Notes under the pieces: model-generated
Databases searched by the model: none
Told to the model about the DNA's origin: nothing
The model's input: only the letters and a program-made list of their open reading frames with translations
Virus record (IMG/VR): IMGVR_UViG_3300023179_000246
Span: 1-39,046 of that record
DNA length: 39,046 bases
Reading direction: 5' to 3' (one strand)
DNA from: a virus
In this document: in pieces, positions 1 to 39,046 of the stretch
How positions within the stretch are numbered: the first letter of the stretch is position 1
Layout of the letters: each line of letters starts with the position of its first letter
Made by a program: the position numbers and the translations under genes

Positions 1-94
1 TCAAGGTGGCAAGGGGCGGGCATGACGCTTAGAGGCCCTAACGGCGAGGCGGCTATGCCTACCAGCGGGGGGCCACTGTTGCCTCCGCCGTCGT
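1..94. repeat. Terminal direct repeat, left copy (contig overlap)
   Basis: The first 94 bases recur at 38949-39043. The two copies differ by one G in a G-run near position 9 (this copy has one fewer). The reading frame ending at the right edge continues into the gene at 22-684 through this repeat, so the two ends most simply join into a circle or a circularly permuted molecule. The repeat is more likely an assembly overlap than a biological terminal repeat, because it sits inside a coding sequence. Confidence 0.85.
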
Positions 95-684
95 CTACGC
101 AGCCGGGGATGCCCGCGTCGGTCTTTAACCCAGCGAACGCAAATCCGTATCAACCTGTTACAGGGAAAGGCATGCTTGAAGCGGATGTCGCAGGTGCTAC
201 CGTAGCTGCTAAGAATAATGCGGAAGCGTTGGGCGAATTAAAACAACAATTAAGTAGTTTGCCGGTTCTAGAAGATACTGTTAATAAATTAAAAGACCTT
301 GGAAACAAAGCTACCTATACAATAGTTGGCCAAGGTATTGACATGGCTAGACGTCAATTTGGTGCAGAGCCGAGGGAAGGTTCCATTGCTAGAGAGGAAT
401 ATATGGCAACGGTAAAAAATCAAGTGCTGCCGCTATTAAGGCAAACATTTGGAGCGCAGTTTACTGCTAAGGAGGGTGAAAGTTTGCTAGATACGTTAGG
501 AAATCCAAATTTAGCACCGCAAGAAAAGTCTGCGGTTCTTGATAGTTTTATTGAGCAAAAAAAGAAAAACGTGATTGCAAAGGCCTCGGAATCTGGCATT
601 GACCCTAATTCTTTGGGAATTAATTTTGAAAGCAAAGCCGATCCGATTGAGGCAGAAATGCGTAAAAGGGGTTTGTTAAAATAA
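1..684 (+). CDS. C-terminal part of virion-associated protein split by the contig ends
   Basis: This is the 3' part of the gene that begins at 38368. A reading frame opens at ATG 22, but the same codons are present in the right-end copy, so that ATG is internal. Joined across the repeat, the protein is about 421 residues. This part is rich in Gly, Pro and Ala at first, then charged and helical (from about residue 45 of the visible part), with no recognised catalytic motif. It is followed by the next gene in a TAATG overlap at 682-686. Its position between tail-hub and tailspike genes suggests a virion or DNA-ejection protein, like the internal proteins of podoviruses. That role is inferred from position only. 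The one-base G deletion in the left copy would break the frame upstream of codon 22 and is probably a sequencing or assembly error. Confidence 0.75.
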   Translation, partial: SRWQGAGMTLRGPNGEAAMPTSGGPLLPPPSSTQPGMPASVFNPANANPYQPVTGKGMLEADVAGATVAAKNNAEALGELKQQLSSLPVLEDTVNKLKDLGNKATYTIVGQGIDMARRQFGAEPREGSIAREEYMATVKNQVLPLLRQTFGAQFTAKEGESLLDTLGNPNLAPQEKSAVLDSFIEQKKKNVIAKASESGIDPNSLGINFESKADPIEAEMRKRGLLK

Positions 685-1922
685 TGCAAAACGTGTCTGC
701 CCTTAATGATAATGATTTAAAGGCGCTTTATGAAAAGCGATTTTCTGATATTTCTGATGAAGGGCTTAAAGTTTTGCGTCCCGCAGGGAATAAACGGGGT
801 GTCTTATCGGACGTTGTTCAGTCTTTTGGTAGTGGTGTTTTGCGTGGGACAGGGGATTTACTTGAAAACGCTGGGGCGGGGCTGGCTGCCACATTAGACG
901 GACAAGACTACGGTAGTTATTTTAAGGGTTTTATGCAGCCTCGGCAAACACCTATAAACAATGCAATAGACTCAATAGTTGGGACTAGGTATGAGCCACA
1001 AACTGATGCAGGAACAGTAGCAAATTTTGCAGGTAGTTTAGTTGGGCCTGGTGAAATTACTGGACTAATGAAGGCCAGTAAGCCAGTTATAGGCTTTAGC
1101 CGTGGGTTATTGGGAATGGTTGAAAAGCCAAAAACGGCAGAAGAATTGCAGTCCTTATATACGTCCGGGCGGGAGGCATTGAAGAACATAGATGTAAGTG
1201 GCCAACAAATTCAAGAAGGATTATATAAACCACTCGCCGATGATGTTTTTGCGCCTGAAAAAGTTCAACGGTTTAGAAACACCCAGCTTCCGACATATAA
1301 ACAGCAAATGCAAAATTATGCGCTACAAGGCACTAAAGCTGACAAGCTGGAAGAATATCGAAAAGATTTAAGCAACCTTCCCAATCCATTAGCCCAACCA
1401 ATTCGCAAGGGTATAGATAATTTTTACGAAACCTTAACTCTTCCTACAGAATTTCGGCAGGCATACGGCATTCTTGCGCGCGGGCAAAGTTTGCGAGATG
1501 CAGTTGAGGGAGCTAACACTATTACAGCAAAGCAAGGCGCATTAAAGCGTTTTGCGGCAACGCAGCGCGGACTTAATCCTGGCGATAGGGAAGAATTGTT
1601 GAGGCTGGCAGAGCCAGGCCTAATGGGCCGTTTAGCACAAGGCGGAAGTTCTGGGCTGGGTTTTTTTACGGCTGGTGCGGGTGCAATGGGAAACGTGGGG
1701 GGCATGTTAGCTAGCTCTGCTGCTCGCACAGGGTTAAGAAGTTTAGCGGACGAGCTTGCGCTGCAGAGACTAAATAGAGCGATAGAGTTGGTTCAATCTG
1801 GTGGTAAGCCTCTTACTGCATCTGAAAAACTTGGGATGGGTTTTCGGGGTTTGCTTGGTGACGCAGTAGATAGTGGAGCTGGACTCTTGAAAGTGTCAAA
1901 AAAAAGGAAAGGGTTGTTATAA
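684..1922 (+). CDS. Putative virion/ejection protein (412 aa)
   Basis: The ATG overlaps the upstream stop (TAATG). The protein is mostly helical, with Gly/Ala-rich semi-hydrophobic stretches around residues 50-75 (GSGVLRGTGDLLENAGAGLA), 110-135 and 320-345, and a basic tail (SKKRKG). Such amphipathic, glycine-rich segments are common in podovirus ejection proteins that enter the host envelope with the DNA, but I recognise no specific family. The stop overlaps the tailspike ATG at 1922, so the three genes are likely translationally coupled. Confidence 0.7.
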   Translation: MQNVSALNDNDLKALYEKRFSDISDEGLKVLRPAGNKRGVLSDVVQSFGSGVLRGTGDLLENAGAGLAATLDGQDYGSYFKGFMQPRQTPINNAIDSIVGTRYEPQTDAGTVANFAGSLVGPGEITGLMKASKPVIGFSRGLLGMVEKPKTAEELQSLYTSGREALKNIDVSGQQIQEGLYKPLADDVFAPEKVQRFRNTQLPTYKQQMQNYALQGTKADKLEEYRKDLSNLPNPLAQPIRKGIDNFYETLTLPTEFRQAYGILARGQSLRDAVEGANTITAKQGALKRFAATQRGLNPGDREELLRLAEPGLMGRLAQGGSSGLGFFTAGAGAMGNVGGMLASSAARTGLRSLADELALQRLNRAIELVQSGGKPLTASEKLGMGFRGLLGDAVDSGAGLLKVSKKRKGLL

Positions 1923-4039
1923 TGAAGAAGTATTTGTTAGCGTTAGCGTTTGTAGGTTTGGCGGGTTTCGCAGGCGCTCAGGGAATTCAAAACTACAGTA
2001 GCAATGCGGCAAGCAATACAGCGGTTGCACCTTATGGCTGGCCTACTGGAATGAACCCTGCCGACGTCAAGTTATCTGCACGACAAATGATGGCAGACAC
2101 GCGCGCGTGGTATGACGATGCACAATGGATAGATGGGGGATATGGTGTTGGTTACGTTAGCCCTACTGGCTTTCAGCTTACAGGCAATAGAGTATCAATT
2201 TTTACTCCTAGTCGGCGGGTAAAAGCGTTGTTTGGTAGCACAAACATTTACGGAACGATTACTAGCAGCAGCTTTGGTGGCACCAGCACTACGGTTATCA
2301 TCGCGCCAGATAGCGGAACACTTAGCAGCACCCTAAGCCGGATATGGTATGGTGCAGTTAGTAGTCAAAATAGCGCGGTGGTGTCCTCTACTCTGGGAAT
2401 GGGTAGTATTGGCGCTTGCGTGGCGCCGCAGTGCTACGATGTTACTCATCCTATGTTTGGATTGGTTGGCAACGGCAGCACCGACAACTACCAAGCACTC
2501 ATTAGTCTTACAAACTTTGTGTCTCCAACTAACGGTGTTACCCCTACGGTTTACTTCCCTGCTGGCAACTACCTTGTAAGCAATACGGCGTTGAATGGAA
2601 CTAATAGGGCGTGGTGGGTATCAAATACCTTTAATGTGATGGCTGATTGGGGCGCTCGGCTTAGCGTGCCGGTGAGTGGAACACGGTATATTGAAGTATC
2701 GGGCACGTCGGCTGGAGCGATTAGAGGCGTTGTGTATCGGTTTCCGCTGGTTGATGGGGTGAACTCCACATCGCGGAATAACAGAGCGGGGATTATGCTA
2801 ATCGGCGTGAATGACTTTATTGTTGACACTCCGCGCGTGTATAGAACTAACGGGGGAGGAATGTTTGTTAATAATAGCGTAAGTGGAACAATTCTAAATT
2901 GTTACGCAAATGGAACATTGGCAGATGGTTGTTCGACGATTAATGGTAGCCAAGATATTACATGGATTAATCCGCGCGCATATTTGACGGGCGATGATGG
3001 TATTTCTATTGTTGGTTATGCTGGAACGGGTTTCCCAATTAATCGTAACATTTCGATAATAGGGGGATTGGTGAGTTATCCAAGCGCTAGCTGTGTGACT
3101 GTTGCTGGTGCTGTTGGGGTCAAATTTGATGTCATGTGTGATGGTGGTAACTCGTCAGGGGGTGCTGTAAGAATTTTGAGCGATGCGTTTTATAACACGT
3201 TTGGTAATAACGGCGTGGTGGGTAATGCTGTGGTTGTAAATTCTAAAAACGTAGGTTGTAGAATTGCTGGCGATGTATCGAATACAAGTTTATATTGCGA
3301 CATAAATGGAACTGCCGTAGGGCGTGGGTTTACGGTTGGAAACTTTGGTTCGGTCGGGCCGCTGCCAGAGAATATTACTGTTGGTGGAAGGGTTACTAAT
3401 GCAGGGGCTATTGGTTTGGATATTGTAGGTGCCCGAAATGTTTCCGTGAATGGTTTTTCAGCAGTTAGCAATACGTCAATAGGCATAAATGTTGGAAGCA
3501 CGTCTGTATCCGGAACTACTGAGGGAATTGTAATGAATGGCATTTATGCGTTAAATAATTCTGGCGTTGGAACGCAAGATAATATCTCGGTGCAAAGCGC
3601 GACTAATGTTATTTTGAACGGTGTTGTTAGCTTTGATACGCGCGCAGTGGCATTGATTGACGAGCCAGTAGATATTTTTAGCTCTACGAACGTAGTGGTA
3701 AATAACATGCTGGGGTTAAAGAGTGGAACATATCGGTATAGTCCGCGTGTGCAAAACACAGCAACAAACGTGATAAGCACGGCTGGCGGTATCGTTTATA
3801 GCACTACCTTTGACCCACCTAGTGTTGCTGCTGGCGGCTTAACGTCTACAACAGTGACTGTTACGGGGGCTGCAACTGGCGATAGTGTGGAGGTTGGGTT
3901 TACGCGTCCATTGCAGGGAATTGTGTTAACCGGCGAAGTGACAACCGCAAACACTCTCAATATTATCTTTTACAACCCAACAGCAAGCGCGATTGACTTA
4001 GCTTCGGGCACAGTTAAAGGAATGGTAAGGAAGCAATAG
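1922..4039 (+). CDS. Tailspike / tail fibre with right-handed beta-helix and N-terminal signal peptide
   Basis: This 705-residue protein begins with a textbook Sec signal peptide: K2-K3, a hydrophobic core to about residue 17, then AGA before Gln20. Residues ~160-225 resemble the N-terminal part of the pectate-lyase superfamily beta-helix found in tailspikes (YDVTHPMFGLVGNGSTDN, then TVYFPAGNYLV). The next ~400 residues are Gly/Asn/Val-rich repeats typical of a beta-helix. The last ~70 residues (TVTVTGAATGDSVEVGF onward) resemble a common C-terminal fibre domain. A cell-surface polysaccharide-binding or depolymerising role is inferred; I cannot name a catalytic pair. A signal peptide on a tailspike is odd, because tails assemble in the cytoplasm. 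It overlaps the previous gene by one base. Confidence 0.8.
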   Translation: MKKYLLALAFVGLAGFAGAQGIQNYSSNAASNTAVAPYGWPTGMNPADVKLSARQMMADTRAWYDDAQWIDGGYGVGYVSPTGFQLTGNRVSIFTPSRRVKALFGSTNIYGTITSSSFGGTSTTVIIAPDSGTLSSTLSRIWYGAVSSQNSAVVSSTLGMGSIGACVAPQCYDVTHPMFGLVGNGSTDNYQALISLTNFVSPTNGVTPTVYFPAGNYLVSNTALNGTNRAWWVSNTFNVMADWGARLSVPVSGTRYIEVSGTSAGAIRGVVYRFPLVDGVNSTSRNNRAGIMLIGVNDFIVDTPRVYRTNGGGMFVNNSVSGTILNCYANGTLADGCSTINGSQDITWINPRAYLTGDDGISIVGYAGTGFPINRNISIIGGLVSYPSASCVTVAGAVGVKFDVMCDGGNSSGGAVRILSDAFYNTFGNNGVVGNAVVVNSKNVGCRIAGDVSNTSLYCDINGTAVGRGFTVGNFGSVGPLPENITVGGRVTNAGAIGLDIVGARNVSVNGFSAVSNTSIGINVGSTSVSGTTEGIVMNGIYALNNSGVGTQDNISVQSATNVILNGVVSFDTRAVALIDEPVDIFSSTNVVVNNMLGLKSGTYRYSPRVQNTATNVISTAGGIVYSTTFDPPSVAAGGLTSTTVTVTGAATGDSVEVGFTRPLQGIVLTGEVTTANTLNIIFYNPTASAIDLASGTVKGMVRKQ

Positions 4040-4093
4040 ATTGTTGACGAAGATAAATTGGCAATTCATTATAGAGCATAGAAAGGGCATCTT

Positions 4094-4513
4094 ATGAATA
4101 AATACTTACTTACATTAGCTGGATTGCTTTTGGTGTTGGGTGTAAACGCCCAAACAGTTGGAACATACCGGACTGTGCGGGATAATTTTGGTAATACGGT
4201 GGCTGATAGCTACCAAGTGACCAATTACACTAATAACTATGTTCTTAACGCGCCAAATGCCTATGCTAGCGCTACGGTGCCAACCAGTCTTACGGTGGTT
4301 TATTTTGCAGCAAGTGCGGGCTGTGACTTTCGGGTGCGGCCTAACGGTATTGGCCCTGTGGTGAGTTCTAGCAATGTGACAAACGGCAGTGCGTGGATGC
4401 TTAATCCAGCCAAGGGCTTTGGAACCGTTGGGGTCACTTATTTTGGGTTACAAAGCGACAGTGCCAGCACAAATAATCCTTGTATTGTGACTATGACAGG
4501 CTACGGGAGATAA
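4094..4513 (+). CDS. Small secreted-type beta-rich protein in the fibre cluster
   Basis: This 139-residue protein begins with a signal peptide (N2-K3, hydrophobic core, then VNA before Gln20). The mature part is rich in Thr, Ser, Asn, Gly and aromatic residues and looks all-beta. One cysteine lies in SAGCDFRVRPNG and another in NPCIVTMTGYG, so a disulfide is possible after export. A ribosome site (GAAAGGGC) lies at 4081-4088, six bases before the ATG. It sits between the tailspike and another signal-peptide protein. The role is unknown; a fibre accessory or host-surface protein is possible. Confidence 0.7.
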   Translation: MNKYLLTLAGLLLVLGVNAQTVGTYRTVRDNFGNTVADSYQVTNYTNNYVLNAPNAYASATVPTSLTVVYFAASAGCDFRVRPNGIGPVVSSSNVTNGSAWMLNPAKGFGTVGVTYFGLQSDSASTNNPCIVTMTGYGR

Positions 4514-4516
4514 ATT

Positions 4517-5236
4517 ATGAAAATGTTTGCATTAGTTATAGGAGCATTGTGTTTAGCTGGAACAAGTATTGCCCAATCTCCCGGCGGTTTTTCGTATCGC
4601 AACTCTGTTGGTGCAAACAGTAGTTTTTTAGGCACAAACATTCAGGGCGTTGTAAAAACTCCTCCGTATAAAAGCGGCTATTCTTATCCTGCTTTAGCTT
4701 TTGAAAACACTGCGGGGACAGGTAGTAACGGCTATGTGTCCGGCACAATATATTACTCGCCGTTGCTGGTAAACAACCGCGTTACTATTACCAGTATCAC
4801 AACTCGCATTACCGTGCCTACCACAAGCGCCAGTATGGTCGTGGGGATTTATGCGGCTGACCAAGCAACCTCCTCTCCGACGACGCTTTTAACTACTAGT
4901 AATGTGCAGAATATCAACACAAACGCTTATATCACATTTACACTTAGCCCGAGCGTTACAGTGGAGCCTAACACAACGTACTACATTGGTGCTTTGGCTG
5001 ACGGAGGAACAACAATGCCTTCTATTTGGATAAATAACATTGCAAACTGTGTGTCGTTTTTTAGGGGACGTGTTGGAGGATTTACGCCCAGCCAGCTTTT
5101 GACTACGGGTGGTTGCGGTTTTATTGGAACCGGGGCTACGCTTTTAACTGGGTTGTCCAGCACCGTGCCTGTTAGCACATTGTCGCTTGCAAACGGCACC
5201 TTTGGAACGCCCGCGTTTACATTTCAGGTGCCGTAA
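4517..5236 (+). CDS. Fibre-like beta-sandwich protein with signal peptide
   Basis: This 239-residue protein begins with a signal peptide that ends SIA before Gln20. The segment around residues 95-165 (SMVVGIYAADQATSSPTTLL, then TVEPNTTYYIGALADGG) matches a beta-sandwich motif I know from phage fibre C-termini, where hydrophobic and Thr-rich strands alternate. It lies three bases after the previous stop and two bases before the next gene, so it belongs to the same transcript. Receptor or glycan binding is plausible. The signal peptide instead suggests export to the periplasm or cell surface. Confidence 0.7.
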   Translation: MKMFALVIGALCLAGTSIAQSPGGFSYRNSVGANSSFLGTNIQGVVKTPPYKSGYSYPALAFENTAGTGSNGYVSGTIYYSPLLVNNRVTITSITTRITVPTTSASMVVGIYAADQATSSPTTLLTTSNVQNINTNAYITFTLSPSVTVEPNTTYYIGALADGGTTMPSIWINNIANCVSFFRGRVGGFTPSQLLTTGGCGFIGTGATLLTGLSSTVPVSTLSLANGTFGTPAFTFQVP

Positions 5237-5238
5237 TT

Positions 5239-5508
5239 ATGGCGCGGATAACTAAACCGCTTTATACAGACCGTGATTACTTAGAAGCTCGGTTTGCTTC
5301 GTTGGAGAAGAAGTTGGATGTAATACATCAGGAGTTTTCCGAAAAGTTTGGCAATGTGGATAAACGCATTGATGTGGTAGAAAAAGACGTTAATGGGGCT
5401 AAGGTGTACGGCAAGGTAGCTTTGGGCGCAGCTACCACGCTAGGGGCGTTAATTACATGGATAGCCGATGTAGGTAGCAAGTTGGCTGAGTTATTGCCGC
5501 ATAAATAA
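5239..5508 (+). CDS. XhlA-like coiled-coil membrane protein (holin-associated?)
   Basis: This 89-residue protein has a coiled coil at residues ~12-52 (charged heptads, LEKKLDVIHQEFSEKFGNVDKRID) and one membrane segment at ~57-82, ending in a short basic tail. This layout resembles small XhlA-type haemolysin/holin-associated proteins, which sit in the inner membrane with a cytoplasmic coil. It follows the fibre gene by two bases and precedes the candidate endolysin, which fits a lysis cassette. The family call rests on architecture, so it could also be an unrelated coiled-coil membrane protein. Confidence 0.6.
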   Translation: MARITKPLYTDRDYLEARFASLEKKLDVIHQEFSEKFGNVDKRIDVVEKDVNGAKVYGKVALGAATTLGALITWIADVGSKLAELLPHK

Positions 5509-5596
5509 CACATTTGTTTCGTGGAACTTCAGACGGTAGACAGCCTTGATATGACAACACAATATATAGTGGGTAGCATCGTTACTTAAATACAAA

Positions 5597-5632
5597 TTGA
5601 CGACCTATTGTTTTATAACAATACTTTCAGCA
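5597..5632 (+). promoter_or_regulatory. Candidate promoter with an inverted repeat; leaderless transcript
   Basis: A -35 TTGACG (5597-5602) and a -10 AATACT (5620-5625) are 17 bases apart. A perfect inverted repeat ATTGTT-TTAT-AACAAT (5607-5622) fills the spacer and looks like an operator. The predicted start is about 5632, exactly at the ATG of the next gene. Confidence 0.45.
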
Positions 5633-6054
5633 TGAGAATTAAAGCAATCCTTCAGAGACGTGGAGAGAAGTATGGGGCATGCTTTGGCGAATTGAATATC
5701 CCGCAGCTAGGAGTGCGGCTTTATACGCTAGAAGATGCATGGAATGGCAACAAGGTTGGCGCTAGCTGCATTCCAACGGGCTTATACGCGGTTGTGCCTC
5801 ATGGATGGGATAAGGCAAGCAAGGTGACCAGAAAGCGCTGCTGGCGGCTTTTGGATGTGCCAAATCGCACGGCCATTCTTATTCATGCAGGCAATACGGT
5901 CGCGGACACCGAAGGGTGCGTGCTGGTAGGGACGAAGGCGCCTGTGATTGATGATGTGAACGGCACGGTGACCTTGCCGCAAAGCAAGGTGGCCATGGAT
6001 TTGCTGCGCGCTAAGATTGGTGAGCAAGGGTTTCAGCTGGAGGTGAAGTCATGA
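5632..6054 (+). CDS. DUF5675-like protein, candidate cell-wall/lysis gene
   Basis: The sequence matches the DUF5675 pattern as I know it: LYTLEDAWNGNKVGASCIPTG, then RLLDVPNRTAILIHAGN and a DTEGCVLVG motif (residues ~80-100). Members of this family are common in phage and prophage lysis regions; their activity is not established to my knowledge. I chose ATG 5632 (140 residues) over the in-frame TTG at 5608, because neither has a Shine-Dalgarno site and the promoter just upstream would give a transcript beginning at 5632. A strong terminator follows at 6083-6109. It is the best endolysin-like candidate in the window, since no classical lysozyme, amidase or transglycosylase was seen. Confidence 0.7.
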   Translation: MRIKAILQRRGEKYGACFGELNIPQLGVRLYTLEDAWNGNKVGASCIPTGLYAVVPHGWDKASKVTRKRCWRLLDVPNRTAILIHAGNTVADTEGCVLVGTKAPVIDDVNGTVTLPQSKVAMDLLRAKIGEQGFQLEVKS

Positions 6055-6082
6055 TAACGGGTTCCTCTTGCGGAAAAGATGG

Positions 6083-6109
6083 GGCTGGCCTGTTGGCTGG
6101 TCTTTTTTT
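6083..6109 (+). terminator. Rho-independent terminator after the DUF5675-like gene
   Basis: An 8-bp stem (GGCTGGCC / GGCTGGTC with G-U pairs), a TGTT loop and seven T residues form a classical terminator. A reading frame beginning at 6079 would run through it, which argues for the later start of the next gene. Confidence 0.85.
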
Positions 6110-6132
6110 GTAACAAAAAGAAAGTGAGGATA

Positions 6133-7158
6133 ATGGGAATAACACGAGCCTTAATTGACCAGAGAATAAAATTTACAAAAGACGTTCATTTTCACTACCA
6201 CAATAGGAAGAATAGCCTTTCACGCACGGCAGAAATCGTTGGCTGCACTCCAGGCGTAGTAAGGCACTGTTTGCAGCGGATACATCGCGCTGGTGGCATT
6301 GCAGCCATGATTAAGCGGTACGAGAGGCAAAAAAGTGATCTCTATAAGAAACCCGATACAGTGTTTGACGATGAGCTGAACGAGGCCATTAGAGCGCCAG
6401 AGGGAGATGATTATGGCAGGCATTTTATTGAGATGTTGCCAGAATGCGTGTTGCTTATCCCTGACTTACAGGCGCCCTATCAGTTGCCGGATGCTTTACA
6501 GTTTTTGAAGATGGTTGCCGATAAATACAAGCCGGACGCAGTGCTATGTATTGGCGATGAGGTGGATTTTAATTTTCTATCCTCTTACGACAAAGAGCCG
6601 TTGATTGACGAGCCGAAGCGGGAGTTAGAGCAGGCGCAGGAATTTATGGGCAAGCTGTTTAAGATGTTCCCAAAAGCGCATTCGCTTACCAGCAATCATG
6701 TCCACGGCAGGTTGCACGGTGCCCGTAAACAGGCGCGGTTGCTGCCGCAAATGCTTACCAAATGGGAGCAGTTGATTGGAGCGCCTAAGACGTGGGGATG
6801 GTATGAGGAAGTGCGGATGGGCGAGGTGCTGTTTAGGCACGGTGATAAGTGGCCTACGCTGACCATGACCCACCTTGCTCGTGCTATTCCTGACAAATAT
6901 GGGTGCCCGCTTAGTGTAGTTCACGGACATGTTCACAGCAAAATAGGGGTGCAAGCGATTATGCCCTATGGCGATGATGAATATTGGGCTGCTTATACGG
7001 GTTGCTTGATGAATCCACGCAGTAGAGCAGCAGATTACTGCAAAGCGATGAACTTAAAACTTGGCACTATCGTTATTAAACATGGGGTTGTTCATAAGGT
7101 GCCTTATCGTCGTGACCCTGTAACGATGGCATGGACACGCAGGCTGGAACGTGATTGA
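6133..7158 (+). CDS. Calcineurin-like metallophosphoesterase with N-terminal HTH-like region
   Basis: The ATG at 6133 follows a GTGAGGA ribosome site; the earlier ATG at 6079 lies in the terminator. In this 341-residue product, the metallophosphoesterase motifs are D111-L-Q-A-P (the family usually has DxH, so the metal-ligand His is Gln here), GDEVD (141-145), N188-H189, H236-G-D and GHVH (265-268). Residues ~5-60 look like a helix-turn-helix (SRTAEIVGCTPGVVRHCLQR). The substrate is unknown. Phage members of this superfamily include phosphatases and nucleases. It stands between the lysis terminator and a holin-like gene. Confidence 0.8.
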   Translation: MGITRALIDQRIKFTKDVHFHYHNRKNSLSRTAEIVGCTPGVVRHCLQRIHRAGGIAAMIKRYERQKSDLYKKPDTVFDDELNEAIRAPEGDDYGRHFIEMLPECVLLIPDLQAPYQLPDALQFLKMVADKYKPDAVLCIGDEVDFNFLSSYDKEPLIDEPKRELEQAQEFMGKLFKMFPKAHSLTSNHVHGRLHGARKQARLLPQMLTKWEQLIGAPKTWGWYEEVRMGEVLFRHGDKWPTLTMTHLARAIPDKYGCPLSVVHGHVHSKIGVQAIMPYGDDEYWAAYTGCLMNPRSRAADYCKAMNLKLGTIVIKHGVVHKVPYRRDPVTMAWTRRLERD

Positions 7159-7184
7159 ATTAAACTACAAGGGAGGGTGTGTTA

Positions 7185-7445
7185 ATGAATGCGATTATTT
7201 CGGTTATTCTGGCGGTATTGCCTGCATTGCGTGATTACTTCACAAAGAATAAGGGCCTTAACACCGTTTCTGGTGGTTTGCTTGGTGCATTTGGTGTGCT
7301 TGCTGCTCAAGCTCTACAAAATCAAGGCACGGTGGATGCGGTAGTGACCACGCTGCAAAACCAAGGCGAGCTTGGCGTTATTGTTGGTGGCGTGATTGTT
7401 GCCCTTCGCGTGTTTGTGGCTTACATGGACGCGAACAAGAAGTAG
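7185..7445 (+). CDS. Holin-like small membrane protein
   Basis: ATG 7185 lies eight bases after a GGGAGG site, so it is preferred over GTG 7179. The 86-residue product has hydrophobic segments at about 2-17, 28-45 and 63-79, and a short charged C-terminus (DANKK). Size and topology fit a phage holin, and the cassette position supports this, but no family signature was identified. Confidence 0.6.
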   Translation: MNAIISVILAVLPALRDYFTKNKGLNTVSGGLLGAFGVLAAQALQNQGTVDAVVTTLQNQGELGVIVGGVIVALRVFVAYMDANKK

Positions 7446-7454
7446 TACTGGGAC

Positions 7455-7655
7455 ATGGGAGATGTTGTGCGGTTCCCAAAGACGCCAAAGCAAGACTTGT
7501 ATATGTGCCCATTTATGGTTTGGGTGGTAGAGAAGGGAACAAAGCAGCAAGCGATTGATAGGGCTGCTGCGAAGCTGAATATGCTCTTGCCTTCCGACGA
7601 AGGGCTTTCGGTGGTAAGCATGGGCGCGGAGAAGCTGGAGACGCAAGAGGCTTAG
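7455..7655 (+). CDS. Hypothetical protein (66 aa)
   Basis: A short protein between the holin-like gene and the coupling protein, all on the same strand with 9- and 23-base gaps. It has a central aromatic segment (YMCPFMVWVVEKGTKQQAIDRAAAKLNMLL) and an acidic C-terminus. No family was recognised. The compact arrangement suggests it is real, possibly cotranscribed with the coupling protein. Confidence 0.5.
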   Translation: MGDVVRFPKTPKQDLYMCPFMVWVVEKGTKQQAIDRAAAKLNMLLPSDEGLSVVSMGAEKLETQEA

Positions 7656-7678
7656 CGGTTGGGTGGGGTGGGTGTAGT

Positions 7679-9157
7679 ATGGTGGACATGGCAAGGCTGC
7701 TGCTATTCCCGTTGGTTGTGCTTTGGATGGCGGTCTGGTGGACGTTAGGCACACTATGGTGGCTGTTAGGGCTGCCGTTGAGGGGTAATAAAGCCGCGGA
7801 TAGTCATGGCACCGCGCAATGGGCAACTTGGAAGGAGTTACGCAAGGCGGGGCACTTCGAGCGCAATGGATGGTTGGTGGGCTTTTTGCCGTATCATAAG
7901 TGGCTGCCTAGCTTGGGGCGGAAGGTTTATACCACGCCGCAGGCAAGCGTGATTTGTATTGCACCAAAAGGTCAAGGGAAGACGCAAAGTCTTATATCGG
8001 CTATTAGAGACTTTGCCCAACGGCCTGCGGGAAGACAACCTGATTTGCTGGTAAGCGACCCTGCCAATGATATAGAACCCGCAACCCGTGAATACTGCGC
8101 TGAGCGCGGATACAAGGTAATTATTTTGGACGTGCGCGACCCTGCGCGTGGGCATCGCTACAACGTGCTGTCCATTCTTCAGCGGCACAGTATGAGCTTT
8201 GAGGCCGATGCTGACCAGATAGCAAGTCTGATTATGCCTGACGATGCTGGCAAGGGTGAACCGCATTTTCAAGAGATAGGCAGGATGCTCTTGGTGGGTG
8301 CCATCATGCATGTGCTGACGACGGGCGGCATGACGTTATTTGATGTGGTGCAGGCGTTGACCGTTGACACGGATGCGCGGGAAAAGTTGTTTGAGGGAAT
8401 GAAAACAAGCCCTAACCCTCGCACAAGGCAGGCGGTGAACGCTTTTTTGGCGGCTGGGGAGCGCGAACGTGGTAGTTTTATGACGACCATGAGCCGCAAG
8501 CTATCGGTATGGCTGCGGCGCTCATTTAAGGAAATGACGGCCCCGGACGGGATAGATTGGAAGTGGGAGGACGTGTTTGTAAGCCCTGACCCCATTATTT
8601 GCTACGTTATAACGGGCCTTCAGCCAGAGGAGGGGGCTTTTGCGCGGTTGGTATTTGGCAATGCCATCAATACGCGGCGGCGCATGTTTAACCAGATGCA
8701 TCGGGGAACAAACTTCCCAAAAGAGTTTTGCTTGCTTGCTGATGAAATGCAGGTGATGGGGCATTGCAACGCGATTGTGGACGCTAATAATGAATTGAGG
8801 AAGGCGCGCACTAGCACCTTTACCACGTTTTTAAGCTGGTCTTTATTATTTCAGATTTACCCGCAGGCGAAAACCCTGATTGCCAATAGCAACCTACTTG
8901 TATTTGGCGGTAGCAACGACATGGAGGCTTATAGCGAAAGTAGCAGTATTATCGGTGATATAACGGTGGAGAGTGCCAGCCGCAGCGAGAATGATAGGGG
9001 AGAAAGTGAAAGCCGCAGCGAGCAAGGGCGACGGCTGGCTAAGGCCGATGAAATCAGGCGTTTGAAATTTGGAGAGGTATTATACTTATCAGGGCGTTTG
9101 GATAGTAGATTAAAAACCGCTTGGAAGATTGGTAAGGGTGGGATAGAGTTTAGGTAG
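7679..9157 (+). CDS. Type IV coupling protein (VirD4/TraG family)
   Basis: This 492-residue protein has hydrophobic helices at residues ~4-35, then a VirD4/TraG-like ATPase domain. Walker A is APKGQGKT (95-102), followed by LLVSDPANDIE (123-133), which matches the family's DpKGE region. The Walker-B-like LLADEMQVMG is at 352-361, and the C-terminal TraG portion includes FLSWSLLFQIYPQAK. In conjugation this inner-membrane ATPase delivers the relaxase-DNA complex to a type IV secretion channel. No VirB/Trb channel genes are present. It faces the relaxase gene at 9276-10697 tail to tail. At 492 residues it is somewhat shorter than many VirD4 proteins, yet both key motifs are intact. Confidence 0.88.
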   Translation: MVDMARLLLFPLVVLWMAVWWTLGTLWWLLGLPLRGNKAADSHGTAQWATWKELRKAGHFERNGWLVGFLPYHKWLPSLGRKVYTTPQASVICIAPKGQGKTQSLISAIRDFAQRPAGRQPDLLVSDPANDIEPATREYCAERGYKVIILDVRDPARGHRYNVLSILQRHSMSFEADADQIASLIMPDDAGKGEPHFQEIGRMLLVGAIMHVLTTGGMTLFDVVQALTVDTDAREKLFEGMKTSPNPRTRQAVNAFLAAGERERGSFMTTMSRKLSVWLRRSFKEMTAPDGIDWKWEDVFVSPDPIICYVITGLQPEEGAFARLVFGNAINTRRRMFNQMHRGTNFPKEFCLLADEMQVMGHCNAIVDANNELRKARTSTFTTFLSWSLLFQIYPQAKTLIANSNLLVFGGSNDMEAYSESSSIIGDITVESASRSENDRGESESRSEQGRRLAKADEIRRLKFGEVLYLSGRLDSRLKTAWKIGKGGIEFR

Positions 9158-9185
9158 GTGGACGGCTCCTGATGTTGCACCAACC

Positions 9186-9250
9186 CCCGCACCTAACGGC
9201 CGTGGATGCGGTGCTAGGTATTTTTCACAATACTATGGTGCGGGTCTTTT
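9186..9250 (+). terminator. Candidate terminator between convergent coupling-protein and relaxase genes
   Basis: CCCGCACC (9186-9193) and GGTGCGGG (9237-9244) form an 8-bp stem followed by TCTTTTT. A competing shorter stem (ACCTA / TAGGT, followed by ATTTTT) lies inside. A small GTGAC-GTTTT-GTCAC hairpin follows at 9257-9271, just before the relaxase stop. Confidence 0.5.
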
Positions 9251-9275
9251 TAGTTTGTGACGTTTTGTCACGACC

Positions 9276-10697
9276 TCATTTCTGCCACCCCAAATCCTTC
9301 TGCATATCCTCCCATTCCTTCACTTTCTCGGTTTCTCCCTTCAATACTAGCAAGTCGCGGTATTCCTCGCCGTTAATCGAGGCTTCCTTATAGGCTTCTT
9401 CAATCTGGGCAACCGTTATCTCGCGGGCATTGATAAAAGCCTGACGGTCAAACAACTGCATAGCACCTTGCATTTCTTGCTCGGTGCCATAGATAGCCAC
9501 AATTTCCTTAAAGCGGTTTGCGGCTATTTCATACTCAGTTGCAGCCTGTTTGGCTCCGTCAACCACGCTTTTTGCCATTTGATAGGCTTCAGTAACATCG
9601 CGCTGTTTCATATCTCGTGCAAACACAGCAGAGTTCAACTCGTGCTGGGCCTGTTCCGCCTGTTTGCGGGTTGGTGACTTGTAGGAAAGGCCCCATATAT
9701 TGATTTCAAAACCCTTTAAACCACTATCGGTTGTATAGGTTTTCATCCGCTGCTCGGCCATAGCTTGCCGCATCGTAAGCGGGATAAGCTCGTTTTTCTC
9801 CATGTCGTTTGCGCGAGTGACCGCCTTTTCAGAAGCGGACTTGGCTGCCTCGGCTGAGGCTTTTGCTGCGTCTCGGCGTGCGATGGCTTGTTCTATGCGG
9901 CGCTTCTCCTTGAGGGCATCTACGGCGGTGCGCGCGTAGATGGCGCCAGAGGGTGCTACCAGTTCCATATCTTCCTCGGAGTGTCGGCTATCAGGAAGCT
10001 CTATTGTAAGCGTCCGTTCGGCTTCACGTGGAACATCTACGTTGCTTAGCGGTGCATTAGGTTCTACATCGTCAAGACCATTTTCGTGGGGCCGCGAAAA
10101 TGGTTCTAGCGGTATTCCGTGCTGCTCTGCAAGGCGTTCCATTGCTTTTTTGCGGGCGTCTGCAAAGCTGATGGTAGCTTCCTGCCCAGCCTCAAGCATG
10201 ACTTGGTTGTGCACTTCCTCCCACACCAGCTTGAGCTTGGCGGTGCTGCCCCGCTTGGTTGTGCCAAACACGCGCGGCCCAGTGACTTCGCGGTGGATTT
10301 TCTCGGCATCAACAAAAATAAATTGAGCATGGGGGTTTTCGTTACTTTTCTTTCCTTCATGGATAGCGAAAAAATAACTCGCTTTTCCTTCGCTAATGCG
10401 GTGTCCAAAGCGGCGGCATGCTTTGGCCCAATCGTCTAAGGTAAGTTCAACGGGCAGCGCGATGATAAACTTGTCGCACACCCTGCCGTTGGCGCGTAGC
10501 TCCTCGGTGCGGCGGTTGAGGAAGGCTTGCATGTTGCGCTTTGATTTGGAGGCGCCATCGGTTATTGTGAAACGCTCGGAATACGAATAGATGCACTCCG
10601 GTTTGCGGAGCAGATAGCTAAGGTGGTTTGCGGCGGCATCTGGCCTTGTTAGCTTTGGCTTGCTAAGGTAGTCATGTTGGAAGTAGGGGATAGCCAT
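9276..10697 (-). CDS. Relaxase, MobA/MobL (MOBQ-like), with coiled-coil C-terminus
   Basis: This 473-residue protein has a MobA/MobL-type N-terminal domain. AANHLSYLLRKPE (22-34) resembles the family's opening motif. DKFIIALPVELTLDDW (75-90) and H113...NPHAQFIFVD (121-130) match the strand carrying the metal-binding histidines, and STAKLKLVWEEVHNQVMLEAG fits the region after it. The usual third histidine of the HxH pair is Gln125. Residues ~250-410 are charged and likely coiled coil. A relaxase nicks oriT and carries the strand through the coupling protein. The probable catalytic Tyr is in the YSYSERF segment (37-43). A hairpin-rich intergenic region upstream is a candidate oriT. Confidence 0.85.
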   Translation of the reverse strand: MAIPYFQHDYLSKPKLTRPDAAANHLSYLLRKPECIYSYSERFTITDGASKSKRNMQAFLNRRTEELRANGRVCDKFIIALPVELTLDDWAKACRRFGHRISEGKASYFFAIHEGKKSNENPHAQFIFVDAEKIHREVTGPRVFGTTKRGSTAKLKLVWEEVHNQVMLEAGQEATISFADARKKAMERLAEQHGIPLEPFSRPHENGLDDVEPNAPLSNVDVPREAERTLTIELPDSRHSEEDMELVAPSGAIYARTAVDALKEKRRIEQAIARRDAAKASAEAAKSASEKAVTRANDMEKNELIPLTMRQAMAEQRMKTYTTDSGLKGFEINIWGLSYKSPTRKQAEQAQHELNSAVFARDMKQRDVTEAYQMAKSVVDGAKQAATEYEIAANRFKEIVAIYGTEQEMQGAMQLFDRQAFINAREITVAQIEEAYKEASINGEEYRDLLVLKGETEKVKEWEDMQKDLGWQK

Positions 10698-10862
10698 GGT
10701 GGAGTGTAGCGCCTTCTGAAGAGACGCACACGGAGCCTTCGCGGAGCGAAGGCATATTGTGCATCTACCTGGGCGCTAGACTTCCTGCTTCGTGGCCTTC
10801 GTGGTATCTGGGGTATGGGTGGATAACGTGGTGTTGTTGCCACACTTGTTTTGGAGGGTGCC
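10698..10862. other. Candidate oriT / regulatory region upstream of the relaxase
   Basis: This gap between divergent genes holds a nested structure. A perfect hairpin GCCTTCGC-gga-GCGAAGGC (10735-10753) lies between an outer 7-bp repeat TAGCGCC (10717-10723) and GGCGCTA (10772-10778). A relaxase needs a nearby hairpin-flanked nick site, and this is the most structured gap next to the relaxase gene. The nick position is not identifiable by eye. It could also carry the relaxase promoter. Confidence 0.45.
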
Positions 10863-11330
10863 GTGCAAGTGACGCCTGCCACGTTCGGGAAGGTGTGCAA
10901 GCGGATGTTGGCTATGGGGGAGTTAGAAGCCCGTAGTTATGAAGCGGATTTTTTGAATTACGCCGTGGGTAAATTGCCGGATGCCATGGCTATTGTGCGA
11001 ATGGCAGGTGTTGATTTAAGTGTGTTGCCGATTGTGTTTGTTGAAAAACCATTTATTGATTGGGCCGAACATTCCGTAAACGTGTGGGAAAACAACGGGC
11101 CGTTTTTGCAGCCCGCTTTAATGCCTGCTGGTAAGGTCAACACATGGGCGGAAAGTAAAGATTATAAAATTGTGAAGGCGTGTTTGGAGCCTTACGGGCT
11201 TTGCGTTGGCGTGCGTGGTGTGGATGATATGTGGCAATGCAGGGGGTGGGACGTTTACCCCTGCACGCTTTACCCTGTGTTTTTGAAGGGGTTTGTTTAT
11301 GACGGGATAGCGTTACCGCCTCCCGCCTAA
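10863..11330 (+). CDS. Hypothetical protein (155 aa)
   Basis: I chose GTG 10863 because GGAGG lies five bases upstream (10853-10857); the in-frame TTG at 10851 overlaps that site. The protein looks soluble, with many Val and Trp and the cysteines of KVCKRM, VKACLEPYGLCVG, MWQCRGWDVYPCTLYP. I recognise no family. It is divergent from the relaxase and overlaps the 3' end of the minus-strand gene 11313-11606 by 18 bases. A mobilisation accessory role is possible from position alone. Confidence 0.6.
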   Translation: MQVTPATFGKVCKRMLAMGELEARSYEADFLNYAVGKLPDAMAIVRMAGVDLSVLPIVFVEKPFIDWAEHSVNVWENNGPFLQPALMPAGKVNTWAESKDYKIVKACLEPYGLCVGVRGVDDMWQCRGWDVYPCTLYPVFLKGFVYDGIALPPPA

Positions 11331-11606
11331 GCCTCTGAAAATCGCCTGAATGAAGGGTTGGGCCATATTTGCGGCAACCTTGCCTTTTTGCATGGTTACG
11401 GCGCGTTTTGCACCAGCGGCAGCCGCTTGAGCAACCGTTGTATCTTGTAGGCCGCCGTTTGCTTGGATAAGCTGTAAATCGGCTTTATCAAACTGGTCAG
11501 CATTAAGCTGTCTCATTTTTGCTTGCCATGTGGCGTATCGGTCTGTGTTGTTGTCAGCTACACGGTTGACGTAGGCGTCGGCTAGTTCCTCGCGGGTGAT
11601 GGGCAT
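11313..11606 (-). CDS. Hypothetical protein (97 aa)
   Basis: ATG 11606 follows an AGGAGA site, so the longer open frame to 11678 is unlikely. The product is Ala/Gln-rich and probably helical (QAKMRQLNADQFDKADLQL), ending in a glycine/arginine tail (FRGLGGRR). No family was recognised. It diverges from the membrane protein at 11620 across only 13 bases and converges with the gene at 10863-11330. Confidence 0.5.
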   Translation of the reverse strand: MPITREELADAYVNRVADNNTDRYATWQAKMRQLNADQFDKADLQLIQANGGLQDTTVAQAAAAGAKRAVTMQKGKVAANMAQPFIQAIFRGLGGRR

Positions 11607-11619
11607 GGGACTTTCTCCT

Positions 11620-11925
11620 ATGAAGCTGAAGGGGTGGGAGCTGCTAGTTGGTTGGCTAGCTGTGGTGTATATAGCCAACGTAGTTAGTGTGCAATACGGC
11701 GGGTATCCGTTCCTCTACTGTTGGGGCAGGGCATGGGCTGTGCCTCTTTATGAGCCGTGGGGCGCCTTTGCCAACCTTGCTGCGCTCTGCTACTTCGGGT
11801 TTGCTACTTGGCGGAGGGGAGCGGCAGGTGCACTTGCGGGGCTAGTGGTGTGCTTGCTGGTGTGGGGCCTCCCCTCCACCCTTGAAGCCTTAACGCGCCT
11901 TGGAGGCAGTTGTGGCGGGAAGTGA
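11620..11925 (+). CDS. Small membrane protein (101 aa)
   Basis: The product has three hydrophobic stretches: residues ~6-25 (LLVGWLAVVYIANVVSVQY), ~47-65 (AFANLAALCYFGFATW) and ~70-88 (AGALAGLVVCLLVWGL). ATG 11620 gives a natural N-terminus (MKLKGW), but no Shine-Dalgarno site is visible. It lies upstream of the excisionase-like gene, overlapping it by 14 bases, so it probably belongs to the integration operon. Possible roles such as superinfection exclusion cannot be shown from the sequence. Confidence 0.5.
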   Translation: MKLKGWELLVGWLAVVYIANVVSVQYGGYPFLYCWGRAWAVPLYEPWGAFANLAALCYFGFATWRRGAAGALAGLVVCLLVWGLPSTLEALTRLGGSCGGK

Positions 11926-12301
11926 TGATGAACACCAACGCTTGCGTGAAGGTGTCGCCGGTGAGTATAAGATAGCCCTCTACCGCCAGTATGGAGAGGC
12001 CGAGGCCGCGCACTTCTTGCAGGTTGACTTGTCCACCCTAAAACGGTGGCGGCGCGAAGGCAAGGTGCCTTACATCAACATGGCGGAGCGCAAAGTTCGC
12101 TATCTTGGCGTCCACATCGTAGATTTGCTTATCAAGGGTTCAGCATGGGCCGATACACCAAACGCGAATGCCAATACGGGGAATACTGGGTCGGGCAGCG
12201 GGCAGGCTCCCCAGCATACTACCGCTGCTGGATGGAAGGCCGAACCCTCCGCCGCGCTACGCTTGGCACAACAGACTTTGAAGAAGCCAAGCAGCGGTTA
12301 G
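11912..12301 (+). CDS. MerR-type helix-turn-helix protein, candidate excisionase
   Basis: GTG 11912 has GGAGG five bases upstream, better than TTG 11900. Residues ~25-72 hold an HTH_17/excisionase-like domain: IALYRQYGEAEAAHFLQVDL, TLKRWRREGKVPYI, then KVRYLGVHIVDLL. The rest is a low-complexity Thr/Asn/Gly/Ser/Ala tail that is read out of frame over the integrase N-terminus (157-bp overlap, 12145-12301). The overlap may mean this tail is incidental. Proteins of this kind direct integrase toward excision or repress the int operon. The integrase follows on the same transcript. Confidence 0.65.
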   Translation: MAGSDDEHQRLREGVAGEYKIALYRQYGEAEAAHFLQVDLSTLKRWRREGKVPYINMAERKVRYLGVHIVDLLIKGSAWADTPNANANTGNTGSGSGQAPQHTTAAGWKAEPSAALRLAQQTLKKPSSG

Positions 12302-13236
12302 AGGAGTGGTTTATTGCCAACCGGCGTGTTGAGAACGAAACGGCAACGGATGCGGTATTGGCTGACGTGCTGCGTCGGTATTGGGAAGGGCACGCAAAGA
12401 ACGTGGCATCCGCCCCCACCATCAAAGGCCAGCTGCGCTATTGGTTGGAATTCCATGGTGCTGCCAGCGTCAAGGATGCCTGCCACCATGATAGGCTGGC
12501 GCAATTCATAACCGCACTTAAAGACCGTGGGCTTGCCCCCAGCACCGTCAACCACACTCTCATGGCGGGTAAGGCTGCACTGCGGATGGCTTGGAAGCGG
12601 GGCGAGCTGGTGAGCGTGCCGCACATCCCCATGGTGCCAGTCGGTGAGCAAGAGCCGATGGGCAGGCCGCTGACCGTGGAGGAAGTCCGTAGGTTGTTGC
12701 GCGAGTGTGAGGCAACCCCTCACCTGTGGCGGCTGTGCGTGTGGCTGATAGCTACGGCGGCGCGTCCAGCGGCAATCTTGGAGCTTGATTGGGCGCAGGT
12801 GCGGCATGACGAGGGGCTGGTGTATCTTAACCCCATAGGAAGGGCGCAGAACAAGAAACGGCGCCCTGTGGTTCGCTTGCCTACGCAGCTATCAAAAAAC
12901 AGCGGTAGCGGCCATGTGGTGGCTTGGCGTGGTAAGCCTGTCGGTTCTGGCATAACGGCGTGGCGGAAGGCGCGGGAGAGGGCGGGGCTTGGGCAGGATG
13001 TTACGCTGTACAGCTTTCGACACACGATGGGGCGGTGGATGCGGGCGCGGGGTGTGCCGGAGGAACAGATAAAGATGCAGCTCGGCCATGCAACCAGCGG
13101 GGAGACGTGGCGCTACATTGGGTTTGCGCCAAATTATCTTGACAAGGCTTGCGCGGCGATTGAAGCCTACCTTGACTTGGTGCTAGACGATTGCGATTCA
13201 GCAGGTGCACTGACAATCTCGGAGTTGCGGGTGTAG
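12145..13236 (+). CDS. int: Tyrosine recombinase / phage integrase
   Basis: ATG 12145 follows AAGGG by several bases; the longer frame from 12046 would place 33 extra residues over the HTH gene. In the 363-residue product, the arm/core-binding part spans ~1-165. Catalytic motifs are R207 (IATAARPAAILELDW), the KKRR region (237-240), YSFRHTMGRW with R292-H293 (the first His of HxxR is Tyr289, a substitution seen in other integrases), LGH (313-315) and nucleophile Y324 (TWRYIGF). It catalyses site-specific recombination between attP and a host tRNA-Gly gene. Its last codons and stop overlap a tRNA-Gly half at 13227. The gene is more GC-rich than the virion genes. Confidence 0.92.
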   Translation: MGRYTKRECQYGEYWVGQRAGSPAYYRCWMEGRTLRRATLGTTDFEEAKQRLEEWFIANRRVENETATDAVLADVLRRYWEGHAKNVASAPTIKGQLRYWLEFHGAASVKDACHHDRLAQFITALKDRGLAPSTVNHTLMAGKAALRMAWKRGELVSVPHIPMVPVGEQEPMGRPLTVEEVRRLLRECEATPHLWRLCVWLIATAARPAAILELDWAQVRHDEGLVYLNPIGRAQNKKRRPVVRLPTQLSKNSGSGHVVAWRGKPVGSGITAWRKARERAGLGQDVTLYSFRHTMGRWMRARGVPEEQIKMQLGHATSGETWRYIGFAPNYLDKACAAIEAYLDLVLDDCDSAGALTISELRV

Positions 13237-13266
13237 TTCAGTGGTAGAACGTCAGCTTCCCAAGCT
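13227..13266 (+). other. attP-like core: 5' half of tRNA-Gly(CCC)
   Basis: Forty bases match the 5' part of a bacterial tRNA-Gly: acceptor strand GCGGGTG, D-arm GTTC-AGTGGTA-GAAC, anticodon stem TCAGC and loop TTCCCAA with anticodon CCC. The match stops after the first three bases of the returning stem (GCT), then CG follows instead of GA. No T-arm or 3' end is present. The fragment overlaps the last codons and the TAG stop of the integrase, as expected for the phage attachment site. Integration would join this 5' half to the host 3' half and recreate an intact tRNA. Confidence 0.8.
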
Positions 13267-13505
13267 CGCTTTTTCTTAAAAAGACCAGCAAATACAGGCT
13301 TATGCCGTACGCTGACTGTGCATAGCGGTGGCCGTGGTTGCTGGCGAGCCGATAACGGTGCTGACCAGTTGCTGGCCAGATGTTCACCAAGGCTCGCTAA
13401 TAGTGTGTTCCATGTTCCACCCCTTAAAGGCTTGGAACATGGAACGGCAGGTGTTGACATTTTAGGGGGAATTGTTAGCAGTGGTTAGCGACGAAGGAGA
13501 GTGTA
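13267..13505. promoter_or_regulatory. Integrase/H-NS intergenic region with long perfect palindrome and promoter
   Basis: The region has no gene. CTTTTT-CTT-AAAAAG (13269-13283) is a small hairpin. GCGAGCC (13344-13350) pairs with GGCTCGC (13391-13397). A 13-bp perfect inverted repeat, GTTCCATGTTCCA (13407-13419) and TGGAACATGGAAC (13433-13445), encloses a CCTT-A-AAGG mini-palindrome. A consensus -35 TTGACA (13454-13459) starts eight bases later, but no good -10 is visible. The site is placed to control the H-NS-like gene or to bind integrase/excisionase arms. Confidence 0.6.
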
Positions 13506-13856
13506 ATGGCAAAAAAACCGCAAACCGATGTGCTGGATGAGGCGTTGGATGTGTTTAAGCTGCTGACGTTTGACGACCAAGCGCAATTTATAAAGCAACT
13601 TGAGGAGGTACATTCAACCGCTAAGGCGTCTAAGGTTGCAGAGCTACAAGCGGCACTTGCGGCGCTTGGTGTGTATGGCGGCGGAGATAGGCCACGGCGT
13701 CAAAGGCAGACGTCTGGCGGTGAGCGTAGCAAAGCAGCGGTGAAATACCGCGACCCAAAGACGGGTGATGAGTGGAGTGGTCGTGGTCGCCCTGCGGCAT
13801 GGCTTCAAAGGCATTTAGATGTTGGTAAGAAGAAAGAAGATTTCTTGGTAGGCTAA
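13506..13856 (+). CDS. H-NS family nucleoid protein, copy 1
   Basis: This 116-residue protein has the H-NS layout: a helical N-terminal oligomerisation part (residues ~8-60), a basic linker (DRPRRQRQTSGG) and a C-terminal DNA-binding core (VKYRDPKTGDEWSGRGRPAAWL, ~79-100) with the conserved RGR hook. H-NS proteins bind the minor groove of AT-rich DNA and silence genes. AAGGAGAG precedes the ATG. The stop abuts the stop of the minus-strand methyltransferase-like gene with no gap. A second H-NS-like gene lies at 18536-18808. Confidence 0.88.
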   Translation: MAKKPQTDVLDEALDVFKLLTFDDQAQFIKQLEEVHSTAKASKVAELQAALAALGVYGGGDRPRRQRQTSGGERSKAAVKYRDPKTGDEWSGRGRPAAWLQRHLDVGKKKEDFLVG

Positions 13857-14657
13857 TTAAAAACCAAGGTCTAGCTGCTCCTGTTCGCGGGGCTTTGTAT
13901 CCTGAACCTGTAAGCGTTCCTTACACGTTGGCTCAGGTGTCAAGCTATCCTTGACGACTGGCTCTTGCTTCACCTGCTTATCGTAAATCACCAGCAGGCT
14001 GTAAGCCTCTTCCTTGTCCATCTTCCGCATCTCCCCGCCCGCTACCGTGCGGCGGAGCGCATAGCCCCCGCAGGTTTCGAGGCTGAGAGTGTTGGCGTGG
14101 ATGATGTAGCCGTTGACGTTGCGGAATAGTAGGTTGAGGGCCGACATGTTCACGCAGTTCACGTCTACATCCATGCCGTAAAAAATGCCGTAGGACTGTT
14201 TGCGGATGGCGGATATAAGCATCCTACCGCTTCCGCATGCGGGGTCGCACACCTTGTGGCCTTCTTTGATGGTGGGGGCGATGAGGTCGATGGTTACATC
14301 CGCAAGGGACTGAGGCGTGAAAAATTGCCCCTGCGCTTTGTTCGACAACAGGGCTTCCTCATACATATCGCCAAGGTAGTCGGGGACGGGGATGCCTAGG
14401 TTGTTGCACTCTTGCATGGCTACCAGCAACTCAGTGTGGGCCGCTGCCATGTGGTCGGCGGGGCGCTTACCTACTGCGGCGGTCTGCGTGTAGGCGTTGA
14501 TAACCTTCATATAGGCGTCTTCGTCTTTGGCGTAGGCGGCTACCATGGCGGCCAGCCAGTCTTGATACACCTGCCAGAAATGGCGTTCCCCGATGTTGGC
14601 GAGGTGGCTGGTGATTAGCGTCTTAGCTTTGACGTGGTGAGCTTGTTCGCGGTTCAT
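13857..14657 (-). CDS. N6-adenine methyltransferase-like protein without a visible catalytic motif
   Basis: This 266-residue protein resembles the core of type I HsdM-like N6-adenine methyltransferases. QFFTP (111-115) and the SAM-binding motif DPACGSGRML (138-147) are intact, followed by GMDVDVNCVNMSALNLLFRN. The catalytic NPPY/NPPF/DPPY motif expected soon after is absent; the equivalent place reads IIHANTLSLE. The C-terminal ~60 residues are charged and ungrouped. It may be a SAM-binding protein with a nonmethylating role, a partner of a host system, or a variant enzyme. It is last in the minus-strand operon, with an ATGA overlap at 14654-14657. Confidence 0.75.
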   Translation of the reverse strand: MNREQAHHVKAKTLITSHLANIGERHFWQVYQDWLAAMVAAYAKDEDAYMKVINAYTQTAAVGKRPADHMAAAHTELLVAMQECNNLGIPVPDYLGDMYEEALLSNKAQGQFFTPQSLADVTIDLIAPTIKEGHKVCDPACGSGRMLISAIRKQSYGIFYGMDVDVNCVNMSALNLLFRNVNGYIIHANTLSLETCGGYALRRTVAGGEMRKMDKEEAYSLLVIYDKQVKQEPVVKDSLTPEPTCKERLQVQDTKPREQEQLDLGF

Positions 14658-14959
14658 GCCTCATTGGTAGCAGGCGGCTTGTCGGCTTGCTGGAGGCTTA
14701 GCGGTGCTTGCGGGGGCATAAGCCTATATATTGCCTCTTTAATGCGTAAACAAGCAATTTCACCTTCTTGTGTGGCTTTTTTGTCTAAATGCCTACCTGA
14801 AGGTGAGTAACCTAATTTGTAATCATGGACATCAAGCTGACAATATAATCCAGCGTGTTTAAGTGCATCCCGCTGAATATCCTCAATCCACTGCACAAAG
14901 TCGCCGACTCTGTATTGTTCTGATGATAGTAGGCGCTGCCATTCGGTTGCTGGTTTCAT
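14654..14959 (-). CDS. Hypothetical protein (101 aa), minus-strand operon
   Basis: ATGA overlaps on both sides (14654-14657 and 14956-14959) show coupling with its neighbours. The protein carries charged helical stretches (SSEQYRVGDFVQWIEDIQRD) and a Pro-rich C-terminus. No family was recognised. Confidence 0.65.
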   Translation of the reverse strand: MKPATEWQRLLSSEQYRVGDFVQWIEDIQRDALKHAGLYCQLDVHDYKLGYSPSGRHLDKKATQEGEIACLRIKEAIYRLMPPQAPLSLQQADKPPATNEA

Positions 14960-15120
14960 TTCTGCTTTTTCCGTTGCTTATTAAAAAACTTTTTAGCCTG
15001 CTTGGCTGAATACTTGCGGTCAACCGATAGTGCCCAGCCATCTACGCGGAAAGGCATGTTTGGTAGTGTTAGCCAGCGTTTGATGAGTTTGATTAGGTTT
15101 GTATCGGTTGACGACTTCAT
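14956..15120 (-). CDS. Small basic protein (54 aa)
   Basis: The protein begins MKSSTDTNLIKLIKRWL and ends in a very basic tail (KQAKKFFNKQRKKQK). AGGATGATGATTTA precedes the ATG. Its stop overlaps the next ATG (14957-14959) and its start overlaps the upstream stop (TAATG), so coupling supports it. The basic tail may bind nucleic acid; the function is unknown. Confidence 0.6.
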   Translation of the reverse strand: MKSSTDTNLIKLIKRWLTLPNMPFRVDGWALSVDRKYSAKQAKKFFNKQRKKQK

Positions 15121-15248
15121 TAAATCATCATCCTAATCCATTTATGAAAGCTGGTGTTATAATGGCAAAATAGCGTGTCATACATTTGAACAGACATTCC
15201 AAGTTCTATGATGTCAAATAGCTGTGGATATTTAGTAGTGGTTTTCAT
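15120..15248 (-). CDS. Small protein (42 aa)
   Basis: The protein begins MKTTTKYPQLFDIIELGMSV. A GGAG site lies nine bases before the ATG, and the stop overlaps the next start (TAATG at 15118-15122). It is small, and the call rests on operon geometry. No family was recognised. Confidence 0.5.
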   Translation of the reverse strand: MKTTTKYPQLFDIIELGMSVQMYDTLFCHYNTSFHKWIRMMI

Positions 15249-15253
15249 TTAAC

Positions 15254-15433
15254 TTACTCCGCCTCAATCTCTTGGTCAATTTGAGCAAGTTTACACATAG
15301 CCGCTTCCTGCTGTCGTCCTAGCTCGTAGGCGCGTTGAAGCGATTGCATAACACTATCTGGCTGTTCGTTTATCCAAAATAGGAGGTTCTTATGAATTTC
15401 CTCCAAACTCACACAGTCTTTAAGCTGTTTCAT
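15254..15433 (-). CDS. Small acidic helical protein (59 aa)
   Basis: The product begins MKQLKDCVSLEEIHKNL and ends EIEAE, with a helical, Gln/Glu-rich C-terminal half. A strong AGGAGG site lies five bases before the ATG, and the ATG overlaps the upstream stop at 15430-15433. No family was recognised. Confidence 0.65.
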   Translation of the reverse strand: MKQLKDCVSLEEIHKNLLFWINEQPDSVMQSLQRAYELGRQQEAAMCKLAQIDQEIEAE

Positions 15434-15588
15434 AGCGCCTCCTTTTTAATTTCATCAAACATAATAAAAGCAGATTTGGCTCCGAGTATTAAAAACACAC
15501 ACCACCACATATAATGTCCGCCATCCCACGCCTCTAACTGAAAGGCATATACAAGCAGCAAAACAAACAAAGCTAAGTATTTACCCAT
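15430..15588 (-). CDS. Small two-segment membrane protein (52 aa)
   Basis: The product begins MGKYLALFVLLLVYAFQLEA, then has a second hydrophobic stretch (YMWWCVFLILGAKSAFIMF) and a short charged tail. The N-terminus of this gene overlaps the previous gene's end by 8 bases. The role is unknown; a membrane-acting early or exclusion protein is possible. Confidence 0.6.
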   Translation of the reverse strand: MGKYLALFVLLLVYAFQLEAWDGGHYMWWCVFLILGAKSAFIMFDEIKKEAL

Positions 15589-15889
15589 TTAGCGCCTTCT
15601 TGAGTTGTTTGACTAGAGTTAGGGAATGTTCTGGCTCAATAAATCCAGTATCTTTAGCCCGCTGTAAAACAGCCTCCACCTCATCCAGCACCGCCTTAGT
15701 CACTTCAACCTTGGCGGCGTTGGCTTTGGCATCAAATCGAGCAAGAGCCATCTGTCTGTTAGGAGATAGTTCTTTTCGTCCATGCATCATTGTTCTACTT
15801 ACCAAGGCAGCACCCTTATAAATAGTTTTCTCTAACAGCCCATCAATCTCACCCGCTTTAAGTGCGGCGATTTTTTCTAGTGGGGTCAT
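15581..15889 (-). CDS. Hypothetical helical protein (102 aa)
   Basis: The product is rich in Ala, Lys, Glu and Leu with no Cys or Trp, and looks fully helical (e.g. TKAVLDEVEAVLQRAKD). It overlaps both neighbours by a few bases. No family was recognised. Confidence 0.6.
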   Translation of the reverse strand: MTPLEKIAALKAGEIDGLLEKTIYKGAALVSRTMMHGRKELSPNRQMALARFDAKANAAKVEVTKAVLDEVEAVLQRAKDTGFIEPEHSLTLVKQLKKALNG

Positions 15890-16098
15890 GATTGGGCTTC
15901 CACTTTGTTGTTTCGTTTATAATTCTTTTTGCTCTTAGTCATTTTGCGTTCATACGCAGGACTGTCCCACCAAACGCAACCACTTTTCTTCAAAACACCG
16001 ATGCGCTTTTGCCAACGTATAATTTTCTTCACAAAATCTCTAAGTTCTTTTGGTGCTTTCACGTCAACGGCTTCCCTTTGCTTTTTGAATTGCCGCAT
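15886..16098 (-). CDS. Small very basic protein (70 aa)
   Basis: The product is strongly basic throughout, with clusters such as KKIIRWQKRIGVLKK and RKMTKSKKNYKRNNK. A nucleic-acid-binding role is possible but unproven. The ATG-to-stop overlap with the next gene (15886-15889) supports it. Confidence 0.55.
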   Translation of the reverse strand: MRQFKKQREAVDVKAPKELRDFVKKIIRWQKRIGVLKKSGCVWWDSPAYERKMTKSKKNYKRNNKVEAQS

Positions 16099-16441
16099 CT
16101 GCCTCCATCATAGCAGCTCCTAAATATGTTTCGTCGCCATGAGCTACTCTTAAATTGTTTGCACCAACGATTTTGCTTACCAACTCCCACAGCGCCTTGT
16201 TCTGTGCCTCTAGCTCTTGCTCGCGGGGTGTGGGGGCGCGGTGTAGTGTAATCGCCTGTAATGCAAACTGCTTGGCCACCATTGCGCTGCGATAAACCAC
16301 CGCCTCAATAGCTGGGAGCATCGCGTTGCGTATGGCTTCACATAATTCTTTGTCTTCGCAAACATCGTCAAAAGTAACATTTGGCAGCAACTTCACGGTG
16401 TCTTGGTTATTGGGCATGGGTTTATCTTTCTTCTGTGCCAT
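16064..16441 (-). CDS. Hypothetical protein (125 aa)
   Basis: I chose ATG 16441; the in-frame TTG at 16450 is less likely. The product is helical with an acidic N-terminal half (NVTFDDVCEDKELCEAIRN) and a central alanine-rich segment. It overlaps the gene at 15886-16098 by 35 bases and the upstream gene by 20. No family was recognised. Confidence 0.6.
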   Translation of the reverse strand: MAQKKDKPMPNNQDTVKLLPNVTFDDVCEDKELCEAIRNAMLPAIEAVVYRSAMVAKQFALQAITLHRAPTPREQELEAQNKALWELVSKIVGANNLRVAHGDETYLGAAMMEADAAIQKAKGSR

Positions 16442-16670
16442 ATTGTTCAAGCAGTTTAAGAGCCAGTTTATCGGCTTCCTGTTCTAATTCTTCCATAGAT
16501 TTTACAGGGCCAGTAAAAAAATCATCTTCGCCTGCTTCACCACAATCCACTATGATGTGCCCTGTGCCGTCATCCTCGTGGTGAATAGTCATGAAAATGC
16601 CGTGGCAAACAACATCTTCTACAGAGCAACCACATTCTGGGTCAATGCGGCGTTCTAGCACCTCAACCAT
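16422..16670 (-). CDS. Hypothetical acidic protein with Cys/His cluster (82 aa)
   Basis: Several Cys and His residues lie in the N-terminal half (PECGCSVEDVVCHGIFMTIHHED, then IIVDCGEAGED), which may bind metal. The C-terminal third is a helix (MEELEQEADKLALKLLEQYG). The family is not recognised. Confidence 0.6.
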   Translation of the reverse strand: MVEVLERRIDPECGCSVEDVVCHGIFMTIHHEDDGTGHIIVDCGEAGEDDFFTGPVKSMEELEQEADKLALKLLEQYGTEER

Positions 16671-16675
16671 CTCCC

Positions 16676-16996
16676 CTAACCCTTCCTGTTATCGTTATAG
16701 GTGGCCAATGCTTGCTTGGCGTTGTTAAAAGCTGGCCCCATAGCAAGGTAATTGTCCGTAAGTTCCCAAGCGGTTTGCCATGCACAAAGCATTTCCAAAG
16801 CCTCCACCAAACCCGCAACCTTCTCCCGTTCCTCTGCACGGACTTGGGCTTCGCGTTCGTCCAACATATCGTCAATTGATTTGACTTTATTCCATAGGGT
16901 AACAAAGCCATTATCGTTGATATTAATAACTAGGCGGCTGTTTGGAAACTGGCGCACCCATTCCAGCACATGAGTCGGCATTCCGATGTTATCCAT
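16676..16996 (-). CDS. Hypothetical protein (106 aa)
   Basis: The middle third is a strong charged helix (DDMLDEREAQVRAEEREKV), resembling the helical segments of small phage accessory proteins that carry a coiled coil. It starts one base from the end of the upstream gene (TAATG-type junction at 16996). The function is unknown. Confidence 0.6.
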   Translation of the reverse strand: MDNIGMPTHVLEWVRQFPNSRLVININDNGFVTLWNKVKSIDDMLDEREAQVRAEEREKVAGLVEALEMLCAWQTAWELTDNYLAMGPAFNNAKQALATYNDNRKG

Positions 16997-17298
16997 TATT
17001 TCACGCTTTCATTGATTACCTGTTGTGGGTCTAGGGCGTCTACTGTGGAAGACGCCTGATAACCGTCTATCTCAGCAGATGCGTGCTGGTTGACTAACTC
17101 ACTTGCAGCAGCGGCCTGCATCGCCCTCGCCCCCTCTAAGCAAGCTTCGGCTAGGGCGGTGTCTATAGCGTTAGCTATAATCGGCGTAATTACTTCTACA
17201 TCCCTCTCGCAAGGGTCATATCCCTCAGTTTGAAATAATCGTTTTTCAACCGCTACTGCAATTTTGTGAGCTTCTTGCATCGCTTTATCACTCGGCAT
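16996..17298 (-). CDS. Hypothetical protein (100 aa)
   Basis: ATG 17298 is preferred over the longer frame to 17346, which overlaps the upstream gene further. The protein is helical and Ala-rich, with conserved-looking segments (EGYDPCERDVEVITPIIANAID). No family was recognised. Confidence 0.55.
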   Translation of the reverse strand: MPSDKAMQEAHKIAVAVEKRLFQTEGYDPCERDVEVITPIIANAIDTALAEACLEGARAMQAAAASELVNQHASAEIDGYQASSTVDALDPQQVINESVK

Positions 17299-17449
17299 TG
17301 TCGTTGCTTTCGTTGGTTGAATAAAAAGGCCCAACATAAATAACATGGCTTTTTGGCATTTCTAGATGGCCGTATAACAACACAAAGAACACCGCGCAAA
17401 AACCAACGGATGCTAAGAGTGAAACAATAATATCAAATAGTTTATTCAT
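17288..17449 (-). CDS. Small single-pass membrane protein (53 aa)
   Basis: ATG 17449 gives MNKLFDIIVSLLASVGFC, leading into a hydrophobic segment (residues ~5-27), then a short polar tail. AGGA lies about nine bases upstream. Overlaps with both neighbours support it. The function is unknown. Confidence 0.55.
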   Translation of the reverse strand: MNKLFDIIVSLLASVGFCAVFFVLLYGHLEMPKSHVIYVGPFYSTNESNDNAE

Positions 17450-17726
17450 TGCTCGCAATCCTGTTGGTTGGTGGTTTAGGTAAAGGTATCCAATGAGTAG
17501 GCTCAAAAGAAAGGTTTTCTTCTAATAGCATATCGCCGCCGCTATAAACGCGCTCTGCATGAAACCAACCAAAATAACTGCCGTATATGCGTATCTTCTT
17601 GGCAATTTCCTCTTTATCTTCTGTGTCAAAGCGCGTCCAAGAAACACAATCAATATATCCTTGAATGTTCATGGCTATAATAAGCGTTCCGTCTTTTGGA
17701 GCGGTTTCAATTGGTTGCCATTTCAT
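17442..17726 (-). CDS. DUF551-like protein
   Basis: The 94-residue product matches the DUF551 pattern as I know it: it begins MKWQPIETAPKDGT and ends with a W-aromatic stretch and PTHWIPLPKPP. Such proteins are very common in phages and prophages and have no settled function. It sits inside the minus-strand operon with overlapping neighbours. Confidence 0.75.
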   Translation of the reverse strand: MKWQPIETAPKDGTLIIAMNIQGYIDCVSWTRFDTEDKEEIAKKIRIYGSYFGWFHAERVYSGGDMLLEENLSFEPTHWIPLPKPPTNRIASNE

Positions 17727-17960
17727 CTACTCACCCTCCACATCTGGTTGATTATCCACCCCAACAACAGCAATCCTAGCATCATATTCGGTATTTTGGG
17801 CAATCGTATTAAACTTATTAGCCTCGGTGTTAATTTGACTTTTTGCATAATCGGTTGCTTTGTCTAGCGCTTCGTCTGCATCAGAAGCCTTCACATAAAC
17901 AACACGGCTTAACGTAAAGGTTTGCGCTATAGTAACATCCACGGCGTATGTTCTTTTCAT
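17727..17960 (-). CDS. Hypothetical protein (77 aa)
   Basis: The product has alternating beta-like and helical segments (VVYVKASDADEALDKATDYA), resembling small alpha/beta phage proteins with the ADEAL pattern. Its ATG is adjacent to the upstream stop with a one-base gap. No family is assigned. Confidence 0.6.
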   Translation of the reverse strand: MKRTYAVDVTIAQTFTLSRVVYVKASDADEALDKATDYAKSQINTEANKFNTIAQNTEYDARIAVVGVDNQPDVEGE

Positions 17961-17961
17961 T

Positions 17962-18360
17962 TTAAATCTCCAATTCTGTGCCGGTAAAATTAATGTTGCC
18001 GCATTTGGCGCGAATAGCGTCTTTTATTTCTTCGTAATAAACAGCGCTGCTATCTGCCTCAGGCTCCCCACCAATAGTGCTCTCAACCTTAGCCAAAACA
18101 GGCACGTCAAGCTTCCCCGAAATTATCGCACCGTTGCAGGGGAAGGCAAAGCCAACCACGCTTGCGTATTTGTTGGTAAAGTTCCACTTATCCTCAATAA
18201 TTCCACCAGTGCTGTGACTGAGGCTGATTGGGCGGGCATCCGCGCCGCTTGTTTCGGAAATCGTGACGGTTAGCGCCACATCATCGGGTGTGGCATCTGT
18301 TTTGAGTTCATCAATGGCATCATCATGGATTGAATATAGTGGGCAGTTGCGGATTATCAT
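17962..18360 (-). CDS. Hypothetical protein (132 aa), first gene of the minus-strand operon
   Basis: ATG 18360 is preferred; upstream is the purine-rich AAGAGAAAGAGAATCC and the promoter at 18398-18426. The longer frame to 18420 would cover that promoter. The product is acidic, with beta-like regions (DVALTVTISETSGADARPISLSHS). No family was recognised. It heads a run of about 15 genes that overlap by small steps down to 13857. Confidence 0.6.
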   Translation of the reverse strand: MIIRNCPLYSIHDDAIDELKTDATPDDVALTVTISETSGADARPISLSHSTGGIIEDKWNFTNKYASVVGFAFPCNGAIISGKLDVPVLAKVESTIGGEPEADSSAVYYEEIKDAIRAKCGNINFTGTELEI

Positions 18361-18397
18361 GGATTCTCTTTCTCTTAGTTTTCTTGATTGTGTAAGT

Positions 18398-18453
18398 ATA
18401 TTAATCCTTATACGCACCATTGTAAAGGGGATTTACAAAATATTTTACACCCC
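18398..18453 (-). promoter_or_regulatory. Promoter and operator of the minus-strand operon
   Basis: On the minus strand, TTTACA (18421-18426) and TAATAT (18398-18403) form a -35/-10 pair with 17-base spacing. An inverted repeat TGTAAA-GGGGA-TTTACA (18421-18437) covers the -35, and a third half site (GGGGTGTAAAA on the minus strand) ends near 18453. This looks like a repressor site. The second H-NS-like gene diverges from it. Confidence 0.5.
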
Positions 18454-18535
18454 GTAATCCACCTTTATCCGACTTGAGCGGCAATGGCGGAAGTGCAAGG
18501 GTTATCTGCCGCATTCGGCGGCTGAAAGGTAAGCC

Positions 18536-18808
18536 ATGGATGAACTGGAAGCGAAGTTTAAGGCTCTGCCGTTGGATGAGCAGGAGGACTTGCTGCGGCG
18601 GCTAGCAAACATTGTGGGGGATGCCAAAGCGGGGAAGGCCAAGGCCCTGCTGGATGAGCTGAAGCGCCTCAAGGGCGGCACCAACATTGTGGCGGCCAAA
18701 TATCGTGACCCTGCCACGGGCAACACATGGGCGGGCCGCGGGCGTATTCCCACTTGGCTGGCTGCCTATGAGGCGGAGGGCCGCAACCGCGAGGAGTTCA
18801 AGGTGTAA
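18536..18808 (+). CDS. H-NS family nucleoid protein, copy 2
   Basis: This 90-residue product has a short N-terminal helical part (MDELEAKFKALPLDEQEDLL) and a clear DNA-binding core AAKYRDPATGNTWAGRGRIP then TWL, with the RGR hook. It is shorter than copy 1 and clearly related only in the C-terminal core. GAAAGG precedes the ATG by seven bases. It is GC-rich compared with its neighbours, so it may have been acquired separately. A strong terminator follows. Confidence 0.88.
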   Translation: MDELEAKFKALPLDEQEDLLRRLANIVGDAKAGKAKALLDELKRLKGGTNIVAAKYRDPATGNTWAGRGRIPTWLAAYEAEGRNREEFKV

Positions 18809-18835
18809 TCATCTTCGTAGCATTACGCAAAAGAT

Positions 18836-18868
18836 AAGGGGAGGGACGCTGTGTCCCCCCCCTTTTTT
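18836..18868 (+). terminator. Rho-independent terminator after H-NS copy 2
   Basis: AAGGGGAGGGAC pairs with GTCCCCCCCCTT (one mismatch) around a GCTGT loop, followed by a run of six T residues. Confidence 0.85.
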
Positions 18869-18895
18869 CGTGGCGCTATTTGCGCAAGGCGTAAG

Positions 18896-19216
18896 TCAGG
18901 TGCTACTCGGCGGCCTGAATAAGTGGAGTTGGCGGCTATCGTCGAATGGAACAGTCTTTGCAAGAGGGTTGGTGCCTGCTTTGTAGACTAACTCAACGGC
19001 AGGGTTCTTGTCGACCAAAAGCTGCGAGATGGCCGAAACCATCAACAACTGCTCTTTGGTGGCGTAACGTAAACCTGCCTGCCGAATAAGTACGGTGAGC
19101 ATGTGGGTTAAACCTTGCGGAGAGCGCAACACCACAAGCTCGCCGTTAGGCTGGATAGCGTGGGTGTACGGCTCGCCGTTTGGAAGTTGAAGGCTGAAGG
19201 TTGCCTTAGTAAACAT
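18896..19216 (-). CDS. Hypothetical protein (106 aa)
   Basis: ATG 19216 lies eight bases after GGAG; the longer frame to 19264 lacks a site. The product begins MFTKATFSLQLPNGEPYTHAI and is a mixed alpha/beta protein. No family was recognised. It follows the GcrA-like gene in the same direction. Confidence 0.55.
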   Translation of the reverse strand: MFTKATFSLQLPNGEPYTHAIQPNGELVVLRSPQGLTHMLTVLIRQAGLRYATKEQLLMVSAISQLLVDKNPAVELVYKAGTNPLAKTVPFDDSRQLHLFRPPSST

Positions 19217-19264
19217 GGAGGTGTCTCCGTGATTGCGTTTATTCGCAGTTAAATTATTTGCCAA

Positions 19265-19729
19265 TTAATTATCGTTGGCAAGCTTATAACACTTAGCATA
19301 ATGGAACGCGCAAAAAGACCGATTAACAACAGGATTGGCGCACACATGAAAGTCCGAGATAAAATAGCGGCAATGGTTGTCGTTTGTTGCTAGCAAAGGT
19401 AAGCCGCCAATTACGGACGGGTTGGGGTGCTGGGTGGGTTTTTCAAAAGTAAAATCGGGCGGCAGCGGGGTGTTGTCTTTAGGCTTATGCGGTATCACGG
19501 CGCGCCGTGATGTGCGGGCTTTAGCCCGCTTCTCGTTTCGTTTAGAGCGTGGCGGTCTAGAAGAACCGCGCAAGCGCACTTTTTTGCGATAGAGAACACC
19601 AATAACGGCGTTGCGGCTTATTGAACGGCCAGCGGCTTCGCTGACCAGGGCTGCGATTTGCGAGGCGGATTGGCCGGAGTTGGCGGCTTGAATAGCGGCT
19701 TCTAGCAGCTCGGGTGTCCATGTTTTCAT
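19265..19729 (-). CDS. GcrA-family cell-cycle regulator homologue
   Basis: The N-terminal ~50 residues (MKTWTPELLEAAIQAANSGQ, then SASQIAALVSE, SISRNAVIGVLYRKK) match the GcrA helix-turn-helix, including the SRNAVIG signature. The C-terminal part (HCRYFISDFHVCANPVVNR, then SFCAFHYAKCY) matches GcrA's Cys-rich end, which binds sigma-70 in Caulobacter. A basic linker lies between. GcrA is confined to alphaproteobacteria and works with CcrM methylation. A phage copy could redirect sigma-70 RNA polymerase or host cell-cycle genes. ATG 19729 is chosen to fit the conserved start; the ribosome site is weak. Confidence 0.85.
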   Translation of the reverse strand: MKTWTPELLEAAIQAANSGQSASQIAALVSEAAGRSISRNAVIGVLYRKKVRLRGSSRPPRSKRNEKRAKARTSRRAVIPHKPKDNTPLPPDFTFEKPTQHPNPSVIGGLPLLATNDNHCRYFISDFHVCANPVVNRSFCAFHYAKCYKLANDN

Positions 19730-19841
19730 GGAGCCAGCTTGCCATGCAACATAGATTACTAGAAGTCGGTGTAACGGGGCGCAGCGGCGCACAAGACCAT
19801 AGCGGTGGCATCACCGAATTGGTTTTATACTTTTGGAGCCG

Positions 19842-19932
19842 CACGGGGAGGGTTCAAGCGAGCGGCCCTCCCCGTGGGGCGAATAAGCAGTAACCCCCTC
19901 ACATACTTTTGGTGAGCATGGGGGGGTTACTG
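19842..19932. repeat. Two tandem strong hairpins in the 19793-19943 gap
   Basis: Hairpin 1: CACGGGGAGGG (19842-19852) with CCCTCCCCGTG (19866-19876). Hairpin 2: CAGTAACCCCC (19888-19898) with GGGGGTTACTG (19922-19932), with an inner TCAC/GTGA pairing. Hairpin 2 follows the stop of the gene at 19944-20180, so it may terminate it, although no T-run follows. Nothing else was seen in this gap. Confidence 0.7.
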
Positions 19933-19943
19933 TTGTCGCGCTT

Positions 19944-20180
19944 TCACTTGCGCCTTTGTCCGTTGGACGGCGGCGGCTGTGGTTGCGCTTCCTGTTCAGA
20001 AAACTCGCGGATAACGAGCTTGTTGCCGATAGGCAGTGCGGTCAGGATTACGTTAAAACCTTTCCCATCGCCGTGAGGCCACGCGGCCCCAATGCTTTGC
20101 CAGAATGGTTTTTTGTCGCTGCTGTCCGGCACTTCTTCCACGATATACACCCTGTGAGAGGGCGCACGCGTGTCTGCCAT
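19944..20180 (-). CDS. Conserved-type small protein with basic Pro/Gln tail (78 aa)
   Basis: AGGAGG lies seven bases before the ATG. The central portion KPFWQSIGAAWPHGDGKGFN then VILTALPIGNKLVIRE resembles a short alphaproteobacterial protein type often seen near mobile-element genes; its function is unknown to me. The tail is Pro/Gln/Arg-rich. Its 3' end faces the hairpin pair. Confidence 0.65.
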   Translation of the reverse strand: MADTRAPSHRVYIVEEVPDSSDKKPFWQSIGAAWPHGDGKGFNVILTALPIGNKLVIREFSEQEAQPQPPPSNGQRRK

Positions 20181-20241
20181 GATTTACCTCCTGAAACGGT
20201 AGGGCAGATGTTTCCGGTTTGGAAACAACTGAATCATGCTC

Positions 20242-20517
20242 CTATTTATTTGAATTGACAATGGCGCCAGCGACCACAGCCCAACGGGCCGCAACGTAGT
20301 GCGGCTTTAGCAAGGGCGCGGCGAAGGCGCTTGCAGCGCCAAAACTAATACAGGAACAGTAGTTTGAGGCTAAAACAGTGCAAAAGTAATACGCGGGTAT
20401 TAAAAAGGGGCCAAAGCCCCAAGACGCGGATGCATAACCCAGAGCCGCAGACATATCGAATATAAAATAGATTGTTGTTGCAATCAATCCTATTGCGAAA
20501 ACATTTATGCAACGCAT
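20242..20517 (-). CDS. Small membrane protein (91 aa)
   Basis: The N-terminal segment IGLIATTIYFIFDMSAALGYA and the following FGPFLIPAYYFCTVLASNYC are hydrophobic, and the C-terminal part RWAVVAGAIV adds a third. No family was recognised. Its start codon overlaps the -10 of the replication promoter, so the two genes may exclude each other. Confidence 0.45.
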   Translation of the reverse strand: MRCINVFAIGLIATTIYFIFDMSAALGYASASWGFGPFLIPAYYFCTVLASNYCSCISFGAASAFAAPLLKPHYVAARWAVVAGAIVNSNK

Positions 20518-20520
20518 AAT
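20493..20520 (+). promoter_or_regulatory. Promoter of the replication operon
   Basis: -35 TTGCGA (20493-20498), 16-base spacer, -10 CATAAT (20515-20520). The predicted start at about 20527 coincides with the first base of the leader's outer stem. Confidence 0.5.
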
Positions 20521-20526
20521 CAGCGT

Positions 20527-20598
20527 GGGGGCTAGGAGACTAGCTCCGAGAAGCCTTCCTGACGGGCTGCCCCCTCCGATTAAGTCAGGCGGAAAACA
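20527..20598 (+). promoter_or_regulatory. Structured 5' leader with pseudoknot touching the ribosome site
   Basis: P1 is GGGG (20527-20530) with CCCC (20571-20574). P2 is GCTAG-GAGA-CTAGC (20531-20544), a GNRA-capped hairpin. P3 is AGCC (20552-20555) with GGCT (20565-20568). The P3 loop CCTGAC (20558-20563) is complementary to GTCAGG (20584-20589), which overlaps the AGGCGG ribosome site six bases before ATG 20599. This three-way junction plus pseudoknot looks like a translation-control element. I match it to no known riboswitch class. Confidence 0.45.
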
Positions 20599-21243
20599 AT
20601 GAAAGTCAGGAATGTGAGCAAAGTCTGGTCATGGCGGCAAGCCATATTTGAAAGTCAATTATCCGCAACAACCAAATTGGTTTTGGCAGCACTAGGAAGC
20701 CACTTGAATGATATGGGGGATGCGATGTTCCCTAGCCAGCAGAGGTTAGCAAAGCTGTGCAGCTTATCAGAGAGAGCGGTTATTACTCACTTGGCCATAG
20801 CTGAACAAGCTGGGTGGCTAAGAACTCGTAAGCGTCAATTAGAGGGGAAAAAATGGGCTGCTAATGAATATGTGGCGGCGTTCCCAAAAGGGGTGAAGGA
20901 CGTTCATCCCTTGGAGGGTGAAGGGGTGAAGGACGTTCATGTGAGGGGTGAAGGACGTTCACCTGAAGGGGTGAAGGACGTTCATACTAACTCTCCATTA
21001 GAACTCTCCATAGAACTGTCCAGCAAAAAAACAGAAAACGAAACGGAAAAGGAAAAAGATTATAGGTTGTGGAAACGAAGCCTTGTGATTATGGAGGAAT
21101 ATCGCAGAGAAGGAATGCGTCTTACGCTTGCAGAGGCAAAGGATAAGGCTGTTGAAGAGGATAATCGACAGTCAGCCATTGATAAACAGGCCAAAGCGCA
21201 GATTTGCGCCGAGTTGATGAAGTTAGAGGGAGGGAACCGCTAA
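20599..21243 (+). CDS. Replication initiator (helix-turn-helix, O-like) with internal iterons
   Basis: The N-terminal ~75 residues resemble the HTH_36 domain of phage replication organisers (SATTKLVLAALGSHLNDMGD, then MFPSQQRLAKLCSLSERAVITHLA). The middle carries repeats GVKDVH at three places, encoded by origin-like iterons (see separate entry). The C-terminal part is charged and helical, probably binding the DnaB-like helicase encoded next. This layout, with the origin inside the initiator gene and the helicase downstream, parallels lambda O. The stop overlaps the helicase start (TAATG). Confidence 0.8.
   Translation: MKVRNVSKVWSWRQAIFESQLSATTKLVLAALGSHLNDMGDAMFPSQQRLAKLCSLSERAVITHLAIAEQAGWLRTRKRQLEGKKWAANEYVAAFPKGVKDVHPLEGEGVKDVHVRGEGRSPEGVKDVHTNSPLELSIELSSKKTENETEKEKDYRLWKRSLVIMEEYRREGMRLTLAEAKDKAVEEDNRQSAIDKQAKAQICAELMKLEGGNR
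20890..20985 (+). repeat. Iterons: four copies of GGGGTGAAGGACGTTCAT, likely replication origin
   Basis: Copies are at 20890-20907, 20923-20940, 20945-20962 (last T is C) and 20968-20985, with start spacings of 33, 22 and 23 bases. An A-rich stretch follows at 21020-21065, as expected for an unwinding element. The third copy lies in another reading frame from the others, so DNA rather than protein is conserved. Confidence 0.8.
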
Positions 21244-22472
21244 TGGAACACCTACCTCACTCACATTCGGCAGAATTTGCTCTGATAGCGCAGCTTATCG
21301 TTGAGCCGAAAAGTTGGCCGATAGTAGATGGTCAGATAACAAAAGACGACTTTTATGTGCCAGCCAACGCGGCGGTTTTTGAGTTGGTTGAGGCCATGCT
21401 GAAACGGGGCGTGTATGTGTGGCCAGCGTCGGTGGTAGAGGCTATGGCACATACGCAGTTTAAGTTTGATAACCCAAAGCAAACGGTTCAGGACATAATG
21501 GACATTGGAGTGGGCGGAGACTTAAACGGGGCTATGTGGCTGATCAAGCATCTGAAGCAGCGGCGGATGATGATTGTTTATTCCAAGATGATGAATGAGG
21601 CTGCTGCAAAAGGCGATGAGACTGCGATGCTGGCAGCACAGAAGTTGCTTGCCGAAAGCTCGGTGGGCTTTACGACCAAGAAGCCTGAAGATGCCTTAGA
21701 GCAGATGCAGGCGGCGTTGAAACAAGCGCAGGAGCCTGAACGCATGCTACAAACCGGCCTGAAGGCATGGGATGAGGCGTTTGGCGGGTTGGCGAGGGGT
21801 GCTCGCTACGTGATAGCCGGACGCGGTGGTGCAGGGAAGACGGCGTTAGCCCTGAACATGCTGTGGAATGTGGCCAAGCAGGGCAAGAAGGTGCGGCACG
21901 TGTTTTTTGAGGGCACCGAGAGCGAGGTTTGGCACCGCATCATGGCGCGGGAAACGCGCACTCCTATCACGAGCTTCCGCAAGGGCCTTACCGAGCATCA
22001 GGTCGTCCATGTTGTCCGCCAGCAAGACAAGTTGATGGACAGGGATTTGGTGGTGGTAAAAGACCCACGCAACGTGGGAGAGATGATAGAGCGTTGCGGG
22101 GCCTGTGATTTAATTTGCTTGGATGGTATTAGTTCCGCACCTGTTCAAAGCGAGCAAACAATAATTGAACGGGTTCAAGAGGTAACTCGCTATTGTAAAA
22201 CGCTGGCCGACCGCACGGGTGCTACGGTGATTATGCTTGCCCACCTCAACAGCGATGGGGTCAAGAACGCTGGGAGTGGCACGGGTATTTACGGCGGGCA
22301 AGCTGCTACGTTTGACCCGGAGGGCATAGTGGAGTTAGCGGTGGATGAGTTGACCAAGAACGAGAGGGTTAAAACAATCATCGGGCACATTACAAAAAAT
22401 CGCTATGGCGGATTGGGTGTGCTAAAATATCAATTTAACGGGGAGTATATGGACTGCTATGACATTGTTTGA
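21243..22472 (+). CDS. DnaB-like replicative helicase
   Basis: The 409-residue product begins at ATG 21243, overlapping the previous stop. A DnaB N-terminal-like helical domain spans ~5-105. The RecA-type domain has Walker A AGRGGAGKT (192-200), Walker B LICLD (290-294), then AHLNSDG and the KNRYGGLGV segment near the end, which is typical of DnaB's loop and arginine finger. It unwinds the replication fork as a hexamer. Its partner is the upstream initiator. The length is slightly below full-length DnaB. Confidence 0.88.
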   Translation: MEHLPHSHSAEFALIAQLIVEPKSWPIVDGQITKDDFYVPANAAVFELVEAMLKRGVYVWPASVVEAMAHTQFKFDNPKQTVQDIMDIGVGGDLNGAMWLIKHLKQRRMMIVYSKMMNEAAAKGDETAMLAAQKLLAESSVGFTTKKPEDALEQMQAALKQAQEPERMLQTGLKAWDEAFGGLARGARYVIAGRGGAGKTALALNMLWNVAKQGKKVRHVFFEGTESEVWHRIMARETRTPITSFRKGLTEHQVVHVVRQQDKLMDRDLVVVKDPRNVGEMIERCGACDLICLDGISSAPVQSEQTIIERVQEVTRYCKTLADRTGATVIMLAHLNSDGVKNAGSGTGIYGGQAATFDPEGIVELAVDELTKNERVKTIIGHITKNRYGGLGVLKYQFNGEYMDCYDIV

Positions 22473-22566
22473 TTATTTGTGTGAGCTTTATGTGAAAGCG
22501 GGTGGCGACCCAAAAAAGGTTAGAGAATGGCGGGAGGAAGTCATTAAAGGAAGTCGTGATGCGTGA
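22459..22566 (+). CDS. Small helical protein (35 aa)
   Basis: The ATG overlaps the helicase end by 14 bases and the stop overlaps the next gene's GTG start. The product begins MTLFDYLCELYVKAGG and continues with a charged helix (KKVREWREEVIKG). Two overlaps and the position support it. Confidence 0.5.
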   Translation: MTLFDYLCELYVKAGGDPKKVREWREEVIKGSRDA

Positions 22567-22943
22567 ACCTGTTCAAACTAAAATCTAAACAACGCCGAGA
22601 GCAGCCTGAACGTCTTATTCAGAACTCCGTGATTGAATACCTGCAAGTGCTGCAAAACCAAGGCAAGCTGTTTTTTTGGCGGCAAAGCAACACGGGTACT
22701 TACGATAAAAACAGGGAAACCTTCCTGAAACGTAAGAAGTTAGGTGAGCGTAACGGTGTGCCGGATATTCTGCTCTGCGTAGGAGGGCGTTTGGTTGGTT
22801 TTGAGGTCAAAGCGCCCAAGGGATATCAGTCAACCTTCCAAAAACAATTTGAGGCCGATTTGGTGAAGGCTGGTGGGTGTTATTACATTATCAAGTCGCT
22901 TGACGATGCGCGGTTGGCTTTAGCGCGGCACGGTGTGAGTTAG
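22563..22943 (+). CDS. VRR-NUC domain nuclease
   Basis: The GTG start overlaps the previous stop. In this 126-residue product, the VRR-NUC fold is clear: ERLIQNSVIEYLQVLQNQG (helix with E16), FFWRQSNTG, GVPD (65-68), E81-V-K83 and Q93, forming the PD-(D/E)xK centre. Such stand-alone nucleases are structure-specific and may resolve junctions in phage replication or recombination. The gene follows the helicase and ends at a convergent minus-strand gene with a 53-base overlap. Confidence 0.85.
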   Translation: MNLFKLKSKQRREQPERLIQNSVIEYLQVLQNQGKLFFWRQSNTGTYDKNRETFLKRKKLGERNGVPDILLCVGGRLVGFEVKAPKGYQSTFQKQFEADLVKAGGCYYIIKSLDDARLALARHGVS

Positions 22944-23094
22944 CGCGGGCCGCATCAATTATTTGGTCTTCGTAAACCTTAAGGACAACTAATTCTGACA
23001 GGAGTTGGTCGCGCCGTTCTTGAATATCCCGTAACTGCTGATGTTGAGATGGAGTAAACTGCAAACCTTGTTGTTGTTCTTGCTTGCGTGGCAT
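22891..23094 (-). CDS. Hypothetical helical protein (67 aa)
   Basis: The product is Gln/Arg-rich with a likely coiled coil (LRDIQERRDQLLSELVVLKV). A GGAAAG site precedes the ATG, and it is spaced five bases after the previous gene of the same operon. Its 3' end overlaps the VRR-NUC gene on the opposite strand, so overlap is a caution. Confidence 0.5.
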   Translation of the reverse strand: MPRKQEQQQGLQFTPSQHQQLRDIQERRDQLLSELVVLKVYEDQIIDAARANSHRAALKPTAHRQAT

Positions 23095-23099
23095 GATTG

Positions 23100-23318
23100 T
23101 TACTTTCCTTGCTTAATGCTCCATAAGTATTCCTGCGCGGTGCCTCTCATTGTAGGCGTAACCTCCACCCCAAACAGGTGAAGGTGATTAAGCAGGCGGG
23201 TTTCGATGTAGGTTACGGTATCCATGCCCTGCGCGGCTGATTGGCGCTTGATGAAGGCCAACAGGTCACGGTCAAACGTAGTGCAGAACTGAATGCGGCG
23301 GGTTTGCTTGCGTTTCAT
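23100..23318 (-). CDS. Small DNA-binding-like protein (72 aa)
   Basis: ATG 23318 lies eight bases after AGG; ATG 23324 and GTG 23327 are in-frame alternatives. The basic N-terminus MKRKQTRRIQFCTTFDRDLL, then a helix, resembles a ribbon-helix-helix start (beta strand FCTTF then helix LLAFIKRQSAAQG). A regulator is a reasonable guess. Confidence 0.55.
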   Translation of the reverse strand: MKRKQTRRIQFCTTFDRDLLAFIKRQSAAQGMDTVTYIETRLLNHLHLFGVEVTPTMRGTAQEYLWSIKQGK

Positions 23319-23327
23319 GGCCATCAC

Positions 23328-23594
23328 CTAAAAAGGGATTTCCGAGTCGTCAGGCATAGCAGCTGGCTTAGGAAGCGGCTTGGCAATCGGTTTGGCGGCA
23401 GGCTTGGCGCTCGTGGCATCGGCTAGCTTGGCGCTTAGGCTAATCCAGTCGCCGCTGTCGTTGGTCTTGCTCCAGCCTGATAACCAGTAGGTCTTGCCAT
23501 CAATCGTAATCTTGCCCTTGTAGTCGGGGTGGGTGTCTTTTTCCTTGCGGCTGTTAATGCTCAAGCTGCCGCTGTTGTCTTTATTCATTTTCAT
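23328..23594 (-). CDS. SSB-like single-stranded-DNA-binding protein with DDSEIPF tail
   Basis: This 88-residue product has an OB-like core (GSLSINSRKEKDTHPDYKGK, then ITIDGKTYWLSGWSKTNDSG) as in small phage proteins I associate with single-stranded DNA binding. A Pro/Ala/Lys linker follows, then the acidic C-terminal end DDSEIPF, which resembles the SSB tip DDDIPF that recruits replication and repair partners. It lies downstream of the Rad52-like gene in the same operon, which fits a recombination role. Confidence 0.75.
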   Translation of the reverse strand: MKMNKDNSGSLSINSRKEKDTHPDYKGKITIDGKTYWLSGWSKTNDSGDWISLSAKLADATSAKPAAKPIAKPLPKPAAMPDDSEIPF

Positions 23595-23739
23595 CGTCTT
23601 TCATTTGTTGATCCCAGAGTTTTTTGTAAATATCTCTGGCCTTTCTCTCTGCTGCTTGTGCGGCTTCAAGTTTTCTAAGAGCTTCTATGGCTGCACGGAA
23701 GGCAGCAAGATAAGCGTCGCGGGCTTCGTCAAGTGTCAA
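23581..23739 (-). CDS. Small helical protein (52 aa, TTG start)
   Basis: The TTG at 23739 overlaps the stop of the Rad52-like gene. The product continues TLDEARDAYLAAFRAAIEAL and ends WDQQMKDDENE, a clearly helical Ala-rich protein. Its stop overlaps the next gene by 14 bases. The continuous open frame and fit to the operon support it despite the rare start. Confidence 0.55.
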   Translation of the reverse strand: MTLDEARDAYLAAFRAAIEALRKLEAAQAAERKARDIYKKLWDQQMKDDENE

Positions 23740-24344
23740 AAGGGCACCCCCGCATCCATCAATATCTGCTTGGCTTTAGGATACTTTGCAGCGGCGGCAA
23801 TTTTTGCGCTGTTCTCGCCATCATAGCCAACCTTGTCGGCTTCAAGTTCACGCATTGCGGCGTAGCTGTTAGCCCAATGGACGGCGGCGGCTTCCTTATC
23901 TGTGGCGTCAAAGCGTAAGAGCCGTTCCAGCCTAGCGTATTCGTGCTTGGCAATACGTTTGCCGCCATCAAGTTCAACCCATGGGCTTTCAATGTCGTAA
24001 AGGTAGCGGCCAATACCCCATTTAACCGCCGCACGCTTGAACGCATCGCTGATTGCACCTTTCTCTGCCTCAACATCGCTATCACCAGCGGCATCGGCTT
24101 TAGTAATCCAGCCTTCGTTGCATCGGATGCTTAGATAACAAACGGTTTTATTACCGTGGACTTCATAGCGGTCTTGCCAGTTATCAGGCCCCATTACATC
24201 GTCGAGGCGGTTCATAACATCGCGTGCGTCTATGTAGGCAAGTGCAAGTCCCTTGGACTTGTCGGCTGTAGTGCTGCCAACGCGCCAACTAACTCGGCTA
24301 GGTTCAAAAGGCATCTTAAGTTGAGTGAAAACGCTAACGCTCAT
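23736..24344 (-). CDS. Rad52/Rad22-like single-strand annealing protein
   Basis: The 202-residue product shows the Rad52-family core: RVGSTTADKSKGLALAYIDA, RDVMNRLDDVMGPDNWQDRY, EAEKGAISDAFKRAAVKWGI, GRYLYDIESPWVEL. Phage members anneal complementary strands during recombination-dependent replication. The C-terminal ~70 residues are helical. ATG 24344 overlaps the upstream stop (TAATG). Its operon partners are the SSB-like protein and two small proteins. Confidence 0.85.
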   Translation of the reverse strand: MSVSVFTQLKMPFEPSRVSWRVGSTTADKSKGLALAYIDARDVMNRLDDVMGPDNWQDRYEVHGNKTVCYLSIRCNEGWITKADAAGDSDVEAEKGAISDAFKRAAVKWGIGRYLYDIESPWVELDGGKRIAKHEYARLERLLRFDATDKEAAAVHWANSYAAMRELEADKVGYDGENSAKIAAAAKYPKAKQILMDAGVPF

Positions 24345-24448
24345 TATTTGGCTTCCTCCATTGCGCGTTCATAGAGCCATTGCTCGTATCCATCCATCAT
24401 CTCTTGATATTCCTGTTCGGTCATTTCTGGCATCATTTCATCGTTCAT
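24344..24448 (-). CDS. Small acidic protein (34 aa), first gene of the recombination operon
   Basis: GGAG lies nine bases before the ATG. The product is acidic and Met/Glu-rich (begins MNDEMMPEMTEQEYQEMMDG). Its stop overlaps the Rad52-like start (TAATG). It is transcribed from the promoter at 24477-24504. Confidence 0.6.
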   Translation of the reverse strand: MNDEMMPEMTEQEYQEMMDGYEQWLYERAMEEAK

Positions 24449-24476
24449 TGTGTTTTTCTCCTTTTGTTGTAGCCCC

Positions 24477-24504
24477 ATTATAAGTGTAATGGTGTATTGG
24501 TCAA
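24477..24504 (-). promoter_or_regulatory. Leftward early promoter
   Basis: On the minus strand, TTGACC (24499-24504) and a perfect -10 TATAAT (24477-24482) are 16 bases apart. It drives the Rad52/SSB operon. Confidence 0.75.
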
Positions 24505-24529
24505 TAGAAAATAACAACAAAACGACAAT

Positions 24530-24575
24530 TCAATAAGTTAGGATTATTGACATAAGGGTATTGATACGGTTAAAT
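24530..24575 (+). promoter_or_regulatory. Rightward early promoter with operator
   Basis: A consensus -35 TTGACA (24547-24552) is followed after 17 bases by TTAAAT (24570-24575). An inverted repeat TCAATAA-gttagga-TTATTGA (24530-24550) covers the -35. It lies about 26 bases from the leftward -35, so one bound regulator could control both directions. Confidence 0.75.
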
Positions 24576-24604
24576 AAGGCACAAACAAAGAAAAGGAAAA
24601 CAAA

Positions 24605-24733
24605 ATGAAACTACTCGACAAAATGGCAGAAGCGGCAGTAACGGGTAACGACCCGCTGGCGCAGGCGTCTATTGCTTTTGGTATTGGTGCGATTGCTGGT
24701 GCGCTCATGCTGCTGGTGATTTTCTTAGCTTAA
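24605..24733 (+). CDS. Small membrane protein (42 aa)
   Basis: AAAAGGAAAACAAA precedes the ATG. The product has a polar N-terminus (MKLLDKMAEAAVTGNDPLAQ) and a single hydrophobic C-terminal segment (~22-42). It is the first product of the rightward promoter. The function is unknown. Confidence 0.65.
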   Translation: MKLLDKMAEAAVTGNDPLAQASIAFGIGAIAGALMLLVIFLA

Positions 24734-24751
24734 CAATGGAAAGTGAGGACA

Positions 24752-25054
24752 ATGAAGAAGAAAATAGAAACGCTGCCTAATCTTAAAAAAGGAAGCTGCA
24801 CTTATCACATTGCTATGGCGCTGCTGAATGGTCGCAGATTGAGCCAGCTTGAAGTTGACAAGCTACTGGAGACCAAGGGCATCTACCGCACCGACATGGG
24901 GCGCAAAAAGCGCAAGGCGCTGGAATGGTTGCGGGAGCATGATTTACAGGTGAGCTATCTGGTGGGGCCGAAGAATGAGCGACGTTATTGGGTATCTGCA
25001 CCGTATTCCGTGCTGCAAGAGATTAAAGGCAAGCTTAAGGGGGCAACCAAATGA
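24752..25054 (+). CDS. Basic hypothetical protein (100 aa)
   Basis: ATG 24752 follows GTGAGGAC; the GTG at 24743 lies inside that site. The product is strongly basic and helical (RRLSQLEVDKLLETKG, then KRKALEWLREHDLQVSYL), with a winged-helix-like feel but no family assignment. It could be an early regulator. The stop overlaps the Hfq-like start (ATGA). Confidence 0.65.
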   Translation: MKKKIETLPNLKKGSCTYHIAMALLNGRRLSQLEVDKLLETKGIYRTDMGRKKRKALEWLREHDLQVSYLVGPKNERRYWVSAPYSVLQEIKGKLKGATK

Positions 25055-25320
25055 AGCTCGCTAAGACGCTGTTTGAGCAGTTTGTAACGCCTTTGAAAGA
25101 GGAGGCGGTGGAAGTCAACATCTTCCTCAATAGCGGGGCCAAGTTGAGTGGTGTTGTGACCAAGGTGGCTGATGATGGGATTACGCTGGAGAAGCGTGGG
25201 GCAATCTATGTGTCGCGTGCCTCCATTGCCAGCGTGGTTCCGTATAGCGGCGATGTGCCTGCGGATGAGGAACACCCAAGGGCTATGGCGCTGTATCACC
25301 AAGGGCGGAAGGTGTTGTGA
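25051..25320 (+). CDS. Hfq/LSm-like protein
   Basis: Residues ~7-64 fit the Sm fold of Hfq: an N-terminal helix (LFEQFVTPLKEEA), Sm1-like EVNIFLNSGAKLSGVVTKVA, DDGITLEKRGAIYV and an Sm2-like end YVSRASIASVVP, parallel to Hfq's YKHAISTIMP. The product is 89 residues. Hfq uses hexameric rings to bind small RNA and mRNA, including A-rich tails. The Sm2 His is replaced and the core is divergent, so binding of canonical sRNA is not assured. It sits in the early operon between short genes with ATGA/TGATG overlaps. Confidence 0.75.
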   Translation: MKLAKTLFEQFVTPLKEEAVEVNIFLNSGAKLSGVVTKVADDGITLEKRGAIYVSRASIASVVPYSGDVPADEEHPRAMALYHQGRKVL

Positions 25321-25697
25321 TGTTTAACAGCATTCGCCGCTTTATTACCAAGCAACGCCTTATCGGCAGGCTTAATCGTATCAAAGCCAGCGTGGATAAC
25401 GTGATGGAGTATGAAGATTATGGCGCAAAGGATTTCCGGGCCATAAAGGCCGATGCTAAGTGGCCTCAATATGGGAATTGTGCTGTTTATGCGGCTAGCT
25501 ATCAAGCGCGATTGGATGAAGTTGGGATAAAAGGCCACATCTACTATGGCATCCATAAAGCGAGGGGGGCTCATGCAGTTGTGTTGGTGCCTTCAGAGTT
25601 TGGCCCGTATGTGATGGACAACTTTGGACGCTCTGTGTGGCCGTATGATAGTCGGGATTGGGCGCTGTTTTATATGTGGACGGGGGAGGTGAAGTGA
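25320..25697 (+). CDS. Transglutaminase-like (BTLCP-type) cysteine peptidase
   Basis: ATG 25320 overlaps the previous stop (TGATG) and follows GGAAGG. In this 125-residue product, C54 in GNCAVYAAS, H85 in GAHAVVLV and D100 in YVMDNFG form a probable Cys-His-Asp triad, as in bacterial transglutaminase-like cysteine peptidases. The target is unknown; a host protein or cell-wall bond is possible. The stop overlaps the next ATG. Confidence 0.65.
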   Translation: MFNSIRRFITKQRLIGRLNRIKASVDNVMEYEDYGAKDFRAIKADAKWPQYGNCAVYAASYQARLDEVGIKGHIYYGIHKARGAHAVVLVPSEFGPYVMDNFGRSVWPYDSRDWALFYMWTGEVK

Positions 25698-25951
25698 TGG
25701 GAAGTTTGTTTAAGGCCAAGCAGCCAGCACCGCCGCCGCCATTTACTAAGGGTTGTTGGTTGGATGTGGAGCAAGCTGAAGATAAAGAGTTTAGGGAAGT
25801 GCTTAAGTTGTCGTCGGATGAGTTTAAACGCTCGGTTGATGTGTTAAAACATCTTTATGCTGGCGATAAATCTAACCACCTGCCTGGTAGAGATACAAAA
25901 AGAATATTGGGCGAGTGGGAAAAGACAAACAAGAGGTTGTTAGGAGAATAA
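25697..25951 (+). CDS. Hypothetical protein (84 aa)
   Basis: ATG 25697 overlaps the previous stop (TGATG) and follows GGAGG. The product begins MGSLFKAKQPAPPPPF, then has a charged helical body (REVLKLSSDEFKRSVDVLKH). It ends the early operon. No family was recognised. Confidence 0.6.
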   Translation: MGSLFKAKQPAPPPPFTKGCWLDVEQAEDKEFREVLKLSSDEFKRSVDVLKHLYAGDKSNHLPGRDTKRILGEWEKTNKRLLGE

Positions 25952-26210
25952 AATAGATGGAATTGCTGATGAGTGGCTATCAGGAAATGACTGCGCTGTT
26001 GCCACCGCCTGTATTGTAATAGGGCATTCCGCACCGACGTATAAGTAAGAATAGATACGGAAATTGCTTTTTTGTTGTTTTAACGTGCAAAGTGTCAAAA
26101 GTGATTACCACTCTGAAGCGTAATTGATTACCACTATGCAGCGTAATTAGATTGACTAAAAATAGCGCCGTGTTATTCTTGTTTTGCTGATGAAGTAAAA
26201 GGGAGGAAAA
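25952..26210. promoter_or_regulatory. Late-gene regulatory region with tandem 23-bp repeats
   Basis: Two adjacent repeats (26102-26124 and 26125-26147), each beginning TGATTACCACT and ending AGCGTAAT, are 21/23 identical. A candidate promoter follows: -35 TTGACT (26152-26157), 16 bases, -10 TATTCT (26174-26179). The repeats end five bases before the -35, a classic activator position. An open frame of 20 codons at 25957-26019 is noted but not called. Confidence 0.55.
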
Positions 26211-26516
26211 GTGAGGCGCGGCCGCTTTTTAATGCTATCGCAGCACTATTTGGCAGCGTTCCAAAACGATGCTGAATTTGAAACCACGTTGGGCATTCTC
26301 CTTCTTATCTTATATAAAGCTAATTACCGTGATGGTATTGCTTATATCACTGCAAATGATATTGTAGATACGCTTGGGGCGCATAGGTCACATGTAGACC
26401 GCCGCATCGCCTTCCTTATCCGAAAGGGACTCATCAGCAAAGTCAATGGCAAAGGCCGCTCCAAGCACTTCCGCTTGTCGTTTTGGTCTGCGCCTAAACG
26501 CAAGGAAAGCAAATGA
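26211..26516 (+). CDS. Winged-helix DNA-binding protein (101 aa)
   Basis: The GTG start follows GGGAGG by five bases. The central part has a helix-turn-helix pattern (YITANDIVDTLGAHRSHVDR, then RIAFLIRKGLISKVNGKGRS), as in winged-helix regulators. It is the first gene behind the repeats at 26102-26147, so it may regulate the late operon or this promoter. Confidence 0.7.
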   Translation: MRRGRFLMLSQHYLAAFQNDAEFETTLGILLLILYKANYRDGIAYITANDIVDTLGAHRSHVDRRIAFLIRKGLISKVNGKGRSKHFRLSFWSAPKRKESK

Positions 26517-26544
26517 AGTGGGAGATAGGTTTTGCAAAGGCTTG

Positions 26545-26796
26545 ATGGGGTTTGGTGGCACAAGCAGAAAGAACTTCAAACGCAAAGAGCGTAAGCTGCG
26601 CTACTTGGCTCTTAAAACTTACGGTAACAAATGCGCGTGCTGTGGTGCTGGCCCTGAAGCTCAATTACACGTTGACCACATCAAACCGAAAAGCAGATAC
26701 CCTGAATTGGCAATGAGTTTGCATAATCTTCAAATCCTTTGCAAAGCCTGCAACGAAGGCAAATCCAATTGGGACGAAACAAAATGGAGAGAGTAA
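26545..26796 (+). CDS. HNH endonuclease
   Basis: In this 83-residue product, C30, C33, C66 and C69 form the zinc-binding pairs, and H42-V-D44-H45 with N61 and N70 form the HNH core (HVDHIKPKSRYPEL). ATG 26545 follows AAAGG; the longer frame from 26446 would overlap the winged-helix gene. An HNH next to the terminase genes is a common arrangement that assists DNA packaging cuts. Confidence 0.8.
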   Translation: MGFGGTSRKNFKRKERKLRYLALKTYGNKCACCGAGPEAQLHVDHIKPKSRYPELAMSLHNLQILCKACNEGKSNWDETKWRE

Positions 26797-26839
26797 CAAT
26801 CTATTTGACGACCACAACCTATTGATTTAATTTTATGGC

Positions 26840-27307
26840 ATGGCACGCCCGATTGTTTGGACCGACGATAAGAAAGAAGAAGCTGTTAAGCATATTTTGT
26901 TGCAACTTGCGACGTCGGAGCTTGGGCTTGAACACATTTGCAACGCCGAGGAATGGCTGCCAAGTGCGAGCACATTTCATGAGTGGCGGGCAGGCGATAA
27001 AGTATTAGCGGAGAGATACGCCCGCGCGCGCGAAGAACAAGCGGTGTATATGGCTGATACAGCGGGGGTTATTGGCACGCAGTTGGTTGCTAAAAATCCG
27101 TCGTATAGCGTAGACCCTCAAGCCTATCGGGCTTATTTGGACGGTGTGAAGTGGCGAGCAAGTAAGCTGGCGCCTAAGACTTTCGGGGAAAAGCAGCAGG
27201 TGGAGCATACTGGAAAGGATGGCGGCCCGATTAAAACCGAGGCAGTGTATAAGGAATTGTCTGTAGACGAATTAAAGAAGCTCGCAGCTCTTGGAACTGA
27301 AAGCTGA
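26840..27307 (+). CDS. terS: Terminase small subunit
   Basis: The 155-residue product has an N-terminal helix-turn-helix region (EHICNAEEWLPSASTFHEWR) and central helices (KVLAERYARAREEQAVYMAD), followed by KTFGEKQQVEHTG, typical of phage small terminases. It recognises DNA for packaging. It overlaps the large subunit by 17 bases. Confidence 0.85.
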   Translation: MARPIVWTDDKKEEAVKHILLQLATSELGLEHICNAEEWLPSASTFHEWRAGDKVLAERYARAREEQAVYMADTAGVIGTQLVAKNPSYSVDPQAYRAYLDGVKWRASKLAPKTFGEKQQVEHTGKDGGPIKTEAVYKELSVDELKKLAALGTES

Positions 27308-28664
27308 ACAGCAGGCGCTGATAAGGTATAGGGCGCGTGAGGAGTTAAAGCAGCGTGCCGAGTGGTATGAGCCGTATGATAAGCAGCGTCAGTTTCATGC
27401 GCTTGGCGCCGTCAAACGTGAGCGGTGCTTGTCTGCTGGCAACCAGCTTGGGAAGACGCTTGCGGGGGCCGCAGAGTGCGCTTTTCATTTAACTGGCGTG
27501 TATCCTGCGTGGTGGCAGGGAAGGCGCTGGAACAGGCCTGTGATGGGCTGGTGTGGTGGTGTTACATCCGAGTCAACACGGGATGGCCCGCAGACTAAGC
27601 TAATCGGAACGATGGGAGAAAAAGGCTCTGGCGTGTTGCCGGAGTCTTCTATTGTTGAAGTAGTGAAGGCGACTCACGGTATTCGTGATGCGGCTGACTT
27701 CATTCGTGTTCGCCATGTATCTGGCGGCGAATCCATCCTAAATTTCAAGAACTATGCTCAAGGCCGCGAGAAGTGGCAGGCGGCATCGGTGGACTTTGTG
27801 TGGGAAGATGAGGAACCACCAGCCGAAATACATTCCGAGGCGTTAAGTCGAACCAACGCGACGGGCGGGATGGTATTTCTTACGTTTACGCCGTTGAAAG
27901 GTATGACCCAGCTTGTCTATGACTTTTGGAAGAACCCGACGCCTGATAGAGCGTTGGTTACAATGGGTTTGGTCGATGCCAAGCATATATCACCAGAACG
28001 GCGCGAGCAGATTATAGCGTCTTACAGGCCTCACGAAAGGGAAGCGCGAACGAATGGAGTGCCATCGGTAGGTAGTGGGTTGGTTTACCCCGTGGATATA
28101 GCTAAGCTGTTGGTGGAACCGTGCGAGATAAAAGACTTCTGGTTTCGCTGGTATGCGATGGACTTTGGCTGGCACAATACAGCCGCTTTGTTTTTTGCGC
28201 ACGATAGAGATAACGATACGCTGTATGTAAACGCAGAATACAAACAGGGAGAAAAGACGCTGGAAAGCCATGCAGTAAGTTTGCATGGTCTTGGTGCCAA
28301 ATGGATGCGTGGCGTGTGTGACCCTGCTGGCAATCAAAAGAACCAGCAAGACGGCGAGACGTTTATTAACCGCGCTCGTAAGGCAGGGTTACAGATTCAA
28401 CCAGCTGATAACAGCGTAGAAAGCGGCATAGATGCTGTATTGAGTCGAATGTATAGTGGTAAGCTAAAAGTGTTTAATACATGTCAGCAATGGCAGCAGG
28501 AGTTTCATTTATATGCGAGGGACGAAAGGGGAATGATAAAGAAAGAGAACGACCATTTGATGGACTGCATGAGGTATGGCGTAGTCAGTGGGCATAGCGT
28601 GGGAGCAAAGCGCGGCGCAAATAATGTGCCGAGCAATTTGGTCTGGCCGAAAGGGTTTGCATGA
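27291..28664 (+). CDS. terL: Terminase large subunit
   Basis: The 457-residue product carries the ATPase centre: Walker A SAGNQLGKT (48-56) and Walker B FVWEDEE (169-175), with the coupling region TFTPLKG. The nuclease domain has D291 (AMDFGWHN), D344 (CDPAGNQ) and D421/D425 (NDHLMDCMRYG). It pumps DNA into the procapsid. The start is TTG 27291, the only sensible one near the N-terminus. The family is the Terminase_6 type as I recognise it. Confidence 0.93.
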   Translation: MELKAEQQALIRYRAREELKQRAEWYEPYDKQRQFHALGAVKRERCLSAGNQLGKTLAGAAECAFHLTGVYPAWWQGRRWNRPVMGWCGGVTSESTRDGPQTKLIGTMGEKGSGVLPESSIVEVVKATHGIRDAADFIRVRHVSGGESILNFKNYAQGREKWQAASVDFVWEDEEPPAEIHSEALSRTNATGGMVFLTFTPLKGMTQLVYDFWKNPTPDRALVTMGLVDAKHISPERREQIIASYRPHEREARTNGVPSVGSGLVYPVDIAKLLVEPCEIKDFWFRWYAMDFGWHNTAALFFAHDRDNDTLYVNAEYKQGEKTLESHAVSLHGLGAKWMRGVCDPAGNQKNQQDGETFINRARKAGLQIQPADNSVESGIDAVLSRMYSGKLKVFNTCQQWQQEFHLYARDERGMIKKENDHLMDCMRYGVVSGHSVGAKRGANNVPSNLVWPKGFA

Positions 28665-28744
28665 TGGCTGAACCCGCAAGGTTATGGCAGTTAGTGTTGT
28701 TGTTTTGTTTTATTGCCTATATAGCCATATTCTGGCTGGCATAA
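28664..28744 (+). CDS. Small membrane peptide (26 aa)
   Basis: ATG 28664 overlaps the TerL stop (TGATG). The peptide begins MAEPARLWQLVLLLF and has a single hydrophobic stretch to its end (IAYIAIFWLA). The gene fits the gap before the portal; the function is unknown. Confidence 0.45.
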   Translation: MAEPARLWQLVLLFCFIAYIAIFWLA

Positions 28745-28785
28745 TTTCACTTGCTAAGTAAGCATTTACTTAATATCTTTATTGC

Positions 28786-30864
28786 ATGCCAAGTTTTACA
28801 GGACGCCCCCTTACGCAAGACGAGATTGTTCAAACCTGTTTATCTGAATTGTCTCAAGCCCGCACAATGTCGGGCGAAATAGCAAAAGACCGCGAAGATG
28901 CGCTGAAGGCTTATGAGCAGCAGCGTTACGGTGACGAAATGGAGGGCCAAAGCCAATATGTCGCGTCTGATGTGCGGGATACGGTGGAATCAATCCTTCC
29001 CGATATCGTTGAGATTTTTGTAGCTGGCGATCATCCGGTAGAATTTGAACCCCAGAGTGATAAAGATGTAGAACAGGCAGAGCTTGAGACGGATGCCGTG
29101 CGCCATGTATTTTTGCAGCAAAACGACGGGTTTATGATTACCTATTCGGCGGTAAAAGACGCGATGCTGTCCAAGAATGCGTATTGCTATGTTGGTTGGG
29201 AGACGGATGTAAAATACAGCCGCGAGGAATATAGGGGCTTGAGTGAGGAGCAAATGGTGCTGCTGTCTCAAGACCCAAAAATAGAGATACAGGCGGTGAG
29301 TAGCGAGGACGTAGCAACTGTCTTGCCGGATGGCATGCAGGGTGTTGTCAAGCAATATGATGTGCTGGTGAGAAAGAGCCGCGAAGTCGGGCAAGTTTGT
29401 GTTTATCCATTGCCGCCGGAGCGTGTGCACATAAACCGCCACCACAGTAGTGTGGACTTACAGAGCGCCCGTTGTGTGATTTACGAAGAACTCCTGATGG
29501 CAGGCGATTTAGTAGAGCAGGGCTACCCAATAGAGTTGGTAGAGCAGATACCAAACTATCAATGGTATAGCCGGAGCGAAGAAGTAACCCGCTGGCGTAA
29601 AGAAGGGGCGACGGGCTTTCGCGACGATGCGGGCACCGACAGCAGCCGCAGGATTGTGCAAGTGCTGAACTGCTACGTTTGTATAGATGCTGACGGCGAT
29701 GGGGTGCCAGAGTTGCGATTGGTGCGAATTGGTGGCGAGAACAGTCGGCTGGTACTGGAAAATAAGGAAATAGACCGCGTCCCGATAGTGAGCGGCGGAA
29801 TGATAATTAATACGCACAAGCACTTTGGGGTTGCTATCGCAGATATACTCCAAGATATTCAACGCATTCGCACTACGGTTATGCGACAGGCGTTAAACAA
29901 TATTTATTTCAACCAGTTTCCTGTGACTTTTGTTGAAGATGCGGCGGCTAATGAAAACACCTTTCAAGATTTGTTAAGTCGTCGGCCTGCTGGGTTTGTA
30001 AGAGTTAATAATCTAATGGGCGTGCGGACGGAACCGCCTGTGGCCTTGATTGACCAGAGCATCAACATGCTTGCGGCGCTTGATACAATAAAGGAAGACC
30101 GTGTTGGCGTTAGTCGGGAGACGCAGGGATTAGACCCCAAGAGCATTAGTGATGCTACTAATCTTGTTGGTATGACCGTGCTTAGCAGAAGCCAATCGCG
30201 CATTAAGATGATGGCGCGGGTATTTGCCGAGACATTTTTCAAAAACCTAATGCTGGCAATCCATGAATTGCTGATGAAGAACGGAAGCGGCTTCCCAATT
30301 CGTCGGCAGCAGGCGTTCGTTACTGTAAACCCGCGTGAATGGGTAGAGCGTGAACGTATGGTGGTGAAAGTCGGCACTGGTTATAGCAATCAAATGGAGA
30401 AGATTGGCAGAGCGGAAGCTACGCTGGCTAAACAAGAGAAATTGGCAATGTCTGGGGCTATGGGTAGACTCATAACAGAACAAAACATTTATAGCGGTCT
30501 TGCAGAGTGGAGCAAGGCAAGCGGCGTGCCCGTGAGCAAATTCTTCTCGAATCCGGACAAGATGCCTCCTGCACCAGAACCACAGCCGGACGCACAGACA
30601 ATGGCGGTAATGGTCGCGCAAAAGGAAGCTGAAGTGAAGGCGATGAAAACAGCTGCGGATACGAAGCTAGAGATACAGCAGCACAACGACAAAGTAGCGC
30701 TAGAACGTGAACGTATTGCAAGTAACCACTATCTGAAAGCGAAGGAATTAGAGCTGAAATATAAAGTGACTAATGTGCAAGAAGAACCAAAGGAAAGTGA
30801 GTTGGATGAACCGATGGAAGCAAATGCTGGGCGAGTTGACGAAGCCGTGGAATCCGCCAACTAA
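28786..30864 (+). CDS. Portal protein
   Basis: The 692-residue product resembles podovirus P22/SU10-type portals. The N-terminus (LSQARTMSGEIAKDREDALK then YEQQRYGDEMEG) and VASDVRDTVESILPDIVEIF match the clip/stem entrance pattern of that group. The stretch AIADILQDIQRIRTTVMRQALNNIYFNQ is the stem/crown helix, and the C-terminal ~110 residues are Gln/Lys-rich and helical. It forms the dodecameric DNA channel at the head vertex. A GCATGCC start at 28786 has no strong Shine-Dalgarno site. Confidence 0.9.
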   Translation: MPSFTGRPLTQDEIVQTCLSELSQARTMSGEIAKDREDALKAYEQQRYGDEMEGQSQYVASDVRDTVESILPDIVEIFVAGDHPVEFEPQSDKDVEQAELETDAVRHVFLQQNDGFMITYSAVKDAMLSKNAYCYVGWETDVKYSREEYRGLSEEQMVLLSQDPKIEIQAVSSEDVATVLPDGMQGVVKQYDVLVRKSREVGQVCVYPLPPERVHINRHHSSVDLQSARCVIYEELLMAGDLVEQGYPIELVEQIPNYQWYSRSEEVTRWRKEGATGFRDDAGTDSSRRIVQVLNCYVCIDADGDGVPELRLVRIGGENSRLVLENKEIDRVPIVSGGMIINTHKHFGVAIADILQDIQRIRTTVMRQALNNIYFNQFPVTFVEDAAANENTFQDLLSRRPAGFVRVNNLMGVRTEPPVALIDQSINMLAALDTIKEDRVGVSRETQGLDPKSISDATNLVGMTVLSRSQSRIKMMARVFAETFFKNLMLAIHELLMKNGSGFPIRRQQAFVTVNPREWVERERMVVKVGTGYSNQMEKIGRAEATLAKQEKLAMSGAMGRLITEQNIYSGLAEWSKASGVPVSKFFSNPDKMPPAPEPQPDAQTMAVMVAQKEAEVKAMKTAADTKLEIQQHNDKVALERERIASNHYLKAKELELKYKVTNVQEEPKESELDEPMEANAGRVDEAVESAN

Positions 30865-31159
30865 ACAGGAACCGCTTTTATCTGACCAGAAGATAAAACG
30901 CGGAGATAACGCGCGCGCACTATTGAACAACGAATTGTGGAAGGAGGCCATTCGGCAAGTAGAATACAACGCTTTGGTTAAATGGCGTGGAACGGCCCCT
31001 GAAGAAGTCGAAAGACGCGAGACTGCGTGGCTTTACCTTAATGCTCTTGACGAAGTAAATAAACACATACATACTTTCCTTACTGACTCCATTGTTGAAG
31101 CTGAAAAGCTAAAGCGGGAGGCCGAGGCTAAAAAACGCAACGGAAGAATTTATGAATGA
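30806..31159 (+). CDS. Hypothetical head-region protein (117 aa)
   Basis: ATG 30806 is the first reasonable start and overlaps the portal end by 59 bases. The product is helical with a Trp-rich N-terminus (MNRWKQMLGELTKPWNPP) and a charged C-terminus. Its stop overlaps the scaffold start. It may be a head accessory protein. Confidence 0.6.
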   Translation: MNRWKQMLGELTKPWNPPTKQEPLLSDQKIKRGDNARALLNNELWKEAIRQVEYNALVKWRGTAPEEVERRETAWLYLNALDEVNKHIHTFLTDSIVEAEKLKREAEAKKRNGRIYE

Positions 31160-32133
31160 CAGATAACGCAGAACCAAACGTGATGGCGGATATTGCCCGC
31201 ATAGCAAATGGTTTAGTAAATGGTAAGCAGGAAGCAGCTAAAACCCCTGCTACGACAGACAAAGACGATATTACTGGTGAAAACCCAACCGCACCAGCAG
31301 TTGATGAAACTGTGCCAGAGGGGCAGGAAGGCACTCCCGAAGGGGAGCAAGCCGAAGACGGGGCAGATGAGGCAGAGCAAGCAACGGAGCCTACCTACAC
31401 CGCTGTTATAGGCGGCAAGTCGGAAGTGCTACCCGTAAGCAAGCTAATCGCACTCGCGCAACAAGGCGCTGACTATACGCAGAAGACGCAGGCGCTGGCT
31501 TCTGAGAGGAAGACGGTAGAAGCGGCTAAAGCGGAGGTTGGCAACCTGCAAAAGCAATATGCTGAACGGCTGACAATGCTGGAAGCTGCACTTAAACCGC
31601 AGCTACCTACGCCCGAAGCTATGAACGCTGCCTTGCAAGCTGGTCGCAACACAGAATACCTGCAAATGCAAAACCAGCTTATGCAATACAATGCGGTTAT
31701 AGCGGAGCGGCAACAGGTAGAAGCGGCGAAGGCGCAGGAACAGCAGCTTAGATTGCAGGCGACAATGGCTGAAGAAAGCAGGCTACTTTATGAAAAGTTG
31801 CCTGAATTCAAGGAAGAAGCTGCACGCAAACGCTTGGGCGAATACCTTGTAAAAGAGGGTATTCCACAGGAAGAAGTGGACAGCATTTATCAACACAACC
31901 TGATTGTGCTGGCTGAGAAAGCCCGCCGCTGGGATGAGTTGCAAACCAAAAAGCCAGAGTTGCAAAAGCGCGTTGAGAATCTGCCAAAACTGGCTAAATC
32001 AACTGCGCGGCCATCTAAGGGTGATGCTAACAGGCATGCGCTTGAGCAGGGTATGGAAGCTCTTAAAGAACACGGCAAGTTTATATCTCCTGAACACAGA
32101 CAGGCGGTACTAGGCAAGTTCTTGGGGCTATAA
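31156..32133 (+). CDS. Scaffolding protein
   Basis: The 325-residue product has an acidic Pro/Glu/Thr-rich N-terminal third (TVPEGQEGTPEGEQAEDGAD), followed by long helical stretches (residues ~105-250) and a C-terminal basic helical domain. This is typical of phage scaffold proteins. It lies directly before the major capsid gene, which supports the role. Confidence 0.75.
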   Translation: MTDNAEPNVMADIARIANGLVNGKQEAAKTPATTDKDDITGENPTAPAVDETVPEGQEGTPEGEQAEDGADEAEQATEPTYTAVIGGKSEVLPVSKLIALAQQGADYTQKTQALASERKTVEAAKAEVGNLQKQYAERLTMLEAALKPQLPTPEAMNAALQAGRNTEYLQMQNQLMQYNAVIAERQQVEAAKAQEQQLRLQATMAEESRLLYEKLPEFKEEAARKRLGEYLVKEGIPQEEVDSIYQHNLIVLAEKARRWDELQTKKPELQKRVENLPKLAKSTARPSKGDANRHALEQGMEALKEHGKFISPEHRQAVLGKFLGL

Positions 32134-32158
32134 ATCAACCCAATAGAATGTAACGAAA

Positions 32159-33106
32159 ATGCCTTATCCAACCAACACCTACTCCCGCTACGCGGTTGTA
32201 GGCAACCGGGAAGACTTGGAAAATACGATTTATAACGTATCTCCATTTGAAACCCCTGTCATGAACGCCATCGGGCGGACTGACGTAACCAACACACTGC
32301 ACGAATGGCAGACTGATACCATCCGTGCGCCGCGCACTAACGCGCAAATCGAAGGCGATACTTTTACGAACGTCGCCCGCGTGCCAACCACTCGTCTGTC
32401 TAACTGGACTCAAATCTTTACGGACACGATTGGAGTCACTGGCACACAACTGGCGATGAAACCCGCTGGTCGTGCTGATGAAATGACCTACCAGCTGTCG
32501 CTGGCAATGAAAGCGTTGAAGACCGATGTTGAAACCGCAATCCTTGCTAACGTAGGCGGTGGTAACGGCACTGAAAATAGCACTGGCCGGACAATGCGTG
32601 GTTTGCCGAGCTGGCTTGCGAGCAACGTATCTGCGGCTGCTAACGGCGCTAACGGTGCTTCTGGCAGTGCCCGCACTGATGGCGACCAACGTGCGTTGAC
32701 TGAAGACCTCCTTAAAAACGTGCTGCGCTCTGTTTACGATAACAGCGGTGAAGTTCCAAGCATGATTGTGGCTGGTTCTTTCAACCGTAGTGTAATCAGT
32801 AGCACCTTTACAGGCGGCAACAACCGCATGCAAAGCATGGAAAAGGCCAAGCTGGACACCACTATCAAAATTTACGAAGGTGATTTTGGTGTGTATCAAA
32901 TCGTGCCTGACCGCTTTGTGCGGACACGCGACCTGTTTGTGCTGAACCCAGACTACTTGTCTTTGGGTTATCTCCGCACATGGCGCGTGGAAGACTTGGC
33001 TAAAACTTCTGATACTGACCAGAAGGCTATCATTGCCGAGTGCACGCTGATTGTCCGCAACGAAAGAGCGCATGGTGCGGTTTTTGACCTTACCACTAGC
33101 GCTTAA
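32159..33106 (+). CDS. Major capsid protein (DUF5309-like, HK97-type fold)
   Basis: The 315-residue product fits the DUF5309/SU10-type capsid pattern: NREDLENTIYNVSPFETPVM near residue 20, DTIGVTGTQLAMKPAGRADE, TMRGLPSWL, DGDQRALTEDLLKNVLRSVY, and VPDRFVRTRDLFVLNPDYLS near the end. It assembles the icosahedral shell. It follows the scaffold gene by 25 bases. Confidence 0.88.
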   Translation: MPYPTNTYSRYAVVGNREDLENTIYNVSPFETPVMNAIGRTDVTNTLHEWQTDTIRAPRTNAQIEGDTFTNVARVPTTRLSNWTQIFTDTIGVTGTQLAMKPAGRADEMTYQLSLAMKALKTDVETAILANVGGGNGTENSTGRTMRGLPSWLASNVSAAANGANGASGSARTDGDQRALTEDLLKNVLRSVYDNSGEVPSMIVAGSFNRSVISSTFTGGNNRMQSMEKAKLDTTIKIYEGDFGVYQIVPDRFVRTRDLFVLNPDYLSLGYLRTWRVEDLAKTSDTDQKAIIAECTLIVRNERAHGAVFDLTTSA

Positions 33107-33135
33107 TCAGAAACAGGAAATGAAAGGGTAAGACT

Positions 33136-34008
33136 ATGAAGGCAACTAAACTCCTTCTGGCCCTCGGCCTGATGATGATTAGCGCGGTTGGTCATGCACA
33201 GTCGTTTGTTTGGAACACCAATACTGGTGATTCAACGGGCGGCTTGGCAGCTCAAAGCCAAACCGATAACTCTCAACCGTTTGTGATTGACCGCCAAGGT
33301 TTTGTGCGGATTGCCCCATTGTTCATTGTTCAAGATGATTTTGGGTCTTCTCAAATCACAAGCGCGACATGGCTGGGCTATGGCGGGACTTCTGGCGGGG
33401 CTACCCCCACCATTATCACGTCGCAGTCGGGCGTAGTGTCCATGACGAGCGGCAACAGCCAGGCCAGCGCAGCAGCGGGTAACAGTCAGATAAACGCGGC
33501 TGTGCCTATGTTCCGCGCGGCTAATGGCGGGTTGTCGTTTGAAACTCGGCTGATGGCTGCGACTAGCGATAGTCAAGTTATCTTCGCTGGGTTAATGGAT
33601 GCCACCACCTCTACAATCCCAATGCAAATCAGTGCGACAAGCCTTACTTCGCGCACATTTACAGCGGGAACGGCTAACTTTGTAGGGTTGGTGTTTGATA
33701 ACCGTAGTTCCATTAGCCAAACCGTCGCTCGTAGCGGCTGGGTTGGAATGGGGAACCGTAACGGTGTAAGCAGCAGCGCTGTGTTTACCGGCGTGCCTGT
33801 GACTGCGAATGCATGGGTGACTCTGCGGGTCAACGTGGCGCCAACTGGCCGTGCTGACTACTTCATCAATGGACGACTGGTCGGCAATACTGCTGCGGGC
33901 ACGGTGAACAGTAGCACGCTGCTGGTTCCTGCGGTGGGTGTGATGAACACTAACAGCACGACTCGTAACGTGTTGGTTGACTATATCCAAGCCTCTCAAC
34001 GGCGCTAG
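33136..34008 (+). CDS. Signal-peptide ConA/LamG-like protein next to the capsid gene
   Basis: The 290-residue product begins with a signal peptide (K2, K5, hydrophobic core, then GHA before Gln). The mature part resembles a jellyroll of ConA/LamG type: FETRLMAATSDSQVIFAGLM, NFVGLVFDNRSS, AWVTLRVNVAPTGRADYFIN, GRLVGNTAAG. A capsid decoration or glycan-binding protein is expected at this position, but an exported precursor would not normally reach a cytoplasmic procapsid. GAAAGGG at 33122-33128 precedes the ATG by seven bases. A terminator-like hairpin follows. Confidence 0.75.
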   Translation: MKATKLLLALGLMMISAVGHAQSFVWNTNTGDSTGGLAAQSQTDNSQPFVIDRQGFVRIAPLFIVQDDFGSSQITSATWLGYGGTSGGATPTIITSQSGVVSMTSGNSQASAAAGNSQINAAVPMFRAANGGLSFETRLMAATSDSQVIFAGLMDATTSTIPMQISATSLTSRTFTAGTANFVGLVFDNRSSISQTVARSGWVGMGNRNGVSSSAVFTGVPVTANAWVTLRVNVAPTGRADYFINGRLVGNTAAGTVNSSTLLVPAVGVMNTNSTTRNVLVDYIQASQRR

Positions 34009-34014
34009 GATAAC

Positions 34015-34044
34015 GGGGAGGGGTAACCCTCCCCCTTAATTTTT
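34015..34044 (+). terminator. Intrinsic terminator / attenuator inside the late operon
   Basis: GGGGAGGG (34015-34022) pairs with CCCTCCCC (34027-34034) around GTAA, followed by CTTAATTTTT. The next gene begins at 34045 immediately after the T-run and has no visible promoter of its own, so partial read-through is likely. Confidence 0.8.
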
Positions 34045-34416
34045 ATGAATGATAGTAAAATGAGTGATGTTTACAAAATAGTTCCGAAACATAGTGAGTT
34101 TGAAACAGCGGTGTCGGCTACCCCTACGGCACAAAAAAGCCTGCATTTTGAAGATTTGGGCCGAGGCAAGGTTGGAGTGCGCGAAGTGCTTCGAGAGAAC
34201 GAGCGGCCAGTGTTGGAGTTGAACGCCGTAAAACGTAACCACGAACAAAGGCACGGCGTGATGGGTAAGCAGATAGCCGATATTACCCATAGCGCAGCGG
34301 CCCGCTGGAAGGATTTATATGGGTTTGATGTCTATACGGCAAATCTAAATGACCCAGTGCAAAAGCGGATGCTTGACAAGTTGCTGGCATTAAACCCAGA
34401 GTATAAAACAACGTAA
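34045..34416 (+). CDS. Hypothetical protein (123 aa)
   Basis: The ATG sits right after the T-run of the terminator. An in-frame ATG at 34060 is an alternative. The product is charged (RGKVGVREVLRENERPVLEL, then NAVKRNHEQRHGVMGKQIAD). No family was recognised; position suggests a head or neck accessory protein. Confidence 0.6.
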   Translation: MNDSKMSDVYKIVPKHSEFETAVSATPTAQKSLHFEDLGRGKVGVREVLRENERPVLELNAVKRNHEQRHGVMGKQIADITHSAAARWKDLYGFDVYTANLNDPVQKRMLDKLLALNPEYKTT

Positions 34417-34426
34417 GGAGGAAAAT

Positions 34427-34618
34427 ATGGAACAGTTTTTGAAATGCAAGGTATGGGATTTGCCGGGTGAATATAAGGATAAAACGCTTGAGGAGCTATT
34501 TGCGTTGCTGTGCGGTAATATTGAAGCTGGCGGCGTTGAGGAAGCCCAAGAGGAAGCGCCTAAACGTGTTCGGAAGAAGAGGGCTGATGTAGCGGAAGAA
34601 GTAGAAGTTGAGTCTTGA
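34427..34618 (+). CDS. Hypothetical acidic/basic protein (63 aa)
   Basis: AAGGAGG precedes the ATG. The N-terminal half is compact (MEQFLKCKVWDLPGEYKDKT), then an acidic-to-basic tail follows (EEAPKRVRKKRADVAEE). It overlaps the next gene by 11 bases. Confidence 0.6.
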   Translation: MEQFLKCKVWDLPGEYKDKTLEELFALLCGNIEAGGVEEAQEEAPKRVRKKRADVAEEVEVES

Positions 34619-35243
34619 TACATACGCCAATCTTAAAACTGAAATAGCCGATAAGCTGGCGAGGTCGGATATAACGGCCTCGTCGTCTATTATTGATACA
34701 GCGATTGATTTGGTGGAATCTGAAGCTAATACTGACTTGAGAATGTATGAACAGTTGGTTGCTGCTAATCTTACAACCGCGGCGGGAAGTGAAACAATCG
34801 CGTTGCCAAGCGATTTCCTTCAGTTTTACAGCCTGTATCTAGGTGACGACCCCTCACCGTTAAAATTCGATACAGAGGCTAACATACGCGCTCGGTTCCC
34901 ACGGTCACAGCTAGGTCGCCCGCGGGTGTTTCAGTTGATGCCAGCCAATTTACTGGGGTTGGCACCTGTTCCTGACGCGGTTTACACGGCGAAGTTGCAA
35001 TATTATGCAAAAATACCAGCGCTTTCAGATAACCAGACCACAAACTGGCTGCTGGCGGCATTTCCGGGGTATTATTACTACGGCGCTTTAAGCCATTTGG
35101 CTACTTACATAGTTGACGAACAAACCAAGCAAATGGTGGCTGGGGAGTTAGCCTTGATTAAAGCGAATATGAAGACGGTGGACTCTAAACGGAGAACGGC
35201 TGGGGCCGGAATGATGGCTCATGTAGTAGGAATGACGCCGTGA
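34608..35243 (+). CDS. Head-tail adaptor protein
   Basis: The TTG start (TTGAGTCTTGAT) overlaps the previous gene. The 211-residue product begins MSLDTYANLKTEIADKLARS and continues helical, with LPSDFLQFYSLYL and YYAKIPALSDNQTTNWLLAA. This pattern is well known among podovirus adaptor/connector proteins such as gp4/gp13-type. It would join the portal to the tail hub. Confidence 0.75.
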   Translation: MSLDTYANLKTEIADKLARSDITASSSIIDTAIDLVESEANTDLRMYEQLVAANLTTAAGSETIALPSDFLQFYSLYLGDDPSPLKFDTEANIRARFPRSQLGRPRVFQLMPANLLGLAPVPDAVYTAKLQYYAKIPALSDNQTTNWLLAAFPGYYYYGALSHLATYIVDEQTKQMVAGELALIKANMKTVDSKRRTAGAGMMAHVVGMTP

Positions 35244-35244
35244 C

Positions 35245-36717
35245 ATGCCATCGCTTTTATCGCCCATTGTAAAGTTTGGAGAGTGGACACCAGACACGTT
35301 AGATTATGATGGTGGTGCAGCGGCTACTGTTGCGCGTAATTGTTTACCGCAGGGGGATAACTATAAGCCATTTGCTGCGTTTGGGTATACTACGGCAGCA
35401 ATTAGCGGAACAATCGTTGGTTTGTTTAGTTGCCGCGATACCTCGGACAACGTGCATGTTTTTGTAGGAACAACAACACGGCTTTATAAGTTATCTGGCA
35501 CGACTTGGACGGACGTTACGCGAGCTTCGGGTAATTACACGATGGGGAATGACGGGTGGTGGAGTTTTACGGTTTATGGCAATCGGGTGATAGCCACTAA
35601 CTACTTGGACGAAGTGCAGAGTTATGTGATTGGGAGTAGCACACAGTTTGCTGCGCTAGCTGGAAGTCCTCCTAAAGCGCGCGGAGTTACGGTGGTCAAT
35701 GATTTTGTGGTGCTGTATGGGATTGATGGGTATAGCCAGCGAGTGCAATGGAGCGCTCTTGGCAACCCCACAGATTGGACGTCTTCCGCTGCAACACAAG
35801 CAGATTTTAACGATATAGTTGGTGAGGGAGGGGCTGTTCAGGCGGTAGTTGGTGGCCAGAACACAGCGACGGTTATAATGAACAAGCAAATCTGGCGGAT
35901 GGATTACGTTGGGCCAGATAGCATATTTAACTTTACGTTGATTGAAGATAAAAGAGGGACATCTGCGCCGCGTTCAGTGGCAACGGACGGTAGCTTTGTG
36001 TATTACCTTTCGGAATCTGGTTTTATGGCCTTCAACGGATCAACCAGTGTTGGTATTGGGCATAATAAGGTAGACCGTTATTTTGCACAGCGTGTAGATT
36101 TGGGTTATCGGTATAGCAAGACAATAGGTTTTGTTGACCCTGTAAATAAATGCGTAATGTGGGCGTATCCGTATAATAACGGAAATCAAATAACCCACCT
36201 TATAGCCTACAGTTGGCAGGATAATCGCTGGACAGAGATTGAGAGTTCGTGTGCGATTGTGGGCCAAGGATTGACCGTAGGATACACAGTAGAAGACATT
36301 GGCGCGATTTACCCAACACTTGAGGAAGTCCCGTTTAGTTTTGATAGCCCAGTCTGGCAGGGTGGCCAGTATGTGCTGTGCGGCGTGGATGCGACGGGCC
36401 GGTTTGGGTTCTATACGGCAGGTAATATGACGGCGGTAATTGCCACTAAAGAAGCGCAACTTAATCAAGGGGGATTGGCTGCTGTTCAATCTGTTATACC
36501 TGTGACTGATAGCGATACGGTGACTATCCGTGTTGGTAGTCGGATGCTTCAAAGCGCGTCAATAAATTACACTGCCTCGCAGATGCCGCATGCATCAACA
36601 GGGGAGGCGAATTTTCGGGCCGTGGCTCGCTATCACCGGGCAGAGGTAACCGTAAGTGGGACATGGCGGGTCGCCCAAGGGGTGCAGTTTAGATATACTG
36701 CACAGGGTGTCCGATAA
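35245..36717 (+). CDS. Tail hub / packaged-DNA stabilisation protein (beta-propeller-like)
   Basis: The 490-residue product has repeated beta-strand units with Trp/Tyr/Gly (GLFSCRDTSDNVHVFVGTTT, LYKLSGTTWTDVTRA, WWSFTVYGNRVIATNYLDEVQ, MNKQIWRMDYVGPD). This is the pattern of P22 gp10-like or SU10-like tail hub proteins. It would close the portal channel and carry the fibres. It follows the adaptor by one base. Confidence 0.8.
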   Translation: MPSLLSPIVKFGEWTPDTLDYDGGAAATVARNCLPQGDNYKPFAAFGYTTAAISGTIVGLFSCRDTSDNVHVFVGTTTRLYKLSGTTWTDVTRASGNYTMGNDGWWSFTVYGNRVIATNYLDEVQSYVIGSSTQFAALAGSPPKARGVTVVNDFVVLYGIDGYSQRVQWSALGNPTDWTSSAATQADFNDIVGEGGAVQAVVGGQNTATVIMNKQIWRMDYVGPDSIFNFTLIEDKRGTSAPRSVATDGSFVYYLSESGFMAFNGSTSVGIGHNKVDRYFAQRVDLGYRYSKTIGFVDPVNKCVMWAYPYNNGNQITHLIAYSWQDNRWTEIESSCAIVGQGLTVGYTVEDIGAIYPTLEEVPFSFDSPVWQGGQYVLCGVDATGRFGFYTAGNMTAVIATKEAQLNQGGLAAVQSVIPVTDSDTVTIRVGSRMLQSASINYTASQMPHASTGEANFRAVARYHRAEVTVSGTWRVAQGVQFRYTAQGVR

Positions 36718-37121
36718 TGCGTGTAATTTATCCGTCGACAAACCCAAAAGTAGGTGACTTAAACGACTTGCGGACGATGGCGATTGCATTGCGAGCTGTG
36801 TTGGATGGGAATATTATATTTCAAAGCCTTTTTAGGGTAGGAATCAAATCAATTACAAGTATAGACAGCCCGTATTCTTTAACGGGCATTTCGACGTTGC
36901 TGTGTAATGCTTCTGGTGGTGCCATTACGGTAAACTTGCCGCCCGCTGTGGATTATCGGGGGGTTATTTTTACGGTGAAGAAAACAGATAGCAGCGCAAA
37001 TACGGTGACGCTTGACGGAAATGGGGCAGAAACAATAGATGGAACCGCGACTAAGTCAATTAGTAGCGCGTATGGAAGCATAAGAGTGATAAGCGATGGA
37101 ACAGCATGGTTTACAATATAG
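36717..37121 (+). CDS. Small beta-helical virion protein
   Basis: The product has the common phage segment VNLPPAVDYRGVIFTVKKTD, then SSANTVTLDGNGAETIDGTA and a final SDGTAWFTI, typical of tail fibre-like or minor virion proteins. It overlaps the hub gene stop by one base (TAATG). Function in fibre attachment or surface decoration is inferred. Confidence 0.75.
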   Translation: MRVIYPSTNPKVGDLNDLRTMAIALRAVLDGNIIFQSLFRVGIKSITSIDSPYSLTGISTLLCNASGGAITVNLPPAVDYRGVIFTVKKTDSSANTVTLDGNGAETIDGTATKSISSAYGSIRVISDGTAWFTI

Positions 37122-37524
37122 CGTAGAGGCAGTGCTGCCAAAAGACATAGAGCTGCGGTGGGGTGAGCTTGCGCCGCTGTTACAGAAATGGCTGAATAGC
37201 GCCTTTGGTGAGTATATACTTACTGACATTAGGCGATTGCTTGAAGCTGGCGATTTCCATGCGTGGCTTGTTAGAGGTAACGGCAAGGCGGTAGGCGTAT
37301 GTGTTACGGCAATTACTGAATTTCCGCAAAAAAAGATTTTACAGATTGTGGGAGTAGCCGGAGACAAGTTAGATGAATGGCTAGAGTTATTGGCTGAAAT
37401 AGAGGATTGGGCAAAATTAAATGGTTGTGTTCGGATTACAGGGTGTGGAAGAATAGGGTGGGAAAGGGTGCTTGCAAAGCGGGGGTTTTATCGGCAATAT
37501 AGCGTTATAGGAAAGGATTTGTAG
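37096..37524 (+). CDS. GNAT-like acetyltransferase-type protein
   Basis: The 142-residue product carries the GNAT-like segment GNGKAVGVCVTAITEFPQ, then KKILQIVGVAGDKLDEWLEL and KLNGCVRITGCGRIGWERVL, ending AKRGFYRQYSV. Such genes are frequent in podovirus tail regions, with no settled role. It overlaps the previous gene by 26 bases in another frame. Confidence 0.75.
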   Translation: MEQHGLQYSVEAVLPKDIELRWGELAPLLQKWLNSAFGEYILTDIRRLLEAGDFHAWLVRGNGKAVGVCVTAITEFPQKKILQIVGVAGDKLDEWLELLAEIEDWAKLNGCVRITGCGRIGWERVLAKRGFYRQYSVIGKDL

Positions 37525-37525
37525 C

Positions 37526-38359
37526 GTGGGTGGATTATTTGGAGGAAGACCGCAAACACAAACGTCTAGCTCGTCAACCCAGCCGCAGCTTCCTGCTTAT
37601 TTGCAGCCGTATATGACGGATGCAGCAGAAGCAGCAAAGGGATTTTATAAAAGCGGTTCTCTTACACCTGCTTATTATCCGGGTAGCACAGTTGCGCCGC
37701 AAAGCATGCAGACAAGAGCGGGTATTATGGGAACGACAGCAAGAGCGATGATGGGTAGCCCATTATTGCCCGCAGCACAACAGCAGTCGCTGAATACTAT
37801 TTCAGGTAACTATCTTTATGCTGGCAGTAATCCCTATTTGCAAAGCGCAATGAACGCCGCAAATCGCGGAACGGTGCAACAGTTTGGCGAGAGTGTGTTG
37901 CCGGGATTAAATGCTTCTTTTGCTCGCGCGGGCCGTTCAAGTTCTGGTGCTTACGGTAACACCGTGGGCCGAGTAGCGGAGGGGTTATCGCGGACGCTTG
38001 CGGACAATAATGCGCGGATGGCTGGAAACAACTACACAGCAGAACGGGGAAATCAAATGACCGCGATTGCTGGTGCCCCACAGCTTGCACAGGCGGATTA
38101 TGTAGATGCCGAAAAACTTATGGGTGTCGGCGCATTGCAAGATGAATATAATCAGAACCTAACTGACGCAGACGTGTCGAGGTATAACTATAATGCTAAC
38201 TTGAATCAGCTTGGTTTGCAAAATTATATAGGCTTGCTGAATGGCACTGCTGGCTCGGTTGGTAACGGTGGCACTTCCACTAGCACTCAATACGGGAATC
38301 AGACAAGAACCCAGAGCACGTTAATGACCCTTGGTCGGTTGGCAATGTTGGGGATGTAG
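37526..38359 (+). CDS. Internal virion/tail protein (277 aa)
   Basis: The GTG at 37526 lies one base after the upstream stop. The product is rich in Gly, Gln, Asn and Ala (MGGLFGGRPQTQTSSSSTQP onward), with the segments NPYLQSAMNAANRGTVQQFG and FARAGRSSSGAYGNTVGRVA. This pattern is common in podovirus virion proteins encoded near the tail hub. An ejection role is possible. Confidence 0.7.
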   Translation: MGGLFGGRPQTQTSSSSTQPQLPAYLQPYMTDAAEAAKGFYKSGSLTPAYYPGSTVAPQSMQTRAGIMGTTARAMMGSPLLPAAQQQSLNTISGNYLYAGSNPYLQSAMNAANRGTVQQFGESVLPGLNASFARAGRSSSGAYGNTVGRVAEGLSRTLADNNARMAGNNYTAERGNQMTAIAGAPQLAQADYVDAEKLMGVGALQDEYNQNLTDADVSRYNYNANLNQLGLQNYIGLLNGTAGSVGNGGTSTSTQYGNQTRTQSTLMTLGRLAMLGM

Positions 38360-38367
38360 GGGGAAGT

Positions 38368-39046
38368 ATGGGCTTGTTGTCGTATCTTGGTGAAATGATT
38401 ACGGGCGGAAATAAACAATCGCCAATGGGCGGCTTGTTGGCGGGTGGGCAACAACCTCGTGGGTTGCTGGGAAGTATTGGGCCGACTCCATTTAACCCCG
38501 ATGGTGACATGGTTAGGGGGTTGGGCGGCGTAAATACTGGTTCGGCTATGCAGCAGCCTGCTCCGGCGGAGAATGATGGTTTTAAGCAGGCTTTGATGGC
38601 GCTGACTGATGCTGTTGGTAATTGGGGGAAGACACCACAGGAAATTGCACAGACGGAGCTTTTAAGGGCGCAAGCGGCTGCGCAACGCAATCAAATTGGG
38701 CCGTTTGGCGGTGATAGCTTTGATAACCAGTTAGTGCGGCAACGGGCGCGTGAATACATACAGGCAGGATATCCGCAGCAGGAAGCAATAAGCCGCGCCG
38801 CTAACGATGTGCTGGGGACGAAGCAGGATTATGTGGCTGACCCATCAAATCCGGGGGCACTGATCCCTGTGGGGCGGAAGGCGTTGCCGCCAATTAGCGG
38901 CCAGACGCAGGCAATGACACAGATGGTGCCAGTAGTAACGCAGTTGCCTCAAGGTGGGCAAGGGGCGGGCATGACGCTTAGAGGCCCTAACGGCGAGGCG
39001 GCTATGCCTACCAGCGGGGGGCCACTGTTGCCTCCGCCGTCGTAGG
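38368..39046 (+). CDS. N-terminal part of virion-associated protein (continues at position 1)
   Basis: The protein begins MGLLSYLGEMITGGNKQSPM and is Gly/Gln/Ala-rich. It runs off the right edge inside the terminal repeat and continues in frame at position ~22. The full protein is about 421 residues. The final three bases (AGG) do not match the left copy (CTA) and look like contig-end error. Confidence 0.8.
38949..39043. repeat. Terminal direct repeat, right copy
   Basis: This 95-base copy repeats the first 94 bases of the window, with one extra G. Collapsing both gives a unit of about 38,949 bases. Confidence 0.85.

Follow-up and report, generated by a model that had tools for sequence, protein, structure and literature searches.

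The window analysed here is a whole virus record from IMG/VR, 39,046 bp in length, and the genes given below with both end coordinates lie on its + strand. The ORF ending at 39045 repeats the sequence with which the ORF at 22 begins, and with this terminal repeat the genome looks like a complete, terminally overlapping one. Its phage type is fixed by a predicted SU10-type major capsid protein at 32159..33106 (PF17236, 3.6e-91; phrog_1328, 3.3e-97), and family matches point to a podovirus portal together with tail adaptor, nozzle-type and ejection-type proteins. The portal shares ~30% identity with the portals of 289 phage records. Single-protein scans of viral contigs gave no relatives via the nozzle, spike, 290-aa or 239-aa proteins, and no close relative of the phage as a whole was found for this metagenomic record. 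The genome also has a tyrosine integrase-type gene, which suggests a temperate lifestyle. The only recognisable tail spike of this short-tailed phage is a tailspike-like protein of 705 aa at 1922..4039, assigned from anchor homology, a weak β-helix match and a C-terminal match. Directly upstream is a 412-aa gene with no family match (684..1922), whose stop codon is overlapped by the tailspike ATG at 1922 (TAATG). Genes for a 139-aa protein (4094..4513) and a 239-aa protein (4517..5236) follow, and immediately 3' to the capsid gene lies one for a 290-aa protein (33136..34008).

These four proteins share a predicted N-terminal Sec signal peptide. A home-made rule that considers n-region charge, the h-region and the residues at −3 and −1 was applied to all window ORFs ≥60 aa long in either orientation, alternative starts included, and it passes exactly four ORFs, at 1922, 4094, 4517 and 33136. 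The tailspike begins with MKKYLLALAFVGLAGFAGA/QG (signal peptide at 1922..1978, predicted signal peptidase I site A19/Q20), the 139-aa protein with MNKYLLTLAGLLLVLGVNA/QT (4094-4150), the 239-aa protein with MKMFALVIGALCLAGTSIA/QS (4517-4573), and the 290-aa protein with MKATKLLLALGLMMISAVGHA/QS (33136-33198), a signal of the same kind as the other three for which the rule prefers an AVG/H site and the alternative GHA/Q was read by eye. In the first three the n-region has one or two Lys, the core is uncharged with a best 9-mer Kyte-Doolittle mean of 2.66-2.87, position −1 is Ala and residue 20 is Gln. The sequence-only reading had described these three genes as having a basic N-terminus, a hydrophobic core and Gln at residue 20, and both the residues and the hydrophobicity values agree, as do the ORF translations with the starts, lengths and N-termini that it gave; all three also pass signal-peptide prediction with a cleavage site by the home-made rule. 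It had further called the sites AxA-type, which is true of the tailspike, with Ala at −3, but not of the 139-aa protein (Val) or the 239-aa protein (Ser), while Ala at −1 is found in all. Signal peptidase I tolerates Val and Ser at −3. Its list of three such genes was correct but incomplete, since the fourth at 33136 had been overlooked.

By the home-made rule, a basic n-region, an uncharged hydrophobic core and small residues at −3 and −1, as expected of a Sec/signal peptidase I signal, are found in four of four genes, and none of the four N-termini has a lipobox Cys at +1 (signal peptidase II) or a twin Arg (Tat). A SAR sequence, meaning a hydrophobic N-terminus without a cleavage c-region, was also considered and was ruled out by the c-regions present in the four. 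Export of these proteins is thus a well-supported prediction. Among eight textbook E. coli signal peptides used as a control, seven pass the rule, with PhoA missed; six of the eight pass the stricter h-region cut-off that was used to survey related loci, where MalE fails. Shuffles of the same 40 residues pass the rule in 0.2-1.3% of cases. In that survey, which took in ~250 related loci, the stricter cut-off lets through 5 of 2,909 ORFs; because genuine signals can escape the rule, this background rate is a lower bound. It gives P ~5e-6 for four or more signal peptide genes in ~62, a value that assumes independent genes and is a guide only. An artefact might be suspected, given that the record is metagenomic and that no close relatives of the virus were found: the hydrophobic starts could be due to chance, the start codons could be wrong or the contig could be chimaeric. 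However, the starts are set by upstream stops and Shine-Dalgarno-like sites, and the four cases fall in two gene clusters with the low P value given above, so we see very little chance that the signals are spurious.

Immediately behind the tailspike signal peptide lies an N-terminal virion-anchor domain (residues 20-148, 1979..2365), recognised from homology to gp54 of Pelagibacter phage HTVC106P, from a profile and from 80 IMG/VR loci. The alignment pairs tailspike residues 22-150 with the N-terminal part of gp54, beginning at gp54 residue 5 (E 2e-18), and the profile matches the tailspike at 1.7e-36, the only significant copy in the window; homology over the domain places the window spike in the anchor family. 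In seven named phages (HTVC106P and six more) the anchor starts proteins that lack a signal peptide, and in the six the in-frame sequence upstream ends within a few codons. The 80 IMG/VR loci, which are the best matches to the domain and not a random sample, with many near-identical, give the same picture: the anchor begins the protein with no signal peptide, typically as MAGIKDYSSTAGNNT ('MAGIKDYSST'), and in nearly all the frame is closed by a stop only a few codons upstream. A single locus of the 80 has a long open frame upstream, yet its ATG is at the usual place. When related loci are pooled, 116 of the 117 ORFs with the domain carry it inside their first 12 residues, and in eight bacterial genomes it is again N-terminal, without a signal peptide. 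The window spike departs from this in that a signal peptide precedes the anchor in the precursor, although the anchor would stand at the extreme N-terminus were the signal peptide cleaved. The junction reads MKKYLLALAFVGLAGFAGA/QGIQNYSSNAASNT, with the signal peptide ending exactly where the anchor begins, and the predicted cleavage would give QGIQNYSS (QGIQNYSSN in the window), compared to M(A)GIKDYSS in relatives. Because predicted cleavage would restore the usual anchor N-terminus, it appears that a virion protein acquired a signal peptide that is then cut off, and this coincidence is the strongest argument for such an addition and removal.

We then considered whether a spike with a full anchor could be made without the signal peptide. 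Within the first 60 codons, the in-frame ATG, GTG or TTG triplets after codon 1 are TTG codons 5 and 13, both within the signal peptide, and ATG codons 44, 56 and 57, all within the anchor. Comparison of the profile with the window ORFs found no paralogue of the anchor lacking a signal peptide. With no usable internal start and a single anchor copy, a full-anchor spike free of the signal peptide could therefore arise only via proteolysis. A search with the DNA pattern for A-Q-G-I-[KQ]-[DN]-Y-S, a narrow test in which Gln and some codons are fixed, found no second signal-peptide-bearing anchor. The signal peptide anatomy, the anchor homology, its exact placement, the lack of a usable start for a form without the signal peptide and the lack of a paralogue in the window can all be read directly from the DNA.

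The explanation that we favour, with a probability of roughly 0.5, is that a true virion spike gained a cleavable Sec signal peptide, is exported, and joins the tails at lysis. SecYEG would export the spike chain and signal peptidase I would cut after Ala19, leaving a mature spike that starts QGIQNYSS and so has a normal anchor N-terminus. The mature spike would fold in the periplasm, where disulphide bonds might form, and lysis would mix periplasm and cytoplasm, allowing the anchor to dock on tails assembled beforehand in the cytoplasm. A cytoplasmic tail and a periplasmic spike could meet only at lysis, and late docking is plausible because P22 spikes add to otherwise complete particles. From the features described above we infer that the spike is exported, cleaved, folded under oxidising conditions and docked late, and we propose that the remaining three signals of this kind are attached to accessory proteins with no recognised fold. 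The sequence-only reading had inferred export followed by cell-surface coating, joining of the virion on lysis, or another role such as membrane anchoring. The anchor, its placement and its single copy favour joining at lysis, the intact cleavage regions disfavour permanent membrane anchoring, and surface coating is possible, especially by the 139-, 239- and 290-aa proteins.

Virion assembly is normally cytoplasmic, and fast-folding trimers could escape export. This would suit a scheme in which the signal peptides are uncleaved or only partly used, the cytoplasmic precursor enters virions, and its hydrophobic N-terminus acts as a membrane anchor or penetration aid. Such a scheme sits poorly with complete c-regions that have the −3/−1 consensus, it places extra hydrophobic residues before an anchor that is elsewhere N-terminal, and it has no need for four separate signal peptides; we consider it improbable. 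Since signal peptides can be leaky, the spike might also have both fates, with one pool exported and another retained in the cytoplasm and entering virions after trimming by a different protease. An internal start to supply the form without a signal peptide is absent, however, and we rate this dual fate lower still.

Folding of the spike in the periplasm, as the favoured explanation would have it, can be considered in light of the spike body and its Cys content. Residues 281-368 give a weak right-handed β-helix match (PF13229, E 0.0079, below the curated cut-off), the C-terminal 83 residues are common to Aeromonas phage 4_4512, and no solved structure matches the tailspike sequence at E ≤ 1. 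AlphaFold2 run without an alignment returned poor models, with pLDDT values of 33.6 for the mature spike and 38.7 for the mature 239-aa protein. The mature parts hold 8 Cys in the tailspike, 2 each in the 139-aa and 239-aa proteins and none in the 290-aa protein, all even numbers, and those of the spike lie in close pairs (166/171, 327/337, 391/406 and 446/459). Among 59 distinct complete anchor fibres without a signal peptide, the Cys count is odd in 30, even in 24 and zero in 5. Per 100 aa, the window spike has 1.17 Cys, above the highest value in those fibres (0.96; n=59) and well above their median of 0.26. This pattern is suggestive and hints at an oxidising compartment, but it is statistically weak, given the tiny signal-peptide-bearing sample.

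The 139-, 239- and 290-aa proteins contain no recognised virion domain. Residues 70-171 of the 239-aa protein match phrog_25864, a family of unknown function, and no relatives of the 139-aa and 290-aa proteins were found. The idea that the 139-aa protein might belong with a family of small structural proteins encoded close to the capsid gene was dropped after a profile test. A search of 274 genomes, from the class of one Variovorax prophage host and of little weight for want of a positive control, gave no relatives of the 290-aa or 239-aa proteins, and an SU10-capsid prophage in another genome of that host's order has no convincing signal peptide gene in its structural part.

Beyond the window, predicted signal peptides on fibre-type phage proteins recur. 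The SU10-type IMG/VR contig L077 encodes, between its capsid and tail-adaptor genes, a 281-aa protein with a strong signal peptide and tail-fibre-type repeats, which phrog_31472 covers from its first residue, and the SU10-type contig L054 encodes a 269-aa signal-peptide-bearing protein between a fibre gene and a nozzle gene. In cultured Pseudomonas phages, a signal peptide and fibre repeats are combined in AF_025 of phage AF (MKRFLLAMALLPALAFA/GPSD) and in its relative gp17 of phage AH02 (MKKLIMVLALLSPMCFA/APYD), the latter missed by our rule. The mature parts of AF_025, AH02 gp17 (by eye) and the L077 protein have 2, 2 and 6 Cys, respectively. These three proteins resemble those of the window in their Sec-type signal, which is followed by the tail-fibre-type repeats, but they share no sequence relationship with the four window proteins, lack the anchor domain and are at most candidate virion proteins. 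AF_025 may not be a virion part, because its gene lies downstream of the lysis genes and apart from the AF tail spike. This last case would fit a different role for the window proteins, in which export, during infection or lysogeny, would bring them to the cell envelope as their site of action or release them as free enzymes or decoys, and they are not virion parts; receptor masking, superinfection exclusion and polysaccharide trimming would all be covered. The export signals look genuine, the tyrosine integrase-type gene suggests a temperate phage, three of the four proteins are without a virion domain, and the tailspike-like enzyme WceF of Pantoea stewartii is exported by the bacterium with a Tat signal (PMC7949094). 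We nonetheless consider such a role unlikely, if the most credible of the alternatives, as the spike keeps an anchor that would have no use away from the virion, its signal peptide ends exactly at the anchor start, and the window has no second anchor copy to serve the virion.

Docking of an exported spike at lysis, the explanation we prefer, can be compared with several known systems. Fibres of HTVC106P (gp54), KLEP18-1 (gp22), Venkman (gp50) and the Manatee Spring phages have an N-terminal anchor homologous to that of the window spike, but they begin with the anchor, have no signal peptide, and differ from the window spike in their distal parts. In KLEP18-1 and two Manatee Spring phages the anchor gene comes directly after genes in structural or ejection positions, as in the window, where the 412-aa gene is placed similarly. 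P22-type tailspikes are likewise podovirus spikes with an N-terminal attachment domain, and the window spike may also share their β-helix body; the P22 spike, unlike the window spike as we read it, lacks a signal peptide and folds in the cytoplasm. Filamentous phage coat proteins use the host export route, and these phages assemble at the membrane. Phage lysis proteins with signal sequences, namely SAR endolysins and spanins, take that route too (PMC3765740 for a SAR endolysin and Rz1) but are not virion parts, and neither these nor the filamentous coat proteins equate to a tailed-phage spike. Xanthomonas phage PBR31 has a signal-peptide-bearing esterase (PMC10975493). The phage-fibre-like MAT fibres of Bdellovibrio carry signal peptides (PMC10769870) and, with WceF, are exported as we propose for the window spike, but both are cellular proteins and WceF uses Tat. 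We found no published description, in the open-licence literature, of a tailed-phage spike made via a signal peptide. The available portions of papers on phiCbK, Caulobacter phage Circe, rumen phages and DGR phages do not describe fibre signal peptides, and that of the DGR-phage paper reports phage DGR proteins without them.

The prevailing view is that tailed-phage virions are finished in the cytoplasm. We put at somewhat less than even odds the broader proposal that a tail spike, and perhaps other outer virion proteins, travels via Sec, matures through host peptidase and periplasmic oxidation and completes virions at lysis, and that this arose more than once in tailed phages. If so, a spike that crosses the membrane and is cut by the host before docking would add an extra assembly compartment, disulphide-stabilised receptor-binding proteins would become possible, and the spike could already work on the envelope or on receptors while the cell is still intact. 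Since predicted cleavage restores the anchor N-terminus exactly, the proposal gives one predicted mature N-terminus for the spike and is directly testable.

Predicted signal peptides are also encoded in other viral loci (coordinates are those of each locus), in proteins unrelated in sequence to those of the window phage in the first four cases that follow. In one SU10-type contig (L077), a protein with a predicted signal peptide and tail-fibre-type repeats (7746-8591) is encoded with the capsid gene on one side and a tail-adaptor gene on the other, and a GDSL-lipase-type protein is encoded nearby (9027-10298; PF13472, 6.3e-18). In another (L054), a 269-aa protein with a predicted signal peptide (about 5006-5815) is flanked by a fibre gene and a nozzle gene. 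Two cultured Pseudomonas phages, AF and AH02, encode mutually related proteins that combine a predicted signal peptide with fibre repeats, AF_025 (11947-12969) and gp17 (about 12001-13098), each annotated as hypothetical. Finally, Manatee Spring phage MW202481 has two proteins with strong predicted signal peptides (29123-29629 and 29502-30608), for which annotation is absent or the name is doubtful.

The window phage itself encodes a VirD4/TraG-type coupling protein (7679-9157, plus strand; PF02534, 7.3e-32) and a MobA/MobL-type relaxase (9276-10697, minus strand; PF03389, 2.5e-6). With a tyrosine-type integrase in their vicinity (12046-13236), these genes suggest that this is possibly a mobilisable phage. 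The start of the record (1 to about 80) overlaps with its end (roughly the final 80 bases), a pattern expected of a complete, terminally redundant genome or of a circular assembly.

Follow-up and report, generated by a model that had tools for sequence, protein, structure and literature searches.

A divergent MOBQ-like relaxase, a VirD4-type coupling protein and a predicted oriT in the lysogeny region of an integrating tailed phage

Several small alphaproteobacterial MOBQ plasmids, e.g. Neorhizobium pNCHU2750e, Agrobacterium pusense pC and Xanthobacter dioxanivorans unnamed4, encode a coupling protein (T4CP) of their own. The viral contig analysed here (IMGVR_UViG_3300023179_000246; its full 39,046 bp are referred to as the window) resembles these plasmids in having a MobA/MobL relaxase, 28-34% identical to alphaproteobacterial plasmid relaxases over the first ~200 residues, an adjoining VirD4-type T4CP and a hairpin with a nic region just upstream. 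It departs from them in that the plasmids carry RepA and often ParA, divergent T4CP and relaxase genes, an intact HHH metal site and the nic sequence ATAAGTGCG, and have no virion genes. With MobA of RSF1010/R1162 the window shares the relaxase-domain fold (2ns6) and the succession of a hairpin and then a nic region, but its third metal ligand is Gln, its nic core is different, it has a T4CP gene and it is the genome of a phage. Integrative mobilisable elements (IMEs) likewise combine an integrase and a tRNA att site with a relaxase, an oriT and sometimes a coupling protein, and have no channel, whereas the window also has a complete set of genes for packaging and for the virion. P1-like phage-plasmids with mob or oriT have been reported (PMC10879196), these also being phage genomes with conjugation functions; unlike them, the phage of the window integrates, its module includes a T4CP and is old enough to occur in two diverged phages. 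Hitcher elements that bring along a coupling protein of their own have also been reviewed (PMC11389934). In a partial search of the literature, with most subscription papers outside it, there was no report of a tailed phage that integrates and has an oriT, a relaxase and a coupling protein.

The ends of the window (1-94 and 38949-39043) overlap over 95 bp at 99% identity with one gap. Therefore, the genome, with a unique length of about 38.95 kb, is closed and circular or else terminally redundant, i.e. near-circular, though its class in IMG/VR is linear. One ORF, which has an endolysin-type domain, appears to run across this contig junction. PHROG matches identified packaging and virion genes (TerS, TerL, portal phrog_1216, scaffold, coat, structural proteins and an ejection protein) on the plus strand at 26840-39046 and, following the end overlap, on into 1-684, as well as an Erf-like annealing protein, an O-like initiator, DnaB and an integrase. 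The matched portal, coat, scaffold and ejection PHROGs, which we take to be P22-type, together with the integrase, make this on gene content the genome of a P22-like temperate podovirus. At best, 45% identity to the TerL of Rhizobium phages was found for its own TerL. The first-pass annotation had placed a coupling protein and a relaxase within a phage genome, and these surroundings, from terminase to integrase, are indeed present, while neither the T4CP nor the relaxase of the window has a PHROG match.

The gene for the tyrosine integrase (12145-13236, +), 47% identical to that of the second phage described below, overlaps at its stop codon a 40-nt candidate attP (13227-13266, +). Apart from one mismatch to the bacterial genes, this sequence matches genes for tRNA-Gly(CCC) over their 5' half, and ARAGORN predicted tRNA-Gly(ccc) at the genomic matches of attP that were tested. 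No exact attB match was present in 385 alphaproteobacteria and seven one-mismatch matches were found in 399 Pseudomonadota. A small putative membrane protein, common to both phages (34% identity), is encoded between the predicted oriT and the integrase gene (11596-11925, +), followed by an excisionase- or regulator-like HTH_17 protein (11900-12301, +) with 46% identity to its counterpart in the second phage. On the other side, 3' of attP, 13506-13856 encodes an H-NS-type DNA-binding protein, and similar small proteins occur in the second phage. The integrase, the attP in tRNA-Gly and the lambda-type replication genes (O-like initiator and DnaB) indicate that the element is a prophage that integrates rather than a phage-plasmid, and the first-pass proposal of a dual-route phage-plasmid is not supported in its phage-plasmid part; among the annotated ORFs of the window, the small ones having been scanned in part, there are no plasmid rep or par genes. 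The same proposal had stated that no secretion channel is encoded, in agreement with the absence of VirB4 (PF03135) from the window and from the second phage in a mating-channel scan made with this one family. Thus, any conjugation would need a helper, and the element combines, as IMEs do, an integrase and a candidate att site in tRNA-Gly(CCC) with the lack of a mating channel of its own.

VirD4 proteins usually possess two N-terminal membrane helices. The 492-residue product of 7679-9157 (+) is assigned to the VirD4/TrwB-type T4CPs by Pfam (T4SS-DNA_transf PF02534, 7e-32; TraG-D_C PF12696, 2e-13; also PF10412) and by an AlphaFold model (pLDDT 82) that matches Cag-beta (8dol, 4e-18) and TrwB (1e9s, 6e-13) with probability 1.0. 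Motifs and fold define a RecA-like ATPase with Walker A (APKGQGKT, residues 95-102) and Walker B (CLLADE, from residue 351) plus an all-alpha domain, so that the earlier description of a coupling-protein ATPase with both motifs intact holds. Of the N-terminal membrane helices described along with it, the model retains a single hydrophobic one (residues 2-29). The T4CP gene is convergent with that of the relaxase (9276-10697, -), and the tail-to-tail arrangement of two real genes is likewise as first described.

The relaxase has 473 residues and a helical C-terminal half for which no relatives were found outside the two phages. It matches Pfam MobA_MobL (PF03389) at 2.5e-6, above the cut-off, and NCBIfam MobQ at 1.6e-7, yet far below the equivalog cut-off of that model. 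The best PDB match of the predicted relaxase domain is MobA of R1162 (2ns6, E 8e-8, probability 1.0), and 4ht4 was also retrieved; structure prediction, which had been suggested as a check on both proteins, thus gives an HUH nuclease fold for this one and a TrwB/Cag-beta fold for the T4CP. HUH enzymes are generally known to initiate replication in some phages and plasmids, and the relaxase could by this token initiate rolling-circle style replication of phage or prophage DNA, while the T4CP would move DNA within the cell and not out of it. We consider such a role highly improbable, since the phage already has genes for an O-like initiator and a DnaB helicase and since coupling proteins are membrane parts of type IV secretion systems (T4SS), a membrane helix being predicted in the T4CP of the window as well.

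In alignments Tyr28 of the window relaxase corresponds to the invariant, catalytic motif I Tyr of its relatives, and it is followed by His113, His123 and Gln125. Instead of three metal-binding His (a first His and then NPHxH) the window therefore presents H-H-Q, its third ligand being changed from His to Gln, whereas the order in the second phage is Tyr, Gln, His, His, with the first ligand changed. A Tyr/His/His/His site is found in 50/50 readable non-phage relatives, two further ones being truncated and outside this count. With Gln125 in place of His the defining feature of canonical MOBQ enzymes is missing, and the protein is, as judged from its residues, a divergent MOBQ-like relaxase. The relaxases of the two phages fall into a single clade of the tree (support 99/94), so that the His-to-Gln changes probably arose separately inside it; the window branch is very long (3.31). 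In the Rep protein of duck circovirus Mn2+ is bound by Glu44, His52 and Gln54 (PMC9973303). By analogy with this working Gln ligand, the loss of one His need not abolish relaxase activity.

The MOBQ oriT consensus is NWACCNNTAAGTGCGCCCTYNN (PMC3832669), and the relatives of the phage relaxases agree with it: in most of the plasmid and chromosomal ones GGGTTTGC-nnn-GCAAACCC lies just 5' of the relaxase gene, with ATAAGTGCG on the opposite strand, the relaxase usually adjoins a T4CP, and the oriT precedes it at a short distance, in most cases no more than about 60 nt. A comparable site, newly recognised here inside the 10698-10862 stretch that had been singled out earlier, is predicted beside the relaxase gene of the window, comprising a hairpin and a nic-like region at 10726-10769. 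It consists of a two-tier stem (10726-10762, +), in which GCACA (10726-10730) and TGTGC (10758-10762) form the outer tier and GCCTTCGC-GGA-GCGAAGGC (10735-10753) the inner hairpin, and of the predicted nic region ATATTGTGCATCTACC (10754-10769, +), which follows the hairpin directly 3' on the same strand and was compared with plasmid oriTs, e.g. ATAAGTGCGCTCTACC. The inner hairpin is the sole perfect one with an arm of at least 8 and a loop of 3 in the whole window. In the second phage GGGTTGC-GGA-GCAACCC is followed by ATATGGCCCACTAG; the hairpins sit at -56 and -46 from the relaxase gene in the two phages, which have in common the GGA loop and ATAT after the hairpin, and first-order shuffles of the window sequence give an expectation of about 5e-5 hairpins with ATA per 30-nt site. 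The arms in the window are unlike those of the plasmids, yet they still pair, and the arm changes are compensated in both phages. In 26/28 oriTs the 5' flank can pair with the nic strand to give an outer stem of at least 4 pairs, G-T included, and no shuffle reaches the mean. Both phages form this stem using different bases, and the exact 5-bp version of the window requires a 4-nt 5' spacer that is absent from the other oriTs. The nic core of the window, ATATTGTGC, has diverged from ATAAGTGCG of the plasmids.

The altered metal site and the diverged nic core leave room for an interfering or regulatory role. It could be speculated that the relaxase binds oriT-like hairpins and nicks them poorly while the T4CP occupies the T4SS of the host, so that competing plasmids could be neither transferred nor taken in (fertility inhibition). 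Metal triads altered in both phages next to intact ATPase motifs would suit this role; furthermore, coupling proteins are the targets of fertility inhibition by PifC and Osa, according to the title of PMC5696584, and mobilisable elements can change the coupling of their helper (PMC11389934). Nonetheless, a pure inhibitor would have no need of the oriT hairpin preserved with compensation beside its own gene, and a nic region unlike that of the plasmids would probably imply poor recognition of their oriTs, so that we regard interference as unlikely.

Scanning 2.9 million viral contigs with alignments retrieved one further carrier of the pair, the 40,805-bp provirus IMGVR_UViG_3300003215_000090, the contig scans being pattern-based, so that they miss distant relatives, and the carriers found amounting to two phages. 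This provirus encodes TerL (48% identity), an O-like initiator, the T4CP (+), the relaxase (-), a membrane ORF, an HTH protein and an integrase. From T4CP to integrase the block has the same order and orientation in both phages, with full-length frames and 29-47% identity. A search for phage relatives with the same pair had been suggested as a safeguard against a chimeric assembly, which can be dismissed together with chance, since the block recurs in an independent contig and the ends of the window overlap each other. The portal of the second phage belongs to phrog_156, unlike phrog_1216 of the window. On gene content the two phages have TerL and the lysogeny-plus-mobilisation block in common but not their virion genes, as after a mosaic exchange of the head module. 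The 3' end of the integrase gene of the second phage overlaps a tRNA-Thr-like sequence at which the contig stops, as would be expected of a trimmed provirus. The two phages hence appear to use different att tRNA genes, tRNA-Gly CCC and a tRNA-Thr-like one, with integrases that are 47% identical. Directly behind the T4CP of the second phage lies an ArdC anti-restriction gene (5847-6794), and ArdC relatives also occur near several chromosomal relatives of the relaxase.

Single-sequence searches of viral and genome collections returned no close relatives, and among annotated phages (INPHARED) there was no match to the relaxase and neither protein was matched at useful similarity. None of 45 records of phages related by capsid protein (40-48%), many of them fragments, contained a T4CP. 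Integrase relatives were found in 5/385 alphaproteobacterial genomes, and the pair was absent from the five 20-kb stretches taken from four of those genomes. Both genes occur together in a single phage record, that of Synechococcus phage Ssp-JY41 (PP438431.1), which was set aside because it looks like a plasmid; although deposited as a complete phage, it is annotated with RepA, ParA and a Txe toxin, has genes resembling those for a relaxase and a T4CP, and lacks any named virion gene. The canonical oriT sequence AAACCCATAAGTGCGC was matched in four viral contigs, and three of these were discarded, the match lying within one shared coding sequence without a hairpin. The 14.9-kb phage contig IMGVR_UViG_2799112273_000001 has a full canonical MOBQ oriT, CACGGGTTTCGCAGAAACCCATAAGTGCGCCCT, at about 1040-1095; no relaxase was found in it, and it is perhaps a phage mobilised in trans.

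A further possibility raised by the long relaxase branch, the diverged nic region and the one missing His of either phage is that the module is decaying cargo, acquired from a plasmid or an IME and losing its activity, the relaxase persisting for some time as an autorepressor that binds oriT. The frames, however, are fully open in both phages, between which more than half of the residues differ, a distance across which neutral loss should leave stops; the Tyr, two ligands and the Walker motifs are kept and the oriT arms are compensated, all of which makes decay quite an unlikely account.

We favour instead, with moderate confidence, an integrating tailed phage with a full MOBQ-type module (oriT, relaxase and T4CP) in its lysogeny region, mobilisable in the manner of an IME via a helper type IV system. 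A preserved and compensated oriT beside a relaxase and a T4CP is what transfer needs, both proteins fall into mobilisation families by profile and by fold, and their order is kept in two distant phages; ArdC in the second phage, found near several such modules, adds to this. The mobilisation proposed in the first-pass annotation has thus gained from the phage relative, the HUH fold and the oriT-like site, and has lost some ground to Gln as third metal ligand and to a nic core off the consensus. Also to be set against it are the change of one metal ligand in each phage relaxase, as compared with 50/50 HHH relatives, the long relaxase branch, the outer-stem spacer, the convergent rather than divergent layout and the finding of only two such phages. 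In the working we propose, the prophage, whose integrase and attP are present, would excise from tRNA-Gly, and the relaxase would bind the oriT stem at 10726-10762 and nick the plus strand in the nic region. The T4CP of the phage would then dock the relaxase-DNA complex to the type IV channel of a resident conjugative plasmid or ICE. As judged from the orientation of the oriT, the strand would exit integrase-end first and relaxase-end last, and it would recircularise and be integrated by the same integrase. Whether the phage lineage keeps the full module in the long term, spreading both as virions and as conjugal single strands by means of relaxases in which the metal site has been refashioned and with which the nic sequence has co-evolved, we see as evenly balanced.

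Phages and mobilisable elements are now classed apart by their mode of movement. For a conserved phage that integrates and carries an oriT, a relaxase and a T4CP of its own, conjugation could be a way around the barriers set by phage receptors, and the prophage could be handed on by lysogens without lysis. The locus makes testable both the use of the two routes by one element and the working of an HUH relaxase with a Gln metal ligand.
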